The notes under the pieces are model-generated. The model was given only the letters and a program-made list of their open reading frames with translations, did not search any database and was not told the origin of the DNA. DNA of 64,000 nt, from assembly GCF_018987265.1 (NCBI RefSeq), contig NZ_CP076853.1, positions 4,208,501 to 4,272,500 of the forward strand, in the 5' to 3' direction. The position numbers and the translations under genes were made by a program. Of this stretch, positions 1-64,000 are shown in pieces; within the stretch, counting starts at the first letter, position 1; the number at the start of each line of letters is the position of its first letter. The stretch is from Rhizobium sp. WYJ-E13 (GTDB lineage: Bacteria; Pseudomonadota; Alphaproteobacteria; Rhizobiales; Rhizobiaceae).

Positions 1-1
1 A

Positions 2-46
2 TTCCTGAGCATTCTGCGGGCGAACGCGTTGTGCCCCAAGGAATGA
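2..46 (+). CDS. C-terminal tail of an upstream gene (possibly cpaA), partial
   Basis: An open frame enters from the left edge and stops with TGA at 44-46, three bases before the cpaB start. In Tad loci the gene before cpaB is usually the prepilin peptidase cpaA, so this may be its last 14 codons. The fragment is too short to identify, and frame 1 is also open here, so the assignment rests only on position. Confidence 0.3.
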   Translation, partial: FLSILRANALCPKE

Positions 47-49
47 TCG

Positions 50-865
50 ATGAGACCGGCCCGCCTTATTATTCTAGCTGTCGCCGTGGTGGCAGCCGGC
101 CTTGCCGGTCTTCTTGCCATGAACATGGCCGGTAGTGGCGGTGTCGTGACGAAGGTCCAATCCGTCATCGAGAAAGAGCCGACCGTCAACGTGCTGGTCT
201 CCAGCGCCAATCTTCCCGTCGGTGCAAGGCTGGGCGAGAATTCCGTCCACTGGATGGCCTGGCCTCAGAATGGCGTTGTCCAGGGCTTCATCACCGAGAC
301 CGATCGGCCGGACGCCATCAAGGATCTGCAGGGCGCAGTCGTGCGCTTGCCCGTCTTCGAAGGCGAGCCGATCCGTCCGGAAAAGGTCGCCGATTCCAAC
401 AGCCGTATCCTGTCTTCGCTGCTGCCGGCCGGCAAGCGCGCCGTGGCGACCGAAATCTCCGTTGCGACCGGCGCCGGCGGCTTCATCCTCCCCAATGACC
501 GCGTTGACGTCATCATGGTGCGCAAGGGGCAGGGCACGGACAAATACATAACCGAAACCGTGCTGAGCAATGTTCGCGTTCTCGCCATCGATCAGCAGAT
601 CGAAGAGAAGGAAGACGGCACCAAGGCGGCAGTCGGCACCACTGCGACGCTGGAACTGACCCCCGACCAGACCAAGGTTCTGGCCGTCGCCCAGCAGATG
701 GCCGATCGCCTTTCCCTTGCCCTGCGCTCGGTCGCCGACGCGCAGGAGCAGGATACCAGCGCGGCAGACTATCTGCTGAGCGGCGATAACGGCAGCGCAA
801 TCATCCAGGTCATCAAGTCCGGCTCCGTCGTCACGGATGCCACCGGCTCAGTGAAGCCGGAGTAA
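50..865 (+). CDS. cpaB: Flp pilus assembly protein CpaB (RcpC/CpaB family)
   Basis: This 271-residue protein has one N-terminal membrane segment at about residues 5-25, followed by a SAF-like/RcpC periplasmic region starting with NVLVSSANLPVGARL and containing LPAGKRAVATEISVATGAGG and LPNDRVDVIMV, which are typical of CpaB. The family works in the periplasm with the CpaC secretin in Tad pilus assembly. AAGGA lies just before the ATG. It is the first complete gene of the operon, and cpaC follows after five bases. Length and content are normal for the family. Confidence 0.93.
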   Translation: MRPARLIILAVAVVAAGLAGLLAMNMAGSGGVVTKVQSVIEKEPTVNVLVSSANLPVGARLGENSVHWMAWPQNGVVQGFITETDRPDAIKDLQGAVVRLPVFEGEPIRPEKVADSNSRILSSLLPAGKRAVATEISVATGAGGFILPNDRVDVIMVRKGQGTDKYITETVLSNVRVLAIDQQIEEKEDGTKAAVGTTATLELTPDQTKVLAVAQQMADRLSLALRSVADAQEQDTSAADYLLSGDNGSAIIQVIKSGSVVTDATGSVKPE

Positions 866-870
866 GGGAA

Positions 871-2382
871 ATGCAGATGGGCAACTCAAAACAGCGCACC
901 AGGCTTTTCCTGACCGGCTGCCTGTCTTTGGCAATGGCGGCGACGGGCGTTACACCGCTTTCCTTTCATGCGCCCTTCGACGTGAAGCAGGCCAATGCCG
1001 GCTCGGAAAGCCTCATCCGCATTTCGCAAAGCGGTCCCGGTGCGCATCGCCGCCTGAAGCTCGGCCTCAACAAGGCTGTTGTCGTCGACCTGCCGGAAGA
1101 CGCGCATGACATTCTCGTTTCCGATCCGAGCATGGCCGATGCGGTGACCCGCACCTCGCGGCGCATCTATTTGTTCGGCAAGAAGGTCGGGCAGACTAAC
1201 ATCTTCGTTTTCGGCGCCAGCGGCGAGGAGGTCGTCAGCCTCGATATCGAGATCGAGCGCGATGTCTCCGGTCTCGAGACCAATCTGCGCCGCTTCATCC
1301 CCGACTCCGCGATCAAAGTCGAGATCGTCTCCGACAATATCGTTCTGACGGGTACCGTCAGAACGCCGCAGGATGCGACCCAGGCAGCCTCGCTTGCCGA
1401 AGCCTTCCTGAAAGGCGGCGAAGCCACGACGCGCACCGAGACTGCCTCCGGCACGGGGGGCGACAGTGCGGTTGCGCTGTTTGCCGAAAACCGCCAGGTC
1501 TCCCAGGTCGTCAACCTCCTGAAGATCGAGGGCGAAGACCAGGTCACGCTCAAGGTCACGATCGCCGAGGTTCGCCGTGAAGTCCTGAAACAGCTTGGTT
1601 TCGACAATCTCGTCACCAATTCCTCGGGCATGACGGTCGCCCAGCTCGGCAGCCCATCGGCCGATAGCGCCACATCCGTCGTCGGCGGCGGCCTTGCCGC
1701 ACTCTTCAAGAACTCGATCGGCAAATACGATATTTCGACCTATCTGAATGCGCTGGAACAGGGAAAGGTCGTCCGCACGCTGGCCGAGCCGACGCTGACG
1801 GCGATCTCTGGCCAGGCTGCGACCTTCAATTCCGGCGGCCAGGTTCTCTATTCGACGACGGACAATAACGGCAACGTCACGGTCGTTCCCTACAATTACG
1901 GTATCAATCTGGCTTTCAAGCCGGTGGTCCTGTCTTCCGGCCGCATCGCGCTGCAGATCAAGACCAATGTTTCCGAACCGGCACCCTCGGTATCGGGCGC
2001 AGCGCCGACCTATCAGCGCCGTTCGGCCGAAACTTCGGTCGAACTTCCCTCGGGTGGTTCGATCGCTCTTGCAGGCCTCATCCGCGACAATATCTCCCAG
2101 ACGATGAACGGCACGCCCGGCGTCTCGAAACTCCCGCTTCTCGGCACGCTCTTCCGCCAGAAGGGGGTCGAACGCCAGGAAACGGAGCTCGTCATCATCG
2201 CGACGCCCTATCTGGTGCGTCCGGTGGCGCGCAATCAGCTCAATCGGCCTGACGATAATTTCAGCCCGGCCAATGATGCGTCCGCCTTCTTCATGAACCG
2301 CGTCAACAAGGTTTACGGCAGCTCTCAGGCGCCGGTTGCCGATGCGCAGTTCCACGGTTCCATCGGATTTATCTACAAATGA
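871..2382 (+). CDS. cpaC: Tad pilus secretin CpaC (RcpA)
   Basis: This 503-residue outer-membrane secretin forms the channel for the Flp/Tad pilus. A signal sequence covers about residues 1-42. The pilus-secretin N-terminal domain follows (about 58-125, with NKAVVVDLPEDAHDILVSDP), then a BON-like segment and the C-terminal secretin domain (about 240-450), including VELPSGGSIALAGLIRDN and the near-terminal ELVIIATPYLV. Two in-frame ATGs lie at 871 and 877; AAGGGAA is better spaced for 877, so the true start may be two codons later. The stop overlaps the earliest possible cpaD ATG, which suggests translational coupling. Confidence 0.94.
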   Translation: MQMGNSKQRTRLFLTGCLSLAMAATGVTPLSFHAPFDVKQANAGSESLIRISQSGPGAHRRLKLGLNKAVVVDLPEDAHDILVSDPSMADAVTRTSRRIYLFGKKVGQTNIFVFGASGEEVVSLDIEIERDVSGLETNLRRFIPDSAIKVEIVSDNIVLTGTVRTPQDATQAASLAEAFLKGGEATTRTETASGTGGDSAVALFAENRQVSQVVNLLKIEGEDQVTLKVTIAEVRREVLKQLGFDNLVTNSSGMTVAQLGSPSADSATSVVGGGLAALFKNSIGKYDISTYLNALEQGKVVRTLAEPTLTAISGQAATFNSGGQVLYSTTDNNGNVTVVPYNYGINLAFKPVVLSSGRIALQIKTNVSEPAPSVSGAAPTYQRRSAETSVELPSGGSIALAGLIRDNISQTMNGTPGVSKLPLLGTLFRQKGVERQETELVIIATPYLVRPVARNQLNRPDDNFSPANDASAFFMNRVNKVYGSSQAPVADAQFHGSIGFIYK

Positions 2383-2402
2383 GCGGGGCACGATCTGAAC
2401 CG

Positions 2403-3131
2403 ATGAAAACGAACAGAAATCAGGCGATGGCCCTTTGGAGCGCGAAACATTCCCGCACGACGAAGCCTCTGCTCGTTGCTGCATCGCTCGCCGTTGCAAT
2501 CCTTTCCGGCTGTGCCGGCCCGCGCGATCAGTTGACGACCGGCGGTATTCCCGACGATTACCGGGAGCGCCATCCCATCGTCGTGACGGAAGCCGAACAG
2601 ACGGTAGACATTCCCGTCGCCTCCAGCGATCGCCGCCTATCGATCGCCCAGCGCGAGTTGATCCGTGGTTTTGCGCAAAATTACGTGTCACGCGCCTCCG
2701 GCCCGGTCTATATCCTGTCTCCCGAGGGGTCGGCGAATGCAGGAGCGGCCCGCGCCTTGCGCAGCCAGGTTCGTGCCGAACTTGCTTCGCGCGGCATTGC
2801 CAGCAGCAGGATCATCAATACGTCCTATGCGGCAACCGGCCTTCTCGATGCCGCGCCGATACGCTTGAGCTTCACCGGTACGACGGCGGTAACGACCCAG
2901 TGCGGCCAATGGCCGAAGGATATCTCTACCGATTTCACGAACCAGAATTACTACAATTTCGGTTGTGCCTCGCAGAACAACCTCGCCGCCCAGGTCGCCA
3001 ATCCGGAAGATTTCGTCGCTCCGCGCGGCATGACCCCGATCGACGCAGAGCGGCGCAATCAGGCGATCCAGGAATACCGGACGACGACGTCCACGATCGA
3101 GGACGTCGATTCCGGCCAGACCGGTTTCTGA
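2403..3131 (+). CDS. cpaD: Tad pilus lipoprotein CpaD
   Basis: This is a CpaD-family pilus biogenesis lipoprotein. The N-terminus is basic and hydrophobic and ends in a lipobox, LSGC, at about residue 37, so it should be an outer-membrane-anchored periplasmic protein. The body contains the CpaD-type QCGQWPKD and the NYYNFGCASQNNLAAQVANP element before the C-terminus. An alternative ATG at 2379 overlaps the cpaC stop (ATGA) and would add eight residues; I prefer 2403 because it gives a more usual signal peptide, but neither start has a strong ribosome site. Confidence 0.9.
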   Translation: MKTNRNQAMALWSAKHSRTTKPLLVAASLAVAILSGCAGPRDQLTTGGIPDDYRERHPIVVTEAEQTVDIPVASSDRRLSIAQRELIRGFAQNYVSRASGPVYILSPEGSANAGAARALRSQVRAELASRGIASSRIINTSYAATGLLDAAPIRLSFTGTTAVTTQCGQWPKDISTDFTNQNYYNFGCASQNNLAAQVANPEDFVAPRGMTPIDAERRNQAIQEYRTTTSTIEDVDSGQTGF

Positions 3132-3148
3132 TCAGGCGGGATGGAACG

Positions 3149-4426
3149 ATGAGCACTGTCGACTACGAGATCAGGAATACCAGCGAGCTCCGCCATGCCG
3201 AAGAGGCGATGCGCATGGGAGAACTGGAAAACATGCGGCCGCTGCCGCGCATCTCCGTTCATGCCTTCTGCGAAAGCGAGGGATTGCAGCGGGTCATGGA
3301 GCGCTGTGCCAATGACCGGCGCATGTCGAAAGTCAGTCTGCGCATCACCAGCGGCGGCACGGCCGCCGCTGCGAACATGTTCTCCGGCGCACCCACACCG
3401 AACCTGATCATCCTCGAGACCAGGGCGAACCCGGCCAGCCTGCTTGCCGAACTCGCGCCGCTCGCCGCCGTCTGCGATCCCTCGACCAAGGTCATCATCA
3501 TCGGTTACTACAACGACATCAGTCTCTACCGCGATCTGATCCGTAACGGCATTTCCGAATATATGGTCCAGCCCATCGCCATGCCCGACATCATGGGGGC
3601 GATGGCGGCAATCTTCGTCGATCCGGAAGCCGAGCCGCTTGGTCGCAGCATCGCCTTTATCGGCGCCAAGGGCGGGGTCGGCGCATCGACCGTTGCTCAT
3701 AATTGCGCCTTCGGCATCTCGAACCTGTTCTCGACCGAGACGATCCTGGCCGATCTCGACCTGCCCTATGGCACGGCGAATATCGATTTCGATCAGGATC
3801 CGGCTCAGGGTATTGCCGAGGCCGTCTTTGCACCGGAGCGGCTTGATGAGGTTTTCCTCGATCGCCTGCTGACCAAGTGCTCGGAGCATCTTTCGCTGCT
3901 GGCCGCCCCCTCGCTGCTCGACCGCGCCTATGATTTCGAGGGCCAGGCCTTCCAGCCTGTCATGGATGTGCTGCAGCGCAGCGCGCCAGTCACGGTGCTC
4001 GACGTTCCGCATGCCTGGTCGGACTGGACCCGTTCGGTCCTGTCGAGTGCCGACGAAGTCGTTATCTGCGCGGTTCCCGATCTCGCCAACCTGCGCAATA
4101 CCAAGAACATGCTCGATGCGCTCCGCAAGATGCGCCCGAACGACAAGGCGCCGCATCTCATTCTTAATCAGGTCAGCATGCCAAAGCGGCCGGAAATCTC
4201 GATTTCCGATTTCTGCGAGCCGCTGGAAGTCGAACCGATTGCCATCATTCCCTTCGATATCGGTCTTTTCGGTAACGCCGCCAATAGCGGCCGGATGATT
4301 TCCGAGGTCGACCCGAAGTCGCCGACATCAGAGACTTTTTCGCAGATCTCGCACATCGTCACGGGACGAGTGGCGATCAAGAAATCCAGGAAGGGCGGCC
4401 TTCTCGGCCTTCTGAAGCGTAAGTGA
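3149..4426 (+). CDS. cpaE: Tad pilus ATPase-like CpaE (MinD/ParA family)
   Basis: This 425-residue protein has an atypical receiver-like N-terminal half (about 40-155, with KVIIIGYYNDISLYRDLIRNG) and a MinD/ParA-type domain. The deviant Walker A, GAKGGVGAST, is at residues 172-181, and LADLDLPYGTANIDFD follows. CpaE proteins help localise Tad assembly. The reading frame stays open far upstream through cpaD, but that part is a shadow; the ATG at 3149 lies 17 bases after the cpaD stop and begins the recognisable protein. The C-terminus is basic (KKSRKGG, LKRK). Confidence 0.92.
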   Translation: MSTVDYEIRNTSELRHAEEAMRMGELENMRPLPRISVHAFCESEGLQRVMERCANDRRMSKVSLRITSGGTAAAANMFSGAPTPNLIILETRANPASLLAELAPLAAVCDPSTKVIIIGYYNDISLYRDLIRNGISEYMVQPIAMPDIMGAMAAIFVDPEAEPLGRSIAFIGAKGGVGASTVAHNCAFGISNLFSTETILADLDLPYGTANIDFDQDPAQGIAEAVFAPERLDEVFLDRLLTKCSEHLSLLAAPSLLDRAYDFEGQAFQPVMDVLQRSAPVTVLDVPHAWSDWTRSVLSSADEVVICAVPDLANLRNTKNMLDALRKMRPNDKAPHLILNQVSMPKRPEISISDFCEPLEVEPIAIIPFDIGLFGNAANSGRMISEVDPKSPTSETFSQISHIVTGRVAIKKSRKGGLLGLLKRK

Positions 4427-4449
4427 ACGAGTAGAATTGGATCGGATCA

Positions 4450-5934
4450 ATGTTCGGAAAACGCGGAAATGAAGGTTTCGGAAAGGCCGGTGCCGGCGGT
4501 GTCGCCGCTCCGCCGCCGCCGATGCCCGCTGCCGCCCCGGCAGCGCCATCCGGTCCCGCGGTGTTCGTCGAGCCGTCGCGCGAACCTGTCCGCCAGCAGG
4601 TGGCGCCGCCGCCGATGCAGACGCCGCAGCGCAAGCGCCCCGCCCGCACGGACGAATATTACGATACCAAGGCGCAGGTTTTTTCCGCGCTGATCGATAC
4701 GATCGACCTCTCGCAGCTTTCCAAGCTGGATGGCGAAAGCGCGCGCGAGGAAATCCGCGATATCGTCAACGATATCATCACCATCAAGAATTTCGCGATG
4801 TCGATCTCCGAGCAGGAGGAGCTGCTCGAGGATATCTGCAACGACGTCCTGGGCTATGGTCCGCTCGAGCCGCTGCTGGCGCGTGACGATATTGCCGATA
4901 TCATGGTCAACGGCGCGGGCCAGACCTTCATCGAAGTCGGCGGTAAGACGATCGAATCCGAAATCCGTTTCCGCGACAATTCGCAGCTTCTGTCGATCTG
5001 CCAGCGCATCGTCAGCCAGGTCGGCCGCCGCGTCGATGAATCGAGCCCGATCTGCGACGCGCGCCTGCCCGATGGCTCGCGCGTCAACGTCATCGCGCCG
5101 CCGCTTTCCATCGATGGGCCGGCGCTCACCATCCGCAAATTCAAGAAAGATAAGCTGACGCTCGATCAGCTGGTCCGCTTCGGTGCGATCACGCCCGAAG
5201 GCGCAACCGTGCTGCAGATCATCGGCCGCGTCCGCTGCAACGTCATCATCTCGGGCGGCACGGGTTCGGGTAAGACGACGCTTCTGAACTGCCTGACGAA
5301 CTACATCGACCGCGACGAGCGCGTCATCACCTGCGAGGATACGGCCGAACTGCAGCTCCAGCAGCCGCATGTGGTGCGCCTGGAAACCCGCCCGCCGAAT
5401 ATCGAAGGCGAGGGCGAGATCACCATGCGCGACCTCGTCAAGAACTGCCTGCGCATGCGTCCCGAACGCATCATCGTCGGCGAAGTGCGCGGACCGGAGG
5501 TGTTCGACCTCCTCCAGGCCATGAACACCGGCCACGACGGCTCCATGGGCACTATCCACGCCAACAACCCACGTGAATGCCTGAGCCGCATGGAATCGAT
5601 GATCGCCATGGGCGGCTTCACCTTGCCGGCAAAGACCGTACGCGAGATCATCTCCTCCTCGATCGACGTCATCATCCAGGCACAGCGCCTGCGCGACGGT
5701 TCGCGCCGCATCACGCAGATCACCGAGGTGATCGGCATGGAAGGCGACGTCATCATCACTCAGGATCTGATGCGCTACGAGATCGAAGGCGAGGACGCGA
5801 GCGGCCGTCTGATCGGCCGTCACATGTCGACGGGTATAGGCAAGCCGCATTTCTGGGATCGCGCCCGCTATTACAACGAAGAAAAACGCCTCGCCGCCGC
5901 GCTCGACGAGATGGAATCGAAATCGAAGGATTGA
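4450..5934 (+). CDS. cpaF: Tad secretion ATPase CpaF (TadA)
   Basis: This 494-residue type II/IV secretion ATPase drives Flp pilus extension. A proline- and alanine-rich N-terminal tail (about 10-60) precedes the N-terminal domain and the GSPE ATPase core. Walker A is GGTGSGKTT at 269-277, followed by the Asp box (CEDTAELQLQ), the Walker B region (RIIVGEVRGPE) and the His box (GHDGSMGTIHANN). The protein acts on the cytoplasmic face and should work with TadB and TadC. The tadB ATG begins one base after the TGA, so the two are probably translationally coupled. Confidence 0.96.
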   Translation: MFGKRGNEGFGKAGAGGVAAPPPPMPAAAPAAPSGPAVFVEPSREPVRQQVAPPPMQTPQRKRPARTDEYYDTKAQVFSALIDTIDLSQLSKLDGESAREEIRDIVNDIITIKNFAMSISEQEELLEDICNDVLGYGPLEPLLARDDIADIMVNGAGQTFIEVGGKTIESEIRFRDNSQLLSICQRIVSQVGRRVDESSPICDARLPDGSRVNVIAPPLSIDGPALTIRKFKKDKLTLDQLVRFGAITPEGATVLQIIGRVRCNVIISGGTGSGKTTLLNCLTNYIDRDERVITCEDTAELQLQQPHVVRLETRPPNIEGEGEITMRDLVKNCLRMRPERIIVGEVRGPEVFDLLQAMNTGHDGSMGTIHANNPRECLSRMESMIAMGGFTLPAKTVREIISSSIDVIIQAQRLRDGSRRITQITEVIGMEGDVIITQDLMRYEIEGEDASGRLIGRHMSTGIGKPHFWDRARYYNEEKRLAAALDEMESKSKD

Positions 5935-5935
5935 G

Positions 5936-6943
5936 ATGTTCGGCATCGATCCGACAGTGCTGGCAATTATCGTCCTCGCAGCCGTTGCGGCGGCCGCAGT
6001 GAGCTATGCCGTATTGTTCTCGCGTATCGAGAGCGACAAGAAATCGGCAAGCCGCATCAACCGCGTCAAGTCGGCTGAAGTCGATCGCACCAAGGTCAAG
6101 GCCGCCCGCGACCGTGTGCAGGAATTGTCGAAGCGCCGCAAATCCGTGCAGGACAATCTCAAGGATCTCGAAAAGCGGCAGCACGAAAAGACCAAGAAAA
6201 CGCTGTCGCTGAAATCCCGCCTGGTGCAGGCGGGGCTGCCGATCACGCCCGTCCGCTTCTATCTTTTCAGCGCACTCTTCGCATTTGTGCTGCTGGTCTT
6301 GCTTTTCCTCGCCGGCGCATCGACACCGATCATGCTTGGTATTCCCGTGGCCGCAGGGCTTGGCCTGCCGCGCTGGGTGCTCGGCTTCCTCGTCTCGCGC
6401 CGCCAGAACAAGTTCCTCGACGAGTTTCCGAATGCGCTCGACGTCATCGTCCGCTCCATCCGCTCCGGTCTGCCACTGAACGATGCGATCCGCCTCGTTG
6501 CGACAGAGGGGGTCGAGCCCGTCAAGGGCGAATTCCGCCGTATCGTCGAATCGCAGCAGGTCGGCCTCAGCGTGCCCGAAGCCTGTGCCCGCATGACCAA
6601 TCAGATGCCGCTGCAGGAAGTCAATTTTTTCGCGATCGTCATCGCCATCCAGTCGCAGGCCGGCGGCAACCTGTCGGAAGCGATCGGCAACCTTTCCAAG
6701 GTGCTGCGCGACCGCAAGAAGATGAAGGCCAAGGTTAAGGCACTGTCGATGGAAGCCAAGGCGTCTGCCGTCATCATCGGCGCCCTTCCATTCATCGTTG
6801 CCACGCTCGTCTACCTGACGTCGCCGCAATACATGATGGTCCTGTTTACCGATCCGCGCGGCCACTTCATCATGGGCTTTTCGGCGGTCTGGATGTCGAT
6901 CGGCATCTTCGTGATGCGCAACATGATCAATTTCGATATCTAG
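5936..6943 (+). CDS. tadB: Tad pilus inner-membrane platform protein TadB
   Basis: This 335-residue protein carries a type II secretion F domain. An N-terminal membrane helix (about 5-24) leads into a highly charged cytoplasmic stretch with RDRVQELSKRRKSVQDNL. Paired helices around 95-145 follow, then the T2SSF core with VIVRSIRSGLPLNDAIRLV and GLSVPEACARM, and C-terminal helices. It forms the inner-membrane platform with TadC. It starts one base after cpaF and ends 15 bases before tadC. Confidence 0.93.
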   Translation: MFGIDPTVLAIIVLAAVAAAAVSYAVLFSRIESDKKSASRINRVKSAEVDRTKVKAARDRVQELSKRRKSVQDNLKDLEKRQHEKTKKTLSLKSRLVQAGLPITPVRFYLFSALFAFVLLVLLFLAGASTPIMLGIPVAAGLGLPRWVLGFLVSRRQNKFLDEFPNALDVIVRSIRSGLPLNDAIRLVATEGVEPVKGEFRRIVESQQVGLSVPEACARMTNQMPLQEVNFFAIVIAIQSQAGGNLSEAIGNLSKVLRDRKKMKAKVKALSMEAKASAVIIGALPFIVATLVYLTSPQYMMVLFTDPRGHFIMGFSAVWMSIGIFVMRNMINFDI

Positions 6944-6958
6944 CGGGAGCAGGGCAGC

Positions 6959-7942
6959 ATGTCGGAAGAACTCGCCGCAAGATTGACCGATCCCGCCATG
7001 ATCGTGGCGGTGCTCGTCGCCATCGCCGTCTTCGCCACCTTCTACACGCTTGCCGTTCCCTTTTTCGAGCGTGGCGATCTCAACAAGCGCATGAAGGCCG
7101 TCTCGACCGAGCGCGAGCAGATCCGCGCCCGCGAACGCGCCCGCCTGAATGCCGACGCCGGCGGCAAGGCCACGCTCAGAAGCCAGAACAACCGGCCCGT
7201 CCGCCAGATTGTCGAGCGTTTCAACCTGCGCAAGGCACTCGTCGACGACAACACGATGAACAAGTTGCGCGCCGCTGGTTTTCGCTCGGAAAACGCGTTG
7301 AACACTTTCCTCGTCGCGCGCTTTCTTCTGCCATTTCTCTTCCTGGCCGTTGCCGCCTTCTGGATGTTCGGTCTCGGCAACCTTGCCGACAAGGGCCTGC
7401 CGATACGGGTCTTCATCGTCATCGGCATCGCCTATGTCGGCTTCTATGCCCCAAACATCTATATCTCCAACCGGATGGGCAAGCGTCAGCACTCCATAAA
7501 GCGCGCCTGGCCGGATGCGCTGGACATGATGCTGATTTGCGTGGAATCGGGCATTTCCATCGAAGCAGCCATGCGCCGTGTTTCCGAAGAACTCGGCGAA
7601 CAGTCGCCGGCGCTCGCCGAAGAAATGGTGCTGACGACCGCTGAGCTCTCTTTCCTGCCGGATCGGCGCGTGGCGCTCGAAAACCTCGCGACCCGCACCC
7701 AGATCGATCTCGTCCGTTCCGTCACACAGGCGCTCATTCAGGCAGATCGCTACGGTACGCCCGTTGCGACGGCGCTGCGCGTGCTTGCGCAGGAAGGCCG
7801 CGACGAACGTATGAACGAGGCGGAAAAAAAGGCCGCTGCCCTGCCGCCGAAGCTGACCGTGCCGATGATCCTCTTCTTCCTGCCGGTCCTGATCGCCGTC
7901 ATCCTTGGTCCTGCCGGCATCCAGGTCGCCGACCGGTTCTGA
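6959..7942 (+). CDS. tadC: Tad pilus inner-membrane platform protein TadC
   Basis: This 327-residue protein is the second T2SSF-domain platform protein. It has an N-terminal helix (about 15-38), paired central helices (about 115-175), the T2SSF core with DMMLICVESGISIEAAMRRV and LVRSVTQALIQADRYGTP, and a last helix in LTVPMILFFLPVLIAVIL. GGGAGCAGGGCAGC precedes the ATG. It is the last gene of the pilus operon on this strand; no strong T-tailed terminator follows, and a LysE-type gene begins 177 bases later. Confidence 0.93.
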   Translation: MSEELAARLTDPAMIVAVLVAIAVFATFYTLAVPFFERGDLNKRMKAVSTEREQIRARERARLNADAGGKATLRSQNNRPVRQIVERFNLRKALVDDNTMNKLRAAGFRSENALNTFLVARFLLPFLFLAVAAFWMFGLGNLADKGLPIRVFIVIGIAYVGFYAPNIYISNRMGKRQHSIKRAWPDALDMMLICVESGISIEAAMRRVSEELGEQSPALAEEMVLTTAELSFLPDRRVALENLATRTQIDLVRSVTQALIQADRYGTPVATALRVLAQEGRDERMNEAEKKAAALPPKLTVPMILFFLPVLIAVILGPAGIQVADRF

Positions 7943-8119
7943 CGCTTGTCGCTATAAGGGAATCCGGCTAGCTTGCGCTTCCGCATAATTGGCGAAGCTG
8001 GGCCATAATCGGGAAGCACGAAAGTTTTTCGCCGCTCGCCTGCGCATCCCTCGATCATCAGGGCAATTCAGCGAAAATGTGCGGCGGTTTCGCGGGAAAC
8101 AAAGAGATGGAGTTTTGCC

Positions 8120-8752
8120 ATGTCGTCTCTCGGCATCTTTATCAGTATCATCAGTGCATTGATGATCGGCGCCATGAGCCCCGGTCCGAGTTTCGTTGTC
8201 GTCTCGCGCATTGCCATCTCCCGCTCCCGCTTTGATGGGCTCGCCGCAGCACTCGGTATGGGCGTCGGCGGCGTGACGTTCGCTATTCTCGCTCTCGCTG
8301 GTCTGACGGCGCTTCTCTCGCAGTTCGAGTGGCTCTATCTCGTGCTGAAGATCGCCGGCGGTGCCTATCTGATCTACATTGCTTTGGCGATCTGGAAGGG
8401 CGCCAGCGAACCGCTTGCGCTTTCAGGTGACATTACCGGCAAAAGCATGCCGGCGCGCAGTTTCACGGCGGCGATGCTGACGCAATTGAGCAACCCCAAA
8501 ACGATCGTCGTCTACGCCAGTATCTTTGCAGCACTCCTGCCGAAGACCGTGCCGGTGGAACTTTTGCTGGCGCTGCCGGTCGGTGTCTTCCTGGTCGAAG
8601 CGGGATGGTATGCGATCGTCGCGCTCGCTTTTTCGGCCCAGCACCCGCGCAGGGTCTATATTGCTGCCAAGGCCTGGATCGACAGGGCCGCAGGCGCGGT
8701 CATGGCCGGTCTCGGCCTGCGTCTCATCCTGTCCGGCTTGAGCGGCAAATAA
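8120..8752 (+). CDS. LysE/RhtB-family amino-acid exporter
   Basis: This 210-residue membrane protein has the six-helix layout of LysE/RhtB exporters. The N-terminal signature GAMSPGPSFVVVSR is at about 15-28, and KIAGGAYLIYIALAIWKG and LTQLSNPKTIVVYASIFAALLP are typical of the family. It should export an amino acid or similar metabolite across the inner membrane; the substrate cannot be read from sequence. A weak GGAG lies in front of the ATG. It ends one base before the converging tadD stop and interrupts the pilus gene set without an obvious functional link. Confidence 0.88.
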   Translation: MSSLGIFISIISALMIGAMSPGPSFVVVSRIAISRSRFDGLAAALGMGVGGVTFAILALAGLTALLSQFEWLYLVLKIAGGAYLIYIALAIWKGASEPLALSGDITGKSMPARSFTAAMLTQLSNPKTIVVYASIFAALLPKTVPVELLLALPVGVFLVEAGWYAIVALAFSAQHPRRVYIAAKAWIDRAAGAVMAGLGLRLILSGLSGK

Positions 8753-8753
8753 C

Positions 8754-9587
8754 TCAGTTGGTATTGCTGGTGGTGGCGGACGTCGTGTCTTTCGCCGCGA
8801 GCTTCTGCCAGGAATTCTGCTGGGAAAGCATGCCACGCAGATAGGCGACATTGGCATCGGCCTGCTGCGGCGAGAGTTCGCGCCGCGCGATCTGCTCGGC
8901 CTCGGGGAAACGGCCCTGCAGCCCGACGGCGAGGGCGAGGTTCTGGCGCACGCGGCTGTCGGCGGAGGGCTGAGCTGCCGCCGAGCGAAGATAGGTTTCC
9001 GCCGTGCGCAGATCGCCCGTCAGCAGATAGGACATGCCGAGGTTGGAAAGGATCGACGGCTCGTTCGGCTGGATGTCGAGCGCATCGCGGTAGCGCTGAC
9101 GTGCCTCGTTTGGTTTGCCCATTTGATCGAGGATCGCGCCTTCTGCCGAGATCAGCCGCCAGTCGGGACGGTCGGGCGTCTGTGCCCTGCCGATCGTGTC
9201 CAGCGCCTGCTGAAGCTGCCCCGCGGCTGCCTGCGCCTTGCCATAGGCGGCAAGCACATTGCGGTCACCGGGATTGGCGATGGCGACCTGCTGCATGACC
9301 GCCAGTGCCTGTGCGTCGCGCCCGTTCATGCGCAGCAGATTGGCGTAGTTGACGCCGTTGACGGGATCGCGCGGGTTCTTCTCATAGGCCTGGCCGACGC
9401 GGTCGGTGGCGGCGCGCAGTTGATTGGCGTCCATCTGCTCGACCGGCCTGTCGAGCTTCGGGATCGAGCCGGTCGTCATCCGGTCTTTTGCCGTCGTCGA
9501 GCAGCCGGCGAGCGCCAGCATGACGAGAGCAGCGGCGGTTCCTTGAAAGGCACGCTTTTTAAGAGGAGTAGAGGCCGGGAGGGGCAT
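8754..9587 (-). CDS. tadD: TPR lipoprotein TadD (Flp pilus assembly)
   Basis: This 277-residue protein has a lipoprotein signal ending in LALAGCS at about residue 28, then a linker and several tetratricopeptide repeats (for example NPRDPVNGVNYANLLRMNG and NEPSILSNLGMSYLLTGDL). TadD is the usual pilotin-like helper of the Tad secretin. The start at 9587 is preceded by AGGAACGC and gives a proper signal peptide; the frame is open 26 codons further upstream without a good site. It is transcribed opposite to the cpa/tad operon and divergently from the M17 aminopeptidase gene. Confidence 0.88.
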   Translation of the reverse strand: MPLPASTPLKKRAFQGTAAALVMLALAGCSTTAKDRMTTGSIPKLDRPVEQMDANQLRAATDRVGQAYEKNPRDPVNGVNYANLLRMNGRDAQALAVMQQVAIANPGDRNVLAAYGKAQAAAGQLQQALDTIGRAQTPDRPDWRLISAEGAILDQMGKPNEARQRYRDALDIQPNEPSILSNLGMSYLLTGDLRTAETYLRSAAAQPSADSRVRQNLALAVGLQGRFPEAEQIARRELSPQQADANVAYLRGMLSQQNSWQKLAAKDTTSATTSNTN

Positions 9588-9667
9588 TGCGCGTTCCTGA
9601 ATGAAATCGGCGCCTAACCTCAAAGCGGAACAGGGAAAGGTTTGACGCAATCTTCGCTCCAGCAATA

Positions 9668-9687
9668 GTCTGTTAACCCTAACAGAC
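9668..9687. promoter_or_regulatory. 8-bp perfect inverted repeat between tadD and the M17 peptidase gene
   Basis: GTCTGTTA and TAACAGAC are separated by ACCC. The repeat sits in the 139-base divergent interval, 80 bases upstream of tadD and 39 bases before the peptidase ATG, so it is placed like an operator for either gene. No regulator is assigned. Confidence 0.5.
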
Positions 9688-9726
9688 AGTTAAGAAGTGA
9701 TTCTGCCCCCGCCTCTAAGGACAATC

Positions 9727-11118
9727 ATGGCCCCCTTCCAGTTCATCGAAAGACCGACCCCTTTCAACACCAAGGGCGGGGCGACGCTGCCGATCTTCGC
9801 TGTCACGCCCGCCCATATCGAAACCGGCACCATCGATCCGATCGCGCTCGATTGGGCTCGCAAAGCCGGCTACAAGGCGGAAAGCGGTTCGTTGCTTCTG
9901 ATCCCCACGGCCGAAGGCCATCTCGGCGGTGCGCTTTTCGGTCTCGGCACCAATCCGTCGGAGCAGCCCTACATTACCGGCAAGCTCGCCCGCGCGCTTC
10001 CTGCCGGCGATTGGCATATCGAGACCGCACCGCTGACGGCGAACCGCCTCGCGCTCGGCTTCGGCCTCGGCAGTTATCGTTTCGACCGTTACAAGTCTGA
10101 AAAGTCGCCCGCCGCGACGCTGATGATCCCGCGCGACGCCGACGGCAACGAGATCAAGCGCCAGCTCGCCGGCGTCTTCCTCGCCCGCGACCTCATCAAC
10201 ACGCCGACCAACGACATGGGTCCGGAGCAGCTCGAAGCCGCTTTCCGTGACCTGGCAACACACTACAAGGCCGAGATGTCGGTCATCATTGGTGACGACC
10301 TGCTCAAGGAAAACTTTCCGCTGGTCCATACGGTCGGCCGCGCCAGTGCCGACGCGCCGCGCCTGCTGGAGCTGCGCTGGGGCAAGAAGGGCCACCGCAA
10401 GGTTACGCTGGTCGGCAAGGGCGTCTGCTTCGATACCGGCGGCCTCGACATCAAGCCCGCTTCGTCCATGCTGCTGATGAAGAAGGACATGGGGGGTGCT
10501 GCAAACGTCATGGGCCTGGCACTCATGATCATGGATGCCAAGCTGAAGGTGGACCTGCGCGTCATCATCCCGGTCGTCGAGAATTCCATCTCGTCGAATG
10601 CCTTCCGCCCCGGCGACATCTACAAGAGCCGCAAGGGCCTGACGGTCCAGATCGACAACACCGATGCCGAAGGCCGCCTGATTTTGGCCGACGCACTCGC
10701 TTATGCCGACGAGGAAGAACCGGATCTGCTGATCGACATGGCGACCCTGACGGGTGCCGCCCGCGTCGCTCTCGGCCCCGATCTGCCGCCCTTCTTCACT
10801 GATGATGAGAACCTCGCGCAAGACCTGATGGAAGCAAGTCTCGAGACGGACGATCCGCTCTGGCGCCTGCCGCTTTACGCTGGCTACGAGAAGGACATCC
10901 GCACCAAGTTCGCCGATATCACCAACGCTCCGGCGGGCGGCATGGCGGGCGCCATCACCGCAGCACTCTTCCTGAAACGCTTCGTCGGCAAGGCGAAGAG
11001 CTGGGCGCATCTCGACATCTACGGCTGGGCGCCGAACGAGCGCGCCCATTCGCCAGGAGGAGGCGAGGCGCAGGCGATCCGCGCCCTCTACCACCATATC
11101 CGCCACAGCATCCGCTGA
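9727..11118 (+). CDS. Leucyl aminopeptidase family protein (peptidase M17)
   Basis: This 463-residue cytoplasmic metallo-aminopeptidase has the complete M17 active site. GKGVCFDTGGLDIKPASSM supplies Lys231 and Asp236, KKDMGGAANVMG follows, and NTDAEGRL supplies Asp313 and Glu315. These residues bind two metal ions and remove N-terminal residues from peptides. The N-terminal domain is short, as in the alphaproteobacterial PepA/PepB-like branch. AAGGA lies six bases before the ATG at 9727; the frame extends ten codons upstream without a site. Confidence 0.92.
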   Translation: MAPFQFIERPTPFNTKGGATLPIFAVTPAHIETGTIDPIALDWARKAGYKAESGSLLLIPTAEGHLGGALFGLGTNPSEQPYITGKLARALPAGDWHIETAPLTANRLALGFGLGSYRFDRYKSEKSPAATLMIPRDADGNEIKRQLAGVFLARDLINTPTNDMGPEQLEAAFRDLATHYKAEMSVIIGDDLLKENFPLVHTVGRASADAPRLLELRWGKKGHRKVTLVGKGVCFDTGGLDIKPASSMLLMKKDMGGAANVMGLALMIMDAKLKVDLRVIIPVVENSISSNAFRPGDIYKSRKGLTVQIDNTDAEGRLILADALAYADEEEPDLLIDMATLTGAARVALGPDLPPFFTDDENLAQDLMEASLETDDPLWRLPLYAGYEKDIRTKFADITNAPAGGMAGAITAALFLKRFVGKAKSWAHLDIYGWAPNERAHSPGGGEAQAIRALYHHIRHSIR

Positions 11119-11147
11119 GCCAATTCTTAAAATTTTATTCACCTTGC

Positions 11148-11170
11148 GAGGCGGCATTCTGTGCCGCCTC
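11148..11170 (+). terminator. GC-rich hairpin after the aminopeptidase gene
   Basis: Nine-base perfect arms, GAGGCGGCA and TGCCGCCTC, enclose a five-base loop 29 bases after the peptidase stop. The tail TTGCGTG is not a good U-tract, so termination is likely but not certain. Confidence 0.5.
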
Positions 11171-11190
11171 TTGCGTGTGCGGGATATCTG

Positions 11191-11225
11191 CCGGAAAATG
11201 AAACGTTAGCGTAACGATTTTCCGG
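11191..11225. promoter_or_regulatory. Nested palindrome over the leader of the MarR-type gene
   Basis: CCGGAAAAT (11191-11199) and ATTTTCCGG (11217-11225) are perfect complements and enclose a second palindrome, CGTTA-GCG-TAACG (11204-11216). The right arm runs into the Shine-Dalgarno GGAGGGG of the MarR-type gene. It could be an autoregulatory operator, or an RNA hairpin that hides part of the ribosome site. Confidence 0.6.
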
Positions 11226-11232
11226 AGGGGCC

Positions 11233-11583
11233 GTGCCGATCGAACTGACCGCCTCGCAGGCGCTTGGCCTCTGGCACGGTGTCTCGCTCAACCAGGTCCG
11301 TCATGATACGCGCGATTTGACGTTGCGCCAGATGGCGATCCTGCTGCATATCTATCTCGTGCCGCCGCCGCATACGGTGCGCGGGCTGGCCGCGACGCTG
11401 AATGTGACGAAACCGGTCATCACTCGCGCGCTGGATACGATGGGCGAAATGGGCCTCGTCGATCGCGTTCGTGACGATGCCGACCGGCGAAATGTCATCA
11501 TCAAGCGCACCGTCAGCGGTGCGCTCTATCTCGAAAAGCTTGGCGATCTCGTGCGCGAGCAGGGCCGCAAGCTTCCGGTCTGA
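11233..11583 (+). CDS. MarR-type winged-helix transcriptional regulator
   Basis: This short regulator has 116 residues. A winged helix spans about residues 28-95: LTLRQMAILLHIYLVPPPHTVRGLAATLNVTKPVITRALDTM, then a wing with VDRVRDDADRRNVIIK, as in MarR proteins. The start is GTG at 11233, seven bases from GGAGGGG; no ATG fits. The nested palindrome immediately upstream suggests autoregulation. The gene ends 22 bases before the NlpC/P60 gene and probably shares its transcript. The dimerisation helices are short compared with full-length MarR. Confidence 0.8.
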   Translation: MPIELTASQALGLWHGVSLNQVRHDTRDLTLRQMAILLHIYLVPPPHTVRGLAATLNVTKPVITRALDTMGEMGLVDRVRDDADRRNVIIKRTVSGALYLEKLGDLVREQGRKLPV

Positions 11584-11605
11584 AAGGCCATCTGAAAGGA
11601 ATCCC

Positions 11606-12460
11606 ATGACGATGCTCGACCGTCGCCTTCATGCCTATCGCCCGGATCTCGCGGAAGCCTGCCTTGAAGGCAAGGTCGAAGCGACGCGCTTTGTGAGCGG
11701 GACGCCGGCCCGCGTCTGCGTTCCGGTCATTGCCTTGCGTCCGCAGCCGGATCTTGCCCGTGGTGTCGATACGGAGCTGCTTTTCGGCGAGGACGTGACG
11801 GTCTTCGATCGTGCTGATGGCTGGTGCTGGGTCAAGGCCACATCCGACGGCTATGTTGGCTACCTGCCCGAGGACGCAATTGCGGAAGCAGCGACGGCCC
11901 CGACCCACATCGTCCTTCCGCAGCGCACCTTCCTCTATCCCGAGCCGGAATTGCGCAAACCGTATAAGACAGTGCTGTCTATGGGCAGTCGCGTCCATAT
12001 ATCAGGCGAAACGGAAGCGCGCGGCAATCACTATCTGGTGCTCGGCGACGGGACCGCGATCTTCGCGAAACATCTCCAGCCGCTCGGTGCGCTGGATGGC
12101 CAGGACTATGTCGATATCGCTGCCCGCTTCCTGGAAACACCCTATCTCTGGGGCGGCCGCTCAGGCCTTGGCATCGATTGCTCCGGCCTCATCCAGCTTG
12201 CGCTGCAGATGACCGGCAGAAGCGCGCCGCGCGATACCGATATGCAGGCGGCCGGCCTTGGCGAGCCGATCGAGCGCTCAGATGTACGCCGCGGCGATCT
12301 GGTCTTCTGGAAGGGGCATGTCGCCATCTTCGAAGATCCCGAAACCATCATCCATGCCAACGGCCACACGATGACCGTGGCGCGCGAGAATTTCGAGGCG
12401 GCCGTGAAGCGTATTGGCTGGCTGTACGAACAGCCGACAGGCTATCGGCGCCCGTTCTGA
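11606..12460 (+). CDS. NlpC/P60 family cell-wall hydrolase with SH3-like domains
   Basis: This 284-residue C40-type cysteine peptidase is predicted to cut peptidoglycan stem peptides. The N-terminal half has two bacterial SH3-like segments (for example LLFGEDVTVFDRADGWCWVKA). The catalytic domain has Cys192 in GIDCSGLIQ, His238 in GHVAIFED and His250 in IHANGH. No signal peptide is visible, so it may be cytoplasmic or leave by another route. The ATG at 11606 follows GAAAGGAATCCC; the frame is open further upstream, but that part overlaps the MarR-type gene. Confidence 0.87.
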   Translation: MTMLDRRLHAYRPDLAEACLEGKVEATRFVSGTPARVCVPVIALRPQPDLARGVDTELLFGEDVTVFDRADGWCWVKATSDGYVGYLPEDAIAEAATAPTHIVLPQRTFLYPEPELRKPYKTVLSMGSRVHISGETEARGNHYLVLGDGTAIFAKHLQPLGALDGQDYVDIAARFLETPYLWGGRSGLGIDCSGLIQLALQMTGRSAPRDTDMQAAGLGEPIERSDVRRGDLVFWKGHVAIFEDPETIIHANGHTMTVARENFEAAVKRIGWLYEQPTGYRRPF

Positions 12461-12468
12461 GATTGCTT

Positions 12469-13857
12469 TCAGGCGGTCGGCGGCTTTGGCCAGTCCTTGA
12501 TGCCACCCGTCCAATCCTCGAATGCTTTTGAGAGTTTCAGCACCCGCATGTCGTCGAAGCGCGGCCCGACGATCTGCAGGCCGATCGGGATGCCCTTCGA
12601 GAAACCGCAATTGATGGACGAGGCCGGCTGCTCCGACATGTTCCAAGGCACCGTGAAGGCGATATGCTCGAAGGGCAGCTTCGGATCGTTGGTCGGCGAG
12701 GGCCATTCGGCCGGATAGGAGACGATTGGATTGGTCGGCGACAGCACCGCATCGACCTCGGTGAAAAGCCGGCCGCAGGTCTTGCGCATCTCGATTGTCT
12801 GGTTGAAGCCCTTGACGGCATCCACACCGCTGACATCGGCGCCGCCCTTAGCCCATTCATAGATATAGGGAAGGATACTCTCGCGTCGCTCTTCGCTCAG
12901 CCCGGCAATGTCGCCCCAGAAACGCGCACGCCAGAAATCGTCGAGCCCATCGAGCATGGTCCGTGTCAGCACCGGCCCTGCGGAAACGATCGTCGCACCC
13001 GCCTTCTCGAAAAGTTTCGCGGCCTGCTCGACGGCAATCTTCACATCGTCATCGACAGCCAGGCCGCAGCCCGCATCGAGCATCAGTCCGATCCGCATGC
13101 CGCTGAGATCGATAGCAAGATTCATCCAGTCGAAATCATTCGGCGGCAGACTGGTGCCGTCGCGCCAGTCTGGGCGGGAAAGGGTCGCCATCGACCAGGC
13201 GGCGTCCTCCACGGTGCGGGTCATCGGCCCCGCGCAGCGCCCGACATAATAGGGATCGACCGGAATGCGCCCATGGCTCGGCTTGAAGCCGAAGACGCCT
13301 GTCCAGCCTGCCGGCAGGCGCACGGAGCCGCCGATATCGGTGCCGACATGCAGTGGCCCGTAACCGGCCGCCGCTGCTGCCGAAGCGCCGGCGCTCGAAC
13401 CGCCGGGATTCTGCGTGATGTCCCAGGGATTGCGGCTGAGATGATGGAAACTGGAAAGGCCTGACGAGAGCATGCCATAGTCTGGGCAGGTCGTCTTGGC
13501 GAAGATGATCGCGCCGTCCTCCCGCAGCCGTGCCGCCGCCGGCGCGTCCGCTTCCGCAGGCTTCAGTTCGACCGCCTTGGTGCCGAGTGGCACCGGCTGG
13601 TCCTTAGTCGCGATCAGTTCCTTCAGAGTAACCGGAATGCCGTCCAGCGGACCAAGTGTTCCGCCTTTCATCCAGCGTTCGGTCGAAGCCTTTGCCTGCT
13701 CGCGGGCCGCTTGCGGGTCATAGAGGTAGAGTGCGGCAATGGAGGGTTCCCAGGCATCGATATGTTTTTCGAGCGCGAGCCAGTAGTCGAGCGGCGAGAG
13801 GGTTTTGTCAGCGAAGCGTTGCCTGAGCTCACTGATGGTGAAATCGGTTTCGGACAT
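12469..13857 (-). CDS. Amidase (amidase signature family)
   Basis: This 462-residue enzyme has the Ser-cisSer-Lys triad of the amidase signature family: Lys79 in GIPVTLKEL, cis-Ser154 in NPGGSSAG and nucleophile Ser178 in GTDIGGSVR. It hydrolyses amide bonds; the substrate is not known. It is the last gene of a - strand run with two peptide-type permeases and a binding protein, which suggests that it acts on the imported compound. It converges with the NlpC/P60 gene, with eight bases between them. Confidence 0.9.
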   Translation of the reverse strand: MSETDFTISELRQRFADKTLSPLDYWLALEKHIDAWEPSIAALYLYDPQAAREQAKASTERWMKGGTLGPLDGIPVTLKELIATKDQPVPLGTKAVELKPAEADAPAAARLREDGAIIFAKTTCPDYGMLSSGLSSFHHLSRNPWDITQNPGGSSAGASAAAAAGYGPLHVGTDIGGSVRLPAGWTGVFGFKPSHGRIPVDPYYVGRCAGPMTRTVEDAAWSMATLSRPDWRDGTSLPPNDFDWMNLAIDLSGMRIGLMLDAGCGLAVDDDVKIAVEQAAKLFEKAGATIVSAGPVLTRTMLDGLDDFWRARFWGDIAGLSEERRESILPYIYEWAKGGADVSGVDAVKGFNQTIEMRKTCGRLFTEVDAVLSPTNPIVSYPAEWPSPTNDPKLPFEHIAFTVPWNMSEQPASSINCGFSKGIPIGLQIVGPRFDDMRVLKLSKAFEDWTGGIKDWPKPPTA

Positions 13858-13893
13858 GGTCTGATCTTTCGGGCGGTTTGTCTTGGGAGGACA

Positions 13894-14760
13894 TCAGCGG
13901 CTCGCTTCGCGCGGGTCGAACAGATCGCGCAATCCGTCACCCAGCATGTTGAAGCCGAAGACGGTGAGCGCGATGGCAAGGCCGGGCAGGATTGCCAGCC
14001 ACGGAGCAAGCGAAAGGAAGGTCTGGGCGTCTGCGAGCATGCGTCCCCAGGTCGGCGCCGGCGGCGCCATGCCGAGGCCGAGGAAGGAAAGGCCGGCCTC
14101 GGTCAGGATCGCAAGACCGAGCTGGATGGCCGCATGCACAATAATCTGGCTCACGATGTTCGGCAGCACGTGCCGCACCGAGATCGTGAAACGGCTGTTG
14201 CCGATCGCCTGCGCGGCCAGCACATAATCGCGGCTCCAGGCCTGCAGCGAGGTCGCGAGCGTCACACGCGCAAAGACGGGCACCATGAAGACGGCGATTG
14301 CCGTGATGGCGGTAAAGCGCCCCGGTCCCAGAAAGGCGCCGAGGATCATGGCCGAAAGGATCGGCGGCAGTGCGAAGATGACGTCACAGGCGCGCATCAA
14401 AAGCGCCTGATAGGGGCCGCGGATGGCAGCCGCAGAAATCCCGGCAATGGAACCGAGTGTGCCGCCGATGGCGACTGCGCTGACAGCGATCGACAGCGAA
14501 TTCCAGCACCCGACCATCAGCATGGAGAGCACGTCGCGGCCGAACTGGTCCGTGCCGAGCAGGCCGAAGGCAAGCGGCGGCTGCAGCTTGTGAATGATCT
14601 GCATCTTGGCCGGCGGCAGCGGCGTCCAGAACAGCGACAGCAGGGCAATGGCGGCCAAGAGGCCGATGACGATGGTACCGGTGATGAGGTTCTTTCGCCG
14701 GCTAAGCCTGAAGCTTCGGCGCCGTGGAAAGATGGCGGAGGAGACGATGGGTGCCATCAT
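13894..14760 (-). CDS. ABC transporter permease, DppC/OppC type
   Basis: This 288-residue inner-membrane permease has an N-terminal helix after a short basic leader (about 20-42) and the OppC-type element GLLGTDQFGRDVLSMLMVG before the transmembrane core. The ATPase-docking loop is near ALPPILSAMILGAFLGPG. The family forms the channel of dipeptide/oligopeptide/nickel-class importers. The start overlaps the end of the DppB-like gene by four bases. Confidence 0.9.
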   Translation of the reverse strand: MMAPIVSSAIFPRRRSFRLSRRKNLITGTIVIGLLAAIALLSLFWTPLPPAKMQIIHKLQPPLAFGLLGTDQFGRDVLSMLMVGCWNSLSIAVSAVAIGGTLGSIAGISAAAIRGPYQALLMRACDVIFALPPILSAMILGAFLGPGRFTAITAIAVFMVPVFARVTLATSLQAWSRDYVLAAQAIGNSRFTISVRHVLPNIVSQIIVHAAIQLGLAILTEAGLSFLGLGMAPPAPTWGRMLADAQTFLSLAPWLAILPGLAIALTVFGFNMLGDGLRDLFDPREASR

Positions 14761-15704
14761 GCCGCCTTTCGCATACGCGGATCGATCGCCAGATAGGAGA
14801 GATCGACGATGAAGTTCATCACGATGACAAGCCCCGCGAAGAGCAGCACGACATCCTGCATCACGATGATGTCACGCTGCGACAGGGCCTGAAAGGCAAG
14901 CCGCCCGAGGCCCGGAAGATTGAAGACGTTTTCGACCAGCACCGCGCCGGCGACGAGGAAAGTGAATTGCAGGCCGAGGATGGTCAGGATCGGCACCAGC
15001 GCATTCGGCACGATATGCCGCCAGAGCACCGTGCTGCGCGACAGTCCCTTGGCGACGGCGGTACGCGCAAAATCCTCGTGCATAGTGTCGAGCACCGCCG
15101 ACCGCGCGACGCGGGTCAGCACGCCGGCTTGCGGCAGCGCGAGCGCCACTGCCGGCATCAGCAGCGCCTGCAGTGCGGGCAGAAGCCCGGCGCCCCATCC
15201 CGGAAAGCCGCCGGCCGGCATCAGCCCGAGCGTGGTGGAAAACAGGATGATGAGCAGCAGCGCCACCCAGAAGGCCGGCACGGCGATGCTGATCTGCGAG
15301 AAGACCGTGGCGATCGCATCGACGATGCCGCCGCGCTGCGCTGCCGCCAGTACGCCGAGCGGCAGTGCAATCAGCACCGACAGCATAATGGCCATCAGCG
15401 CGAGCGGCAGCGTCACGGCCAGCCGCTCGACGATCAGACCCGCGACCGGGACGCCATAGGTATAGGACTGTCCGAGATTGCCGGAGAAGACACCGGCAAT
15501 CCATTGGCCGTAACGAAGGATGAGCGGCTGGTCGAGGCCAAGCTCATGCCGCAGCGCCGCCAGGGTTTCCGGGCTTGCCGAGGTACCGAGCATGATTGAG
15601 GCGGGATCGCCCGGCAGCAGATCCATCACGGCGAAAATGACAAGCGAAACGACCAGAAGTGTAAGGACAAGGCCGGCAAGGCGGCGGGAAAGCAGTGCGA
15701 TCAT
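14757..15704 (-). CDS. ABC transporter permease, DppB/OppB type
   Basis: This 315-residue permease has an N-terminal helix at about 5-28 (LVLTLLVVSLVIFAVMDLLP), the family motif PGDPASIMLG and six predicted membrane spans. AQRGGIVDAIATVFSQISIAVPAFW and the C-terminal ALSQRDIIVMQDVVLLFAG resemble DppB/GsiC. It pairs with the downstream DppC-like protein (four-base overlap). The gene begins 43 bases after the binding-protein gene ends. Confidence 0.9.
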   Translation of the reverse strand: MIALLSRRLAGLVLTLLVVSLVIFAVMDLLPGDPASIMLGTSASPETLAALRHELGLDQPLILRYGQWIAGVFSGNLGQSYTYGVPVAGLIVERLAVTLPLALMAIMLSVLIALPLGVLAAAQRGGIVDAIATVFSQISIAVPAFWVALLLIILFSTTLGLMPAGGFPGWGAGLLPALQALLMPAVALALPQAGVLTRVARSAVLDTMHEDFARTAVAKGLSRSTVLWRHIVPNALVPILTILGLQFTFLVAGAVLVENVFNLPGLGRLAFQALSQRDIIVMQDVVLLFAGLVIVMNFIVDLSYLAIDPRMRKAA

Positions 15705-15747
15705 ATCGTCTTCATCACCCTGTCAGCCGCTGCCCGCACCCGGTTGT

Positions 15748-17277
15748 TCAATCTTCCCAGGAAACGTTGCTGAGAACGTTGGAGGGGATCGGCTCGTTCT
15801 CCCACAGGCCCTTCAGCTTCTTGTCCCAGACGCCGAGCTTGGGCATGACGAAAAGGTAGAGCGCCGGCACGTCCTCGGCGAGGATCTTCTGCGCTTCGCC
15901 ATAGATCTTGGCCTGTCCGGCCGGATCGGCAGTCTCCTGCACCTTCTTCACAAGATCGTTGAAGGCGGGGTTCTTGTAGTTGAAGTAATAGGGATCGCGC
16001 GAATAGATGTCGATGTCCATCGGCTCGGCATGGGCGACGATGGTCATGTCGTAGTCGCGGCTGGTCATCACATCCTTCACCCACTTCGCCGGAAATTCCG
16101 TGGGCTCGATATTCATCGTCACGCCGATCTCGGCCAACATGGCCTGCATCACCTGTGCGCTGCGCGGTGCATAGGCCATCTGCGGTGATTTGATCGTGAA
16201 GGTGAAACCGTTGGGATAGCCGGCCTCGGTAAGCAGTGCCTTTGCCTTTTCGACATTATAAGGCAGCACGCCCGTCATGTCCTGATAACCGGGATCGTTC
16301 GGCGTATAGTGGCTGCCGATCGCCGTGCCGAGGCCGGACCAGGCACCATCAATGACGGTCTGGCGGTCGATCGCCATCATCAGGGCCTGGCGTACGCGCT
16401 TGTCGTCGAACGGCTTGCGGGCATTGTTCATGCCGGCAACGACCTTGAGTTCGGTATTGCCGACCTTGGTGGTCAGGCGGGCATCGCCATCGAAGGAGCT
16501 CATCAGTTCCGGTGCGGAGAATTCCGGAAAGGCGTCGAGATCGCCGGATTTCAGGGCCGCCGCCTGTGCCTGAGGATCGTTGATGAAGCGGAAAGTCACC
16601 TTGTCGAGCCTGGCGCTACCCTCCTTGTTCCAGTAGTCGGCATTCCTGACGAGTTCCACGCGGTCGCCCTTGGCCCAGGTGGAAAATTTGAACGGTCCGG
16701 TGCCGACAGGCGTCGTCTTGTCGTCGGCTGCAGATTTCGGCCCGACCATGACGGAGGCCGGCCAGCCGAGCCAGTAGATCAGGCTGCCGGTCGGGGTGGA
16801 AAGATGCAGCACCAGCGTTTCGGTATCCGGCGTGTCGATAGAGGCGATCGATGCGAAGAAGCGCTTTTGCGGATTGATGGAATCCTTGCCGCGGGCGCGG
16901 TCGAGGGCGAATTTGGCGGCGGCGGAATCAAAGACCGCGCCATCATGGAATTTCACGCCGCTCTGCAGCTTGAACGTATAGGTCAGTCCATCAGGGGAAA
17001 TCTCCCAGCTCTTGGCGAGCTGCGGCTGCACCTTGCCGGTCTCGTCAATCCTGACCAGCCCTTCGAATATATTCTGCCAGGTCACCTGGCCGATGGCGAC
17101 GGGGGCGGCAATCGTCGGGTCGAGCCCGGTCGGTTCTACGCTCATGCCGAGATTGAGTGTGGTCTTGGCGGCTTCCGCGGGCGTCAGCGCCAGCATCATG
17201 ATGCCGGCGGAAAGCGCAACGCCCACTGAAAGACGCCGCATGAGACGCGCCGACGGCGCGAGCGAAACCTTGATCAT
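15748..17277 (-). CDS. ABC transporter substrate-binding protein, family 5
   Basis: This 509-residue periplasmic solute-binding protein of the peptide/nickel (DppA/OppA) family has a signal peptide at about 1-38 ending in EAA, then the family opening NLGMSVEPTGLDPT and the SBP_bac_5 core (YTFKLQSGVKFHDGAVF). The start at 17277 follows GGGGAACAGG; the frame is open 25 codons further upstream. It should deliver the substrate to the two permeases encoded downstream. Its upstream interval carries two inverted repeats, and a LysR gene lies just beyond. Confidence 0.92.
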   Translation of the reverse strand: MIKVSLAPSARLMRRLSVGVALSAGIMMLALTPAEAAKTTLNLGMSVEPTGLDPTIAAPVAIGQVTWQNIFEGLVRIDETGKVQPQLAKSWEISPDGLTYTFKLQSGVKFHDGAVFDSAAAKFALDRARGKDSINPQKRFFASIASIDTPDTETLVLHLSTPTGSLIYWLGWPASVMVGPKSAADDKTTPVGTGPFKFSTWAKGDRVELVRNADYWNKEGSARLDKVTFRFINDPQAQAAALKSGDLDAFPEFSAPELMSSFDGDARLTTKVGNTELKVVAGMNNARKPFDDKRVRQALMMAIDRQTVIDGAWSGLGTAIGSHYTPNDPGYQDMTGVLPYNVEKAKALLTEAGYPNGFTFTIKSPQMAYAPRSAQVMQAMLAEIGVTMNIEPTEFPAKWVKDVMTSRDYDMTIVAHAEPMDIDIYSRDPYYFNYKNPAFNDLVKKVQETADPAGQAKIYGEAQKILAEDVPALYLFVMPKLGVWDKKLKGLWENEPIPSNVLSNVSWED

Positions 17278-17347
17278 CCTGTTCCCCTGTTTGGCTCCGT
17301 TGTTCGGCAGAGCCCTTTTGCGCGTAGAGTGACACCACGGCAGTGCA

Positions 17348-17394
17348 CACACAATGACGATTTTGTGTGCTCAGTGTAGCCGAAAAAGCTACAC
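17348..17394. promoter_or_regulatory. Two adjacent inverted repeats before the ABC transporter operon
   Basis: The first repeat pairs CACACAA (17348-17354) with TTGTGTG (17363-17369). The second pairs GTGTAGC (17374-17380) with GCTACAC (17388-17394). Their centres are about 25 bases apart, in the 149-base interval between the end of the LysR gene and the binding-protein start. They are candidate sites for the LysR regulator and overlap the likely promoter. Confidence 0.5.
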
Positions 17395-17426
17395 AGTAAT
17401 TCTCGGCCCAATGCAAGCCCGTAGGT

Positions 17427-18347
17427 CTACTCCTTGCTTCCCGCCCTGCGGTTGGCGCGTTCGCGCATGAAGCGTTCGATGAAATCGAGAAGCTTCGTTG
17501 CGGCAAAGGAAAGCTGTCGGTCGGGCGCCACGCAAAGATCGACATGCGTTCGGATGCCGGTCTTGCCGGCAAGGGGAATGGCGCAGAGCTGCCCGGCCTC
17601 GATCTCGCGACGAACGGTCAGCGCCGGCAGCAGCGTTACCGCCGCGCCGCTCAATACCAGTTCTTTGAGCATTTCGAGCGAACTCGTCACGAAGACCGGA
17701 TCGAGGCTCAGCCCTTCCCTTTCGAAGAGCGCGTCGAAGGCCTGGCGGAAACCGAAGGATTGGTCGGGCAGCGCCAAAGCATATTCGGCCAGCTCCTTGA
17801 GCGGAATATCCGGCCGCGACGCTGCGGGATGGTTCGGCGCGATGATGAGATCATAGGCGATTTCCGAGCGCAGCCGTACTTTGGTGCTGGACATCGGCGG
17901 CGCAAACAGCGTCACAGCAATATCGGCTTCCGCGTGGTTGACGGCTTCGATGGCTGCCCGCGCGCTGGTGATCGTCACGGCAAAGCGCAGCTTCGGATAT
18001 TTCAGGCTAAATTCGGCGAGCGCAGGAGCAAGCAGATTAGCGACCGTCGCGCCGTTCGCATAGATGTTGACGCGGCCGCGCTGCAGGCCCTTCAGGTCCT
18101 CGATCAGCTGCTGAACATGATCGAGCTCGCGCAGCGTTCGCCCGGCGCGTGCCGCCAGCAGTTCGCCGGCAGCCGTCAGCTTCACGCCGCGAGCGCTGCG
18201 CTCCACCAGGGGCGCGCCGAAATGGTATTCGAGATTCTCGATCTGCCGGCTGATCGCCGTCGGCGCAACATTGAGGTTTTCGGCTGCCTGGCGCATGGAG
18301 TTGGTTCGCACCAGCTCGTCGAAATACATCAGCGCCCGAATCTGCAT
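17427..18347 (-). CDS. LysR-family transcriptional regulator
   Basis: This 306-residue protein begins with the LysR winged helix (MQIRALMYFDELVRTNSMRQAAENLNVAPTAISRQIENLE, given here only as residues 1-40) and continues with a periplasmic-binding-protein-like effector domain (about 90-295). It lies directly upstream of and co-directional with the binding-protein/permease/amidase genes, and downstream of the P1 aminopeptidase gene. The simplest inference is control of this uptake set. LysR regulators are often divergent from their targets; this one is not. Confidence 0.9.
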   Translation of the reverse strand: MQIRALMYFDELVRTNSMRQAAENLNVAPTAISRQIENLEYHFGAPLVERSARGVKLTAAGELLAARAGRTLRELDHVQQLIEDLKGLQRGRVNIYANGATVANLLAPALAEFSLKYPKLRFAVTITSARAAIEAVNHAEADIAVTLFAPPMSSTKVRLRSEIAYDLIIAPNHPAASRPDIPLKELAEYALALPDQSFGFRQAFDALFEREGLSLDPVFVTSSLEMLKELVLSGAAVTLLPALTVRREIEAGQLCAIPLAGKTGIRTHVDLCVAPDRQLSFAATKLLDFIERFMRERANRRAGSKE

Positions 18348-18393
18348 TCACCCGTTCTCCGCCGTGAGGCAATTTTCACGATAGTCTAAGCAA

Positions 18394-19389
18394 TCAGCGT
18401 CCGGCCGCATAGCGGTCGCGCCACGCCATCTGCGCGCCCGGCACCGGAAGCGCCGTCGCCTCGTAGACGCCGCGCGCGATCGCCCGCGCCATGACGATCC
18501 CGGCCAGATGGCACAATTCCATCAGGCTTGCCATGTCGTTGCGCTGTTGTTTGCCGGTGGAAGCCGCAAAAATCGTATCACCATCGAGCGGCAGGTGGGC
18601 GGGCAGCACCGCTCGCGCCAGCCCGTCATGAGCGGCGATGGAAAGCCGGTGCGCTTCCGCCTTGATCAGTGATGCATCGGTGACAACAGCGCCGATCGTC
18701 GTTGCCGTCGTCTTCACGCCTTTCAGCCGCAGTTTATGGTCCATCTGGTCGGGCATGCCAAGCCCGCCGAATTCTCCACTCTTTTCGAAGGGGGCCGCCC
18801 AGAAATGCGGGCCTTCGCCGATCGTCGTCGTACCGACGGCATTGACGGCAACGATGGCCGCGATGCGATGCCCGGTGCTGTTGACCGCACTTGCCGAGCC
18901 GAGCCCGCCCTTGAAGGTCGCGGTCGTTGCCCCCGTGCCGGCACCGACAGTGCCGAGATCGAACGCGCCCTTGCGGGCGGCTTTCACGGCCTCATAGCCC
19001 ATGTCGCGATAGGGCGAATGCAGACCCCAGTCCTTGTCGCCGCCATTCAGCAGATCCATCAGGATCGCTTGCGGTACGATCGGGATACGAACCGGGCCGA
19101 CCTGAAATCCGCGTCCCATCTCCCGCAATCCCGCCTGCACGCCGCCTGCCGCATCGAGACCGAAGGCCGATCCGCCCGACAGCACGAAGGCGTCGACGGC
19201 ATCGACCACCATGGAAGGGTCGAGCAGCGCTGTATCGCGCCCGCCCGGCGCACCGCCGAGCACGCTGCCGGAAGCGACCGCCGGTTCATCGAAGACGATG
19301 GCAGTGACTCCGGAACCAAGCGACAGGTTGGTTGCGTGACCGACGGAGACACCTTCGATATCGGTGAGAAGATTGAGAAGATCGGACAA
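18394..19389 (-). CDS. P1 family peptidase (DmpA-like, self-processing aminopeptidase)
   Basis: This S58/DmpA-type N-terminal nucleophile hydrolase matures by self-cleavage. VSVGHATNLSLGSGVTA and FVLSGGSAFGLDAAGGV are family signatures, and the processing region is VGAGTGATTATFKGGLGSAS, with the likely break before Ser165. I place the start at TTG 19389, giving 331 residues, because AGGAG lies seven bases upstream; an ATG at 19434 would add 15 residues with a poor site. The family acts on small peptides with D-, beta- or L-residues. It lies next to the LysR regulator and amide/peptide uptake genes. Confidence 0.85.
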   Translation of the reverse strand: MSDLLNLLTDIEGVSVGHATNLSLGSGVTAIVFDEPAVASGSVLGGAPGGRDTALLDPSMVVDAVDAFVLSGGSAFGLDAAGGVQAGLREMGRGFQVGPVRIPIVPQAILMDLLNGGDKDWGLHSPYRDMGYEAVKAARKGAFDLGTVGAGTGATTATFKGGLGSASAVNSTGHRIAAIVAVNAVGTTTIGEGPHFWAAPFEKSGEFGGLGMPDQMDHKLRLKGVKTTATTIGAVVTDASLIKAEAHRLSIAAHDGLARAVLPAHLPLDGDTIFAASTGKQQRNDMASLMELCHLAGIVMARAIARGVYEATALPVPGAQMAWRDRYAAGR

Positions 19390-19458
19390 GCGCGGGCTCC
19401 TGTCTTGAAGGGAAGCGCGCCGATAGGAAGTCAAATGCGTTTAAAAGACAAGACAGGC

Positions 19459-19493
19459 AAAAAACAAGACCGGCCCGTTTTGCCGGGCCGGTC
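19459..19493 (-). terminator. Intrinsic terminator after the small gene at 19530
   Basis: Ten-base perfect arms, GACCGGCCCG (19468-19477) and CGGGCCGGTC (19484-19493), have a six-base loop. On the - strand the hairpin is followed by TTGTTTTTT, a good U-tract. Confidence 0.85.
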
Positions 19494-19529
19494 GGAAATC
19501 CTCTGATAGTATCGAAGCCGCTTCCCGCA

Positions 19530-19724
19530 TCAGGCGTGCAGAGGCTTCGGATGACGACGGGTCATCAGGTCGTGAATGGCGACTTTCACCTCGGCGGGCG
19601 AGCTGAAATGCTGCTCATCGAGGTCATGGACATGGAATTTGACGGCGATGAATTTCAGCCGGTCTTCATCCGGAATGACGATCCCGACCGGGATGCCTGC
19701 ATATTCGATAACTTCTTTTTTCAT
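19530..19724 (-). CDS. Small conserved-looking hypothetical protein
   Basis: This 64-residue acidic/basic soluble protein begins MKKEVIEYAGIPVGIVIPDE and contains KFIAVKFHVHDLDEQHF. AGGAG precedes the ATG at 19724, and an intrinsic terminator follows the stop, so it looks like a self-contained gene. I do not recognise a family with a known function. The codon use matches the neighbours. A start ten codons upstream (19754) is open but lacks the ribosome site. Confidence 0.72.
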   Translation of the reverse strand: MKKEVIEYAGIPVGIVIPDEDRLKFIAVKFHVHDLDEQHFSSPAEVKVAIHDLMTRRHPKPLHA

Positions 19725-19802
19725 ACGTAGAACTCCTGCCGCGCGGATGCGCAAGCTATGGCGAATTGACTTGTCTGGTACCGTTGAAAGGAAGGACGAA
19801 CG

Positions 19803-19898
19803 TCACATTCGACAGTTCGGGCGGGAGAGGGCGCCCGGACGGTCATTGCCGAGCACAGATCGCCCAGGCAGTACGGCGAGAATTTCGAAATCAATCAT
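19803..19898 (-). CDS. Possible 31-residue small protein
   Basis: A short frame (MIDFEILAVLPGRSVLGNDR then about 11 residues) starts eight bases from AAGGAACGA. It has no recognisable family, and the length alone could be chance. I list it only because the ribosome site is good and the surrounding half kilobase is otherwise empty. Confidence 0.2.
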   Translation of the reverse strand: MIDFEILAVLPGRSVLGNDRPGALSRPNCRM

Positions 19899-19959
19899 GT
19901 CTCGTTCCTTGCGTTGGCGTTGCACTCGCGAGGTCCCGGAAGAGTCCGGGGCCGGTGAA

Positions 19960-20007
19960 AGACCATCTCTATAATCTACAAACTTGGTAGAGAATAGCTC
20001 ATGGTCT
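19960..20007. repeat. Long imperfect palindrome containing TATAAT
   Basis: Three paired blocks share one centre: AGACCAT/ATGGTCT, CTAT/ATAG and TCTAC/GTAGA, with a seven-base loop AAACTTG and small internal mismatches. A perfect -10-like TATAAT (19970-19975) lies in the left arm, although no good -35 precedes it. It could be a repressor-covered promoter or an RNA hairpin. Confidence 0.55.
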
Positions 20008-20246
20008 GTAAGAAACATATTCCGAAACGTGTCAAAATATCGACGGTCCGAAAAATTTCATTCCATCACATCTCGATTTACAGGAAGAATTCTATCACGC
20101 CTTCGTGCAATCAATGTGACGGTTCGAGACGCCTCGAAATCGCCGAGGCAGACATAGGAAGTCGGTTTGATTCCGGCAATGGGTGTTTCGTTAAAAATCG
20201 GAAAGCCGCGAAAAGACCGAATTCGTTAATGGCCGCAGTTCCCTGT

Positions 20247-23174
20247 TTACCAGCCTTCCCGAAGCACCTTTTCCAGCATGTCGACAAAGAAATCAGCGCT
20301 TTGTTCGGTCAAGCAGAGTGGTGGTTTGATCTTCAACACGTTCAGGTGATCACCCGTCGGCTGCATGACGACGCCGAGTGCCAGCAGCCGGTCGCAGATC
20401 GCTGCCGTCTCTTCGGTCGCCGGCTCCAGCGTCACTCTGTCGCGCACGAATTCGAGGCCGAGATAGAGGCCCATGCCATGCACGGCGCCCACAATCGGAT
20501 AGCTGTCTATGAGTGCCGCCAGACGCGCCTTCAGATGGTCACCCACCTCCCGGGCATTGTCCTGCAGGCGCTCCTCGGCCATCACGTCGAGAACCGTCAT
20601 GCCGGCAACGCAACTGACTGGGCTGCCGCCGGCCGAGGAAAAGAAATAGCCTTCCTTCTCCAGAGAAGCGGCTATCTCTTTCGTCGTGATGACGGCGCCG
20701 AGCGGGTGTCCGTCGCCCATGCCTTTGGCGATGGTGATGATATCGGGCACGACGCCTTGCTGCTCGAAGCCCCAGAAATAGTGGCCGAGCCGCCCATAGC
20801 CCACCTGCACCTCGTCAGCGATGCAGAGGCCGCCGCGTTCGCGCACCTGCCGGTAGACCTCCGTGAGATAGCCGTCGGGCAGTGGGATACCGCCGGCATT
20901 GCCATAGACCGATTCGGCAATGAAACCGGCGAGCCCCTCTCCCTCGGCATCAATGGCCTCTAGCACCGGCATCACGGTGCCGAGATAATCCGCAGTCGAC
21001 TCCGGCCCGCGGAACTGGCCGCGATAGGTGTTGGGCGAAACGACGGCGTGAACCCAGTCCGGCCGTGTCGTCAACGCCTGCGGATTGTCGGCGATGGACG
21101 TGGAGACAGCGTCGCTTGCTACCGACCAGCCGTGATAGCCCTCCAGCAGGCAGAGCATGTTGCGATGGCCGCTATGTGCCCAGGCAAGCCGCAGCGCCAG
21201 GTCGTTGGCTTCCGAGCCGCTGTTGACGAGGAACACGGCATCCATGCCGTCGGGCGCCAGCGACGCGAGGCTCTCGGAGAATTCCGCGACGGCGGCATAA
21301 TGGAAGCGCGAATTGGTGTTCAGCATCAGCCATTGCTGGCCGATCGCTTCCGCCATGCGCGGATGGCCGTGGCCGAGGATCGTGACATTGTTGACCATGT
21401 CGAGATAGGCGCGCCCTTCGACATCGAAAAGATGCTCTTTCCAGCCGCGCTCGATCTGCGGCGGGTGCGCGTAATAATGCTTCTGCGGACTGGCGAAATG
21501 CGCCTGCCGCAGCGCGAAAAGCGCTGCCGTTTCGTGTTTCGGCGCATCGGCGCCCGGCCCGAGCAGCACCGAAGGCGAGGGGCAAAGCGCGGACCACGCC
21601 TCGGCTTGTTGCGGTGTCGAAAAGAGTGGCGGTTCGAAACCGGTGATGCTGCAAAGCTGCAGGCGCAATCCGCCGAGTGAGGACGTCTCGCCGGAGACCG
21701 TGCCGAGCGCCTGACCGGCGGCGACCTCGCTGCCATCTGCGACTGAAAGGTCGATGCCGTCAATGTGCAGCTTCATATCGGCGCCTGTGAGGACCAGATG
21801 CTGGTCGTACCAGGTGATCCGGCCGTCAAAGGGTGCGGCAACGGTGCTGCCCGCCGCAAGGCAGATATCCATATGCAGGGCATAGGTCGCCTGGGCCTTT
21901 GCATGGTGCAGGCTAGTGCGGGACAGGCGATATTCGCCGTAGCGCGTTGCTGCTGCTCCAGTTTCCGCCGCCGCGCGGGCAAGAAGTCGCCAGTCCATGT
22001 CGGCCGTGAGCCAGTTGCCATCAGAAAAATGCGGGCTCTGCACGCCGAGATCGACATAGGCGATGGATTCAGCATCAATCTCCGGCAAGAGCGGCTGCCA
22101 GTCCGCCATATTGGCACCGGTAATATCGAGGCCGGCCGCTTGCAGGATAGCCGCTTCCATCAGCTCGAACGGCACGGACATCGCCGTATCGAAGATGCGC
22201 CGTTCGCCTTCCAGATTTCCTCTGACATAGTCGTTGTCGGGATCGATCGCGATCTGCTGTTCGCTGCTGGCGACGAGGATGACGGCGCGCGCCACGACGA
22301 GCGGCCAGAGTGCCTTCAGCTCTTCCTCGATCAACGGATAAATCTCGTGATAGGCCTTCACCGCGGGCAGGATGTAAAAGGGATCGCCATCTGCCTGATG
22401 CAGCAGCGAGGCGCAGGTCACGGCAAGGTCACCGACCAGCCAGGCGCGGATGATGTCGCCGAAGTCGATCACCCCGTCGGGAACAGGCCGCCCATGCGCA
22501 TCAGGTCGGCTGACGACATTGTCGCCCGTCACGTCGTGATGAACCGCCTGAAGCCGCAGCGACGGCGCAAGAGGCTGGATGCGGCGCACAGCCATGACCA
22601 TTGTCTTGGCGATCCTGTCGCGCGCGACGCTGTCGGTAATGGAGGAAAGCAACTGCACGGCCACGGGTCCGGCGCGGCGCAGATCCCATTGCAGGCCGCG
22701 GTCGAGTCCGGGATGGGTAAAGTCGGCAAGCGCCTCAGCCAGCCGCGCGCAGAGCGCGCCGAGCGCCGCGACCGAGGCGGGCGCCAGATAGGCACGGTGC
22801 GTCAGGCCTTCGCCCTCGAGATATTCCAGCAAGCGGACCTGATAATCCTGCTCACGCACCCTGACGGAAACGATCTCCTTCCCCTCGGTGGAAGCCATCA
22901 CGTTTGGAACACGCGGCGCATTTGCCTTGGCGCGCAAATGATGGATCGCCGCATTCTGTGCTTCGAGCTCTTCGGTCGCATAGGCGGCATGGCAAATTTT
23001 CAGCACATAGCGGCCGTCTTCCGTGTCGAGCCGGTAATTGCGGTCCTGCTGGCTGCCGAGTTCAGACAGCGTGCCGGAAAGCCCGTAATGGGAAAGCAGA
23101 ATATCCGCGGCTTCGGAAGCGGTAATATCGGGGCGCGGCAGCGCCATGCGGTCCACAAGCGCTTCGTCGGTCAT
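20247..23174 (-). CDS. Fusion: APH-like kinase, M23-like domain, class III PLP aminotransferase/phospho-lyase
   Basis: This 975-residue protein has three parts. Residues about 15-330 form an aminoglycoside-phosphotransferase-like kinase with HHDVTGDN and VIDFGD. Residues about 400-530 resemble an M23/hybrid-motif domain ([20 protein letters not shown]), but the usual HxH metal motif is not evident. Residues about 560-975 are a class III aminotransferase with the PLP lysine at about 817 ([14 protein letters not shown]) and DEVQVGYGR. The layout resembles the mammalian pair hydroxylysine kinase and ammoniophospholyase (AGXT2L), so it may phosphorylate an amino alcohol and eliminate phosphate and ammonia. 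The ATG at 23174 follows GGAGGGG. Confidence 0.88.
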
Positions 23175-23286
23175 GGCACCCCTCCGCGGCATGATTCGAT
23201 TACCTAATGAAACAGATAATCAAGCACTTGCCGACAAGCAACGGAAGATTGTGCCAGCCGAGGATTTGGCGGCGTGGGTCCTGAGT

Positions 23287-24171
23287 TCAACCCATGCGTT
23301 CGGAGGCGTAGCTTCCGGGGCTCGCGGGGAAGACGATCGTGCGATTGCCATTGAGGAAAACGCGGCGGTGGATATGCGCATGGATGGCGCGCGCCAGCAC
23401 CTGGCTTTCGACATCGCGGCCGATCGAGACATAGTCCTCAGCGCTCTGCGCGTGCGTAATGCGCGCCGTATCCTGCTCGATGATCGGGCCTTCGTCGAGA
23501 TCGGCCGTCACGTAATGCGCTGTCGCGCCGATCAGCTTCACGCCGCGCTCATAGGCCTGCTTGTAGGGGTTGGCGCCCTTGAAGCTCGGCAGGAAGGAAT
23601 GGTGGATGTTGATGATGCGGCCGGACATCTTCCGGCACATCGCATCCGACAGAACCTGCATGTAGCGGGCGAGAACAACGAGTTCCGTGCCGGTCTGTTC
23701 GACAAGATCAAGGAGCTGGGCCTCGGCCTGTGGCTTGTTTTCCTTCGTTACCTTGATGTGGTGGAAGGGAATGTCGTGGTTCACCACGACCTTCTGATAG
23801 TCGAAATGGTTGGAGACGACGCCGACGATGTCGATCGGCAGGGCGCCGATCTTCCAGCGGTAGAGCAGATCGTTGAGACAGTGGCCGAAACGGGAGACCA
23901 TCAGAAGCACCTTCAGGCGCTCGCTGCCGTCATGCACCTCCGCATCCATGCCGAACTTCTCGTAGATCGGCTTGAAGCCTTCGCGGATCTCCGCAAGCGT
24001 TGCTCCTTCTTCGGAAATGAAGCTGACGCGCATGAAGAACTTGCCGGTATCGAGGTCGTCAAACTGCGAACTGTCGATGATGTTGCAACCCTTTTCGGCG
24101 AGATAGGTCGAAATCGCCGCCACGACGCCGCGCGTCGACTTGCAGGTTACCGTCAGTACGTAGTCCGTCAT
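23287..24171 (-). CDS. purU: Formyltetrahydrofolate deformylase PurU
   Basis: This 294-residue enzyme hydrolyses 10-formyl-THF to formate and THF. An N-terminal ACT domain (about 1-80) precedes the formyltransferase domain with INIHHSFLPSFKG (Asn, His) and ATAHYVTADLDEGPIIEQD (Asp). Length and motifs are normal for PurU. It lies upstream of the kinase-aminotransferase fusion on the same strand with a gap of 112 bases, so co-transcription is possible. Rhizobia often have several purU copies tied to demethylation pathways. Confidence 0.94.
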   Translation of the reverse strand: MTDYVLTVTCKSTRGVVAAISTYLAEKGCNIIDSSQFDDLDTGKFFMRVSFISEEGATLAEIREGFKPIYEKFGMDAEVHDGSERLKVLLMVSRFGHCLNDLLYRWKIGALPIDIVGVVSNHFDYQKVVVNHDIPFHHIKVTKENKPQAEAQLLDLVEQTGTELVVLARYMQVLSDAMCRKMSGRIINIHHSFLPSFKGANPYKQAYERGVKLIGATAHYVTADLDEGPIIEQDTARITHAQSAEDYVSIGRDVESQVLARAIHAHIHRRVFLNGNRTIVFPASPGSYASERMG

Positions 24172-24385
24172 GTCCTCTTCCCTCCTTGCGGCCGCCGCGC
24201 AGTGCTTAGATCAAAGCCGTGGCCTCGAACAGGCCGGCAAGCTTTCATTTCTGCAATAAATTGCAAGCCGAACTTTCATGCCTGCGGCATTTGCTTTCAT
24301 GGCCGTAAGCTTATGACAGGCTATGCAGGATTCCGTTCTGCCTGCGCCGTCGGAAAGCCCGTCCTCGCCTTTTGATGGATTGAAG

Positions 24386-25402
24386 TCAGATGGCCGGCCG
24401 GCTGGCAACCCGGACCTTTCTGCGCGGGGTGATGATTTCGTGAATGATCGCTCCCACGATGGAAGAGAGCACGAGGCAAAGGATCACGAAAATAACAGGC
24501 TGCTGGAGCGCGCCGATCGGGAAACGATTGGCGATTATCCGCAGGAAGGCCAGCGTGAAGGCATGCGTGATGTAGATTTCGTAAGAGGCGTCGCCGAGGT
24601 AGTTGAGCCAGCCGACGAAGGACAATTTCGAGAAGTCGATCGAAATAGCGCTGTAGACGATGAAGATCGCCGGTATCCCCCAGCCATAATAACGGTCATC
24701 CGGCCGCACCAGACCCTCGTTGATGAAGAGGAAGGCGAAGCCGACGGCCAGCAATACCCAGGCCCAGCGCTGCGGCAGCAGAAGCTTCTGGACATAGAGC
24801 CAGCCAAGTATCGCGCCGGCCAGGAATTCCAGGATGATCGGCTCGCCGTAGAATTTCGTAGCCGTCGTTTCCGGCAACAGATGGCAGACGATGAGGATGG
24901 CTGCAAAGGCACCAAACAGGGCCGGCAGGCGATAATTCTCGCGGATCGGCAATAGCAGCGCGAAGACGAAATAGAAGAACATCTCGTAATTCAGCGTCCA
25001 GCCGGGCACGATGACAGGCACGATCATCGTCGGATCGACCGGATTGATCCATGGTATGAAGAGCAGCGATGCCATCAGATGCGGCAGGTCGAAGGCCGTC
25101 GATTTGAGAAGCGACGGTGCGACAAGCGCCACAGCTGCCGAAAACAGCGTCGCCAGCCAGTAGAGCGGCACGATCCTCTTGACGCGCTTGCGGGCGAAAT
25201 CGACCGGCGTCATGTTTCGTCCGCTCGTTGTCAGCCACATCACGAAGCCGCTGAGCACGAAGAAGATATCGACACCCGTTTCGCCATAGATGAACGAGGT
25301 CGCGTCGATGGCGGGATTGACCTTGGCAAGCTGCAGGATGGCATGGAAGTAAACGACCATCAGCGCCGCAATGGCGCGCAGATATTGCAGCTGGACAAGC
25401 AT
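24386..25402 (-). CDS. Acyltransferase 3 family membrane protein
   Basis: This protein of about 338 residues has around ten predicted membrane spans and the acyltransferase-3 opening LQYLRAIAALMVVYFHAILQ, with the conserved Arg and His, then GVDIFFVLSGFVMW. Family members such as ExoH/ExoZ or NodX-like proteins add acetyl or succinyl groups to surface polysaccharides. I chose ATG 25402 (GGGAGC about ten bases upstream); a GTG at 25420 would add six residues. The position next to a polymerase-like protein and a GH5 enzyme supports decoration of an exopolysaccharide. Confidence 0.88.
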   Translation of the reverse strand: MLVQLQYLRAIAALMVVYFHAILQLAKVNPAIDATSFIYGETGVDIFFVLSGFVMWLTTSGRNMTPVDFARKRVKRIVPLYWLATLFSAAVALVAPSLLKSTAFDLPHLMASLLFIPWINPVDPTMIVPVIVPGWTLNYEMFFYFVFALLLPIRENYRLPALFGAFAAILIVCHLLPETTATKFYGEPIILEFLAGAILGWLYVQKLLLPQRWAWVLLAVGFAFLFINEGLVRPDDRYYGWGIPAIFIVYSAISIDFSKLSFVGWLNYLGDASYEIYITHAFTLAFLRIIANRFPIGALQQPVIFVILCLVLSSIVGAIIHEIITPRRKVRVASRPAI

Positions 25403-25457
25403 CTGGTGTCTTGCTCCCACAGGCTCCCGCGGATCGCCCGTCGGGCAGGCCGCTTCG

Positions 25458-26729
25458 TCAACTCACTACATTTGCCGGACGATCCTGCCGGATGCGTGGC
25501 GTGTCGCGGAAACGCATGAACCCGATGACAAGCCAGAGGAGGCCGGCGATCTTCATCGAGAAGATTGCCGTTCCCCCGATCATCATATTCAGAAAAATGA
25601 AAAGAGAAAGTGAATGGGCGCAGCGCTTCTGTGCCGGACTTGTGCCCGCCGGAAACAGGCAGACGAAGAGCCAGAAGGCGATGACGCCGAACACCGTGGC
25701 GCCATAAACTAGATAGACATAGCCGCTGTCGGCAAATTCGGCGACCTTATCGACCGAAAGTCCGAGGATCGCCAGCGGATCGAGATCCATCAGTTTCTTC
25801 ATCGTCAGATTGATACGGCCGGTGAAGTTGTCGCCGATCGCATTGGGGTCCTTCATGTAGACGAGGAAGCCGGCGCAAACGATGAGCGGCATCAGAGCCA
25901 GATTGAAGGCCTTGGGGATTTTCGGAAAGACGAAATAGCCGCCGATACAGCAGATGCAGAAGATCAGCATCGTGCGGGTGTCGTTTGTCGTCAGGATCAG
26001 CATCGCCGTCCCAATGGCCAGAGCCCGGTCGGCCCGTGTCAGCCTATCCCACATCGAAATAAGGTAGATCGCGATCACACCGCAGAAATTGGCAAGCGAT
26101 ACCTGTTCCAGGAAGATCGATGACGAACGATGGTCGATGATGCCGAAGGAGAATCGGCCGGGAAAGCCAAGCGCATTCTGGAACAGGCCCGTCGTGTTGA
26201 AGCTGAGCGGCTTCAGCCCGCGTGTATTGGCGAAATAGTCGGAGGGGTGCACGATGCTGACATAGAAGGGCACGCTGATGATCTCGAAGATCAGGAAAAG
26301 CAGCACCATGATGCAAGCCACCCGGAAGATCAGCTTCAGCGTCCGTTCGTTGCACCAGCCTCCAAGCCCCGTGAAGCAGAAGATGATCAGCACGTTGCGG
26401 AAATGATCGATGAAGGCCATCCGGTTGAGTACGCTGACATAGATCGTCACCATCAGTGTGAAGAGCATGAACAGAAAGGCCGGAAGGTCTTCCTCATAGA
26501 TGCCCTTGCGCAGGATGTAGATGATTGCGCTCGCCATGATCAGGCCTTCGCTGGCCGCCACATGCGTCAACGAAAGCGGCATGACATTGTGGTTTATGAA
26601 GGCCAGGATGCCGTTGTAGAGAACCGAAAGCAGCCCGAGGGTCAGGATCGGGTAATCGAGACGCGAGGCCGGGCTCGCCGTATCCGCGACCGTTTCGAAT
26701 CTCGCGCTCGTCTCTCCTATTGCTGCCAT
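25458..26729 (-). CDS. Polytopic polysaccharide polymerase-like protein (Wzy/ExoQ type)
   Basis: This 423-residue protein has about ten to eleven hydrophobic spans. A large central loop contains SFGIIDHRSSSIFLEQVSLA, and NDTRTMLIFCICCIGGYF follows, similar to O-antigen polymerase/ligase proteins where Arg residues in loops are functional. I assign it by topology and context only; such proteins diverge too much for motif proof. It lies one base after the GH5 gene and 55 bases before the acyltransferase gene, in one - strand unit. Confidence 0.7.
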   Translation of the reverse strand: MAAIGETSARFETVADTASPASRLDYPILTLGLLSVLYNGILAFINHNVMPLSLTHVAASEGLIMASAIIYILRKGIYEEDLPAFLFMLFTLMVTIYVSVLNRMAFIDHFRNVLIIFCFTGLGGWCNERTLKLIFRVACIMVLLFLIFEIISVPFYVSIVHPSDYFANTRGLKPLSFNTTGLFQNALGFPGRFSFGIIDHRSSSIFLEQVSLANFCGVIAIYLISMWDRLTRADRALAIGTAMLILTTNDTRTMLIFCICCIGGYFVFPKIPKAFNLALMPLIVCAGFLVYMKDPNAIGDNFTGRINLTMKKLMDLDPLAILGLSVDKVAEFADSGYVYLVYGATVFGVIAFWLFVCLFPAGTSPAQKRCAHSLSLFIFLNMMIGGTAIFSMKIAGLLWLVIGFMRFRDTPRIRQDRPANVVS

Positions 26730-26730
26730 G

Positions 26731-27786
26731 TCACTTCCCCACGGGCTTTACCGCTGCGCAGACGGGGGCATGCTTGGCCACCATTTGCTCGAGAAGACGC
26801 ATCTGCGGACGCTCCGGCGTATCGCGCGGCTGCACGTTGAAAGGTTCGTTGGCCGGCCACCATTCGCCTGCCGCCCAATAGGAGAAGCCGATCCACGCAT
26901 CGCTGTTGTCGGACATGGTGGTGAGCATCGTCTTCAGTCCATCGAGGCAATCCGCATTCGCCGAGGCGCCGAACTCGCCGAGAAAGCCGCGTTTGCCGTT
27001 CTTCTTCAGCCAGGCAGTCACGTTGGTGATGGCATCGGTCGCCGCCTGTGCACCCTCGCAGGTATCGTGCGTGCCGGAGGAATCCGCATCGAGATACTGA
27101 TGGAATTCATAGGCGTAGAAATCGAGCGGATCACGCACGCCGAGCATGACGGTTCCGTTCGCACCACCGATCACATCGGTTTCCCAGCTTGCCGCTCCGC
27201 TCCAGGCCGTGCCGGGAACGAGGATGAGATTGCGCGCGCCGACCGCCCGAATGCCGCGGATTGCGGCATTGGCGGCTTTCAGCCAATCGGTCGCCGGAAT
27301 GTCGTGCGGCTCGTTCATCAGCCCGAAGAGCACGCCGTCCTGATTGGCAAATTCGACGGAGAGCCGTGCCCAGAAATCGGCAAAGGCTGCATTCGTTGCT
27401 GGCTGCTTGCCGACCTGATCCTTGTCGTAATAACCGAAATTATGCGGATCGATCAGCACGCTCATCTTGTGTTTGCGAACCAGCGAAACCGTATCCTTCA
27501 GGCGCTGCAGCTCGTCATCGTCGAGCCGTGCGCCAAGCGCCGGCTGCAGCCGCTCCCAGCGGAAGGGCAGGCGGATGATCGTCATGCCCTTCTCAGCGAA
27601 ATAGCTGATCGTTTCTTCGGTTGGGTAGGTGTAGTTCGTGCCGTAGACCCCGCCGCGCTCGCCATATTCGGCCCCGGAGAGATTGACGCCATAATAGCAG
27701 AGTGGCACGTCAGCGGCATGGGCGGTGGACGAAATGGTCGTGACGGCGGCAACCAGCACCCTGTGCAGCAGTCTTTTCCGTTTCAT
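26731..27786 (-). CDS. Secreted glycoside hydrolase family 5 (cellulase-like)
   Basis: This 351-residue enzyme has a signal peptide of about 24 residues ending in AHA. The GH5 barrel has the acid/base Glu159 in LMNEPHD and the nucleophile Glu271 in GFLGEFGAS, with RLPFRWERLQP and YEFHQYLD as supporting motifs. It should cut beta-1,4-type glucan linkages in the periplasm or outside. Gene order suggests trimming of the polysaccharide made here, rather than nutrition, but that is inference. GAGGATAGCC precedes the ATG at 27786. Confidence 0.9.
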   Translation of the reverse strand: MKRKRLLHRVLVAAVTTISSTAHAADVPLCYYGVNLSGAEYGERGGVYGTNYTYPTEETISYFAEKGMTIIRLPFRWERLQPALGARLDDDELQRLKDTVSLVRKHKMSVLIDPHNFGYYDKDQVGKQPATNAAFADFWARLSVEFANQDGVLFGLMNEPHDIPATDWLKAANAAIRGIRAVGARNLILVPGTAWSGAASWETDVIGGANGTVMLGVRDPLDFYAYEFHQYLDADSSGTHDTCEGAQAATDAITNVTAWLKKNGKRGFLGEFGASANADCLDGLKTMLTTMSDNSDAWIGFSYWAAGEWWPANEPFNVQPRDTPERPQMRLLEQMVAKHAPVCAAVKPVGK

Positions 27787-27841
27787 GGCTATCCTCGCGG
27801 GGTCGCGGCAGGTCGCCACGTCGGCTTCGATGCCGGCATCT

Positions 27842-27854
27842 TAACGGTCCGTTA
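27842..27854. promoter_or_regulatory. 13-base palindrome between the GH5 and Wzz genes
   Basis: TAACGG and CCGTTA flank a single T in the 101-base divergent interval of the polysaccharide locus. It is placed where an operator shared by both directions could act; no regulator is assigned. Confidence 0.4.
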
Positions 27855-27887
27855 GCTAAGAATTTCTAAAGTCGCTCTTGCCCGGCC

Positions 27888-29537
27888 ATGCTTTCTCGCC
27901 GGGCGGATGCGGTGGTTATGAATCAGTATGACGGGAACAGGGTGAGCCGCCTGCCTGCCTGGCGCAGTTATGAGTCGTCTCAGTCTGCGCCTGAAGGTAG
28001 CCGTGCGCGCAGCCCGATCATCCGGCCGACCGATTTCGTTCCGCTTCCACCGCCCCCCGAGCCCGATCCTCTTCCGGTTCGCGGGACAGCGTCGGAAAGT
28101 CGTCCCGCCGAACCATCACGCCGCGATATTCCTGCCGCCTCCGAACCCCCGTCAGCGCCCGAACCCGCAGTCGAGCAGGAACCGGCCGCCGGACCATTGC
28201 TGGATATCCGATCTGCGGTTGCCGCCGTCTGGAGCCGGCGCCTGATCATTGCCGGTCTTTGCCTTCTCGGTGCTGCCGCCGGCGCGGTGATCGCGCCCCG
28301 TATTCCGCAGAAATTCACCGCCGTCGCCGCCCTCTATTTCGATCCGCGTCAGATCGGTCTTGCCGACAGCGGCTCTCAGAACGCGGCCCCGTCGCCGGAA
28401 ATGATTTCGACGCTGATCGACAGCCAGGTTCAGCTGCTGACCTCGGGCAACGTATTGCGTCGCGTAGCCGACGCCATGCAGCTCGATCACGATCCGGAAT
28501 TCACCGGCGGCAGAACGGATGGCGCCGCCATCATCGGCACCCTTCAGAAGGCTCTGCTGATCACCCGCGAGAACAGCACCTACGTGGTCTCGCTTGCCGC
28601 GACGACGCGCGATCCGGAAAAATCCGCGAAACTCGCAAACCAGGTCGTCACCTCCTTCATGCAGGAGGAAAGCAGCGCATCATCAGGCCTTTACGAGACC
28701 ACGTCGTCAGCACTCGACGGCCGCCTCGACGATCTGCGCCAGAAGGTGCAGGAAGCAGAGCAGGCGGTGGAAACCTTCCGCGCCGACAACGACATGGCGG
28801 CGACCGAGGGCAATCTGATCTCCGACCAGCGCCTTTCATCCCTGAATACGCTGCTCGTCGCCGCCCAGGAAAAGACCATTCAGGCCAAGGCCCGTGCCGA
28901 CGCCGCCGCAAATCTGCGGGTCGAAGATGTCGTCGCCGGCAGCCAGACGGATGGCGCCACGGGCACATCGCCGCTCGTTAGCCTGCGGCAGCAATACGCC
29001 GCCCAGGCCGCTGTTGTAGGCAGCCTGCAGAGCCAGATGGGTTCGCGTCATCCGCGCCTTCAGGCTGCCCGCTCTTCGCTTGATAGTATCGGAACGGAAA
29101 TCAAGGGCGAACTCCAGAGGGTCGCGACCTCGGCAAGAGCCGAATATGAGCAGACCAAGAAGGCCGAAGACGATATCGCCAAGGAGTTGGCAGTGCAGAA
29201 AGCCCTGCAGGCCACGACCTCGGACAAACAAGTGCAGCTGAACGAGTTGCAGCGCAAGGCGACGGCCGCCCGCGAACTTTACGAATCAGTCTTGAAGCGT
29301 TCCGGCGAGACCAGCGAAGAGCAGAACCTGAGCCAAAGCAATATCCGCGTCGTCTCGCCCGCCGAAGTTCCCGTCAAGGCGGATGGGCCGAGCAAGAAAG
29401 TCATCATGGTCGCAGGCATGATCGGCGGGCTGCTTGCAGGCTTTGCCATCGGCGCAGGCTTTGCGGTCCTCGCCGGCCTCTTCTCTCATCCCATCATCAG
29501 AAGCTATTTCCGCAAACCTGCCCGCGCTTCCGCTTGA
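27888..29537 (+). CDS. Wzz/GumC-like polysaccharide chain-length/export protein
   Basis: This 549-residue protein has a proline-rich cytoplasmic N-terminal region (about 40-115), a first membrane helix at about 122-142, a Wzz domain, long coiled coils (about 250-460) and a second helix at about 508-535 (KKVIMVAGMIGGLLAGFAIG). This matches the GumC/ExoP co-polymerase class, but there is no C-terminal tyrosine kinase with Walker motifs; the protein ends just after the second helix. It is divergent from the GH5/polymerase/acyltransferase unit. The start is uncertain: ATG 27888 and ATG 27918 both lack a strong site. Confidence 0.85.
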   Translation: MLSRRADAVVMNQYDGNRVSRLPAWRSYESSQSAPEGSRARSPIIRPTDFVPLPPPPEPDPLPVRGTASESRPAEPSRRDIPAASEPPSAPEPAVEQEPAAGPLLDIRSAVAAVWSRRLIIAGLCLLGAAAGAVIAPRIPQKFTAVAALYFDPRQIGLADSGSQNAAPSPEMISTLIDSQVQLLTSGNVLRRVADAMQLDHDPEFTGGRTDGAAIIGTLQKALLITRENSTYVVSLAATTRDPEKSAKLANQVVTSFMQEESSASSGLYETTSSALDGRLDDLRQKVQEAEQAVETFRADNDMAATEGNLISDQRLSSLNTLLVAAQEKTIQAKARADAAANLRVEDVVAGSQTDGATGTSPLVSLRQQYAAQAAVVGSLQSQMGSRHPRLQAARSSLDSIGTEIKGELQRVATSARAEYEQTKKAEDDIAKELAVQKALQATTSDKQVQLNELQRKATAARELYESVLKRSGETSEEQNLSQSNIRVVSPAEVPVKADGPSKKVIMVAGMIGGLLAGFAIGAGFAVLAGLFSHPIIRSYFRKPARASA

Positions 29538-29607
29538 TGGCGACCGCCGATCTTCCTACATCCTGAACAAGGGCACCGAACGAAAGACGCCCGTGAAAGA
29601 GGTTGTG

Positions 29608-29934
29608 ATGCGGTTCGCTGCGGTTCTCCTGCTATCGCTTGTTGCCGGCGCTTCGGCTGCGCCCGCCTTTGCCATAGACTGGCAGAATTCCGGCAAGCAG
29701 GCTGTGCAGCCGCTCTATCCCTACAAGGATCTTCCGGGCGTGAAGGCGCAACCGGATAAGAAGGTGGAAGAGTCCTACGACTGCCACACCGAAACCGTGC
29801 AGATCCGCCGCCGCTACGACGAGATCTTTCGCTCCGGCGGCATGCCGACCCTGATGTATGTTTGTGAGCGTGACGGTGTCGTGTCTATGGACAGCCGCGT
29901 GCCGCTGCGCGGCCATTACCAGCCGGTGCGGTGA
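29608..29934 (+). CDS. Small secreted hypothetical protein
   Basis: This 108-residue protein has a clear signal peptide (MRFAAVLLLSLVAGASAAPA, cleavage near AFA) and a mature part with two cysteines, C-H-T-E near the middle and VCERDGVV near the end, which could form a disulfide. I do not recognise a family. The ATG at 29608 follows AAAGAGG; a GTG at 29593 would add five residues. It lies 70 bases after the Wzz-like gene, so it may be carried on the same transcript. Confidence 0.7.
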   Translation: MRFAAVLLLSLVAGASAAPAFAIDWQNSGKQAVQPLYPYKDLPGVKAQPDKKVEESYDCHTETVQIRRRYDEIFRSGGMPTLMYVCERDGVVSMDSRVPLRGHYQPVR

Positions 29935-29970
29935 AAGCCGGAGGCGAAGGACGCCACCGGCTCGTTCATT

Positions 29971-31128
29971 TCAAGCATCCAGCCAGACCAGTTCCAGACC
30001 CGGCTTGTGCAGGTATGGCATATTGCCGATTGCAGCGCGTGCTTTCAGGGGGTTGAGGCCGATGAACAGGGCCTCTGCGTCTTCGGCGATTGCCGTCGGT
30101 GCGGTGACCGGGTGGCCGAAATGCGTTGCATTTTGCATGTTCGGGTTCTGATCCAGGAAGGCCGTCACCTCAACGTCTTTGCCGATGCGGCTGAAGATCC
30201 AGCTTCCATAAAAGCCTGCGCCATAGATTGCCGCCTTGCGTCCGCGGAAGTTCGCTGCCTGTTTTTCCAGTCCGTCGGCCGAAGCCCGCCAGAAATCGCA
30301 GATTTCCAGCCCGCGATCGACAGCCTGCCGAACGAGAGTTGCGTCCTGTTCTTCCTTTACAGGCGTTTCGCTGCGCACAGCGACGACGAAGAAAGCGCCC
30401 GGGAAGGATGTCGTGTCGAGCACCGAAACTTCGAAACCGCCAGCGGCAAGGGCTCGACGCAGCGAGGCTTCGCTGAAATGATTGACATGGTCCGCCACCG
30501 TCATATCGCCCGGATTGGCCGAAACGTCAGGCATCGAAAGCAATAGCGTGCCGTGCGGCTTCAGCAGTTTGCGGATGCCGCTGATGAAACCGACGGGATC
30601 GGCCACGTGCTCGATCACGAAATGGCTCATTGCCGCGTCAAAACGGCCCGCCCATTCTTCCGGCGCCTCGTAGGTGGCCTGTGCCTCGGGCGCGATCCAG
30701 CCTTCCCATGCCGGTGCATAGTCGGCGGAAACATCGAAGACATGCGGCTTGATATCGGGCCGGGCAGCAACCACTTTGTGCAGTGTCGTGGCCTTGGCGG
30801 CGCCGTAATCGAGAAGCTTGGCACCCTGAGAAAGAGCGAGCAGATTGCGGGAGATCTCTGCTTGATGATCCGTGCGATAGATTACAGTACCATCTGGTTT
30901 GACCGCAAAGATCTGGTCATGGTCCTCGCTGCTCAGCGAAATACGATAGCCGGTATCGTAGAAGCCTTTGATATCCGGAATTTCATCGCATTGCGCGTGG
31001 CCGCACCCATCGCAGATATAAACGCGGGTCGGAATGTCCAGAAGAGTCATGATGGAAGTAAGGGCAGGCGCCGGCGTTTCATAGGCCGGCGACACAATCT
31101 CCTTGCTGCAAACGCGGCAGGGCGTCAT
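29971..31128 (-). CDS. SAM-dependent C-methyltransferase-like protein with zinc-binding N-terminus
   Basis: This 385-residue protein has an N-terminal CxxC pair (CRVC, then CDGCGH) typical of the zinc-binding part of sugar C-methyltransferases, a central Rossmann methyltransferase fold (LLDYGAAKATTLHKV; MSHFVIEHVADPVGFI) and a C-terminal nucleotide-binding-like domain (KAAIYGAGFYGSWIF). It is the last gene of the deoxysugar operon; its start overlaps the PhyH stop by four bases. The substrate is probably a keto-deoxysugar nucleotide, by analogy with TylC3/NovU-type enzymes. Confidence 0.78.
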   Translation of the reverse strand: MTPCRVCSKEIVSPAYETPAPALTSIMTLLDIPTRVYICDGCGHAQCDEIPDIKGFYDTGYRISLSSEDHDQIFAVKPDGTVIYRTDHQAEISRNLLALSQGAKLLDYGAAKATTLHKVVAARPDIKPHVFDVSADYAPAWEGWIAPEAQATYEAPEEWAGRFDAAMSHFVIEHVADPVGFISGIRKLLKPHGTLLLSMPDVSANPGDMTVADHVNHFSEASLRRALAAGGFEVSVLDTTSFPGAFFVVAVRSETPVKEEQDATLVRQAVDRGLEICDFWRASADGLEKQAANFRGRKAAIYGAGFYGSWIFSRIGKDVEVTAFLDQNPNMQNATHFGHPVTAPTAIAEDAEALFIGLNPLKARAAIGNMPYLHKPGLELVWLDA

Positions 31129-31979
31129 TCGGCTGCCTCGCGCTGTACGGAAAGCTCCGGGAGCACGTCGGCGAACTTAATGCCGGCGGCAAAGGAGCCC
31201 TTCCAGCCGATGCGGATGCCGACCGGCTCAAGATAGTTGAAATAGCGGAACTGGATGCTCCAGCGCGGCGTGGTCGAGACGTTGTGGCCCGACTGATGCA
31301 GCGTCAGGAAGTCCATCAGCACGAGGTCGCCAGGGTTCGTCGGTGGTGCGACATGCTTGTAGCGGGCCAGACGCTCTTCGGCGCGATCGAGATGCAGCGC
31401 GTAAGCGCCCGTCTTGCCGGCGCCGGCATCGTCTTCATAGACCGGAACGAGGCCTTCGGCATGTGAACCGTGGGCGATCTGCACCGGCCCCATGTCCTGC
31501 GTGACCGGCAGAAGAGGTGTCCAGAAGACAACGCCGTCGACACTGCGCAGCTGCGATGGGAATTCCTGATGCCATTGGGCACGGAACTTTTCCTCGCCCG
31601 GATTGTCGATCCGGATACCGTAGCCGCCGGCTGCAATGCCCGGAACACTGTCCGGACGCAGTCCCCTGAAGGCTTCGTCATTGGTTGCGTTGGTAACGAG
31701 CCGCATGAAGGCCGGGATCTGCTTGACGGCGTCATAGACTTCGCCGCCCCATACGCGGTTCTTGGCGATTAGCATCGGATAGGCGATCGTCATCGCCTCA
31801 TGGGTCGTTTCGGTCGGGGCATCGATGCCGTATTTCCTGCAGATCACTTCAAGGATCTGGCGGATGCCTTCCTGGATCGGCGCGATGTCTGCAGCCGGAT
31901 CGTAAAAGCCGCGCATGACGAGATAGCCGTTGCTGTTGAATTCAGCGCGCAGGCCGTCGGTGATCTTTGCGTTGGTCAT
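31125..31979 (-). CDS. Phytanoyl-CoA dioxygenase (PhyH) family oxygenase
   Basis: This 284-residue protein resembles Fe(II)/2-oxoglutarate-dependent PhyH oxygenases: QWHQEFPSQLRSVDGVVFW carries the HxE/D-type iron site, and LVLMDFLTLHQSGHNVS supplies the distal His and its surroundings. In surface-sugar clusters such enzymes hydroxylate a sugar or its acyl group; the substrate here is unknown. It overlaps the downstream methyltransferase and the upstream WbqC-like gene by four bases each. GGAGGAAACGG precedes the ATG at 31979. Confidence 0.8.
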   Translation of the reverse strand: MTNAKITDGLRAEFNSNGYLVMRGFYDPAADIAPIQEGIRQILEVICRKYGIDAPTETTHEAMTIAYPMLIAKNRVWGGEVYDAVKQIPAFMRLVTNATNDEAFRGLRPDSVPGIAAGGYGIRIDNPGEEKFRAQWHQEFPSQLRSVDGVVFWTPLLPVTQDMGPVQIAHGSHAEGLVPVYEDDAGAGKTGAYALHLDRAEERLARYKHVAPPTNPGDLVLMDFLTLHQSGHNVSTTPRWSIQFRYFNYLEPVGIRIGWKGSFAAGIKFADVLPELSVQREAAE

Positions 31980-32701
31980 GATGTTACCGTTTCCTCCTTC
32001 AGGAAGTCTTGCCACGCCACGGTGGCCGGGATGAGACAGCTACGCGCCTCCGGACCCATTCGGGCGATGAGATCGAGTACAGAAACATAAGGGGTGAACG
32101 TGCCGACCGGCTGGGGCCAGGGTGTACGGCTGTAGTTCATATACTCAACCTGCACACCGGCCCGTTCGAAGGCCGCATGGTCGAGATAGTTCGCTGCCCC
32201 GTGACCCGTCAGATAGCGGGTGCCGCTCACCTTCAGCACGATGTCGAGCACGCGCTGCCATGACGTACCTTCGACGCCCATCTCGCTGGTCTTCTCGATC
32301 GTCCGGTTCGCACCGATGCCGAGATAGCGGGCGGGTTCTTCGATACTGGCGATCAGCAGTTCTAGCAGCGAGGAATGACTGTAAACGCTGTCGAATATCG
32401 CAAGCGCATCGTCGATGTAGGGCGCTCCGAGCAGCGATTGGCGCAGCAGAGAACGATGGCTTGCCTTCCAGTCTTCGCCCGCCGCCGTGAGCTCCGAAAT
32501 CATCTGGAAGCTGCCCTTGCCAGCAAGCGGGATCGTCATCCAGCAGCGATCATTACCACGCAGAAGCTGGATGCGGTTCGTGAAGCTGCCCTTCGAGAAC
32601 TGCGTATCATCAAGATAGATATAACAGTCGGCAAGCATCAACTGCTCGAAGAAGCCGGGCCATGGAAACAGCATCGGTTGGGTAATGACAACGGCGGTCA
32701 T
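31976..32701 (-). CDS. WbqC-like family protein
   Basis: This 241-residue protein has the WbqC opening VVITQPMLFPWPGFFEQLMLADCYIYLDD (residues about 4-32), then FSKGSFTNRIQL and WMTIPLAGKG. WbqC-like proteins occur in O-antigen and glycan-modification clusters beside sugar aminotransferases; their reaction has not been firmly established to my knowledge, and acyl/aminoacyl transfer to an amino sugar has been suggested. It overlaps both neighbours by four bases, consistent with coupled translation. Confidence 0.85.
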   Translation of the reverse strand: MTAVVITQPMLFPWPGFFEQLMLADCYIYLDDTQFSKGSFTNRIQLLRGNDRCWMTIPLAGKGSFQMISELTAAGEDWKASHRSLLRQSLLGAPYIDDALAIFDSVYSHSSLLELLIASIEEPARYLGIGANRTIEKTSEMGVEGTSWQRVLDIVLKVSGTRYLTGHGAANYLDHAAFERAGVQVEYMNYSRTPWPQPVGTFTPYVSVLDLIARMGPEARSCLIPATVAWQDFLKEETVTS

Positions 32702-33423
32702 GGGACCAGATACCCCTCAAGAGCTGATCGTGTCTTTTGAAAATCGGAGAATGCCGAGAGGAGAGACGGTGTTTGAATCGCAGGCGCGGCAGACGCCGTA
32801 ACGCGCAGTCCTTCGGACAGGACCACAGTTTCGGAGGCCGGCTTGATGACAAGCAAGTCATTGGCAACAAGATCGATTGCGCAAAGCGTTAGATAGACCT
32901 TGTGTAGAAACGACAATGGCCCAAGTTCGTCGGCAGTGAAGGTTCCGAGCGCGGGCGTTGCAACCTGCGCCACAATGGAGCCGTCGTCGACGCCGGCACT
33001 GACGGCATGCAGTGTCGAACCGATAATCGGAACTGGATACTGCACTGCCTGTTTGAGTGCGTTTATTCCGGCAAAAGCCGGAAGAAGCGACGGGTGCACG
33101 TTCAGCGAAGGGATGACTGAAAAAAGTTCGGCGCTGATAAGCCTTGCGAAGTAGAGGAGGACCAGATCCACGCCGCGTTCCTGGAGAATCGTGCACGCTT
33201 TCCTGCTGAATTGGACGCGATCCTTTTCCTCCAGTCGCTGTCTGTAGACAGATCGGCTGTCGGCTTCGGCTTCTGCGCCGCACGGCCGATCGGTGATCAA
33301 TGTCAGGTCAGCGTAATCGAGAAAGGACGTCCGCACCGCCAGGTCGGCGGCCGTGAAAAACGGCGCCCCACCAGCAGAGCAAATCACACCAATCTTCAGT
33401 CTGCGCTTGTCAGCCACGGACAC
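32698..33423 (-). CDS. Formyltransferase-family protein (possible sugar N-formyltransferase)
   Basis: This 241-residue protein has a GART/Fmt-type formyltransferase core. LNVHPSLLPAFAG carries Asn108 and His110, and AGVDDGSIVAQ matches the later acidic-Gly segment of the family. It lacks the C-terminal domain of methionyl-tRNA formyltransferase and is compact, like sugar N-formyltransferases that act on 4-amino-4,6-dideoxy sugars. Its place between an aminotransferase operon segment and a WbqC-like gene supports that role. It overlaps the upstream CmcI-like gene by 14 bases. Confidence 0.75.
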   Translation of the reverse strand: MSVADKRRLKIGVICSAGGAPFFTAADLAVRTSFLDYADLTLITDRPCGAEAEADSRSVYRQRLEEKDRVQFSRKACTILQERGVDLVLLYFARLISAELFSVIPSLNVHPSLLPAFAGINALKQAVQYPVPIIGSTLHAVSAGVDDGSIVAQVATPALGTFTADELGPLSFLHKVYLTLCAIDLVANDLLVIKPASETVVLSEGLRVTASAAPAIQTPSLLSAFSDFQKTRSALEGYLVP

Positions 33424-34162
33424 ACCTTATGTAACCGCCCGGCGAACTGGAAAGCACCAGCTTGCCGTTCAGCACTTCGTCAGTCTCGAAACGGTCGGTT
33501 TCCTTGAGATAGGCATTGAGCGCCGCGTAAGGCTCGTCGCCCGGATACCAGATCTTCGAGCGCTTTGTCGGCGTCTGCGACATGTCTCCACGGCCGAGCA
33601 GCGTATCGGCGACGACGATATACTGACCTTCGGTAACCAGTGGGCCGTAGCAGCGCAGCTCGTCGAGCACGTGATCGCGGCTGTGGTCGCTGTCGAGAAC
33701 CACCATGACGGAGGCGCCGGCCGGGATTTCGGCCTTCACCTTGGCAAGCGTCTCGACGGTGGTCGACGGTCCCTCGATCAGTGTGATCAACGGCGAAAGC
33801 GGGTGCTTCTCGATGGAATCGCGATTATGGGCGCGGATGTCGATATCGACGCCGATCACTTTGCCCTTGCCGATCACTTTCAGCAACGACGCCATGAAGA
33901 TCATCGAGCCGCCGCGCGCCACTCCGGTTTCGATGATGATGTCGGGCTTGGTATTCCAGATTACTTCCTGGGTGGCCATCACATCGGCCGGCATCTGGAT
34001 GATCGGCACGCCCATCCACGACCAGAGATAGGAGTAATCATATTTGTCGAGTGTCACAATCGTGTTGAGCGCGTGCTGAAAGGCTTCCTCGTCCTTGCCC
34101 AGCGCAAGCGACATTTCGCGCTTGTGGGCTTCGAATTCGAGGCGATCGTCCTTGGTGGTCAT
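33410..34162 (-). CDS. CmcI-family methyltransferase (cephalosporin hydroxylase-like)
   Basis: This 250-residue protein belongs to the CmcI/rhamnosyl O-methyltransferase class. IIIETGVARGGSMIFMASLL is the SAM-binding loop, and VMVVLDSDHSRDHVLDEL and YIVVADTLLG follow. Despite the common name cephalosporin hydroxylase, family members in glycan clusters are O-methyltransferases for sugars. It starts 29 bases after the aminotransferase stop and overlaps the formyltransferase gene. Methylation of a hydroxyl on the same glycan is the likely role. Confidence 0.85.
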   Translation of the reverse strand: MTTKDDRLEFEAHKREMSLALGKDEEAFQHALNTIVTLDKYDYSYLWSWMGVPIIQMPADVMATQEVIWNTKPDIIIETGVARGGSMIFMASLLKVIGKGKVIGVDIDIRAHNRDSIEKHPLSPLITLIEGPSTTVETLAKVKAEIPAGASVMVVLDSDHSRDHVLDELRCYGPLVTEGQYIVVADTLLGRGDMSQTPTKRSKIWYPGDEPYAALNAYLKETDRFETDEVLNGKLVLSSSPGGYIRCVRG

Positions 34163-34191
34163 AACTCTGAAACCTTCTGTCTATTCTGCGC

Positions 34192-35340
34192 TCAGGCCGA
34201 CTGGCGGAGTTGAACGGCGCTATTGTCCTGATGGCTGCGGACGACCGAGATCAGCGTTTCCGCCACGCGCTCGATATCGGCCTCGCTCATGTCATGATAG
34301 CTCGGCAAGTTGATCGCCCGCTCCGGAATGCTCCAGGCGTTGATGTTGGCTGGCTTTTCCTCAAACATCGAAAGGCTGGACAGCGGGTGGAAGAAGACGC
34401 GCGCGTCGATATTGGCGGCTTCGAACGCCTGTTGCAGCACTTCGCGGGTGATGCCGGTGGCGGGGTGGAACACGGCCGTCGGCATCCAGGCGCCGTTGAT
34501 CGTGTCGGTATATTCCGGGTTCATGCTGATGCCGTTGAGCGTCGAGAGACGCACCATATAGGCGGCCAGGATATCCCGCTTGCGGGAAACCAGTTCCTCG
34601 ATTCGCTCCAGCTGGGCGCAGCCGATCGCCGCCTGAATGTTCGACATCTTGTATTTGAAGCCGATCGCATCAGGCCAGAACTGTTTGGTTTGCCCACGCG
34701 CCCGGCCGTGATTGCTGAGCGTCAGTACCTTTTCATGGAGATTGGCATCGCTGGTCACGAACATGCCGCCTTCTCCCGTCGTCAGCGTCTTGGTGCCGTG
34801 GAAGGAGAAGGTGCCGAAAATGCCCATGGAGCCGGCGCGGCGGCCATGCCAGACGGAGCCGATCGCTTCTGCCGCGTCCTCGATAACAGGGATGCCGGTG
34901 CGGCGGCTGATATCGAGCAGCGCATCCATGTCGCAGAGATTGCCGTAGATATGGGTGGCGATGATGGCGCGCGTGCGCGGGGTGATATGGCGCTCGACTT
35001 CGCTCGGGTCGATGCACCAGGTATCGGGCAGCACATCGACGAACACGGGCTCGGCACCCAGATGCTTGATAGGAGCGACGGTCGCGATCCAGTTCGTGTC
35101 GGCGAGGATCACCTCGTCACCGGCGCCGATGCCGAGCGCGGCAAGACCCATATGCATGGCGCCGGTGCAGCTCGATGTCGCGATCGCATGGCTGGTGCCG
35201 AGATAGGCCGCGAATTCCTTCTCAAAACGAATGATATAGTCGTAACAGCGCGCACCCCAGCCGTTCGCTGCAGCATCGGCTGCATAGCTCGTCTCAAGCT
35301 CGGTGATCGACGGTTTGGTGTAGAATATCCTGTTGGTCAT
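34192..35340 (-). CDS. DegT/DnrJ/EryC1/StrS family sugar aminotransferase
   Basis: This 382-residue PLP enzyme transfers an amino group to a keto-sugar nucleotide. Lys184 in FSFHGTKTLTTGEGGM binds PLP, and Glu154-Asp155 in PVIEDAAEAIG lies near the cofactor. A lysine, not histidine, at the active site argues against an RfbH-type 3-dehydrase. It resembles perosamine or viosamine synthases, so a 4-amino-4,6-dideoxyhexose is plausible. AAGG precedes the ATG, and a 110-base gap separates it from the upstream glycosyltransferase gene. Confidence 0.88.
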   Translation of the reverse strand: MTNRIFYTKPSITELETSYAADAAANGWGARCYDYIIRFEKEFAAYLGTSHAIATSSCTGAMHMGLAALGIGAGDEVILADTNWIATVAPIKHLGAEPVFVDVLPDTWCIDPSEVERHITPRTRAIIATHIYGNLCDMDALLDISRRTGIPVIEDAAEAIGSVWHGRRAGSMGIFGTFSFHGTKTLTTGEGGMFVTSDANLHEKVLTLSNHGRARGQTKQFWPDAIGFKYKMSNIQAAIGCAQLERIEELVSRKRDILAAYMVRLSTLNGISMNPEYTDTINGAWMPTAVFHPATGITREVLQQAFEAANIDARVFFHPLSSLSMFEEKPANINAWSIPERAINLPSYHDMSEADIERVAETLISVVRSHQDNSAVQLRQSA

Positions 35341-35450
35341 GCCTTAATTCTTTGTGATGGGGCCTGAGACTCACGAAATCGGGGCACACGGAACTCTGTA
35401 AAAACTAGGGGGTGAAACTGGCGCGAGGCTTTGCAGCGCCGGACGCAACT

Positions 35451-36695
35451 TCAGATGAGCACATGCTGAGTCAGGTCGGTTTCGATGAAGATGAGGTTCG
35501 GCTTGTAGCCGAGCTTGAGGAAATTCTCGCGTCGCGGCATGTCGGCGGCGAAGATCGCGGTCTTCTCCAGACGCGCCGGCTCATGCGTCTGCGGGTCGGC
35601 GACAATCTCGATCTCCGACAGCAGGCCCATGTTCCGCAGCATCTCGCCGATCGATTTCGGATCGGCCATGCCGCTGAGGATGAGCCTGCTGATGCCGGCG
35701 GTCGCGTTGACCTGATAGACGAGCGTCTGGATCGCCACCATCATCGGGAGACTGTGGCGAAGCTCAGCGACTTCAGGATGTTCGCCAAGGCCGCCGAGGG
35801 CCATGCGGGTGTAGAGCTCGTACGCCTTGATGAAATCCTTGCGTGCCACCCAGAAACGAATGGCGACAGAGATGCGGTTCAGCGTGAAGACCTTGCACAT
35901 CTCGTCGTAGATGGCGCGCGCCTCGCGGCTGGTGTTCAGCTTGCCGCGCTTGGCGGCGATATAGAGGAAGTATTCGAGACCACCGCGATACTTGTCCCAT
36001 GAGGTCATCACATCGTCATTGCCGGCCTGCTGGCGTGCCGGCGCGATCTTGGAGACCGCTACCGAGCGATAGAAGGGCTGCTTGAGGAAAGTGACCGCAC
36101 CCTGATCGACGAAATGCGCGAGATAGGAAAAGGCCCAGAAGCAGAAGTCGCGTGGCACCCAGGCGGAGCGCAGGGCAGAGGAGCGATAGATGCCGATCTC
36201 GGGGAAGATGTGTCCGTTAAAGATGAACTGGAAGAGCTCTATGAAATTCTGCTGCGCGAACTTGGTGTTCTCGGCGATATCGTAGAATTGCGAGAGGTCC
36301 CGATCGTGAATTTCATCGTACAGATACCAAGGCGCCTGGCACGCGACGACATCGGGATTGGCGTCCAGATAGGTCATTGCCGCTTCGACGCCGGCAGGCA
36401 CCAGGAAGTCGTCATCGGCAAGGTAGATCGAATATTCGCCGACCGCATGATGGAAGGCGCAGGCAAGGTTCGGTCCCGAGCCGCCGTTGACGGCACGGCG
36501 GTGATAATGGATCGGCAGGCCCCTGGCGATGAATTCCTCGGCAACCTGTGTTGTATTATCCGTCGAGGCGTTGTCGGAGATGACGATCTCGTAGGGGAAG
36601 CTGAAATTATAGGTCGCACAATGCTCCAGCGCGTTTCTGAGATAGGCCTCACGATTGTAGGTCGGAATGCAGATGCTGAGTTTGATGCCGCTCAA
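35451..36695 (-). CDS. Glycosyltransferase family 2
   Basis: This 414-residue protein has a GT-A domain: LSICIPTYNREAYLRNALEH, the SDNASTDNT nucleotide-binding loop and YLADDDFLVP with the metal-binding DxD. The C-terminal 170 residues are helical and of unknown role. It should transfer a nucleotide sugar to the growing surface glycan at the cytoplasmic membrane. It overlaps the rfbC-like gene by four bases and is the only glycosyltransferase in the cluster inside this window. Confidence 0.88.
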   Translation of the reverse strand: MSGIKLSICIPTYNREAYLRNALEHCATYNFSFPYEIVISDNASTDNTTQVAEEFIARGLPIHYHRRAVNGGSGPNLACAFHHAVGEYSIYLADDDFLVPAGVEAAMTYLDANPDVVACQAPWYLYDEIHDRDLSQFYDIAENTKFAQQNFIELFQFIFNGHIFPEIGIYRSSALRSAWVPRDFCFWAFSYLAHFVDQGAVTFLKQPFYRSVAVSKIAPARQQAGNDDVMTSWDKYRGGLEYFLYIAAKRGKLNTSREARAIYDEMCKVFTLNRISVAIRFWVARKDFIKAYELYTRMALGGLGEHPEVAELRHSLPMMVAIQTLVYQVNATAGISRLILSGMADPKSIGEMLRNMGLLSEIEIVADPQTHEPARLEKTAIFAADMPRRENFLKLGYKPNLIFIETDLTQHVLI

Positions 36696-37234
36696 AGGCC
36701 TGTCTCCTGGCTGTAGCTTTCAAGCGCGGCGTCGCGCTCGCTGATGACACCAGGCGTGAAGGGCCAGGCGATGGAAAAGGCGGGATCGTCCCAACGGACG
36801 CCGCGGGCAAGCTCCGGCACATAGACTTCCGACATCTGGTAGAAGAGCTCGCAATCGTCCTCGAGCGTCAGGAAGCCGTGTGCGCAGCCGGCGGGTATGT
36901 AGAAGGCGTTGTACTGCGCTGCGTCGAGTTCAACGGCGGCCCATTTCAGATAGGTCGGCGAATCCTGCCTCAGATCGAGCGCCACGTCGAAGACCCTGCC
37001 GCGCGTTGCGCGCACCAGCTTGATCTCCGGCCGCGGCTCGGCCTGATAGTGCATGCCGCGCAGCGTCCCGCGCTTGTGGTTCTGCGAGACGTTGCATTGC
37101 GGATAGACAGGCACGAGACCGTGGTCGGCGAAACTCTTGGCGTCGAAGGTCCGCGCGAACAGTCCGCGCTCGTCGGAACGCGCGTCGACTTCGACGATAA
37201 AGGCGCCTGAAACCGCGGTCGGGACGAATTTCAT
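36692..37234 (-). CDS. rfbC: RmlC-like 3,5-epimerase (dTDP/CDP-4-keto-6-deoxysugar)
   Basis: This 180-residue cupin-type epimerase has the catalytic His in TLRGMHYQ and the Tyr in FYQMSEVYVPE, with IPAGCAHGFLTLEDD typical of RmlC. The neighbours make CDP-4-keto-6-deoxyglucose, so the natural substrate here is likely the CDP form, or its C-methylated product, rather than dTDP; that is inference from context. It overlaps the C-methyltransferase and glycosyltransferase genes by four bases each. Some relatives epimerise only at C-5 or C-3. Confidence 0.85.
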   Translation of the reverse strand: MKFVPTAVSGAFIVEVDARSDERGLFARTFDAKSFADHGLVPVYPQCNVSQNHKRGTLRGMHYQAEPRPEIKLVRATRGRVFDVALDLRQDSPTYLKWAAVELDAAQYNAFYIPAGCAHGFLTLEDDCELFYQMSEVYVPELARGVRWDDPAFSIAWPFTPGVISERDAALESYSQETGL

Positions 37235-38466
37235 CCGATCACCGTCAGTTCCGGCACGGCGACGGCGAAGCGTCCGCCCCAGTCGCCGACCCGGCTATTG
37301 GCCGCAACGACTTCGTTCTTGATGTTCCAGGGCAGGATGAGGACGTAGTCCGGCCGCGTCTCGTCCATCTTTTCCGGCGCGTAGATCGGCAGTTTGCTAC
37401 CCGGCAGGAAGTGGCCCTGCTTGTGCGGGTTGCGGTCGACGACATAGGCGATGAGGTCGGTGCCGACACCGCAGAAATTCAGGAGCGTATTGCCCTTGGC
37501 GGCGGCCCCGTAAGCGGCGACCGTCTTGCCGTTGCGTTTGGCTTCGGTGAGGAAGGCGAGCAGCCCGTCCTTGATCGGTGCCACGCGGCTCTGAAAGGCC
37601 TCATAGGTTTCGACCTTGTCGAAGCCGGCGGCTGCCTCGTCAATGCGCACCTTGGCGACACCGGGGCCGGTCGGATGAGCGGTAGACGTTGCGCGGCAGG
37701 CGAGCACGCGCAGGCTGCCGCCATGCGTTGGCAGCTCTTCCACGTCGAACACCTTGAGGCCGTGTGCCCCAAAGACCTTTTCGACTGCGAGCAGCGACAG
37801 GTAGTAGAAATGCTCGTGATAAACAGTGTCGAACTGAATGTTCTCCATCAGCCGCAGCAGATGCGGGAATTCGACGCTGACGACGCCGTCAGTCTTCAGC
37901 ACGCCAGAGAGCCCGCCGACGAAATCGTTGATGTCAGGGACATGCGCCAGCACGTTGTTGCCGATGACGATATCGGCAGCAAGGCCGCGGGAGACGAGAT
38001 CGGCAGCCGTCTCCTTGCCGAAGAAGCGCGCTTCCGTCGGCACCCCGATCTGCCGCGCCACCTCGGCGACGTTTTCGGCCGGCTCGATGCCGAGCACCGG
38101 CACACCGGCCTCGACGAAATGCTTCAGCAGGTAGCCGTCATTGCTCGCCACCTCGATGACCTGCGATGTCTCGTTGAGGCCGAAGCGCTTGCGTGCCATG
38201 ATGGTGAACTGGCGGGCGTGCTCCACCCAGCTGTCGCTGTAGGAAGAGAAATAGGCGTAGTGGCTGAAGATGTCCTCAGGCGGCACGAAGGCATCGGCCT
38301 GCACCAGCCAGCAATCGGAGCAGACGAAGGCGCGTAGCGGATAGGACGGCTCCGGCTGCTCGAGCTGCTCTTCCGTCAGATAGGCGTTGGCAAGCGGCGT
38401 CGAGCCGAGGTCGACGAAGCGATGATTTAACGGAGCGCCGCAGAACCGGCAATTATGCGCTGTCAT
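37231..38466 (-). CDS. Sugar C-methyltransferase (TylC3/NovU type)
   Basis: This 411-residue enzyme has all three parts of sugar C-methyltransferases: an N-terminal zinc-binding domain (CRFC, then CSDC), a SAM-binding core (VIEVASNDGYLLKHF and VIGNNVLAHVPDIN) and a C-terminal domain (VAAYGAAAKGNTLLNFCG). FDTVYHEHFYYLSL holds the conserved Tyr-His-Glu-His active-site residues. It adds a methyl carbon to C-3 or C-5 of a 4-keto sugar nucleotide, giving a branched sugar. It lies between rfbG and rfbC with four-base overlaps. Confidence 0.9.
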   Translation of the reverse strand: MTAHNCRFCGAPLNHRFVDLGSTPLANAYLTEEQLEQPEPSYPLRAFVCSDCWLVQADAFVPPEDIFSHYAYFSSYSDSWVEHARQFTIMARKRFGLNETSQVIEVASNDGYLLKHFVEAGVPVLGIEPAENVAEVARQIGVPTEARFFGKETAADLVSRGLAADIVIGNNVLAHVPDINDFVGGLSGVLKTDGVVSVEFPHLLRLMENIQFDTVYHEHFYYLSLLAVEKVFGAHGLKVFDVEELPTHGGSLRVLACRATSTAHPTGPGVAKVRIDEAAAGFDKVETYEAFQSRVAPIKDGLLAFLTEAKRNGKTVAAYGAAAKGNTLLNFCGVGTDLIAYVVDRNPHKQGHFLPGSKLPIYAPEKMDETRPDYVLILPWNIKNEVVAANSRVGDWGGRFAVAVPELTVIG

Positions 38467-39527
38467 GATATTGCTTCCTCATAGGCCGCGATCTGGCTGA
38501 GCGAGAAGGCGCGCATGTCGGCTCCTTCGCGGTTGGCCTTGTACCAGGCGGCTGTCCAGTCGATTGTCTGTTGCAGGCTCAGGCGCGGGCGCCAGCCGAT
38601 GGCGGAAAGCGCCAAGGCCGAGCTCAATGTCAGAGCAGGCGCCTCCGGCAGATGCGTTCCGGGCGCCTGCTTCCAGACGTCGTTGACGCCATGGGCAAGG
38701 CCGAGCGCATCGGCGAGTTCGCAGACGGTTGCGAAACTCTGCGGGTCCGGGCCGAAATTGAGCGCCTCGGGCAACTCCTTTTCATCCGAAAGCGTCAGCG
38801 CTTCGGCGAAGGCGAGATAACCGCCGAGGGGCTCAAGCACATGCTGCCAGGGACGGATCGCTTGCGGGTAACGAAGCAGGATCGGCTGGTGGCTCTCGAA
38901 AGCGCGGATGAAATCGGGGATCAGCCGATCCCTGGACCAGTCGCCGCCGCCGATAACGTTGCCGGCGCGCACGGTCGCAACGCTGATGTTGCGCCCCTTG
39001 AAGAAGCTGTCGCGATAGCTCTGAACGACGAGTTCGGTGCAGGCCTTGGAATTGGAATAGGGGTCCTTGCCGCCGAGCGTATCGCTTTCGATAAAGGGAA
39101 CACCGCTGCCGTTGTTGGCATAGACCTTGTCGGAGGTGACGACGAGAACCGTTCGAACCGAAGGTGCCTCGCGCACCGCATCGAGGACGTTAGCGGTTCC
39201 CATCACATTGGTTGCGAAGGTCTCGGTCGGATTTTCATAGGAGCGTCGCACCAGCGCTTGCGCTGCCATGTGGATGACGATTTCGGGCTCGAAATCGGTG
39301 AGGCGCTGCTTGAACGCGGCTGCATCCCTGATGTCGGCGATGTGGTGACCCTGCCCGTTCCAGGGGGAAAGCCGCGCATAAAGAGAGGGACTGGTCTCGG
39401 GTTCGAGCGAGACCGCCGCCACCTCCGCGCCGAGCTTTTCCAGCCACAGCGAAAGCCAGGATCCCTTGAACCCCGTATGTCCCGTCAGGAACACACGTCT
39501 GCCATTCCAGAAGTCCGTCAGGCCCAT
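38463..39527 (-). CDS. rfbG: CDP-glucose 4,6-dehydratase
   Basis: This 354-residue short-chain dehydrogenase makes CDP-4-keto-6-deoxyglucose from CDP-glucose. [13 protein letters not shown] binds [14 protein letters not shown] holds the catalytic Thr/Ser-Asp-Lys region and [13 protein letters not shown] the Tyr-type/Lys site in its RfbG form. The frame is open 103 codons upstream, but the real start is the ATG at 39527 after GTGGAAGAT, overlapping the rfbF end by ten bases. It acts directly after RfbF. Confidence 0.92.
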
Positions 39528-40291
39528 ATCTTCCACGGCGCCTTTCCGGAGCTCCAGAGCTCTTCGAGCTGGTTGCGCTCGCGTAGCGTATCCATCGGCT
39601 GCCAGAAGCCGTCGTGGCGGAAGGCGGCCAGTTGCTTGTTGGATGTCAGCCACTGCATCGGGCCGGCTTCCCAGATCGTGTCGTCGCCTTCGATGAGGTC
39701 GATGACGGAAGGATGCAGCACGAAGAAGCCGCCATTGATGCGCTGGCCGTCGCCCTTCGGCTTTTCGATGAAGGCGGTCACGACATCGTTTTCGATATTC
39801 GTCGCGCCGAAACGGCCAGGCGGCGTCACCGCGCACATCGTCGCTTTCAGGCCGTGGCTGCGATGGAAGGCGATCTCCGAGGTGATGTCGATATCGGCGA
39901 CACCGTCGCCATAGGTCAAGCAGAAGGGCTCGTCGGGGTTCAGATGCTCGCGGACGCGCCGGATACGGCCGCCCGTCATCGAGTTCATGCCGGTATCGAC
40001 GATAGTCACCTTCCAGCTGGGCTTCGAACCCTTGTGATATTCGATCGCGTTGGTGGCGAGGTCGACGGTGATGTCGCTGTGATGCAGGAACAGGTTTACG
40101 AAATATTCCTTGAGCATGTAGCCCTTATAGCCGGCGCAGATGATGAAATCATTCAAGCCGTGATGGGCGTAGATGTTCATGATATGCCAGAGGATCGGCT
40201 TTTCTCCGATCTCGACCAGAGGCTTAGGCCGCACGCTGGTCTCTTCGGCGAGGCGCGAACCCAGACCACCTGCCAGAATTACGACTTTCAT
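39518..40291 (-). CDS. rfbF: Glucose-1-phosphate cytidylyltransferase
   Basis: This 257-residue nucleotidyltransferase makes CDP-glucose from CTP and glucose 1-phosphate. The N-terminal [20 protein letters not shown] is the nucleotide-binding loop with the catalytic Arg/Lys, and [10 protein letters not shown] carries the metal-binding Asp. It is the first gene of the - strand deoxysugar operon, so its promoter should lie in the interval 40292-40613, where I see only weak -35/-10 matches. Confidence 0.94.
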
Positions 40292-40613
40292 CCCAAGCGA
40301 ACTCCAAAGTGTCTGATAACATCCATTGCCGCCGGCATGCGCCTGGCGAATATGTCCGGTATGCGGGCAACGATCTCCACGGAGCGGAACGGCAGTAACT
40401 TCATCGTGATGCCGGTATCCGATTTCGTTCTTGTGCGAGGCTTGCCTTAGCCAAGGCGAAAATAACCATCAGCCGGGTGGTATCTGCCCGCCCGCTGAGT
40501 GGTTTGCCCGATAGTCTCTTGGAATTATTTGCTATTTTGCAACGCCCTGCATCGGCGCTGCATGCCTATGATTTTTGAGGGGTAAGAAAAGCGCTCTGCA
40601 GGGAATGAGGCGA
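40292..40613. other. Upstream region of the deoxysugar operon
   Basis: This interval of about 320 bases has no convincing gene. Reading on the - strand, TTGCAA near 40540 is a possible -35, but no good -10 is correctly spaced, so the promoter of rfbF is not resolved. The half nearest 40500-40600 is richer in A/T than the genes on either side. Confidence 0.45.
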
Positions 40614-40766
40614 TCAGAGAATCCGGTCGATCTTATGCTGGATATGCAGGTTGGGCATCAAACCAGCCGTATGGGCGGCGCGATAGGCGTTGCGCGCAGC
40701 ATCGAACGTCACGCCCCACATGATGGCGCTCAGAAGAAAAGCGATGATGTAGACCTGGATCCGCAT
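40614..40766 (-). CDS. Possible 50-residue single-span membrane protein
   Basis: The frame begins MRIQVYIIAFLLSAIMWGV and continues with a basic-polar tail DAARNAYRAAHTAGLMPNL and about 12 more residues. One membrane helix at about 3-20 is clear. An ATG at 40787 would add seven residues. Neither start has a clear ribosome site, and the gene lies just downstream of tRNA-Leu on the same strand. No family is recognised. Confidence 0.42.
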   Translation of the reverse strand: MRIQVYIIAFLLSAIMWGVTFDAARNAYRAAHTAGLMPNLHIQHKIDRIL

Positions 40767-40880
40767 AGCGCCATGGAAATGGAGCATGGTGGCATTAGTG
40801 TGGCGATGCTGAAGGGAGCCCGCACAGGGGCGAATTCTCGACAGAAGATATTGTGAAACAAGCTCTTTCGAGAAAGGAAA

Positions 40881-40965
40881 TGGTGCCCAGAAGAGGACTC
40901 GAACCTCCACGCCTCGCGGCACAGGTACCTGAAACCTGCGCGTCTACCAATTCCGCCATCTGGGC
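40881..40965 (-). tRNA. tRNA-Leu (anticodon CAG)
   Basis: Read on the - strand, the gene begins GCCCAGATGGCGGAATTGGT and ends TCTGGGCACCA. The acceptor stem GCCCAGA pairs with TCTGGGC, the anticodon loop TTCAGGT gives CAG, the long variable arm is typical of tRNA-Leu, and GGTTCGAGTCC is the T arm. The CCA end is encoded (40881-40883). It reads CUG, the most used leucine codon in this DNA. Confidence 0.96.
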
Positions 40966-40975
40966 GACGGAGAGC

Positions 40976-41004
40976 CATGTACGGGGGTGGCTCTTTGCTG
41001 TCAA
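40976..41004 (-). promoter_or_regulatory. Promoter of tRNA-Leu
   Basis: On the - strand a consensus TTGACA (40999-41004) is followed after 17 bases by TACATG (40976-40981), ending ten bases before the tRNA 5' end. Spacing and position are those of a sigma-70 tRNA promoter. Confidence 0.75.
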
Positions 41005-41039
41005 CAGGTTTTTGAAGTTTTCCTGACAGTCTGTGAAAA

Positions 41040-41053
41040 AGCTTCATGAAGCT
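41040..41053. promoter_or_regulatory. 14-base perfect palindrome upstream of the BA14K gene
   Basis: AGCTTCATGAAGCT is fully self-complementary. It lies about 36 bases behind the -35 of the tRNA-Leu promoter and 80 bases before the BA14K ATG. An operator is possible; chance cannot be excluded. Confidence 0.35.
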
Positions 41054-41133
41054 GTGATCGCAACCCGCGGGTCAGTGGATGGCGTGGCCCGTTTCTCCAC
41101 CCTATATAACGGGATATTGGAAAGGAACGCACC

Positions 41134-41541
41134 ATGTTCGACCTTCGCCCCGCTCTTCTTGCCGGTTTGCTTGCCGCAGTGCCGCTGGCTGGGGCCAACG
41201 CCGCCTCGCCATCGCTGGGGCCCGTCAATACGCAGTCGACGATCTGCGATTATCGCGGCTGCTTCGGCTTTGGTCCGCAGCAATGGCATCGTCCGGCCTA
41301 TGTGCAGCCGAACTATCGGCCGCCGAATGCCGCCGGCCCGAAATATTACCAGCCGCCCGGCCAGTTGCCGCCACGGCTGACCTACGACCCGCCGCCGGTG
41401 CAGCGGATACAGCCTTCGGCTGACAATCAGACTCGCCATCAGCAATGGTGCCGGAACGAATACCGCTCCTACAATCCGCGAACGGATCGTTTCCTGACCT
41501 ATCAAGGCATCTACAAGACCTGCAACTCGCCTTATAACTGA
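41134..41541 (+). CDS. BA14K family protein
   Basis: This 135-residue exported protein has a signal peptide (about 1-23, ending in ANA), a proline/tyrosine-rich middle and the C-terminal BA14K signature WCRNEYRSYNPRTDRFLTY plus a final cysteine (CNSPYN). The family was named from an immunoreactive 14-kDa Brucella protein and is common in Rhizobiales; the molecular role is not well defined. AAAGGAACGCACC precedes the ATG. Confidence 0.88.
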   Translation: MFDLRPALLAGLLAAVPLAGANAASPSLGPVNTQSTICDYRGCFGFGPQQWHRPAYVQPNYRPPNAAGPKYYQPPGQLPPRLTYDPPPVQRIQPSADNQTRHQQWCRNEYRSYNPRTDRFLTYQGIYKTCNSPYN

Positions 41542-41544
41542 GCG

Positions 41545-41838
41545 TCAGCTTTCCAGCGAAGCGCGATCGGTATGCCCGAGATCGCGATCGGGCTCGATGA
41601 TGTCGCGCACCCGCTGCTTGAGTTCCTTGGGCCCCGGAAAACCGCCGTCGCGCTTGCGCTCCCAGATCAGATCGCCATTGACGCGGATTTCGAAATTGCC
41701 GCCGGTGCCGGGAATGAGGGCCACCTCGCCAAGACTATCGGTAAACGTCTGCAGCAGTTCCTGCGCCATCCAGGCGGCACGCAGCAGCCAGTTGCACTGA
41801 GTGCAGTATAGGATCGTCACGCGGGCTTTTTCGGTCAT
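41545..41838 (-). CDS. SelT/SelW/SelH (Rdx) family redox protein
   Basis: This 97-residue thioredoxin-like protein begins VTILYCTQCNWLLRAAWMAQ; the CxxC is at about 11-14, with cysteine in place of the selenocysteine of animal SelW. FEIRVNGDLIWERKRDGGFP is the other family signature. It is cytoplasmic and probably has a thiol-redox function, but no partner is known. It converges with the BA14K gene, with only three bases between stops. Confidence 0.88.
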   Translation of the reverse strand: MTEKARVTILYCTQCNWLLRAAWMAQELLQTFTDSLGEVALIPGTGGNFEIRVNGDLIWERKRDGGFPGPKELKQRVRDIIEPDRDLGHTDRASLES

Positions 41839-42023
41839 GGGAGGCTCCTTTTATCCTAGGGGATCTAGAGGCTCGCAAGCGGCGCTGCAATGCGCCTGGC
41901 GCCGAATCGTCAGACCGAAAGTTCGGATTCAGTCTTTTTTGATAATTTTCCGTTAGCTATTCCGGATTGGTGTCTTCCCGAATGGCTGAAGCACCCTGGT
42001 TCTTGTTTTGCTTACGGGTGCTC

Positions 42024-43073
42024 ATGCGTTCCACGGCTGTCCCAGCGATCCTCGTTGCCTGCCTCGCTCTGGCGGGTTGCTCGTCGGCTTCCGGTCCGGA
42101 GAGTCTTGCCGCCGGCGTCACACCGAAGCCTTCCAAGGAAATCACGGCTTCCGTCACCCCGCCGCCGGCACCTGTGCCGCAGGCCACAGTCGCCGCGATC
42201 GATGCGGACGATGCCACTCCGCAGACAAGCCTTGCCTGGGAAGCCCCCGTGCCGGAATCCAGGGCCTTCTCGGCAGTGACGCCTTCAGCCACATCGCAAC
42301 CCGGTATGCCGGTTCCGAGCGACCGCCCCGTCGAATTCGCCATGGCGGCGGCACCCGCCATCGAACCGCCGACGCGTGGCCGTTCGCGCGTCTACGGCTA
42401 TGGTTTCCGCGATGCCAAGCCGATCAATTTTGGCAGGACCTCGCCGCGCAAGCTGGCCGTCCACGGCGTCGACGTCTCCCGCTGGCAGGGTGAGATAGAT
42501 TGGGAAACGCTCAGAACCCGCGGCGCGAACTTCGCCTTCATCAAGGCGACCGATGGCGGCGACCATTTGGACCCGATGTTCAAGACCAACTGGCGGCGCG
42601 CCAAGGAAGCCGGCATCAAGCGCGGCGCCTATCACTTCTTCTACTGGTGTCGTACAGCCGGCGAGCAGGCCGACTGGTTCATCCGCAACGTCCCGCGTGA
42701 TCCGGATGCACTGCCGCCGGTCATCGATGTCGAATGGAACGGCGAATCGAGCTGCAAGGTGAAGCTTTCGCGCGCCCGCGTGCTGGAAAAGATGCAGGTC
42801 TTCATGGAGAAGATCGAGCGGCACTATGGCAAGCGCCCGATCATCTACACGGCCCCGGATTTCTACGCTGACAATCTCGAAGGCGCCTTCCAGAACTATC
42901 ATTTCTGGCTGCGCGCGGTCGCCGAGCATCCTTCGAAGGTCTATCCGAACCGCAAGTGGCTCTTCTGGCAATATTCCGGCTCCGGCCTCTCGCACGGCGT
43001 CGAAGGCCGCATCGACCTCAATGTCTTCCGCGGCAGCGAGGAAGAATGGCACCGCTGGGTAGCCGGCCTCTAA
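42024..43073 (+). CDS. GH25 family lysozyme-like lipoprotein
   Basis: This 349-residue protein has a lipobox, LALAGCS, at about 14-19, a disordered Pro/Ala/Thr linker to about 125 and a GH25 (Chalaropsis-type) muramidase domain. The conserved acidic residues are in HGVDVSRWQGEIDW and in PVIDVEWNG (DxE), with FAFIKATDGG and WLFWQYSGSG as supporting motifs. It should cleave peptidoglycan glycan strands from a membrane-anchored periplasmic position. The ATG at 42024 gives the lipoprotein signal; the frame is open 19 codons upstream. Confidence 0.9.
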   Translation: MRSTAVPAILVACLALAGCSSASGPESLAAGVTPKPSKEITASVTPPPAPVPQATVAAIDADDATPQTSLAWEAPVPESRAFSAVTPSATSQPGMPVPSDRPVEFAMAAAPAIEPPTRGRSRVYGYGFRDAKPINFGRTSPRKLAVHGVDVSRWQGEIDWETLRTRGANFAFIKATDGGDHLDPMFKTNWRRAKEAGIKRGAYHFFYWCRTAGEQADWFIRNVPRDPDALPPVIDVEWNGESSCKVKLSRARVLEKMQVFMEKIERHYGKRPIIYTAPDFYADNLEGAFQNYHFWLRAVAEHPSKVYPNRKWLFWQYSGSGLSHGVEGRIDLNVFRGSEEEWHRWVAGL

Positions 43074-43093
43074 GAATTTCACCCCGTACAAAG

Positions 43094-43128
43094 ATGCCGC
43101 AGAACTGACGATGGCAGCCCTGCGGCAT
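43094..43128. terminator. Hairpin between the GH25 and methyltransferase genes
   Basis: Nine-base perfect arms, ATGCCGCAG and CTGCGGCAT, have a 17-base loop between two convergent stops. There is no T-rich tail on either side, so it is a possible, weak bidirectional terminator. Confidence 0.4.
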
Positions 43129-43147
43129 TCGGCTCCGACCGCAAGGA

Positions 43148-44224
43148 TCAGAGTCGCGCTTCCAGCACGAGGTTGAACGGCGTTGCCATCGCCCGGCGGA
43201 ACCGCGTGAAACCGGCCTTCCGGAAGATTTCGGCCAACCTTTTCTCGCCGGCCTGTGCGCCAAGCACGATATGGCCGCCGTCAGAAATCGCATGAGCGCA
43301 GCAGATCGTCGTCGAGGCAGCATAATACATGCGCGCGACCGGCGAGATACTGTCGTCCACGCCATCCTTCGCATAGGGCTCGACCAGCATCACTGTACCG
43401 TTGCGGGCGATGGTTCTGGCCGCGTGTTTCGCGACGGCGAGCGGATCGCCCATGTCGCGCAGGCAATCGAAGAAGCAGATGAGATCGTAATCCGAGCCGG
43501 AATAGGCGTCCGCCCGCGCCGTCTCGAATGTGACCCTCTCTGTTCCGCCCGCCGTAGCAACAACCTGCCGGGCCTCATCGAGCGATTCCTGATGAGAATC
43601 GAAACCACGGAAGCGCGATGACGGAAAGGCCTCGGCCATCAATGCCGTTGAATGACCGTGGCCGCAGCCGACATCGGCGACCAGAGCGCCAGCCTTCAGT
43701 TTCTCGATGACGCCATCGAGAGCCGGCAGCCATTCGGCGACAAGGCTTGCCTTGTAGGCATTGCGGTAGAGCGATGCCACGCCGCAATAGAGCCTGCCGT
43801 CATGATCGCCCCAGGGAATGCCGGCGCCCGTGCGGAAGGCATCCAGCGCCTTGTCCTCATCAGCCCACATTGAAGCCGGAATTGCCCAGGCCGCAGCCAT
43901 GAAGACCGGGCTGTCGTCCTGCGCCAGCACCAGCGCATGCTCTGCCGGCAGTTCATAGCTGTGGCTTGCCGCATCATAGATCACATAGCCCCCTGCCACC
44001 TGCGAACCCAGCCATTCGCGGATATACCGTTCCGCACAGCCGGTGATGGCCGCAAGTTGGTGCGAACTGATCCGCCCGGCCTTCGCCATCGCTTTATAGA
44101 GGCCGAGCCGGTGGCCGATGCTCACCATCACGCCGCCATAGCCGGCCGAGAGGTCGCCGATTGCCCGCGAGACGATGAGATCGAGTTTGGCCGCATCTAT
44201 AGTGTTGTTTTTTATCTGGTCCAT
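43148..44224 (-). CDS. Class I SAM-dependent methyltransferase with winged-helix N-terminus
   Basis: This 358-residue protein has an N-terminal winged-helix dimerisation domain (GLYKAMAKAGRISSHQLAAI; ERYIREWLGSQVAGGYV) and a C-terminal methyltransferase core with VADVGCGHGHSTALMAEAFP and YDLICFFDCLRDMGDP. The layout resembles plant-type O-methyltransferases and the bacterial Rv2258c-like group. AGGAGAAGGAA precedes the ATG at 44224. It is divergent from the GlxA-type regulator, which may control it. The substrate is unknown. Confidence 0.85.
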   Translation of the reverse strand: MDQIKNNTIDAAKLDLIVSRAIGDLSAGYGGVMVSIGHRLGLYKAMAKAGRISSHQLAAITGCAERYIREWLGSQVAGGYVIYDAASHSYELPAEHALVLAQDDSPVFMAAAWAIPASMWADEDKALDAFRTGAGIPWGDHDGRLYCGVASLYRNAYKASLVAEWLPALDGVIEKLKAGALVADVGCGHGHSTALMAEAFPSSRFRGFDSHQESLDEARQVVATAGGTERVTFETARADAYSGSDYDLICFFDCLRDMGDPLAVAKHAARTIARNGTVMLVEPYAKDGVDDSISPVARMYYAASTTICCAHAISDGGHIVLGAQAGEKRLAEIFRKAGFTRFRRAMATPFNLVLEARL

Positions 44225-44384
44225 TTCCTTCTCCTGTCGAAACATTCAGAATGGAAATGGAATGACAGCGGCGGGGGCCTTGTGGCAGAGCGGCATGAGC
44301 CAGAAGCGGGCCATTTGCGCCAATCGTTGCGCCGGTGTAGGCAAAAGAGACGAATAGCGCGGCTGTTCCTTCCGGAGGGATGAG

Positions 44385-45431
44385 ATGCAATCCGGTGCCG
44401 ACCGCGTCGCTTCCAGGTCGCTTCATGTCAGCCTCGTGGCCATTCCCGAGGCTGTCGTATCGACGCTGAGCGGCATTTTCGATGTGATGAATGCCTTTGC
44501 GGTCTTGCCGGCAGCGAGCGATGTCCTTGCCGGTCGGGCGCCCTTCAAAGTGGAAATCGTCGGCACATCCGCGGAGCCGCTGGAACTTGCAAGCCGCCTC
44601 CCGATTACCGTCCAGCGCAGCATCTCATCTCTCGACCATACGGATATCATCATCGTCCCCTCCGTTTTGCTGCCATCGGGCGGATGGGAGAAGGGACGTT
44701 ATCCGGAACTTGTCGAATGGGTGCGTGCCATGCATGCCCGCGGCGCGCAGATCTGCTCGGCCTGTTCGGGCCTCTTTCTGCTGGCCGAGACCGGGTTATT
44801 TGATGGCATGGATGCGACAGTGCATTTTGGCTATGCCGAGTCCTTCCGGACCAGCTTTCCGCAGGTGCCCGTCCATCCGGAGCGTGTGCTCGTGGTCTGC
44901 GGTAGGCGGGAAGAGTTGATCAGTTCCGGTGCCTCCATGACCTGGCATGATCTGGTCCTGTACCTGATCGCCCGCCATGCGGGTGCTTCGGCCGCGCAGG
45001 CGATTGCCCGTTTCTTCGCGTTGCAATGGCATCAGGATGGGCTGGCGCCCTATATCGTCTTCGAGGGACGCAGAGGTCATGGTGACACAGCGATCCAGAT
45101 AGCGCAGGACTGGCTTTCCAGCCATTTCTCCGTCGCCAATCCCATCGAGGAAATGTCCCGTCATGCCGGCCTGACAGAGCGCACTTTCAAACGCCGCTTC
45201 ACCCAGGCGACCGGTGTCAGTCCGATCGCCTATGTTCAGCGTTTGAGAGTGGAGGATGCAAAGCGGCGGCTGGAGCGCACGGATACGCCTGTCGACGAGA
45301 TCAGCTGGCAGGTCGGCTATGAAGAGCCGGCGTTTTTCCGCAGGCTCTTCAAGCGGATGACAGGTCTGACACCCGGCAGCTATCGCCGCAGGTTTCGCGT
45401 GCCCGATTATGCGCGACCGTCAAAAGGCTGA
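44385..45431 (+). CDS. GlxA-family transcriptional regulator (DJ-1/PfpI plus AraC)
   Basis: This 348-residue regulator joins an N-terminal DJ-1/PfpI amidotransferase-like domain (about 15-200, with CSACSGLFLLAETGLFDG) to a C-terminal AraC DNA-binding domain (about 235-335; MSRHAGLTERTFKRRF and EISWQVGYEEPAFFRRLFKR). GlxA-type regulators sense metabolites, often nitrogen compounds. It is divergent from the methyltransferase gene, 160 bases apart, and converges on lepA, with stops five bases apart. Confidence 0.9.
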   Translation: MQSGADRVASRSLHVSLVAIPEAVVSTLSGIFDVMNAFAVLPAASDVLAGRAPFKVEIVGTSAEPLELASRLPITVQRSISSLDHTDIIIVPSVLLPSGGWEKGRYPELVEWVRAMHARGAQICSACSGLFLLAETGLFDGMDATVHFGYAESFRTSFPQVPVHPERVLVVCGRREELISSGASMTWHDLVLYLIARHAGASAAQAIARFFALQWHQDGLAPYIVFEGRRGHGDTAIQIAQDWLSSHFSVANPIEEMSRHAGLTERTFKRRFTQATGVSPIAYVQRLRVEDAKRRLERTDTPVDEISWQVGYEEPAFFRRLFKRMTGLTPGSYRRRFRVPDYARPSKG

Positions 45432-45436
45432 GGCGC

Positions 45437-47269
45437 TTACTCGTCGCCCATCTTGAGCGCCGCAATAAACGCTTCCTGCGGGATTTCCACCTTGCCGAAC
45501 TGCCGCATCCGCTTCTTGCCTTCCTTCTGCTTTTCCAGAAGTTTGCGCTTGCGGGTGGCGTCGCCGCCGTAGCACTTGGCGGTCACGTCCTTGCGAAGGG
45601 CGGAGATGGTTTCGCGGGCAATCACGTTGCTGCCGATCGCCGCCTGGATCGGGATCTTGAACATGTGCTTCGGGATCAGCTCCTTCAGCCGCTCGCACAT
45701 GTCGCGGCCGCGCTTTTCGGCGGCGGCGCGATGCACGAGCATCGAGAGTGCGTCGACAGGTTCGCCGTTGACGAGGATCGACATCTTGACGAGGTTGCCT
45801 TCGCGATAGCCTTCGAGGTGATAGTCGAAGGACGCATAGCCCTTGGAGATCGATTTCAGCCGGTCGTAGAAGTCGAAGACAACTTCGTTGAGCGGCAGCT
45901 CATAGGTTACCATCGCGCGGGTGCCGACATAGGTCAGCTCGGTCTGGATGCCGCGGCGGTCCTGGCAGAGCTTCAGGATGCCGCCGAGATAGTCGTCCGG
46001 TGTCATGATCGTTGCCTTGATCCACGGCTCGCGGATTTCGGCGATCTTGACGACATCGGGCATATCGGCCGGATTGTGCAGCTCGCGCTCGCTGCCGTCG
46101 GTCATCGTCAGCTGATAGACGACAGAAGGAGCTGTCGCGATCAGGTCGAGGTCGAACTCGCGCTCCAGGCGCTCCTGAATGATTTCGAGATGCAGCAGTC
46201 CGAGGAAACCGCAACGGAAGCCGAAGCCGAGTGCCGCCGACGATTCCATTTCGAAGGAGAAGGATGCGTCGTTGAGACGAAGCTTGCCCATCGCGGCACG
46301 CAGGTCTTCGAAGTCGGCTGCATCGACCGGAAACAGACCGCAGAAGACGACCGGCTGCGCCGGCTTGAAGCCCGGCAGCGCCTGGGCCGTCGGGCGCTTG
46401 TCTTCGGTGATGGTGTCGCCGACGCGCGTATCGGCCACTTCCTTGATCGAAGCGGTGATGAAGCCGATTTCGCCTGGGCCGAGGCTGTCCACATTGACCA
46501 TCTTCGGCGTCAGCACGCCGACGCGCTCGACCTGATACTTGGCATCCGTGCCCATCATGCGAATCGTCTGTCCCTTGGACAGCACGCCGTCGATGACGCG
46601 CACCAGAACCATGACGCCGAGATAGGTATCGTACCAGCTGTCGACGAGCAGCGCCTTCAGCGGCGCCTTTTCGCCGCCGGGGCTCTTCGGCGCCGGCAGC
46701 TTGTGAACGATCGCTTCCAGCACGTCCGGAATGCCGAGACCGGTCTTGGCCGAGATCAGCACGGCCTCGGAAGCATCGATGCCGATCACTTCCTCGATCT
46801 GCTCCTTGATGCGGTCGGGTTCGGCCGCCGGCAGGTCGATCTTGTTGAGAACGGTGACGAGTTCGTGATTGTTGTCGATCGCCTGATAAACGTTGGCGAG
46901 CGTCTGGGCTTCGACGCCCTGCGACGCGTCGACGACGAGCAGCGAACCTTCGCAGGCCGAGAGCGAGCGCGAGACTTCATAGGCGAAGTCGACGTGGCCG
47001 GGCGTGTCGATGAGGTTCAGCACATAGGTTTCGCCGTTATTCGCCTTGTAGTGCAGGCGCACGGTCTGTGCCTTGATGGTGATGCCGCGCTCGCGCTCGA
47101 TATCCATATTGTCGAGCACCTGCTCGGACATCTCACGCTCGGCAAGGCCGCCGGTCGTCTGGATCAGGCGGTCAGCAAGCGTCGATTTGCCGTGGTCGAT
47201 ATGGGCCACGATCGAGAAGTTGCGGATATGGGATAGCGGAGTCGTCGAATTGGTGCTCATGCGCGCCAT
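45437..47269 (-). CDS. lepA: Elongation factor 4 (LepA), ribosome back-translocase GTPase
   Basis: This 610-residue translational GTPase has G1 AHIDHGKST, the effector region [13 protein letters not shown]3 DTPGH and G4 NKID, then domains II, III and V and the LepA-specific C-terminal domain ending near [11 protein letters not shown]. It acts on stalled or mis-translocated ribosomes. Two in-frame starts, 47269 and 47260, are nearly equivalent; I keep the longer. Length is normal for LepA. Confidence 0.97.
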
Positions 47270-47345
47270 ATAGCAGCGCGCTCACCGCCCGCAAAGCGGT
47301 AATTATACCGGGGTTTACCGTATTTTGCAGACTGTGGCGTGTGGC

Positions 47346-48044
47346 TCAGACCGGCCAGGTCTCCAACCGCCAGGCCGAATCCCAAAACATCCATTCATAT
47401 TGGGAGGCACGCACGAAAACATCCATCATCTGCTGGCGCTCCACCGGCGAGGCGGCGCGGGCGGCGATATCCGTCAAGGCAATCACTTCGCGCGCACCGG
47501 CTGCGAATTGCGGGTCGCCATAGGTGTTGATCCAGGCCTGGAAGACGTTGCCCTCGATCGCCGGCCTGCCCTTGATACCTTCGCCGACATGCCAGTAGAT
47601 CCAGAAGCACGGCAGGATGGCGGAAAGCGCGACAGCATAGGAGCTGTGATAGGCCGTCGCCAGCAGGAAATTCGTATAAGCGAGACAGGAGGGGGAGGGC
47701 TCTGCCGCCGTCACATCCGCGCTCGAGATACCGAACTGCGTCAGGAAACCGGCATGCAGGCCCTGCTCGACGGTGATCGCCTTCTGTGCCGAACCGAGGA
47801 AGCGCAGCACCTGCGCATTGTCGGGCGCCTTGGCCGCGACGATGGCGAGGCAGCGGGCATAGTGCTTCAGGTAGATTGCGTCCTGCAGGATATAGTGGCG
47901 GAAAACCTCCGGCGGCAGCGTGCCGTCCGAAAGCCGTTCCAGCAGCGGCAACCGCTCGATCTCGGCCATGATGGGCTTGATGCGGTCCCAGGCGGCAGCC
48001 GTGAAGTTTGCCGTCGTCTCAGTGCCTTGCGTGATGCCGTCCAT
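47346..48044 (-). CDS. tenA: TenA family thiaminase/aminopyrimidine aminohydrolase
   Basis: This 232-residue all-helical enzyme salvages thiamine breakdown products by releasing ammonia from aminopyrimidine. The nucleophile Cys146 in SAILPCFWIYWHVGEG and Glu217 in QYEWMFWD are both present, as is YLKHYARCLA. It belongs to the classical TenA-C type. It is divergent from an XRE-cupin regulator, and no thiamine riboswitch was seen in the 129-base interval. Confidence 0.9.
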   Translation of the reverse strand: MDGITQGTETTANFTAAAWDRIKPIMAEIERLPLLERLSDGTLPPEVFRHYILQDAIYLKHYARCLAIVAAKAPDNAQVLRFLGSAQKAITVEQGLHAGFLTQFGISSADVTAAEPSPSCLAYTNFLLATAYHSSYAVALSAILPCFWIYWHVGEGIKGRPAIEGNVFQAWINTYGDPQFAAGAREVIALTDIAARAASPVERQQMMDVFVRASQYEWMFWDSAWRLETWPV

Positions 48045-48173
48045 GCTGGTCTCCGCTCTTCAATGCCGCTGCCATATATCGACGGCGCTGTGGTGAAAGC
48101 AAGGCTGCTCAACATGACTTGATTCCATCATCAGATCTTGTATTTCTCTTATAGTAGAATTGTGGATCGAAGC

Positions 48174-48743
48174 ATGGAACAGGAACTCGAACAGGCGATC
48201 GGCATCCGCATCCGCGTGCTGCGGCTGGAAAAGGGCCTCACGCTGGATGATCTGGCCACAGCCTCCGGCGTGAGCCGCGCCATGATCTCCCGAATCGAAC
48301 GCGCCGAGGCGAGCCCGACGGCGTCGCTTCTGGCAAGGGTTTGCGCAGCGCTCGGCCTGTCGTTGTCGGAATTCTTCGCCGAGGAGGGACAAGAGGCGTC
48401 GCCGTTTTCGCGTCGCCAGGACCAGCAGGTTTGGCGCGATCCCGAAACCGGCTATATGCGCCGGGCCGTCTCGCCGCCGGGTACAACCTCGGATGTCGAT
48501 ATCGTCGATGTCGAGTTTCCAGCCGGCGCGCGAGTCAGCTTCCCGCCGCATGCGGCAAGCCGCGGCATGACACAGCATGTCTGGCTCTTTGATGGCGAGC
48601 TGGAAATGACCGTTGGCGAAACGGTCTACCGCCTCAAAGCCGGCGACTGTCTCTTCATGCCTGTTGGCGAAGGCCATGTCTTTCATAATCCGGGTCACGC
48701 GCCCGCACGTTATTGCGTCGTGCTGGATCACGGTGGCCACTAA
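48174..48743 (+). CDS. XRE-family regulator with C-terminal cupin domain
   Basis: This 189-residue protein has a helix-turn-helix (about 10-65; LDDLATASGVSRAMISRIERAE) and a small cupin sensor (about 115-185; TQHVWLFDGELEMTVGE, GDCLFMPVGEGHVFHNPG). Similar regulators control amino-acid or polyamine pathways. The ATG at 48174 is chosen because the helix-turn-helix begins nearby; the frame is open 12 codons upstream. An AT-rich imperfect palindrome centred at 48151 (TTCT, TATA, AGAA symmetric) lies before it and could be its operator. The GNAT gene follows after 29 bases. Confidence 0.87.
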   Translation: MEQELEQAIGIRIRVLRLEKGLTLDDLATASGVSRAMISRIERAEASPTASLLARVCAALGLSLSEFFAEEGQEASPFSRRQDQQVWRDPETGYMRRAVSPPGTTSDVDIVDVEFPAGARVSFPPHAASRGMTQHVWLFDGELEMTVGETVYRLKAGDCLFMPVGEGHVFHNPGHAPARYCVVLDHGGH

Positions 48744-48772
48744 ATCACGCGCTGTTTATCAGGGGAATATTT

Positions 48773-49291
48773 ATGCCGAGCATCCGCCTTCTCTCCGCCG
48801 CTGAAGCCCACGCCGCCATTCCCGATCTTTGCGAGGTGCTGGCCGATTGCGTCAATGGCGGCGCCTCTGTCGGCTTCATGCAGCCCTATACCCCGGCTGA
48901 TGCCGAACCCTACTGGCGTGGCGTCGCCGAGGCCGTGGCCGATGATGCCACGCTGCTGTTTGTGGCTGAAGTGGACGGCAAGATTGTCGGCACCGTGCAG
49001 GTCGGCGCTGCGCAGATGCCGAACCAGCCGCATCGCGGCGATCTGAAGAAGCTGCTCGTCCATCGCTCTGCCCGCGGCCATGGGCTGGCGCGCCTGCTGA
49101 TGGAAATGGCCGAACACGAAGCGGCCCGCCGCGGCAAGACGATCCTCGTCCTCGACACGGCAACCGGCAGCGATGCCGAAGCGATCTATCCGCGCCTCGG
49201 CTGGGAGCGCGTCGGCGTTATCCCCGATTACGCGCTGTGGCCGGAAGGCGGGCTTTGCGCCACCACTTTCTTCTACAAGCGGGTCGCCTGA
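48773..49291 (+). CDS. GNAT family N-acetyltransferase
   Basis: This 172-residue acetyltransferase has the acetyl-CoA loop in KKLLVHRSARGHGLARLLMEM (the R/Q-x-x-G-x-G/A variant) and the strand pair LVLDTATGSDAEAIYPRLGW. The substrate is unknown. AGGGGAATATTT precedes the ATG. It is probably co-transcribed with the XRE-cupin regulator. Its 3' end overlaps the converging HAD gene by 19 bases. Confidence 0.88.
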   Translation: MPSIRLLSAAEAHAAIPDLCEVLADCVNGGASVGFMQPYTPADAEPYWRGVAEAVADDATLLFVAEVDGKIVGTVQVGAAQMPNQPHRGDLKKLLVHRSARGHGLARLLMEMAEHEAARRGKTILVLDTATGSDAEAIYPRLGWERVGVIPDYALWPEGGLCATTFFYKRVA

Positions 49292-49899
49292 GCATTCTGC
49301 GTAAACGCGGCGATGGCATCTGCAAGCGCTGACGCTGGCGTCCAATGCAAGGCCCTCCAGCCGAATTGCGCGGCGGCCGCAATATTCTCTTCGACATCGT
49401 CGATAAAGCCGATCTCATGCGGTGCGACGCCAACCCCATCGGTCACAAGGCGGAAAAAGTCGCTTTCGGGCTTTCGACTGCCGAGCGCTGCGGAATAGAA
49501 GATGCCGTCGAAAAGCGCGCCGAGTTCGAGCACGTCGCGCAAATAGGCCGCCCGCCTGTGTTCTTGATTGGTGGCAAGATAAAGACGCGTGCCTTCGTCC
49601 TTCAGGCGGGCGAGGTCGGCGAGCAGCTGCCGGTCCAGGCGGGAGTCGTTTTCGAACCAGTAGTCGAGCAGTTTCTCGGTGGTGAGATGCGGGGCGATGC
49701 GGTCGAGAACCTCCGTCAGGCGGGGCTCGATCGGCTCCTGTCCCGTGACGATCCCGACCCAATAAGGCTTGAAGAACTCCTGCTGAAGCAAGGACGGCGC
49801 CAAGCCAAGATCGCGCTCAAGGTAGGTAAAGAGCGGCAGACCGTCCGCCGGTCGCCCGTGAACCAGCACACCATCGACATCGACCATCAGGATTTTCAT
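49273..49899 (-). CDS. HAD-superfamily hydrolase
   Basis: This 208-residue protein has HAD motif I as MVDVDGVLVHGRP near the start, motif II as YLATNQEHRRA (Thr), a Lys in ALGSRKPESDFF and the acidic motif IV IGFIDDVEENI. It has a small helical cap, so it is probably a phosphatase for a small molecule; the substrate is unknown. It is divergent from the HDAC-like gene, and its end overlaps the GNAT gene. Confidence 0.87.
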   Translation of the reverse strand: MKILMVDVDGVLVHGRPADGLPLFTYLERDLGLAPSLLQQEFFKPYWVGIVTGQEPIEPRLTEVLDRIAPHLTTEKLLDYWFENDSRLDRQLLADLARLKDEGTRLYLATNQEHRRAAYLRDVLELGALFDGIFYSAALGSRKPESDFFRLVTDGVGVAPHEIGFIDDVEENIAAAAQFGWRALHWTPASALADAIAAFTQNAQATRL

Positions 49900-50050
49900 G
49901 GGTTAATCTCGTAAGGAAAAGGGACGCATTCTGAAATCGACTTGAACGTGGCGTCATCATCAGCAGCGATCAAGGCGCGTTCAGCGCTTTTTTCTTCCGA
50001 CGGGCATGTGTAAGGCTTGAGTCCAAGAAGCTGATTTGCGGAGGAGTTCA

Positions 50051-51076
50051 GTGCGCGTCATCTATTCCGAAGACCACAAGCTGCGTGATGCGAAGACCGA
50101 GCTGCATGACGGTCAGCTCGTGACGCCCTTCGAGGCGCCGTTCCGGGCCGAATGGATCCTTGCTGCGGTCAAGGAAGCAGGCTTTTCGGATGTCGTCGCG
50201 CCGGAGACCCATGGCCTCGAAACGGCAGGCAAGGTGCATGATCCGGCCTATCTGGAATTCCTGGCAACGGTCTGGGATCGCTGGGTGGCGGCAGGATATA
50301 AAGGCGAGGCGATCGCCAACTCCTTTCCCGTCCGCCGCACCAGCCAGCGGGTGCCCGAAAATATCGTCGGCGCGATCGGCCATTATGCCAATGCCGCCGA
50401 TACCTCCATCAGCAAGGGGTCTTATGAGGCAGCGCTTGCTTCGATGCGCTGCGCGATCACGGCTGCGGACTGGCTCGACGCCGGCAACCGCTTTGCCTTC
50501 GCGCTCTGCCGCCCGCCCGGCCATCATGCCGGCATCGATCTCTTCGGCGGCTATTGCTTCATCAACAATTCCGGCGTCGCGGCCCAGCGCCTGCTCGATC
50601 ACGGCGCCGGGAAGATTGCCGTGCTCGATGTCGATTTCCACCACGGCAACGGTACGCAGGATCTCTTCTATCGCCGCGGCGACGTCTTCACTGCCTCGCT
50701 GCATGGCGATCCCATCCACGCCTTTCCCTATTTCCTCGGCTATGCCGATGAAGTGGGCGAAGGGGAGGGCGAGGGTGCCAACCGCAATTACCCAATGGCG
50801 CGCGGCACGGGCTTTGATGTCTGGTCGGCAGCGCTTGCCGATGCGCTCTCCCGCATCAAGGTCTTCGGTGCGGAGGCGATCGTCGTGGCCCTTGGCGTCG
50901 ATACGTTCGAGCGCGATCCGATTTCCTTCTTCACGCTGAAATCAGAGGATTTCATCCGCATAGGCGAGATGATTTCCGCTTTTGGCCTGCCCGTCGTCAC
51001 CTGCATGGAAGGCGGTTATGGGGTGCCGGAAATCGGCTTTAACGTCGCCAATGTGCTCAAGGGCATGGAAGCCTGA
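50051..51076 (+). CDS. Histone deacetylase-family amidohydrolase (acetylpolyamine amidohydrolase-like)
   Basis: This 341-residue zinc enzyme of the arginase/deacetylase fold has the His pair in RPPGHHAGIDLFGGYCF (158-159), zinc ligands in VLDVDFHHGNGTQD (Asp195, His197), a later GVDTFERDP and the C-terminal EGGYGVPE with the catalytic-type Tyr. Bacterial relatives deacetylate acetylpolyamines. The start is GTG at 50051 with GGAGGAG four bases upstream; the reading frame is open a little earlier. It is followed ten bases later by the recX-like gene. Confidence 0.9.
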   Translation: MRVIYSEDHKLRDAKTELHDGQLVTPFEAPFRAEWILAAVKEAGFSDVVAPETHGLETAGKVHDPAYLEFLATVWDRWVAAGYKGEAIANSFPVRRTSQRVPENIVGAIGHYANAADTSISKGSYEAALASMRCAITAADWLDAGNRFAFALCRPPGHHAGIDLFGGYCFINNSGVAAQRLLDHGAGKIAVLDVDFHHGNGTQDLFYRRGDVFTASLHGDPIHAFPYFLGYADEVGEGEGEGANRNYPMARGTGFDVWSAALADALSRIKVFGAEAIVVALGVDTFERDPISFFTLKSEDFIRIGEMISAFGLPVVTCMEGGYGVPEIGFNVANVLKGMEA

Positions 51077-51085
51077 TCACTGCCG

Positions 51086-51637
51086 ATGACCGAGGAGACC
51101 ATCTCATCCGATATCCCGACGCCCCGCATGCTGAGTTGGGCGCGCAATTCGACCATCTACCGCCTCGAGCGGCGCATGATGACGGAAAAGCAGCTCTTTG
51201 ACGCCATCACCCGCAAAGCAAAGGAGAAGTTCGAGGATATCAGCGCAGCCCAGGTCAAGGCTGTTGCCGATTTCGCCGTCAAATTCGCCTATGACAACAA
51301 GGCGATCGACGATACCGCCTATGCCGAAATCAGCACGCGTTCCGCCATGCGCAGCGGCAAGTCGAAACGCGCCATCGCCCAGAAGCTTGCGGTCAAGGGT
51401 GTCTCCAGCGACAGGGTTGAGGCCGCGCTCGAAGAGGCTGACGATCTCTATGCTGCTGCGATATTCGCCCGCAAACGCGCCTTCGGCCCCTTCCGCCGCG
51501 TCGAGCTTGATGAAAAACGGAGGGCGAAGGAGCTCTCGGCCTTCGCCCGTAACGGCTTCGGCTTCGAGATCGGCAGGAAGGTCTTCGAGATGAGCTTTGA
51601 GGATGCCGAAGAGGTGATCCTCGCCGGTCGTCTCTGA
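51086..51637 (+). CDS. recX: Regulatory protein RecX
   Basis: This 183-residue protein has the three-helix repeats of RecX: YRLERRMMTEKQLFDAITRK, IDDTAYAEISTRSAMRSGKS and KRAIAQKLAVKGVSSDRVEA, followed by EEADDLYAAAIFARKRAFGPF. RecX binds RecA filaments and limits their activity in the cytoplasm. Here it lies behind an HDAC-like gene rather than next to recA. Length is normal. Confidence 0.88.
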   Translation: MTEETISSDIPTPRMLSWARNSTIYRLERRMMTEKQLFDAITRKAKEKFEDISAAQVKAVADFAVKFAYDNKAIDDTAYAEISTRSAMRSGKSKRAIAQKLAVKGVSSDRVEAALEEADDLYAAAIFARKRAFGPFRRVELDEKRRAKELSAFARNGFGFEIGRKVFEMSFEDAEEVILAGRL

Positions 51638-51730
51638 TATCGCATCAAGCCTTTTGCTGCCCCGATCAGAAGTTTGAATTTGTCGCCCGCAAGCTGCCTT
51701 CGTATGAAGAGCGCGCAACCGGAGACATCA

Positions 51731-52624
51731 ATGGAAGACAGAACGAACGCCGAAGCGGGTACCATCGCCGCGCAGACATCATCAGCATTTGGCGGCGTAG
51801 CGGCTGGCGGGCTGATGTGCCTCATGTCCATGTCATCAATCCAGTTCGGTGCAGCCCTTTCCTCCTCTGCCATCTCCGCCTATGGGCCGGCTGGCGCCAG
51901 TTGGCTGCGCCTTGCCTTTGCAGCGATCATTCTGGCCGTCGTCGTGCGCCCGCGCATGTCAAGCTACAACCGCGACCAATGGAAAAGCGCCTTGGTCCTC
52001 GGCACGACGACCGCGCTGATGACCATGAGCTTCTTTTCGGCCATCGAGCGCATTCCGCTCGGTCTTGCCGTGGCGATCGATTTTCTTGGCCCGCTTACTG
52101 TGGCAACCATTGGCTATGGGTTCGGCCGGCGTCTCGTCTGGCCGCTGGTTGCTGCGCTCGGTGTTCTGGCTCTCGCTCATGATGGCGAAGGCTGGGTTGG
52201 CGATCCCTTGGGTGTTTTCTTCGCGTTCGGCGCGGGAACCGGCTGGGCGATTTATATCGTCCTGACGAAGAAGATCGGTGCAAGCTTCAAGGGGCTGGAC
52301 GGGCTTGCCATGTCGCTCATGGTCGCCGCCTTGGTTGCGACACCCGTCGGTTTTGCCGGTGCCGTGCCGAAGCTTGATGCTTCCGGTCTGATCGAAATGG
52401 CGGGCCTTGCCATTCTCGTGCCGCTGCTGCCCTACACGCTGGAATTGATCGCCTTGCGGCGCATGCCGACAACCTCCTTCGGCATTCTCATGAGCCTCGA
52501 GCCGGCGGTTGCCGCACTCGCAGGCTTCATCATCCTGATGCAGCCCATGACGCTTCTGCAGATGGCCGGAACGGCCTTGGTCGTGGCCGCAAGCACCGGT
52601 GCGACCTTTTCGGCAAGGCAATGA
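51731..52624 (+). CDS. EamA/RhtA-like drug/metabolite exporter
   Basis: This 297-residue protein has ten predicted membrane helices in two EamA halves. FGAALSSSAISAYGPAGASWLRL begins the first and ERIPLGLAVAIDFLGPLTVA is the typical RhtA-like segment. It should export amino acids or related compounds such as homoserine/threonine. GGAG lies before the ATG at 51731. It converges with the haemoglobin gene, with four bases between the stops. Confidence 0.87.
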   Translation: MEDRTNAEAGTIAAQTSSAFGGVAAGGLMCLMSMSSIQFGAALSSSAISAYGPAGASWLRLAFAAIILAVVVRPRMSSYNRDQWKSALVLGTTTALMTMSFFSAIERIPLGLAVAIDFLGPLTVATIGYGFGRRLVWPLVAALGVLALAHDGEGWVGDPLGVFFAFGAGTGWAIYIVLTKKIGASFKGLDGLAMSLMVAALVATPVGFAGAVPKLDASGLIEMAGLAILVPLLPYTLELIALRRMPTTSFGILMSLEPAVAALAGFIILMQPMTLLQMAGTALVVAASTGATFSARQ

Positions 52625-52628
52625 AGGA

Positions 52629-53099
52629 TCAGCCCGTCTTCTTCGTGGGATCGTCGAGCGCCGGATTGTAGAAGAGCGACAGCGTCAGGCTTTTGGCGAT
52701 CCGCTCCGCCGTCGCCATGAACCAGTCCTTGGCTTCCGGCGTCGGCGCGACGTCGTCGAGCGTTGAAGAAAACAGCGAAAGCCATTTTGGAAAAAGATCA
52801 GGCGTCATGTTCGCGACGCCCAGATGCGCCTGCACTGGCTTGCCGCCATAGGCACCGCTGCGGAAGGCAACGGCCGACCAGAAGCTTTTCATCCTGTCCA
52901 CATGTTCGGGCCAGCGCCCGGAAAGCCGCGCATCGAAGACCGGCCCGAGTTCAGGATGCGCCAGTACCCGCCCGTAGAAGGTCTCTACCAGCTTCGAAAT
53001 GAAGGCCTCGTCCACCCCGATCTCTTTCATCTCGGCTTCGGCCTTCTCGCGGATCGCAGCAACATGTGCGGCCCGTCCCTGTATCTCATTATCCATCAT
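52629..53099 (-). CDS. Group III truncated haemoglobin
   Basis: This 156-residue globin has the truncated group III layout: ISKLVETFYGRVLAHPELGPVF (B-C region with Tyr), MKSFWSAVAFRSGAYGGKP (E region) and VQAHLGVANMTPDLF, whose His is the likely proximal haem ligand. Roles in oxygen or NO chemistry are known for the class, not for this member. The ATG at 53099 is chosen because the frame upstream has no globin content. It is divergent from the iron-regulated mbfA. Confidence 0.88.
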   Translation of the reverse strand: MMDNEIQGRAAHVAAIREKAEAEMKEIGVDEAFISKLVETFYGRVLAHPELGPVFDARLSGRWPEHVDRMKSFWSAVAFRSGAYGGKPVQAHLGVANMTPDLFPKWLSLFSSTLDDVAPTPEAKDWFMATAERIAKSLTLSLFYNPALDDPTKKTG

Positions 53100-53236
53100 A
53101 AACCCCAGCGCCGCTTGCAGCTCGCGGCCTTCATATAGGTTGACGCGCCGTCTCAGCAAAGCGCGACCGGTCGATCGCGTCATTCTGTCAATCCCGCAGG
53201 GCTTTGATCTTGACCCATGCTGCTTGCCCCTTTAAG

Positions 53237-53253
53237 TTTAGAATAATTCTAAA
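53237..53253 (+). promoter_or_regulatory. Irr-type iron-control element (ICE) before mbfA
   Basis: TTTAGAATAATTCTAAA is a perfect palindrome with eight-base arms around a central A and matches the rhizobial ICE consensus TTTAGAA-N3-TTCTAAA. It ends 16 bases before the mbfA ATG, downstream of or within the promoter, where Irr would repress under low iron. Irr control of mbfA is established in Agrobacterium and Bradyrhizobium. Confidence 0.88.
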
Positions 53254-53269
53254 ATTTTGGAGATTGTCT

Positions 53270-54253
53270 ATGCTGGCTCGGTTTTTCAGATCACCGAAAC
53301 GTTCTTTCCGTTCTCTCTCCGAGCAGGAAATCCTGGCGCTCGCCATCGCCTCGGAAGAGGATGATGCCCGCATCTATCTCGCCTATGCGGAACATCTGCG
53401 AAAGGAGTTTCCGGCTTCCGCCAAGGTGTTCGAAGATATGGCTGAGGTGGAAGACACGCACCGAAGGTCGCTGATCGAAATTCACCGCCAGCGCTTCGGT
53501 GAGCGAATTCCTTTGATCCGCCGCGAGCATGTCGAGGGATTTTACGAACGCAAACCGGACTGGCTGCGCGCCAACCTCTCCCTCGATACGATCAGGCAGG
53601 AAGCGGAGGCGATGGAGGAACAGGCCTACCGCTTCTATGTCGAGGCGATCAAACAGACCTCCGATGCCTCCACCCGTCAGTTGCTTGGCGATCTTGCGCT
53701 CGCCGAGCAGGGCCATGAGGACATCGCCCGCATGCTGGGCGACAAGCACACGCCTGAGGATGTGAAGAAGGAAGAGGATGAGACGGCGCGTCGCCAGTTC
53801 GTGCTGACCTATGTGCAGCCAGGCCTCGCCGGTCTCATGGACGGTTCGGTTTCCACGCTCGCACCGATCTTCGCAGCCGCCTTCGCCACGCAGGATACCT
53901 GGCAGACCTTCCTCGTCGGCCTATCGGCCTCGGTCGGCGCCGGCATCTCGATGGGCTTCACCGAAGCGGCTCACGACGACGGCAAGATTTCCGGCCGTGG
54001 CTCGCCGATCAAGCGCGGCCTCGCCTGCGGTATCATGACGGCGCTCGGCGGCCTCGGCCATGCGCTGCCCTATCTGATCCCGCAATTCTGGACTGCGACC
54101 ATCACCGCTGCCGTCATCGTCTTCTTCGAACTCTGGGCGATCGCCTTCATCCAGAACAAATATATGGAGACGCCGTTCCTGCGCGCGGCCTTCCAGGTGG
54201 TTGTCGGCGGCAGCCTCGTGCTGGCAGCCGGCATTTTCATCGGGAACGCGTGA
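53270..54253 (+). CDS. mbfA: Membrane-bound ferritin A (ferritin-like domain plus VIT1-type domain)
   Basis: This 327-residue protein joins an N-terminal ferritin-like diiron domain (about 18-160; IASEEDDARIYLAYAEHL, MAEVEDTHRRSLIEIH, EQGHEDIARML) to a C-terminal VIT1/CCC1-type membrane domain (about 185-325; PGLAGLMDGSVSTLAPIFAA, SVGAGISMGFTEAAHDDG). MbfA exports iron and protects against iron and peroxide stress. TTGGAG precedes the ATG at 53270, and the frame is open 22 codons upstream across the ICE box. The ICE box indicates Irr control. Confidence 0.93.
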   Translation: MLARFFRSPKRSFRSLSEQEILALAIASEEDDARIYLAYAEHLRKEFPASAKVFEDMAEVEDTHRRSLIEIHRQRFGERIPLIRREHVEGFYERKPDWLRANLSLDTIRQEAEAMEEQAYRFYVEAIKQTSDASTRQLLGDLALAEQGHEDIARMLGDKHTPEDVKKEEDETARRQFVLTYVQPGLAGLMDGSVSTLAPIFAAAFATQDTWQTFLVGLSASVGAGISMGFTEAAHDDGKISGRGSPIKRGLACGIMTALGGLGHALPYLIPQFWTATITAAVIVFFELWAIAFIQNKYMETPFLRAAFQVVVGGSLVLAAGIFIGNA

Positions 54254-54263
54254 ATATCGGGGT

Positions 54264-54327
54264 GAGGGCGGTCGGGGCGAAGCCCGAGCAATCGATCCGG
54301 TGAATCGATTGCAGCGCGACCGCACTC
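54264..54327. repeat. Composite palindromic unit between mbfA and the BTLCP gene
   Basis: The centre is GCAATCGAT (54288-54296), CCGGTGA, ATCGATTGC (54304-54312), nine perfect pairs. Outside it, CGGTCG (54269-54274) pairs with CGACCG (54317-54322) and GAG with CTC. The left arm also carries its own small hairpin, TCGGG/CCCGA. It resembles the intergenic palindromic repeats of rhizobial genomes. No second copy was seen in the window. Confidence 0.6.
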
Positions 54328-54335
54328 CTCAAATG

Positions 54336-54358
54336 AAAAAGGCCGGCTTTCGCCGGCC
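54336..54358 (-). terminator. Intrinsic terminator of the BTLCP gene
   Basis: Read on the - strand, GGCCGGC-GAAA-GCCGGCC is followed directly by TTTTTC. It lies 26 bases after the stop of the - strand BTLCP gene. Confidence 0.85.
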
Positions 54359-54384
54359 CTCCCCACAGTCCCCCTCAAAACTCG

Positions 54385-54984
54385 TTACTTCAGAGCGCCG
54401 ACCAGAATGTCGCGGCCATTCTCTATGGTGACCCAGCGGCCGGCATTGAAGCTCGATTGGCGCTTGATGAACGTATAGGGCGTCGAAAACCATGGCTTGA
54501 CGTCGGTCGCGAGGTTGTCGAGCACGAAGTCGCCTTCGGCGGTGCGCAGCGTCAGAACCGCGTGGCCTTCCCCGTCAGGCTTGCGCACGACGGTCATCAG
54601 CAGGTCTGCGGGCGAGAAGCCGCGCTGGATGAGGATACGGCGCTTCAGGAGCGCGAAGTCCTCGCAGTCGCCGGCCGTGGTCGGATAGGCCCAGACCTCG
54701 TCCTTGCCGTAGATTTCCTTGTCGGTCATCGGTGTGATGGTGCGGTTGACGGTCGCGTTGACGGCGCGAACCGTAGCCCACTTGCCGCCGGTCATGGCGA
54801 GCGGGCCACTATTACGATTGGCGCCGCACTCGGCGCGGTGTGTCTGACAGAAGTCGTAGTGACCGATCGGCTGCGAAGTCGCACTGCCGGTCACCATGGA
54901 GGCATTCTTGCTCGGAGCCGGAATAGCGGCCGGCGCCATTGCAAACACGGCCATGATGGCCACGAGGAAACCCTTGATCCGCAC
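54385..54984 (-). CDS. Bacterial transglutaminase-like cysteine proteinase (BTLCP)
   Basis: This 199-residue exported protein has a signal peptide (about 1-23) and the transglutaminase-like triad: Cys107 in TTAGDCEDFALLKR, His141 in GEGHAVLTLR and Asp156 in GDFVLDNL. The family is common in Rhizobiales, often near type I secretion or c-di-GMP genes, where LapG-like members cut adhesins; no adhesin is nearby here. Its terminator is clear, so it is probably a single-gene unit. Confidence 0.9.
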   Translation of the reverse strand: MRIKGFLVAIMAVFAMAPAAIPAPSKNASMVTGSATSQPIGHYDFCQTHRAECGANRNSGPLAMTGGKWATVRAVNATVNRTITPMTDKEIYGKDEVWAYPTTAGDCEDFALLKRRILIQRGFSPADLLMTVVRKPDGEGHAVLTLRTAEGDFVLDNLATDVKPWFSTPYTFIKRQSSFNAGRWVTIENGRDILVGALK

Positions 54985-55193
54985 GCCCTACTTCCCTGCA
55001 TCGCCCTTTATTTATTAACAAACAGTTAACGGAGAGGGCCGAAAGGAGTCAATCGTTACTTCTTGGGAGGACTTTGCAACTGGCAGACATGGTTAAAATG
55101 CAACGTAACCTTTGCGTGATTGAGCGGAACTTGTTCAACCATGGCATTCTATTGGGGCAGTTGCATGTTCTTTGGTGAGTGACCGGCTTCCCC

Positions 55194-55991
55194 TCAGCGG
55201 ATCAGGCCTTTGACGGCGTTGCGCAGCCGTTCGATGTCTTGCGGGCGCGAAAGCCGGTGGTCGCCGTCGCGGATGAAGGTCAGGAGAACGTCGTCGGCCG
55301 GAAGATGTTCGACCAGCTTCATCGCGTGCAGATAGGGAACATCTGCATCCTTCATGCCCTGCAGGATATGGATCGGGCAGCCCGTTTCAATGATGCCGGT
55401 CAGCACGCGGTTCTCACGCCCGTCTTCAATCAGCGCCCGAGTATAGATGTTGGGCTCCGGACTATATTGCGAACGTTCCTCGAAGTAGCCGCGCTGTTCA
55501 AGAGACGTGCGTTCTTTCTTCTTTAGGTTCGGTTCGATGAGATCGGAGGTGAAGTCCGGCGCCGGCGCAATCAGCACCATGCCCTCGAGCCTCGGCCCGC
55601 CATGCCGCGCGAGCTCCTGCGCCACCCTGAGCGCAATCCAGCCGCCCATCGAGGAGCCGACGAGGATCATCCGGTCCGGCGCGATATGACGGATCACTGC
55701 GAGCGCCTCCTCCAGCCAGCGCGAGATCGTGCCATCCGTGAAGGAACCGCCGGAAAGTCCGTGGCCGGAATAGTCGAGACGGATGCAGGCCGCGCCCAGT
55801 TCCGAGGCCAGCCGGTCGATCTCGATAGCCTTGCTGCCACTCATGTCCGATCGGTAGCCGGATAGCCAAACGAGGGCGGGAAGGTCGGTGTTGGCCTGAC
55901 CCGGGCGCACCAGCATGGCGATCTGCCGCGCAGCCTCGCCTTTACCGACATCAAGGAATTCGGGCACAAGGACGGTCATTTGATCGGACAT
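55194..55991 (-). CDS. Alpha/beta hydrolase
   Basis: This 265-residue serine hydrolase has the nucleophile elbow ILVGSSMGGWIAL, the oxyanion-side LVWLSGYRSDMSGSKA, and a late acidic residue and His in ILQGMKDADVPY and IRDGDHRLSRP. It resembles the ABHD10-like thioesterase/lipase group. No signal peptide is visible, so it is cytoplasmic; the substrate is unknown. AGGAG lies upstream of the ATG. It is divergent from infC. Confidence 0.87.
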   Translation of the reverse strand: MSDQMTVLVPEFLDVGKGEAARQIAMLVRPGQANTDLPALVWLSGYRSDMSGSKAIEIDRLASELGAACIRLDYSGHGLSGGSFTDGTISRWLEEALAVIRHIAPDRMILVGSSMGGWIALRVAQELARHGGPRLEGMVLIAPAPDFTSDLIEPNLKKKERTSLEQRGYFEERSQYSPEPNIYTRALIEDGRENRVLTGIIETGCPIHILQGMKDADVPYLHAMKLVEHLPADDVLLTFIRDGDHRLSRPQDIERLRNAVKGLIR

Positions 55992-56081
55992 CGGGCAGAA
56001 CTCCTGTTGTTCTGGCCTATAAAACAGATTCTTGACAGGCTGACAGCAGGTGATTTTTCCGCTAAAGGGTGTTATTGACTC

Positions 56082-56142
56082 CGTTGCAGCGATGACGTGA
56101 CCTCGTTTGTGCCCCCTTCGAGAGGGACACGAAGCTGCAACG
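56082..56142 (+). promoter_or_regulatory. Structured leader upstream of infC
   Basis: CGTTGCAGC (56082-56090) and GCTGCAACG (56134-56142) are perfect nine-base arms. Inside, TTTGTG (56106-56111) pairs with CACGAA (56128-56133) with one G-U, then CCC pairs with GGG. The right arms are contiguous, giving one stacked stem with a 15-base left bulge. It ends 28 bases before the infC start, so it is likely a cis-acting mRNA structure; the lack of a U-tract argues against a simple terminator. Confidence 0.6.
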
Positions 56143-56170
56143 TTCCGATCAACGCGAGGAGAATACGACC

Positions 56171-56707
56171 ATTCGCAGACCCTTTAAAACCGACGCGCCC
56201 GTAAAGGATGGACCGCGCTCGAACCGGGAGATCCGCATTCCCAAAGTTCAGCTGATTACAGCTGACGGACAGAATATGGGCATCGTGCCTACCGACCAGG
56301 CCTTGAAAATGGCGGAAGAAGCCGGCCTCGACCTCGTCGAAATTTCCCCCAATGCCGAACCGCCGGTATGCAAGATCCTCGATCTGGGCAAGCTGAAATA
56401 TTCGAACCAGAAGAAGGCCGCCGAGGCGCGCAAGAAGCAGAAGATTGTCGAAGTCAAAGAAATCAAGATGCGCCCGAACATCGACACCCATGACTATGAG
56501 GTGAAGATGAAGGCGATGGGTCGCTTCTTCGACGAAGGCGACAAGGTAAAGGTGACGCTGAAGTTCCGCGGCCGCGAAATGGCTCACCAGGAACTCGGCA
56601 TGAAGCTTCTCCAGCAGGTCAAGGCCGACACGCTCGAGATCGCCAAAGTTGAAGCTGAGCCCAAGCTCGAAGGCCGCCAGATGATGATGGTGCTGGCGCC
56701 GAAGTGA
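56171..56707 (+). CDS. infC: Translation initiation factor IF-3
   Basis: This 178-residue protein begins at an ATT codon: (M)[20 protein letters not shown], with GAGGAG nine bases upstream. The N-domain ([30 protein letters not shown]) and C-domain ([25 protein letters not shown]) are complete. The first ATG (56276) would delete the start of the N-domain and is not credible. IF-3 rejects non-ATG initiators, so an ATT start permits autogenous control, as known in enterobacteria. Confidence 0.95.
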
Positions 56708-56729
56708 CCGGTGCCGCATCCTTTCGCTC

Positions 56730-56757
56730 AAAGCCGTCCGACAGGGCGGCTTTTGTG
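56730..56757 (+). terminator. Intrinsic terminator after infC
   Basis: AAAGCCGTCC (56730-56739) pairs with GGGCGGCTTT (56744-56753) over ten positions with one G-U, tetraloop GACA, followed by TTTTGTGTTT. It begins 22 bases after the infC stop. Confidence 0.88.
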
Positions 56758-56791
56758 TTTCCTGGGGCAGTAAGATTCGTCATCCGCCCCG

Positions 56792-56820
56792 TTGCACTTT
56801 CATGACGCTGCGGTTATAAG
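56792..56820 (+). promoter_or_regulatory. Promoter of rpmI-rplT
   Basis: TTGCAC (56792-56797) and TATAAG (56815-56820) are exactly 17 bases apart, between the infC terminator and rpmI. It would give a leader of about 180 bases with short hairpins, for example CGGCA/TGCCG near 56838 and TGCGGG/CCCGCA near 56870-56900. Such a leader could be the target of L20 autoregulation. Confidence 0.72.
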
Positions 56821-57006
56821 CGCGCGTCCGAACTGACCGGCAGGGCATGCCGTGGCAGTTTTGAATGCTTGCGGGCAGGTTTCGTCACTGGACCCGCAGA
56901 TCAACAACAAACGCTCCCGCGCCTTTGGCGAAGACCGTAAAACCGGGTTTCGCAGAAGGGTTTCTTTAACGAAGCGAGTGAGGAGCTCTCAGAACGGAGT
57001 AGCAAA

Positions 57007-57210
57007 ATGCCCAAGATGAAGACGAAGTCCTCTGCCAAGAAGCGGTTCAAGATCACCGCTACCGGCAAGGTCAAGGCGGCTGCCGCTGGCAAGCGCCATG
57101 GCATGATCAAGCGCACGAACAAGTTCATTCGCGATGCACGTGGCACGATGGTTCTGGCAGAACCCGATGGCCGCAAGGTCGTGAAGAACTATCTGCCGAA
57201 CGGTCTCTGA
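57007..57210 (+). CDS. rpmI: 50S ribosomal protein L35
   Basis: This 67-residue, very basic protein begins [20 protein letters not shown] and is full length for L35, a component of the large ribosomal subunit. It lies 299 bases after infC and 39 bases before rplT. The intervening terminator and promoter indicate that rpmI-rplT can be transcribed apart from infC. Confidence 0.98.
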
Positions 57211-57249
57211 GACTATTCCGGTAACGCGTTAGATTAAGGAGATCATGAA

Positions 57250-57654
57250 ATGGCACGTGTAAAAAGAGGCGTCACCGCCCACGCCAAGCACAAGAAGGTT
57301 CTGAAGCAGGCCAAGGGTTTCTACGGCCGCCGCAAGAACACCATCCGTACCGCCAAGGCTGCCGTCGACCGCGCCAAGCAGTACGCATACCGCGACCGCA
57401 AGGTTAACAAGCGCAACTTCCGCGCCCTCTGGATCCAGCGTATCAACGCTGCCGTCCGCGAATTCGGCCTGACCTATGGCCGCTTCATCGACGGCCTGAA
57501 CAAGGCTGGCATCGAAGTCGACCGCAAGGTTCTTTCCGACATGGCAATCCACGAGCCGGAAGCATTCGGCGCCCTGGTTGCTGCCGCCAAGAAGGCCCTT
57601 GAGTATCTCAAGGAAACCGGCACGGCTAATGAGTTTGAAGGCGCGGTTCGTTAA
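57250..57654 (+). CDS. rplT: 50S ribosomal protein L20
   Basis: This 134-residue protein begins [20 protein letters not shown], and [19 protein letters not shown] and [20 protein letters not shown] are standard. L20 is needed for early assembly of the large subunit and often represses its own operon through the leader. AAGGAGATC precedes the ATG. A strong hairpin follows. Confidence 0.98.
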
Positions 57655-57693
57655 CCAGCGCTTCCCAAGCTTGACGCTTTTTTGAATTTTGGG

Positions 57694-57727
57694 AAACCCG
57701 CGCTGGTCTGGGCTGGCGCGGGTTTTT
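57694..57727 (+). terminator. Intrinsic terminator between rplT and pheS
   Basis: Ten-base perfect arms, AAACCCGCGC (57694-57703) and GCGCGGGTTT (57716-57725), with a 12-base loop, are followed by more T residues (TTTTTCTTTCT). It lies 40 bases after the rplT stop and 76 bases before pheS. Confidence 0.85.
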
Positions 57728-57802
57728 CTTTCTCTGTAGTGCTGGCGCCGGCCGCTCGGCCCGCCATTTCGAACGCCGCCTGATCCGGACGGAAAGAAGA
57801 CA

Positions 57803-58885
57803 ATGTCAGATATCGACCAGCTGAAATCCTCTTTGCTTGCCGAAATTGCCGCCGCCAATGATGAGCCTGCGCTTGAAGGGGTCCGCGTTTCCGCGCTCGG
57901 CAAGAAGGGCTCCGTTTCCGAGCTCCTGAAGACGCTCGGCGCCATGACCCCGGAAGAGCGACAGACGCGCGGCGCTGTCATCAATGCTCTGAAGAACGAG
58001 GTGACCGACGCTCTCACCGATCGTAAGACGGTGTTGAAGGAAGCGGCGATCAACGCCCGGCTGAAAGCCGAAACGGTCGATGTCAGCCTGCCGGTCCGCT
58101 CCTCGCCGGCGGAGCGCGGCCGTATCCATCCGATCAGCCAGATCGTCGACGAAGTCACCGCGATCTTCGGCGATATGGGCTTCTCGATTGCCGAAGGTCC
58201 CGATATCGAGACCGATTACTACAATTTCACGGCTCTCAACTTCCCCGACGGGCACCCGGCCCGCGAGATGCACGACACCTTCTTCTTCAATCCGGATGAG
58301 AAGGGTGAGCGCAAGGTTCTGCGCACGCACACCTCGCCGGTGCAGATCCGCACGATGGAATCGCAGAAGCCGCCGATCCGCATCATCCTCCCCGGCAAAA
58401 CCTATCGCCAGGATTCCGATGCCACCCATTCGCCGATGTTCCATCAGGTCGAAGGCCTCGTCATCGACAGGAAATCTAATGTCGCCAATATCCGCTGGGT
58501 GCTGGAGGAGTTCTGTAAGGCCTTCTTCGAGGTCGACAGCGTGACGATGCGTTTCCGCCCGTCCTTCTTCCCCTTCACCGAGCCGTCCTTCGAGGCCGAC
58601 ATCCAGTGCGACCGTTCCGGCCCGATCGTCAAGTTCGGCGAAGGCACCGACTGGATGGAGATCCTCGGCTGCGGCATGGTTCACCCGAACGTGCTGCGTT
58701 ACGGCGGCCTCGATCCTGATGAATATCAGGGCTTTGCCTGGGGCATGGGCCTCGACCGCATCGCCATGCTGAAATACGGCATGCCCGACCTGCGCGACTT
58801 CTTCAATGCTGATGTCCGCTGGATGAACCATTATGGCTTCCGCCCGCTCGACATGCCGACGCTGTTCGGCGGCTTGAGCGTCTAA
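57803..58885 (+). CDS. pheS: Phenylalanine-tRNA ligase alpha subunit
   Basis: This 360-residue class II synthetase subunit has an N-terminal coiled coil (about 1-90), motif 1 near [19 protein letters not shown], motif 2 with [10 protein letters not shown] and [20 protein letters not shown], and motif 3 with [17 protein letters not shown]. It forms an alpha2beta2 enzyme with PheT. It starts with a good GGAAAGAAGACA site and is 15 bases before pheT. Confidence 0.98.
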
Positions 58886-58900
58886 GGGAGGATTGGACCA

Positions 58901-61324
58901 ATGAAATTCACGCTTTCCTGGCTTAAGGATCATCTGGAAACGGATGCCACGCTCGATGAAATCTGCAGCCGCCTGACTGAAATCGGGCTGGAAGTGGAAG
59001 ATGTCGACGACAAGGCAGCTTTCAAGCCTTTCGTCATCGCCAAGGTTCTCTCCGCTGAAAAACATCCGCAGGCCGATCGCCTGAAGGTGCTTATGGTCGA
59101 TATCGGCGAGGGCGCTCCGGTGCAGGTCGTCTGCGGAGCGCCGAATGCGCGTGCCGGCCTCGTTGGTGCCTTCGCGGCTCCCGGCACCTATGTTCCCGGC
59201 ATCGACGTGACGCTGTCGGTCGGCAATATCCGCGGCGTCGAAAGCCGCGGCATGATGTGCTCGGAAAAGGAGCTGCAGATCTCCGACAATCACGACGGCA
59301 TCATCGATCTGCCTGACGATGCGCCTGTCGGCACGAGCTACGCCGCCTACACCCATCTCGACGACCCGGTCATCGAGATCAACCTGACGCCGAACCGCCC
59401 GGACTGCACCTCGATCCATGGCATCGCCCGCGATCTCGCAGCCTCCGGTCTCGGCACGCTGAAGACGCGGCCTGCGCCCTCCTTCGCCGTCGAAGGCGAG
59501 ACGCCGGTGAAGCTGACGCTCGATCTCGACGATCCCAGGCTCTGCCCGGGCTTCAGCCTGCGTCTCGTGCGTGGCGTGAAGAACGGCCCGAGCCCGCGCT
59601 GGATGCAGCAGCGGCTTCTCGCCATCGGTCTGCGCCCCATCAATGCGCTTGTAGATATCACCAACTACATGACCTTCGATCAGGGCCGGCCGATGCACGT
59701 CTTCGACGCCGCCAAGGTCACGGGCAACCTGACTGTGCGCCGCGCCAGGGAAGGCGAAACCGTGCTGGCGCTCGATCAGCGCGAATACAAACTTGGCCCG
59801 AACAATGTCGTCATTGCCGATGAGGACGGCATCGAATCGATCGGCGGCATCATGGGCGGCGAACATTCCGGCTGTGACGAGAACACCGTCGACGTGTTGA
59901 TCGAATCCGCTCTCTGGGATCCGATGAACATCGCCAAGTCCGGTCGCGCACTCGGCATCATCACCGATGCCCGCTACCGTTTCGAACGCGGCGTCGATCC
60001 GGAATACATGGTTCCCGGCCTCGAGCGCACGACCGAACTGGTGCTCGAGCTTTGCGGCGGCACCCCGGCCGAGGCCGAGATTGTCGGCTACAAGGGTTAT
60101 GAGCCGAAGATCGTCGACTTTCCCTATTCGGAGGTCAAGCGGCTGACCGGTCTCGAGGTCTCGACGGAGGAAAGCAACACGATCCTGACCCGCCTCGGCT
60201 TCAAGGTTTCAGGCTCCGGTGAGCGCGTCTCCGTTGCCGTTCCCTCCTGGCGCCCGGATATCGACGGCAAGGCCGATCTCGTAGAAGAGGTCATGCGCAT
60301 TCATGGCGTCGACAATATCAAGCCGGCGCCGCTCGAAAGCCATGCCGCCGTCAACGGCAAGATCCTGACAACGCTGCAGATTCGCACCCGCGCGGCCAAG
60401 CGCGCCCTTGCCTCGCGCGGCATGCTGGAGGCCGTCACCTGGTCCTTCATTCCGGAAGATCACGCAAAGCTCTTCGGCGGCGGTTCCGCAGCCCTCAAGC
60501 TCGCCAATCCGATCGCTGCCGAAATGTCGGACATGCGCCCCTCGCTGCTGCCGGGTCTGCTGACGGCCGCCCAGCGCAATGCCGATAAGGGCTATGGCGA
60601 CGTGGCGATCTTCGAAGTCTCGGGTACTTACGAAAACGACACGCCGGAAGGCCAGCGGCGCGTGGCGGGCGGCATCCGCCGCGGCACGGCCTCGCTTGCC
60701 GGTGCCGGCCGTATGTGGTCGAACGCCTCAAAGGGCGGCGGCAAGCCGGTAGATGTCTTCGATGCCAAGGCTGACGCACTGGCAGTTATCGAAGCCTGCG
60801 GCCTGCCGATGGGCAATATCCAGATCGAGCAGGGCGGTCCCGAATGGTATCACCCCGGCCGTTCCGGCACGATCAAGATGGGTCCGAAGGTAATCCTCGG
60901 TTATTTCGGCGAGTTCCATCCGACCACGCTCGAAAAGCTCGATGTCTCCGGTGCCCTCTGCGGTTTCGAAGTCTATCTCGATGCCATGGCCGAGCCGAAG
61001 AAGAAGGCGACCCGCACCAAGCCGGCGCTCGATCTCTCGCCCTTCCAGGCCGTCAAGCGCGACTTCGCCTTCGTCGTCGACAAGACGGTGGAAGCGGGCG
61101 CCATCATCAAAGCTGCCACGGGCGTCGATCGCAAGCTGATCACAGGTGTCAATGTCTTTGATATTTTCGAAGGCGCCTCGGTTGGCGAAGGCAAGAAGTC
61201 TGTCGCGATCGAAGTCCAGATCCAGCCGGCTGAGCGCACGCTGACCGACGAGGATTTCGAAGCGCTTACGCAGAAGATCGTTGCCAGCGTTGCCAAGTTT
61301 ACCGGTGGTGTTCTTAGAAGCTGA
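58901..61324 (+). CDS. pheT: Phenylalanine-tRNA ligase beta subunit
   Basis: This 807-residue subunit has an N-terminal tRNA-binding OB fold (about 40-150; [25 protein letters not shown]), the B3/B4 editing domain (about 205-390), B5 (about 400-475), the core and a C-terminal anticodon-binding FDX-ACB domain (about 710-805; [19 protein letters not shown]). Length and order are normal. GGGAGGATTGGACC precedes the ATG. Confidence 0.98.
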
Positions 61325-61349
61325 GCCGGCTACAAGAATGACATCGATG

Positions 61350-61376
61350 GCTGGCGGCGCGGGCTGCCGGCTTTTT
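61350..61376 (+). terminator. Terminator after pheT
   Basis: GCTGGC (61350-61355) pairs with GCCGGC (61366-61371), one pair being G-U, and TTTTT follows. It lies 26 bases after the pheT stop and touches the stop of the converging SnoaL-like gene. Confidence 0.65.
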
Positions 61377-61735
61377 CATATGTGAAGATGATAGATCTTG
61401 CTGACGATCGTCCAGCGGGCCTCGATCTTCAGCAGCGAGAGATAATCGGTGAAGCGCATGCCAGCGAATTCGTCGGTTACTTTCACGGTCGCTGCATCGC
61501 CTGATATATCGATGCTTTCGATATCCATGTAAGGCTGGGTGCCGGGCGGTGCTGCCCCTTCTTCGATGATTGCGGCAATGAATTCATCGCGCGAGAGCCA
61601 TTCCACCGCGTTTTGATAGTGCCCGATGATCGAACTCTTCGGGTGGAACGCTTTCTTCAGGGCTGCCTCATTGGCGAAGGCCATGCCCTCGACATAGAGA
61701 TGAACCGTTGCTTCGATTGCCTGCCTGTCGGCCAT
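61376..61735 (-). CDS. SnoaL-like/lumazine-binding-like NTF2-fold protein
   Basis: This 119-residue protein has an NTF2-like fold: MADRQAIEATVHLYVEGMAF, then FHPKSSIIGHY, and a C-terminal sheet ending LLKIEARWTIVSKIYHLH, as in putative lumazine-binding/SnoaL-like proteins. Function is unknown. The ATG at 61735 has GAGGTGTCGAT upstream; longer starts at 61753 and further are open but less likely. Confidence 0.8.
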   Translation of the reverse strand: MADRQAIEATVHLYVEGMAFANEAALKKAFHPKSSIIGHYQNAVEWLSRDEFIAAIIEEGAAPPGTQPYMDIESIDISGDAATVKVTDEFAGMRFTDYLSLLKIEARWTIVSKIYHLHI

Positions 61736-61802
61736 ATCGACACCTCGCCTCATATTCTGAAGGAAATGATAGCGGGGTCGTCGGCGAAGACAAGGCTGGG
61801 AG

Positions 61803-61834
61803 AAGGAGAGCAGCCGGCGGTGGCCGCTCTCCTT
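61803..61834 (-). terminator. Hairpin after the YciE-type gene
   Basis: Nine-base perfect arms, AAGGAGAGC and GCTCTCCTT, enclose a GC-rich loop that can pair further (GGC/GCC). It is just downstream of the YciE-type stop on the - strand, but no U-tract follows, so termination is only probable. Confidence 0.5.
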
Positions 61835-61849
61835 GTGTGAGGACAAGTA

Positions 61850-62350
61850 TCAGGCTGCGCGCGAAGCCTTCTGGTTCGCGGCAGTCGTTGCAAGCTTCGT
61901 CAGAAGCTGATCGGTCTTGCCTTCTTCTTGCAGAGTCTGGTCGAGAAGCATGACGGCGTCCTTGAAGCCCAGCGTCTGCGCCCACGTCTTCAACGTGCCG
62001 TAGCGGGCGATTTCATAGTGCTCGACGGCCTGGGCTGCGGAAATCAGACCGGCATCGACGGCCGATGTGCCTTTGAATTCCTCCATGATTTCCTCGCCCT
62101 CGGCGATGATGCCCTGGATCGCTTCACAGGTCTTGCCCTGGGCACGCTTGCCGATGATCTCGAAAACCTGCTGCAGTCGCTCCACATGGCCTTCTGTTTC
62201 TTCACGGTGCTTTTCGAAGCCTGCCTTCAATTCCGTCGACTGGGCAGAGCGCGCCATCTTCGGCAAGGCGCGCAATATCTGCCGTTCGGCGAAATAGATG
62301 TCCTTCAGCGTATCGTAAAACAAATCTTCCAGTGTCTTTTCCTTGGCCAT
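61850..62350 (-). CDS. YciE/YciF-type ferritin-like protein (DUF892)
   Basis: This 166-residue four-helix protein has the DUF892 pattern: LEDLFYDTLKDIYFAERQIL, KHREETEGHVERLQQVFE, AEGEEIMEEFKG, and ISAAQAVEHYEIARYGTLK. Glu and His residues placed as in diiron proteins are present. YciE/YciF proteins are associated with stress, but the reaction is not established. AGGAACGGACA... precedes the ATG region. It is divergent from the M15-like gene. Confidence 0.9.
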   Translation of the reverse strand: MAKEKTLEDLFYDTLKDIYFAERQILRALPKMARSAQSTELKAGFEKHREETEGHVERLQQVFEIIGKRAQGKTCEAIQGIIAEGEEIMEEFKGTSAVDAGLISAAQAVEHYEIARYGTLKTWAQTLGFKDAVMLLDQTLQEEGKTDQLLTKLATTAANQKASRAA

Positions 62351-62493
62351 TGTTCCGTTCCTTTGTTGATGGATTTGCGCCCCGCGGGCGACATTTCTTA
62401 GAAGTTGGCACCGGGCTAATTGTTCCCGCGCCTTTCGGGTGGAATCGCTACATCGTCCGGGCGAAGTATCGCCAGGAATCGGGAGGATCGTTT

Positions 62494-63111
62494 ATGAAGA
62501 AACCGGGATCGATGAAGGCGCTCGAGGATCTCGGCCGGGTGCGGCTGTCGAAGAGCTTCTTCTTCCGCGATTTTCTCCACTCCGAGATCGCCGATTTCTA
62601 TCGGATCCCGAACATCCCCGACGATCCCGATCTTGCCATCGAGACAGGCCGTCGCCTGTGCGAGGAACTTCTGGAACCGCTGGAAGCGAGTTTCGGGCGC
62701 TTGCATATTCGCTCCGGCTACCGTTCGCCCGAGGTCAACCGCTTCGGCAACGAGAACAAGCTCAACTGTTCGACCAATACAGCCACCGCTGCCCATCACA
62801 TCTGGGATGCCAGAGATTTTGACGGCTGCATGGGCGCTGCAGTCTGCATCGCCATCCCGTGGATGGTCGACCGCTACAGCGATGAAAGCGACTGGCAGAG
62901 GCTTGCCTGGTGGATCCATGACCACCTGCCTTATGCCTCGCTCTGCTTCTTCCCGAAGCTATGGGCCTTCAACATCCAGTGGCACGAGCGGCCGAAGCGG
63001 GTGATCCAAAGCTATGTGCGTCCGCGCGGCATCCTGACCAAGCCCGGGATGGCCAACTGGGAAGGCGATCATTCCGAATGGTATGAGGGCTTTCCGCCGC
63101 TCAGAAATTGA
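62494..63111 (+). CDS. Peptidase M15-like (DD-peptidase fold) protein
   Basis: This 205-residue protein contains SGYRSPEVN and, about 35 residues later, AAHHIWDARDFDG, which match the first zinc His/Arg region and the HxxxxxxD ligands of the Hedgehog/DD-peptidase fold; a late WHERPKR may supply a further His. No signal peptide is seen. It could act on D-Ala-containing peptides or be a phage-derived relative. GGGAGGATCGTTT precedes the ATG at 62494; the frame upstream is open but overlaps the divergent promoter. Confidence 0.72.
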   Translation: MKKPGSMKALEDLGRVRLSKSFFFRDFLHSEIADFYRIPNIPDDPDLAIETGRRLCEELLEPLEASFGRLHIRSGYRSPEVNRFGNENKLNCSTNTATAAHHIWDARDFDGCMGAAVCIAIPWMVDRYSDESDWQRLAWWIHDHLPYASLCFFPKLWAFNIQWHERPKRVIQSYVRPRGILTKPGMANWEGDHSEWYEGFPPLRN

Positions 63112-63544
63112 TGCGGTAGCGGATGTGGCCGTCACTCTCGACGTAAGTATCGTAGAGCGCTCGGGCCGTCTTGTTCTGCTCGCTCGTGTGCCAGTAGAGC
63201 CGCGACCAGCCATTCTTCCTGCAGAGGTCGACGAGGTCGTCCATCAGCGCGCGGCCGACGCCCTTGCTGCGCACCTTCTCCGATACGAACAGGTCTTCGA
63301 GATAGCAGTCCTTGCCGCGAATCCATGTGCCTTCGTGCGTCAGGCAGAGTGTGAAGCCAACGACTTCGCCGTCGAGTTCTGCCACCCGCATGAAGATTGC
63401 CGACGCCGGATCGAAGACCCGGCGCCAGGTGGAATCGGTGATGTCGGCATCGACGGTGACCTCATAGAAGGCGAGATAGTCCGCCCAGAGCGCACGCCAG
63501 CGTGTCTCGTCTTCGGGTTTGGCGTTACGGATCGTCACGGTCAT
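63101..63544 (-). CDS. GNAT family N-acetyltransferase
   Basis: This 147-residue acetyltransferase has the core LDGEVVGFTLCLTH, then YLEDLFVSEKVRSKGVGRAL, with the acetyl-CoA loop RSKGVG, and the strand RLYWHTSEQNKTARALYDTY. It resembles diamine-acetyltransferase-like GNATs; the substrate is unknown. Its end overlaps the M15-like gene by 11 bases (convergent). Confidence 0.9.
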   Translation of the reverse strand: MTVTIRNAKPEDETRWRALWADYLAFYEVTVDADITDSTWRRVFDPASAIFMRVAELDGEVVGFTLCLTHEGTWIRGKDCYLEDLFVSEKVRSKGVGRALMDDLVDLCRKNGWSRLYWHTSEQNKTARALYDTYVESDGHIRYRINF

Positions 63545-63558
63545 GCCACTATCTCGTT

Positions 63559-64000
63559 TCAGGCGCCTGCTTTATCGAGCAGCGCCATCGCCTCGTCGGA
63601 AAGCTCAAGCGTTGCCGATTTCACCAGGCTTTCAAGCTGGGAAAGGCTCGTAGCACTGGCGATCGGCGCCGTCACGCCCTTCTTGCGCAAGAGCCACGCA
63701 AGCGAGATTTCCGCAGGCTTGGCACCCGTCTCGGCGGCGATCTTGTCGAGGGCGGCAAGAATGCGCATGCCCTTGTCGTCGAGATACTGTGCGACACGGC
63801 CTTCGCGTGCGCGGCCCTCCGTATCCGCCTTGTTGCGGTACTTGCCCGAGAGAAAGCCGGCCGCGAGGCTGAAATACGTGATGACGCCGATGTCTTCCTT
63901 GACGCAAAGCTCGGCGAGCGGACCTTCGAAGCTCGAACGTTCGTAGAGGTTATATTCGGGCTGCAGCGCCTGATAGCGCGGCAGGCCTGCCTTGTCGGCG
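63559..64000 (-). CDS. Aldo/keto reductase, C-terminal part (cut by window edge)
   Basis: The last 146 residues of a - strand gene are visible. YQALQPEYNLYERSSFE, the FSLAAGFLSGKYR element and the NADPH-binding end VTAPIASATSLSQLESLVKS are typical of aldo/keto reductases. The catalytic Tyr/Lys/His half lies beyond the right edge. It ends 14 bases before the GNAT gene starts, so the two may be co-transcribed. Confidence 0.9.
   Translation of the reverse strand, partial: ADKAGLPRYQALQPEYNLYERSSFEGPLAELCVKEDIGVITYFSLAAGFLSGKYRNKADTEGRAREGRVAQYLDDKGMRILAALDKIAAETGAKPAEISLAWLLRKKGVTAPIASATSLSQLESLVKSATLELSDEAMALLDKAGA

Follow-up and report, generated by a model that had tools for sequence, protein, structure and literature searches.

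Kansosamine is a 4-amino, 3-C-methyl, 2-O-methyl, 6-deoxy sugar, and in Mycobacterium kansasii its N-acyl group is methoxypropionyl. CDP-vinelose of Azotobacter vinelandii, on which no paper was found in the open-access literature, is a CDP-linked 3-C-methyl, 2-O-methyl, 6-deoxy L-sugar with a hydroxyl at C4. Perosamine comes from GDP-mannose and has no C-methyl branch, and the 3-dehydrase RfbH of the 3,6-dideoxyhexose route lacks the PLP lysine. Rhizobial surface glycans, for their part, are relevant to symbiosis and to contact with phages. Which genes make kansosamine? Excerpts on the lipooligosaccharide cluster of M. kansasii list a glucose-1-phosphate cytidylyltransferase, an epimerase/dehydratase, a 'rhamnose epimerase' and a methyltransferase (PMC4403928), and these genes presumably make kansosamine.

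How does the locus studied here compare? The window, a stretch of 64,000 nucleotides from Rhizobium sp. WYJ-E13, holds eleven genes whose probable task is the synthesis and attachment of a rare surface sugar, one that is branched by an additional carbon and formylated on an amino group. The initial annotation had placed eleven minus-strand genes at 29971-40291, and ORF listing confirms them all. Pfam and NCBIfam profiles assign the families as it named them (RfbF, RfbG, C-methyltransferase, RmlC, DegT, CmcI-type PF04989, Formyl_trans_N, WbqC PF08889, PhyH and Methyltransf_23), with every Pfam family scoring above its curated cut-off; ten of the eleven had been named, and the GT2 glycosyltransferase at 35451-36695 had been left unnamed. 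The features are as follows.

39518..40291, minus strand: RfbF, glucose-1-phosphate cytidylyltransferase (TIGR02623, 424.5 bits, cut-off 300.25)
38463..39527, minus strand: RfbG, CDP-glucose 4,6-dehydratase, 354 aa (TIGR02622, 444.6 bits, cut-off 278.45)
37231..38466, minus strand: sugar 3-C-methyltransferase of the NovU/TcaB9/mycarose type (PF08421 and PF08484, Methyltransf_13/14)
36692..37234, minus strand: RmlC-like 3,5-epimerase (TIGR01221, 166.1 bits, cut-off 155.75)
35451..36695, minus strand: GT2 glycosyltransferase (PF00535, 90.4 bits)
34192..35340, minus strand: DegT-family sugar aminotransferase with Lys184 (PF01041, 410 bits)
33410..34162, minus strand: CmcI/rhamnosyl-O-methyltransferase family protein (PF04989, 228.7 bits)
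32698..33423, minus strand: PurN-like formyltransferase of a rare subfamily (PF00551, 69.1 bits)
31976..32701, minus strand: WbqC-family protein (PF08889, 196.3 bits, gathering score 21.3)
31125..31979, minus strand: PhyH-type Fe(II)/2-oxoglutarate oxygenase from an inner ATG start, the ORF reaching 32015 (PF05721, 56.6 bits)
29971..31128, minus strand: MT23, a zinc-type Methyltransf_23 protein and second methyltransferase (PF13489, 55.1 bits)
40881..40965, minus strand: tRNA-Leu(CAG), bordering the putative insertion (Rfam tRNA 40884-40965)

The genes had been described as nearly all overlapping by 4-14 bases, which holds for seven of the ten junctions. The true figure is seven or eight, because the overlap between WbqC and PhyH depends on the PhyH start (40 bases with the listed GTG, 4 bases with the inner ATG at 31979) and because two junctions are gaps, of 110 bases between GT2 and DegT and of 29 bases between DegT and CmcI. 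The RfbG start was revised to 39527, from the 39836 of the long ORF. Promoter and terminator scans gave no more matches than shuffled sequence did, and the repeats found resembled chance matches. In the congeners G029 and G194 there is no counterpart to 29933..40867, which is the operon plus about 0.6 kb; the sequences on either side align at 76-79% and are separated by gaps of 1.3 and 0.9 kb, and the site is empty of the operon in the five congeners examined. We read the operon as an insertion adjoining tRNA-Leu. Integration by duplication of the tRNA site is unproven, as the left border yielded no further copy of the tRNA 3' end and Pfam and NCBIfam revealed no integrase among the eleven genes.

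How would these genes make a sugar? RfbF and RfbG would convert glucose-1-phosphate into CDP-4-keto-6-deoxyglucose; this chemistry, taken as established in the initial annotation, is borne out by the scores of both proteins, which exceed the equivalog cut-offs. A methyl group at C3 would come from the C-methyltransferase, whose closest solved relative is D-mycarose 3-C-methyltransferase (4rv9, E 3e-81); the two have the motif Y216-H-E218-H219 in common, and the protein combines the zinc domain, SAM domain, C-terminal domain and Y-H-E-H motif of 3-C-methyltransferases. The RmlC-like enzyme may epimerise C5, and possibly C3, to give an L-sugar. The catalytic residues of RmlC are H, K, Y and D, and H62, K72, Y132 and D168 of the window protein match a solved RmlC by alignment and are kept in all nine loci aligned; together with the TIGR01221 score they point to a 3,5-epimerase. 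Amination at C4 would fall to DegT, in which a 'true PLP lysine' had been noticed and can now be placed at Lys184 by alignment with perosamine synthetase, also its best solved relative (3bn1, E 4e-77). DegT reaches no equivalog cut-off in NCBIfam, so the assignment of C4 rests on the 4-keto substrate and the nearest relative. A 3,6-dideoxyhexose route through RfbH was set aside, with NF011936 at 171.3 bits against 423 and Lys184 present in DegT. The CmcI-type enzyme, which aligns with CmcI (2bm8) at E 1e-7, would methylate a hydroxyl, most simply at C2; it belongs to family PF04989 and stays below the rhamnosyl O-methyltransferase equivalog NF045824 (102.2 bits, cut-off 400). GT2 would attach the finished CDP-sugar to a surface glycan whose synthesis lies with other genes; a GT2 homologue, 63% identical, lies at the corresponding place in loci L214 and L215, and one 51% identical in L237. 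The predicted product is a CDP-activated 3-C-methyl, 4-formamido, probably 2-O-methyl 4,6-dideoxyhexose, altered further by PhyH and the second methyltransferase. Before that alteration its residue would be C9H15NO4, with a calculated mass of 201.100 Da; an added oxygen would bring this to 217.095 and a further methyl to 231.111, and N-formyl together with O-methyl has the same mass as N-acetyl together with a hydroxyl.

What places the formyl group on this sugar? To our knowledge, the known sugar N-formyltransferases are of the FMT/ArnA type, and Asn, His and Asp are the catalytic residues of sugar N-formyltransferases. In the window enzyme and its relatives N108, H110 and D146 are invariant (15/15 rows of the alignment). 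Its profile scores are 65.7 bits for PurN (equivalog 150.1), 30.0 for fmt and 21.7 for ArnA, and each of the 23 solved structures matched at E 0.001 is either a GAR formyltransferase or a formyl-THF deformylase. The protein does not carry the sequence marks of the FMT/ArnA type, nor the loop and equivalog score of PurN, the GAR formyltransferase: the PurN substrate loop G-x-G-S-N is absent in 15/15 rows and present in another PurN-like gene of the same genome (L234). Being PurN-like and not FMT/ArnA, the enzyme has a substrate that we infer from its gene company alone. The subfamily is rare; in a class-wide sample of 385 genomes the window's genome scored 338 bits and the next best 111, and no second genome had a close formyltransferase.

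Is the gene company more than chance? The initial annotation had proposed a search for the gene order in other genomes, and ten of the eleven genes do recur together in other bacteria, so the grouping is more than chance. The same ten are contiguous but reordered in the gammaproteobacterium Rheinheimera (L029) and lie together in another Rhizobiaceae genus (G216), while in G046 the ten are split between two clusters that lie about 340 kb from each other, the second being a five-gene run of PhyH, MT23, formyltransferase, WbqC and CmcI away from the sugar genes. Public genomes were scanned with the formyltransferase as anchor and a very general pattern, so that a lack of matches there carries little weight; in the 188 loci compared, among the matches listed and own-genome loci aside, several genes rise above the general level only in L029, L030 and L010, L188 having three weak matches. 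A viral scan yielded no further locus with several operon genes among the matches listed, and WbqC, PhyH, MT23 and the formyltransferase are all absent from a plasmid collection at 60% identity or more.

Comparison of these loci bears on the formyl group. In the fourteen WbqC-bearing loci compared, a close formyltransferase occurs in five, a GNAT acetyltransferase in seven, neither in two (L220, L222) and both in none. Counted in these totals is L222, where G773 has WbqC a second time; this WbqC is 40% identical, GT2 is matched in part, and there is no acyltransferase of either kind. Some loci are related cases, L214 and L215 coming from one genus and L216-L218 from another. In L214 and L215, of the Hyphomicrobium type, the genes follow the window's order, GT2-DegT-CmcI-X-WbqC-PhyH-MT23, X being the GNAT acetyltransferase. 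The formyl loci are not one clade in the tail-gene tree, which has two changes; a single clade is rejected (AU p 4e-80). A Peteryoungia plasmid (L237) has a DegT 72% identical and, between DegT and CmcI, a NeuD/PglB/VioB-family acetyltransferase (177.1 bits, cut-off 160.8) closest to perosamine N-acetyltransferase. For perosamine itself, excerpts of PMC5981137 indicate that an acetyltransferase can stand in for the formyltransferase on that amine. As a GNAT or perosamine-acetyltransferase-like protein is found in the formyltransferase's stead, the formyl group would sit on the new amine; locus comparison thus suggests formylation of the DegT-made amine, at C4, by the PurN-like enzyme. An exchange at precisely the same position is confined to the window and L214/L215: the acyltransferase gene of L221, L029, G046 and G216 has different neighbours within the cluster, and that of L237, a locus lacking WbqC, is on the opposite side of CmcI. 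The two types do not exclude each other perfectly, since in L216, a GNAT-type locus, a generic formyltransferase-like match (E 9e-7, 31% over 119 aa) lies about 8 kb from WbqC. In the six loci L216-L221, five of them of the GNAT type, DegT belongs to a separate clade, 46-49% identical to the window's, so the amine could differ there. For Peteryoungia desertarenae, whose cluster has the DegT-acetyltransferase form and no PhyH, MT23 or close WbqC, the predicted product is a 4-acetamido-3-C-methyl-2-O-methyl sugar. The comparison points to a natural swap of three unrelated N-acyltransferase families within one pathway kind.

What is the function of the remaining genes? Of the 13 loci that no contig end truncates, 8 have both PhyH and MT23 and 5 have neither (L030 stands outside this count because its contig ends in WbqC); the two enzymes may act as a pair, hydroxylation being followed by methylation. 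PhyH, with H137-Q-E139, H228 and R245 invariant in 8/8 loci, could hydroxylate the sugar. Judged by its sequence, MT23 is a distant paralogue of the operon's C-methyltransferase; C4, C7, C39 and C42 are invariant in 11/11 rows (eight MT23 and three C-methyltransferases). WbqC might serve some step close to the amino group. No paper on the function of its family was found in the open-access literature, a profile search against solved structures gave one match only (FAM83B, E 0.027, treated as chance), and the class-wide sample of 385 genomes held no second genome with a close WbqC (E 1e-45).

Could the tail genes make something else? WbqC, PhyH and the second methyltransferase, possibly along with the formyltransferase and CmcI, might assemble an acyl or amino-acid-like substituent separately; once joined by WbqC to the sugar amine, it would give a sugar that resembles kansosamine and bears a complex N-acyl group. 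The five-gene run of G046, the presence of WbqC near DegT even without PhyH and MT23 (L216-L218, L220) and the methoxypropionyl group of N-acyl kansosamine would suit this arrangement; we consider it unlikely, as ordinary N-acyltransferase families are present where the formyltransferase is absent and Pfam and NCBIfam detected neither an acyl-activating enzyme nor a carrier protein among the eleven genes. It is quite improbable that the product is an already known vinelose- or kansosamine-type sugar, with PhyH, WbqC and the second methyltransferase serving an unrelated glycan. G128, where a CmcI homologue accompanies only RfbF, RfbG, the C-methyltransferase and RmlC, and L237, whose set of DegT and acetyltransferase lacks PhyH, WbqC and MT23, are what such a split would predict, but the genes remain grouped despite reordering and WbqC-bearing genomes are richer in C-methyltransferase (8/9 against 82/388 others of the order sample, Fisher p 4e-5; 4/5 against 82/388, p 0.009, with one genome per genus and G000 left out). 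Amination at C3, on the carbon bearing the methyl group as in vancosamine, fits the TcaB9 family of the C-methyltransferase and was set aside as barely credible, since Pfam and NCBIfam found no 2,3-dehydratase among the eleven genes and DegT is closest to a C4 enzyme.

We therefore favour, with reasonable though far from full confidence, an operon that makes and transfers one unusual CDP-derived sugar by the steps set out above. The family chemistry of its enzymes is established; we infer the use of these substrates, the step order, the ring positions and what PhyH, WbqC and the second methyltransferase do. A bolder claim, which we hold tentatively and at somewhat less than even confidence, is that the formyltransferase belongs to a PurN-derived sugar N-formyltransferase family of separate origin from the FMT/ArnA type, that WbqC, PhyH and the second methyltransferase tailor the 4-amino-3-C-methyl sugar in a way for which no counterpart has been described, and that the product is a sugar class new to chemistry and common to rhizobia and gammaproteobacteria. 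The operon offers a testable pathway for a branched, formylated aminosugar and a functional setting for WbqC.

The route first put forward, from CDP-4-keto-6-deoxyglucose through C-methylation, epimerisation, amination and formylation, is supported by the families and the other loci. The accompanying remark that no described sugar uses this exact gene set is uncontradicted, none having been found in the open-access literature among the matches listed, but two close products exist. The pathways of CDP-3,6-dideoxyhexoses and yersiniose share RfbF and RfbG with the window, which differs in having no RfbH-type 3-dehydrase, its DegT keeping the PLP lysine and missing the RfbH cut-off; the operon suggests that C-methyl aminosugars, besides 3,6-dideoxyhexoses, are among the products of the CDP branch of deoxysugar synthesis. 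The perosamine pathway likewise has C4 amination and then N-acylation, and its synthetase is the nearest solved relative of the window DegT, whereas it starts from GDP-mannose and is unbranched and the window would follow a CDP route with a C-methyl branch. CDP-vinelose has in common with the predicted sugar that it is a CDP-linked, 3-C-methyl, 2-O-methyl, 6-deoxy L-sugar, and the G128 cluster would fit it; at C4 vinelose carries a hydroxyl and the predicted sugar an acylated amine. By gene set, and within what the excerpts on its cluster give, the N-acyl kansosamine of M. kansasii is the nearest described product: the window genes agree with a 3-C-methyl, 4-N-acyl, 2-O-methyl, 6-deoxy sugar, read from genes alone, whose N-acyl group is predicted to be formyl where that of M. 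kansasii is methoxypropionyl.

Eleven minus-strand genes occupy positions 29971-40291 of the window, and here the ORF listing agrees with the initial annotation. The host genome measures 6.9 Mb in three contigs and belongs to a family with at least 109 genera, taken to be Rhizobiaceae. Over its first 15 kb the second replicon resembles plasmids of Rhizobium leguminosarum and relatives (90% over 60% of the length), so the host is likely to be a Rhizobium-like bacterium of soil or nodules. In order of transcription the genes are:

39518-40291, minus strand, RfbF (1st)
38463-39527, minus strand, RfbG (2nd)
37231-38466, minus strand, sugar C-methyltransferase (3rd)
36692-37234, minus strand, RmlC-like epimerase (4th)
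35451-36695, minus strand, GT2 glycosyltransferase (5th)
34192-35340, minus strand, DegT aminotransferase (6th)
33410-34162, minus strand, CmcI-type methyltransferase (7th)
32698-33423, minus strand, formyltransferase (8th)
31976-32701, minus strand, WbqC (9th)
31125-31979 or 31125-32015, by start chosen, minus strand, PhyH oxygenase (10th)
29971-31128, minus strand, Methyltransf_23 protein, MT23 (11th)

That nearly all of them overlap by 4-14 bases holds for seven of the ten junctions (eight if the inner ATG is the PhyH start), but two junctions are gaps of 110 and 29 bases; the families named earlier stand, except that the GT2 glycosyltransferase had been left unnamed. The window also encodes, on the same strand, a protein of 981 residues that combines APH phosphotransferase and class-III aminotransferase domains (20247-23192) and a methyltransferase carrying a winged-helix domain of the Rv2258c-like type (43148-44245).

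What would such an operon make? Family and motif support the predicted functions in cytidylyl transfer, 4,6-dehydration, C-methylation, epimerisation, amination and formylation, and we consider it rather probable that the outline is CDP-deoxysugar synthesis in a new variant form with a predicted product. The C-methyltransferase, closest to D-mycarose 3-C-methyltransferase and sharing with it a Y-H-E-H motif, would methylate C3. The RmlC-like enzyme, whose H62, K72, Y132 and D168 are kept in the window and eight other loci, would carry out 5- or 3,5-epimerisation. DegT, with a perosamine synthetase as its nearest solved relative, would aminate C4; the true PLP lysine attributed to it is present as Lys184. 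Family searches found no 4-ketoreductase among the eleven genes, as would be expected if the 4-keto group is aminated. The amine would be N-formylated by the formyltransferase, in which N108, H110 and D146, which we take to be catalytic, are kept in all 15 aligned rows. CmcI may add a 2-O-methyl group, PhyH and MT23 may hydroxylate and methylate, and GT2 would transfer the sugar. The PhyH residues H137-Q-E139, H228 and R245, presumably ligands of iron and 2-oxoglutarate, are kept in 8/8 loci, and four zinc-type cysteines are common to MT23 and the C-methyltransferase.

Is formyl the only group that this amine receives? Searching 397 genomes of the order for WbqC (E 1e-40) gave ten places in nine genomes, the window's own included. 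Two loci, L214 and L215, have the window's order from GT2 through DegT, CmcI, X, WbqC and PhyH to MT23 at 60-85% identity, and X, exactly at the position of the window's formyltransferase, is a GNAT acetyltransferase. Homologous GNATs adjoin WbqC in L216-L219 and lie two genes from it in L221, giving seven GNAT loci. In a comparison of 14 WbqC-bearing loci, the window among them, a close formyltransferase (the PurN-like subfamily of the window's protein) occurs in five, the GNAT in seven, neither in two (L220, L222) and both in none; a counter-case is the GNAT locus L216, with a generic formyltransferase-like match ~8 kb from WbqC. In loci other than the window, L214 and L215, the position of the acyltransferase gene varies. 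A third family is represented on plasmid L237 of Peteryoungia desertarenae, by a protein encoded between CmcI and a DegT 72% identical to the window's; it scores above the NeuD/PglB/VioB cut-off, and its nearest solved relative is a perosamine N-acetyltransferase. As three unrelated N-acyltransferase families accompany one kind of aminotransferase, the pattern is best explained by a single DegT-made amine that receives either formyl or acetyl.

How often has the acyltransferase changed? A tree of CmcI, WbqC, PhyH and MT23 from eight loci places the window and G216 beside L214 and L215, which are GNAT loci, and places G046 and Rheinheimera beside a further one, L221, so two changes are needed. 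The AU test rejected a single clade of formyl loci (p 4e-80); in this tree the Rheinheimera sequence carried a flag for deviant composition. The WbqC-only tree, with few supported branches, needs three changes. By DegT phylogeny the window falls with L214 and L215, and the DegT proteins of L216-L221 form a separate clade, 46-49% identical to the window's.

The operon can be divided into sub-modules. In the 13 loci not interrupted by a contig end, PhyH and MT23 occur together or not at all: eight have both, five neither, and the eight with both are also those that carry CmcI. CmcI homologues also accompany C-methyl sugar genes in the congener G128 and, together with DegT and the acetyltransferase, in L237. 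We therefore most readily interpret CmcI as a sugar O-methyltransferase and the PhyH-MT23 combination as a pair that acts later. WbqC is near DegT also in L216-L218 and L220, where PhyH, MT23 and CmcI are missing. The C-methyltransferase (E 1e-90) is found in 8/9 WbqC-bearing genomes versus 82/388 others of the order (Fisher p 4e-5), and in 4/5 with one genome per genus and the window's own excluded (p 0.009); the one exception, G752, is an 88% complete genome whose contig breaks off within RfbG. Since 90/397 genomes of the order have a homologue at this threshold, C-methyl CDP-sugars may be common there. A plasmid search with the C-methyltransferase hit 58 Sinorhizobium records of 161; the S. 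meliloti GR4 plasmid has an RfbF-RfbG-C-methyltransferase trio (L238, 6157-9227). Two CDP-C-methyl-sugar clusters lie back to back in L237 (3590-15018), one with GT2 and the other with DegT, a PerB-like acetyltransferase and CmcI. In G128, a cluster adjoining lepA (L212, 2974-11334) holds RmlC, CmcI, RfbF, RfbG and the C-methyltransferase, lacks DegT, WbqC, PhyH and formyltransferase, and is possibly vinelose-type.

Does the set recur elsewhere? The proposed search of other genomes found ten of the eleven genes together but reordered in two bacteria, and the window's order from GT2 to MT23 only with GNAT replacing the formyltransferase. The gammaproteobacterium Rheinheimera sp. D18 (L029) has ten in one run, GT2 missing, in the order RfbF, RfbG, RmlC, C-methyltransferase, DegT, PhyH, MT23, formyltransferase, WbqC, CmcI. 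Within a few kb (16483-19259) there are also genes of NeuB type and for CMP-sugar-type cytidylyltransferases, perhaps a sign of a glycan on flagellin or in a capsule in that strain. In G216, from a different genus of this family, these ten genes lie within ~12 kb in a third order, two of them on the other strand. G046 splits them into PhyH, MT23, formyltransferase, WbqC, CmcI and, ~340 kb away, RfbF, RfbG, RmlC, C-methyltransferase, DegT. A metagenome contig (L030) runs RfbF, RfbG, C-methyltransferase, RmlC, formyltransferase and the WbqC start before it ends. The close formyltransferase is rare: beyond the window's genome, 2/246 sampled family genomes stand out (G046 147 bits, G216 112, the next 70), and the class sample held no other genome with it (best of the other 384, 111 bits versus 338 for the window). 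The pathway is real and recurring, and probably functional.

How did it arrive? The order of its first five genes is found again in L237 at 51-67% identity (RfbF is annotated 27 residues shorter there), that of its last seven in L214 and L215, acyltransferase excepted, and GT2 is common to both halves; the operon is probably a mosaic, inserted as a unit. In the congeners G029 and G194 the left flank and the sequence rightwards from tRNA-Leu are conserved, with 1.3 and 0.9 kb between. The same site (window 29933-40881; L229-L233 in congeners) holds 3.1 kb in G128, 12.4 kb in G999, where a phage-type integrase lies at the tRNA, and ~18 kb of other genes in G1010. The region next to tRNA-Leu(CAG) varies between congeners. 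The five congener stretches gave no match to operon genes at E 1e-4, save one weak RfbG-like match (L230), and the C-methyl sugar genes of G128 lie on a different contig. The operon is thus probably a recent gain at this variable site. No tRNA repeat was found at its left end. Neighbours of the site resemble surface polysaccharide genes (a chain-length protein, an acyltransferase and a protein with eight hydrophobic stretches).

How does this compare with known systems? Known sugar N-formyltransferases are of the FMT/ArnA type, whereas the window's enzyme is PurN-like by model score (65.7 bits, ArnA 21.7) and by its 23 solved matches, GAR formyltransferases and deformylases only; it is without the PurN substrate loop. 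The view that no described sugar uses this exact set met nothing contrary among the matches listed from the open-access literature; none of those listed matches describes the gene combination or a formamido C-methyl sugar. One review describes 3-C-methyl sugars as 'quite uncommon' (PMC9912281). A work cited in PMC5644692 reports 3-C-methyl-D-rhamnose from the lipopolysaccharide of Phyllobacterium trifolii, D-evalose and 3-C-methyl-D-mannose are named in PMC12961483, and Coxiella virenose has been modelled via TDP or GDP routes (PMC3539893). Mycobacterium kansasii makes N-acyl kansosamine and has a cluster with a glucose-1-phosphate cytidylyltransferase, an epimerase/dehydratase, a rhamnose epimerase and a methyltransferase (PMC4403928), genes that we infer to make this sugar. 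Formyl/acetyl exchange of the kind proposed here has been demonstrated experimentally on perosamine (PMC5981137).
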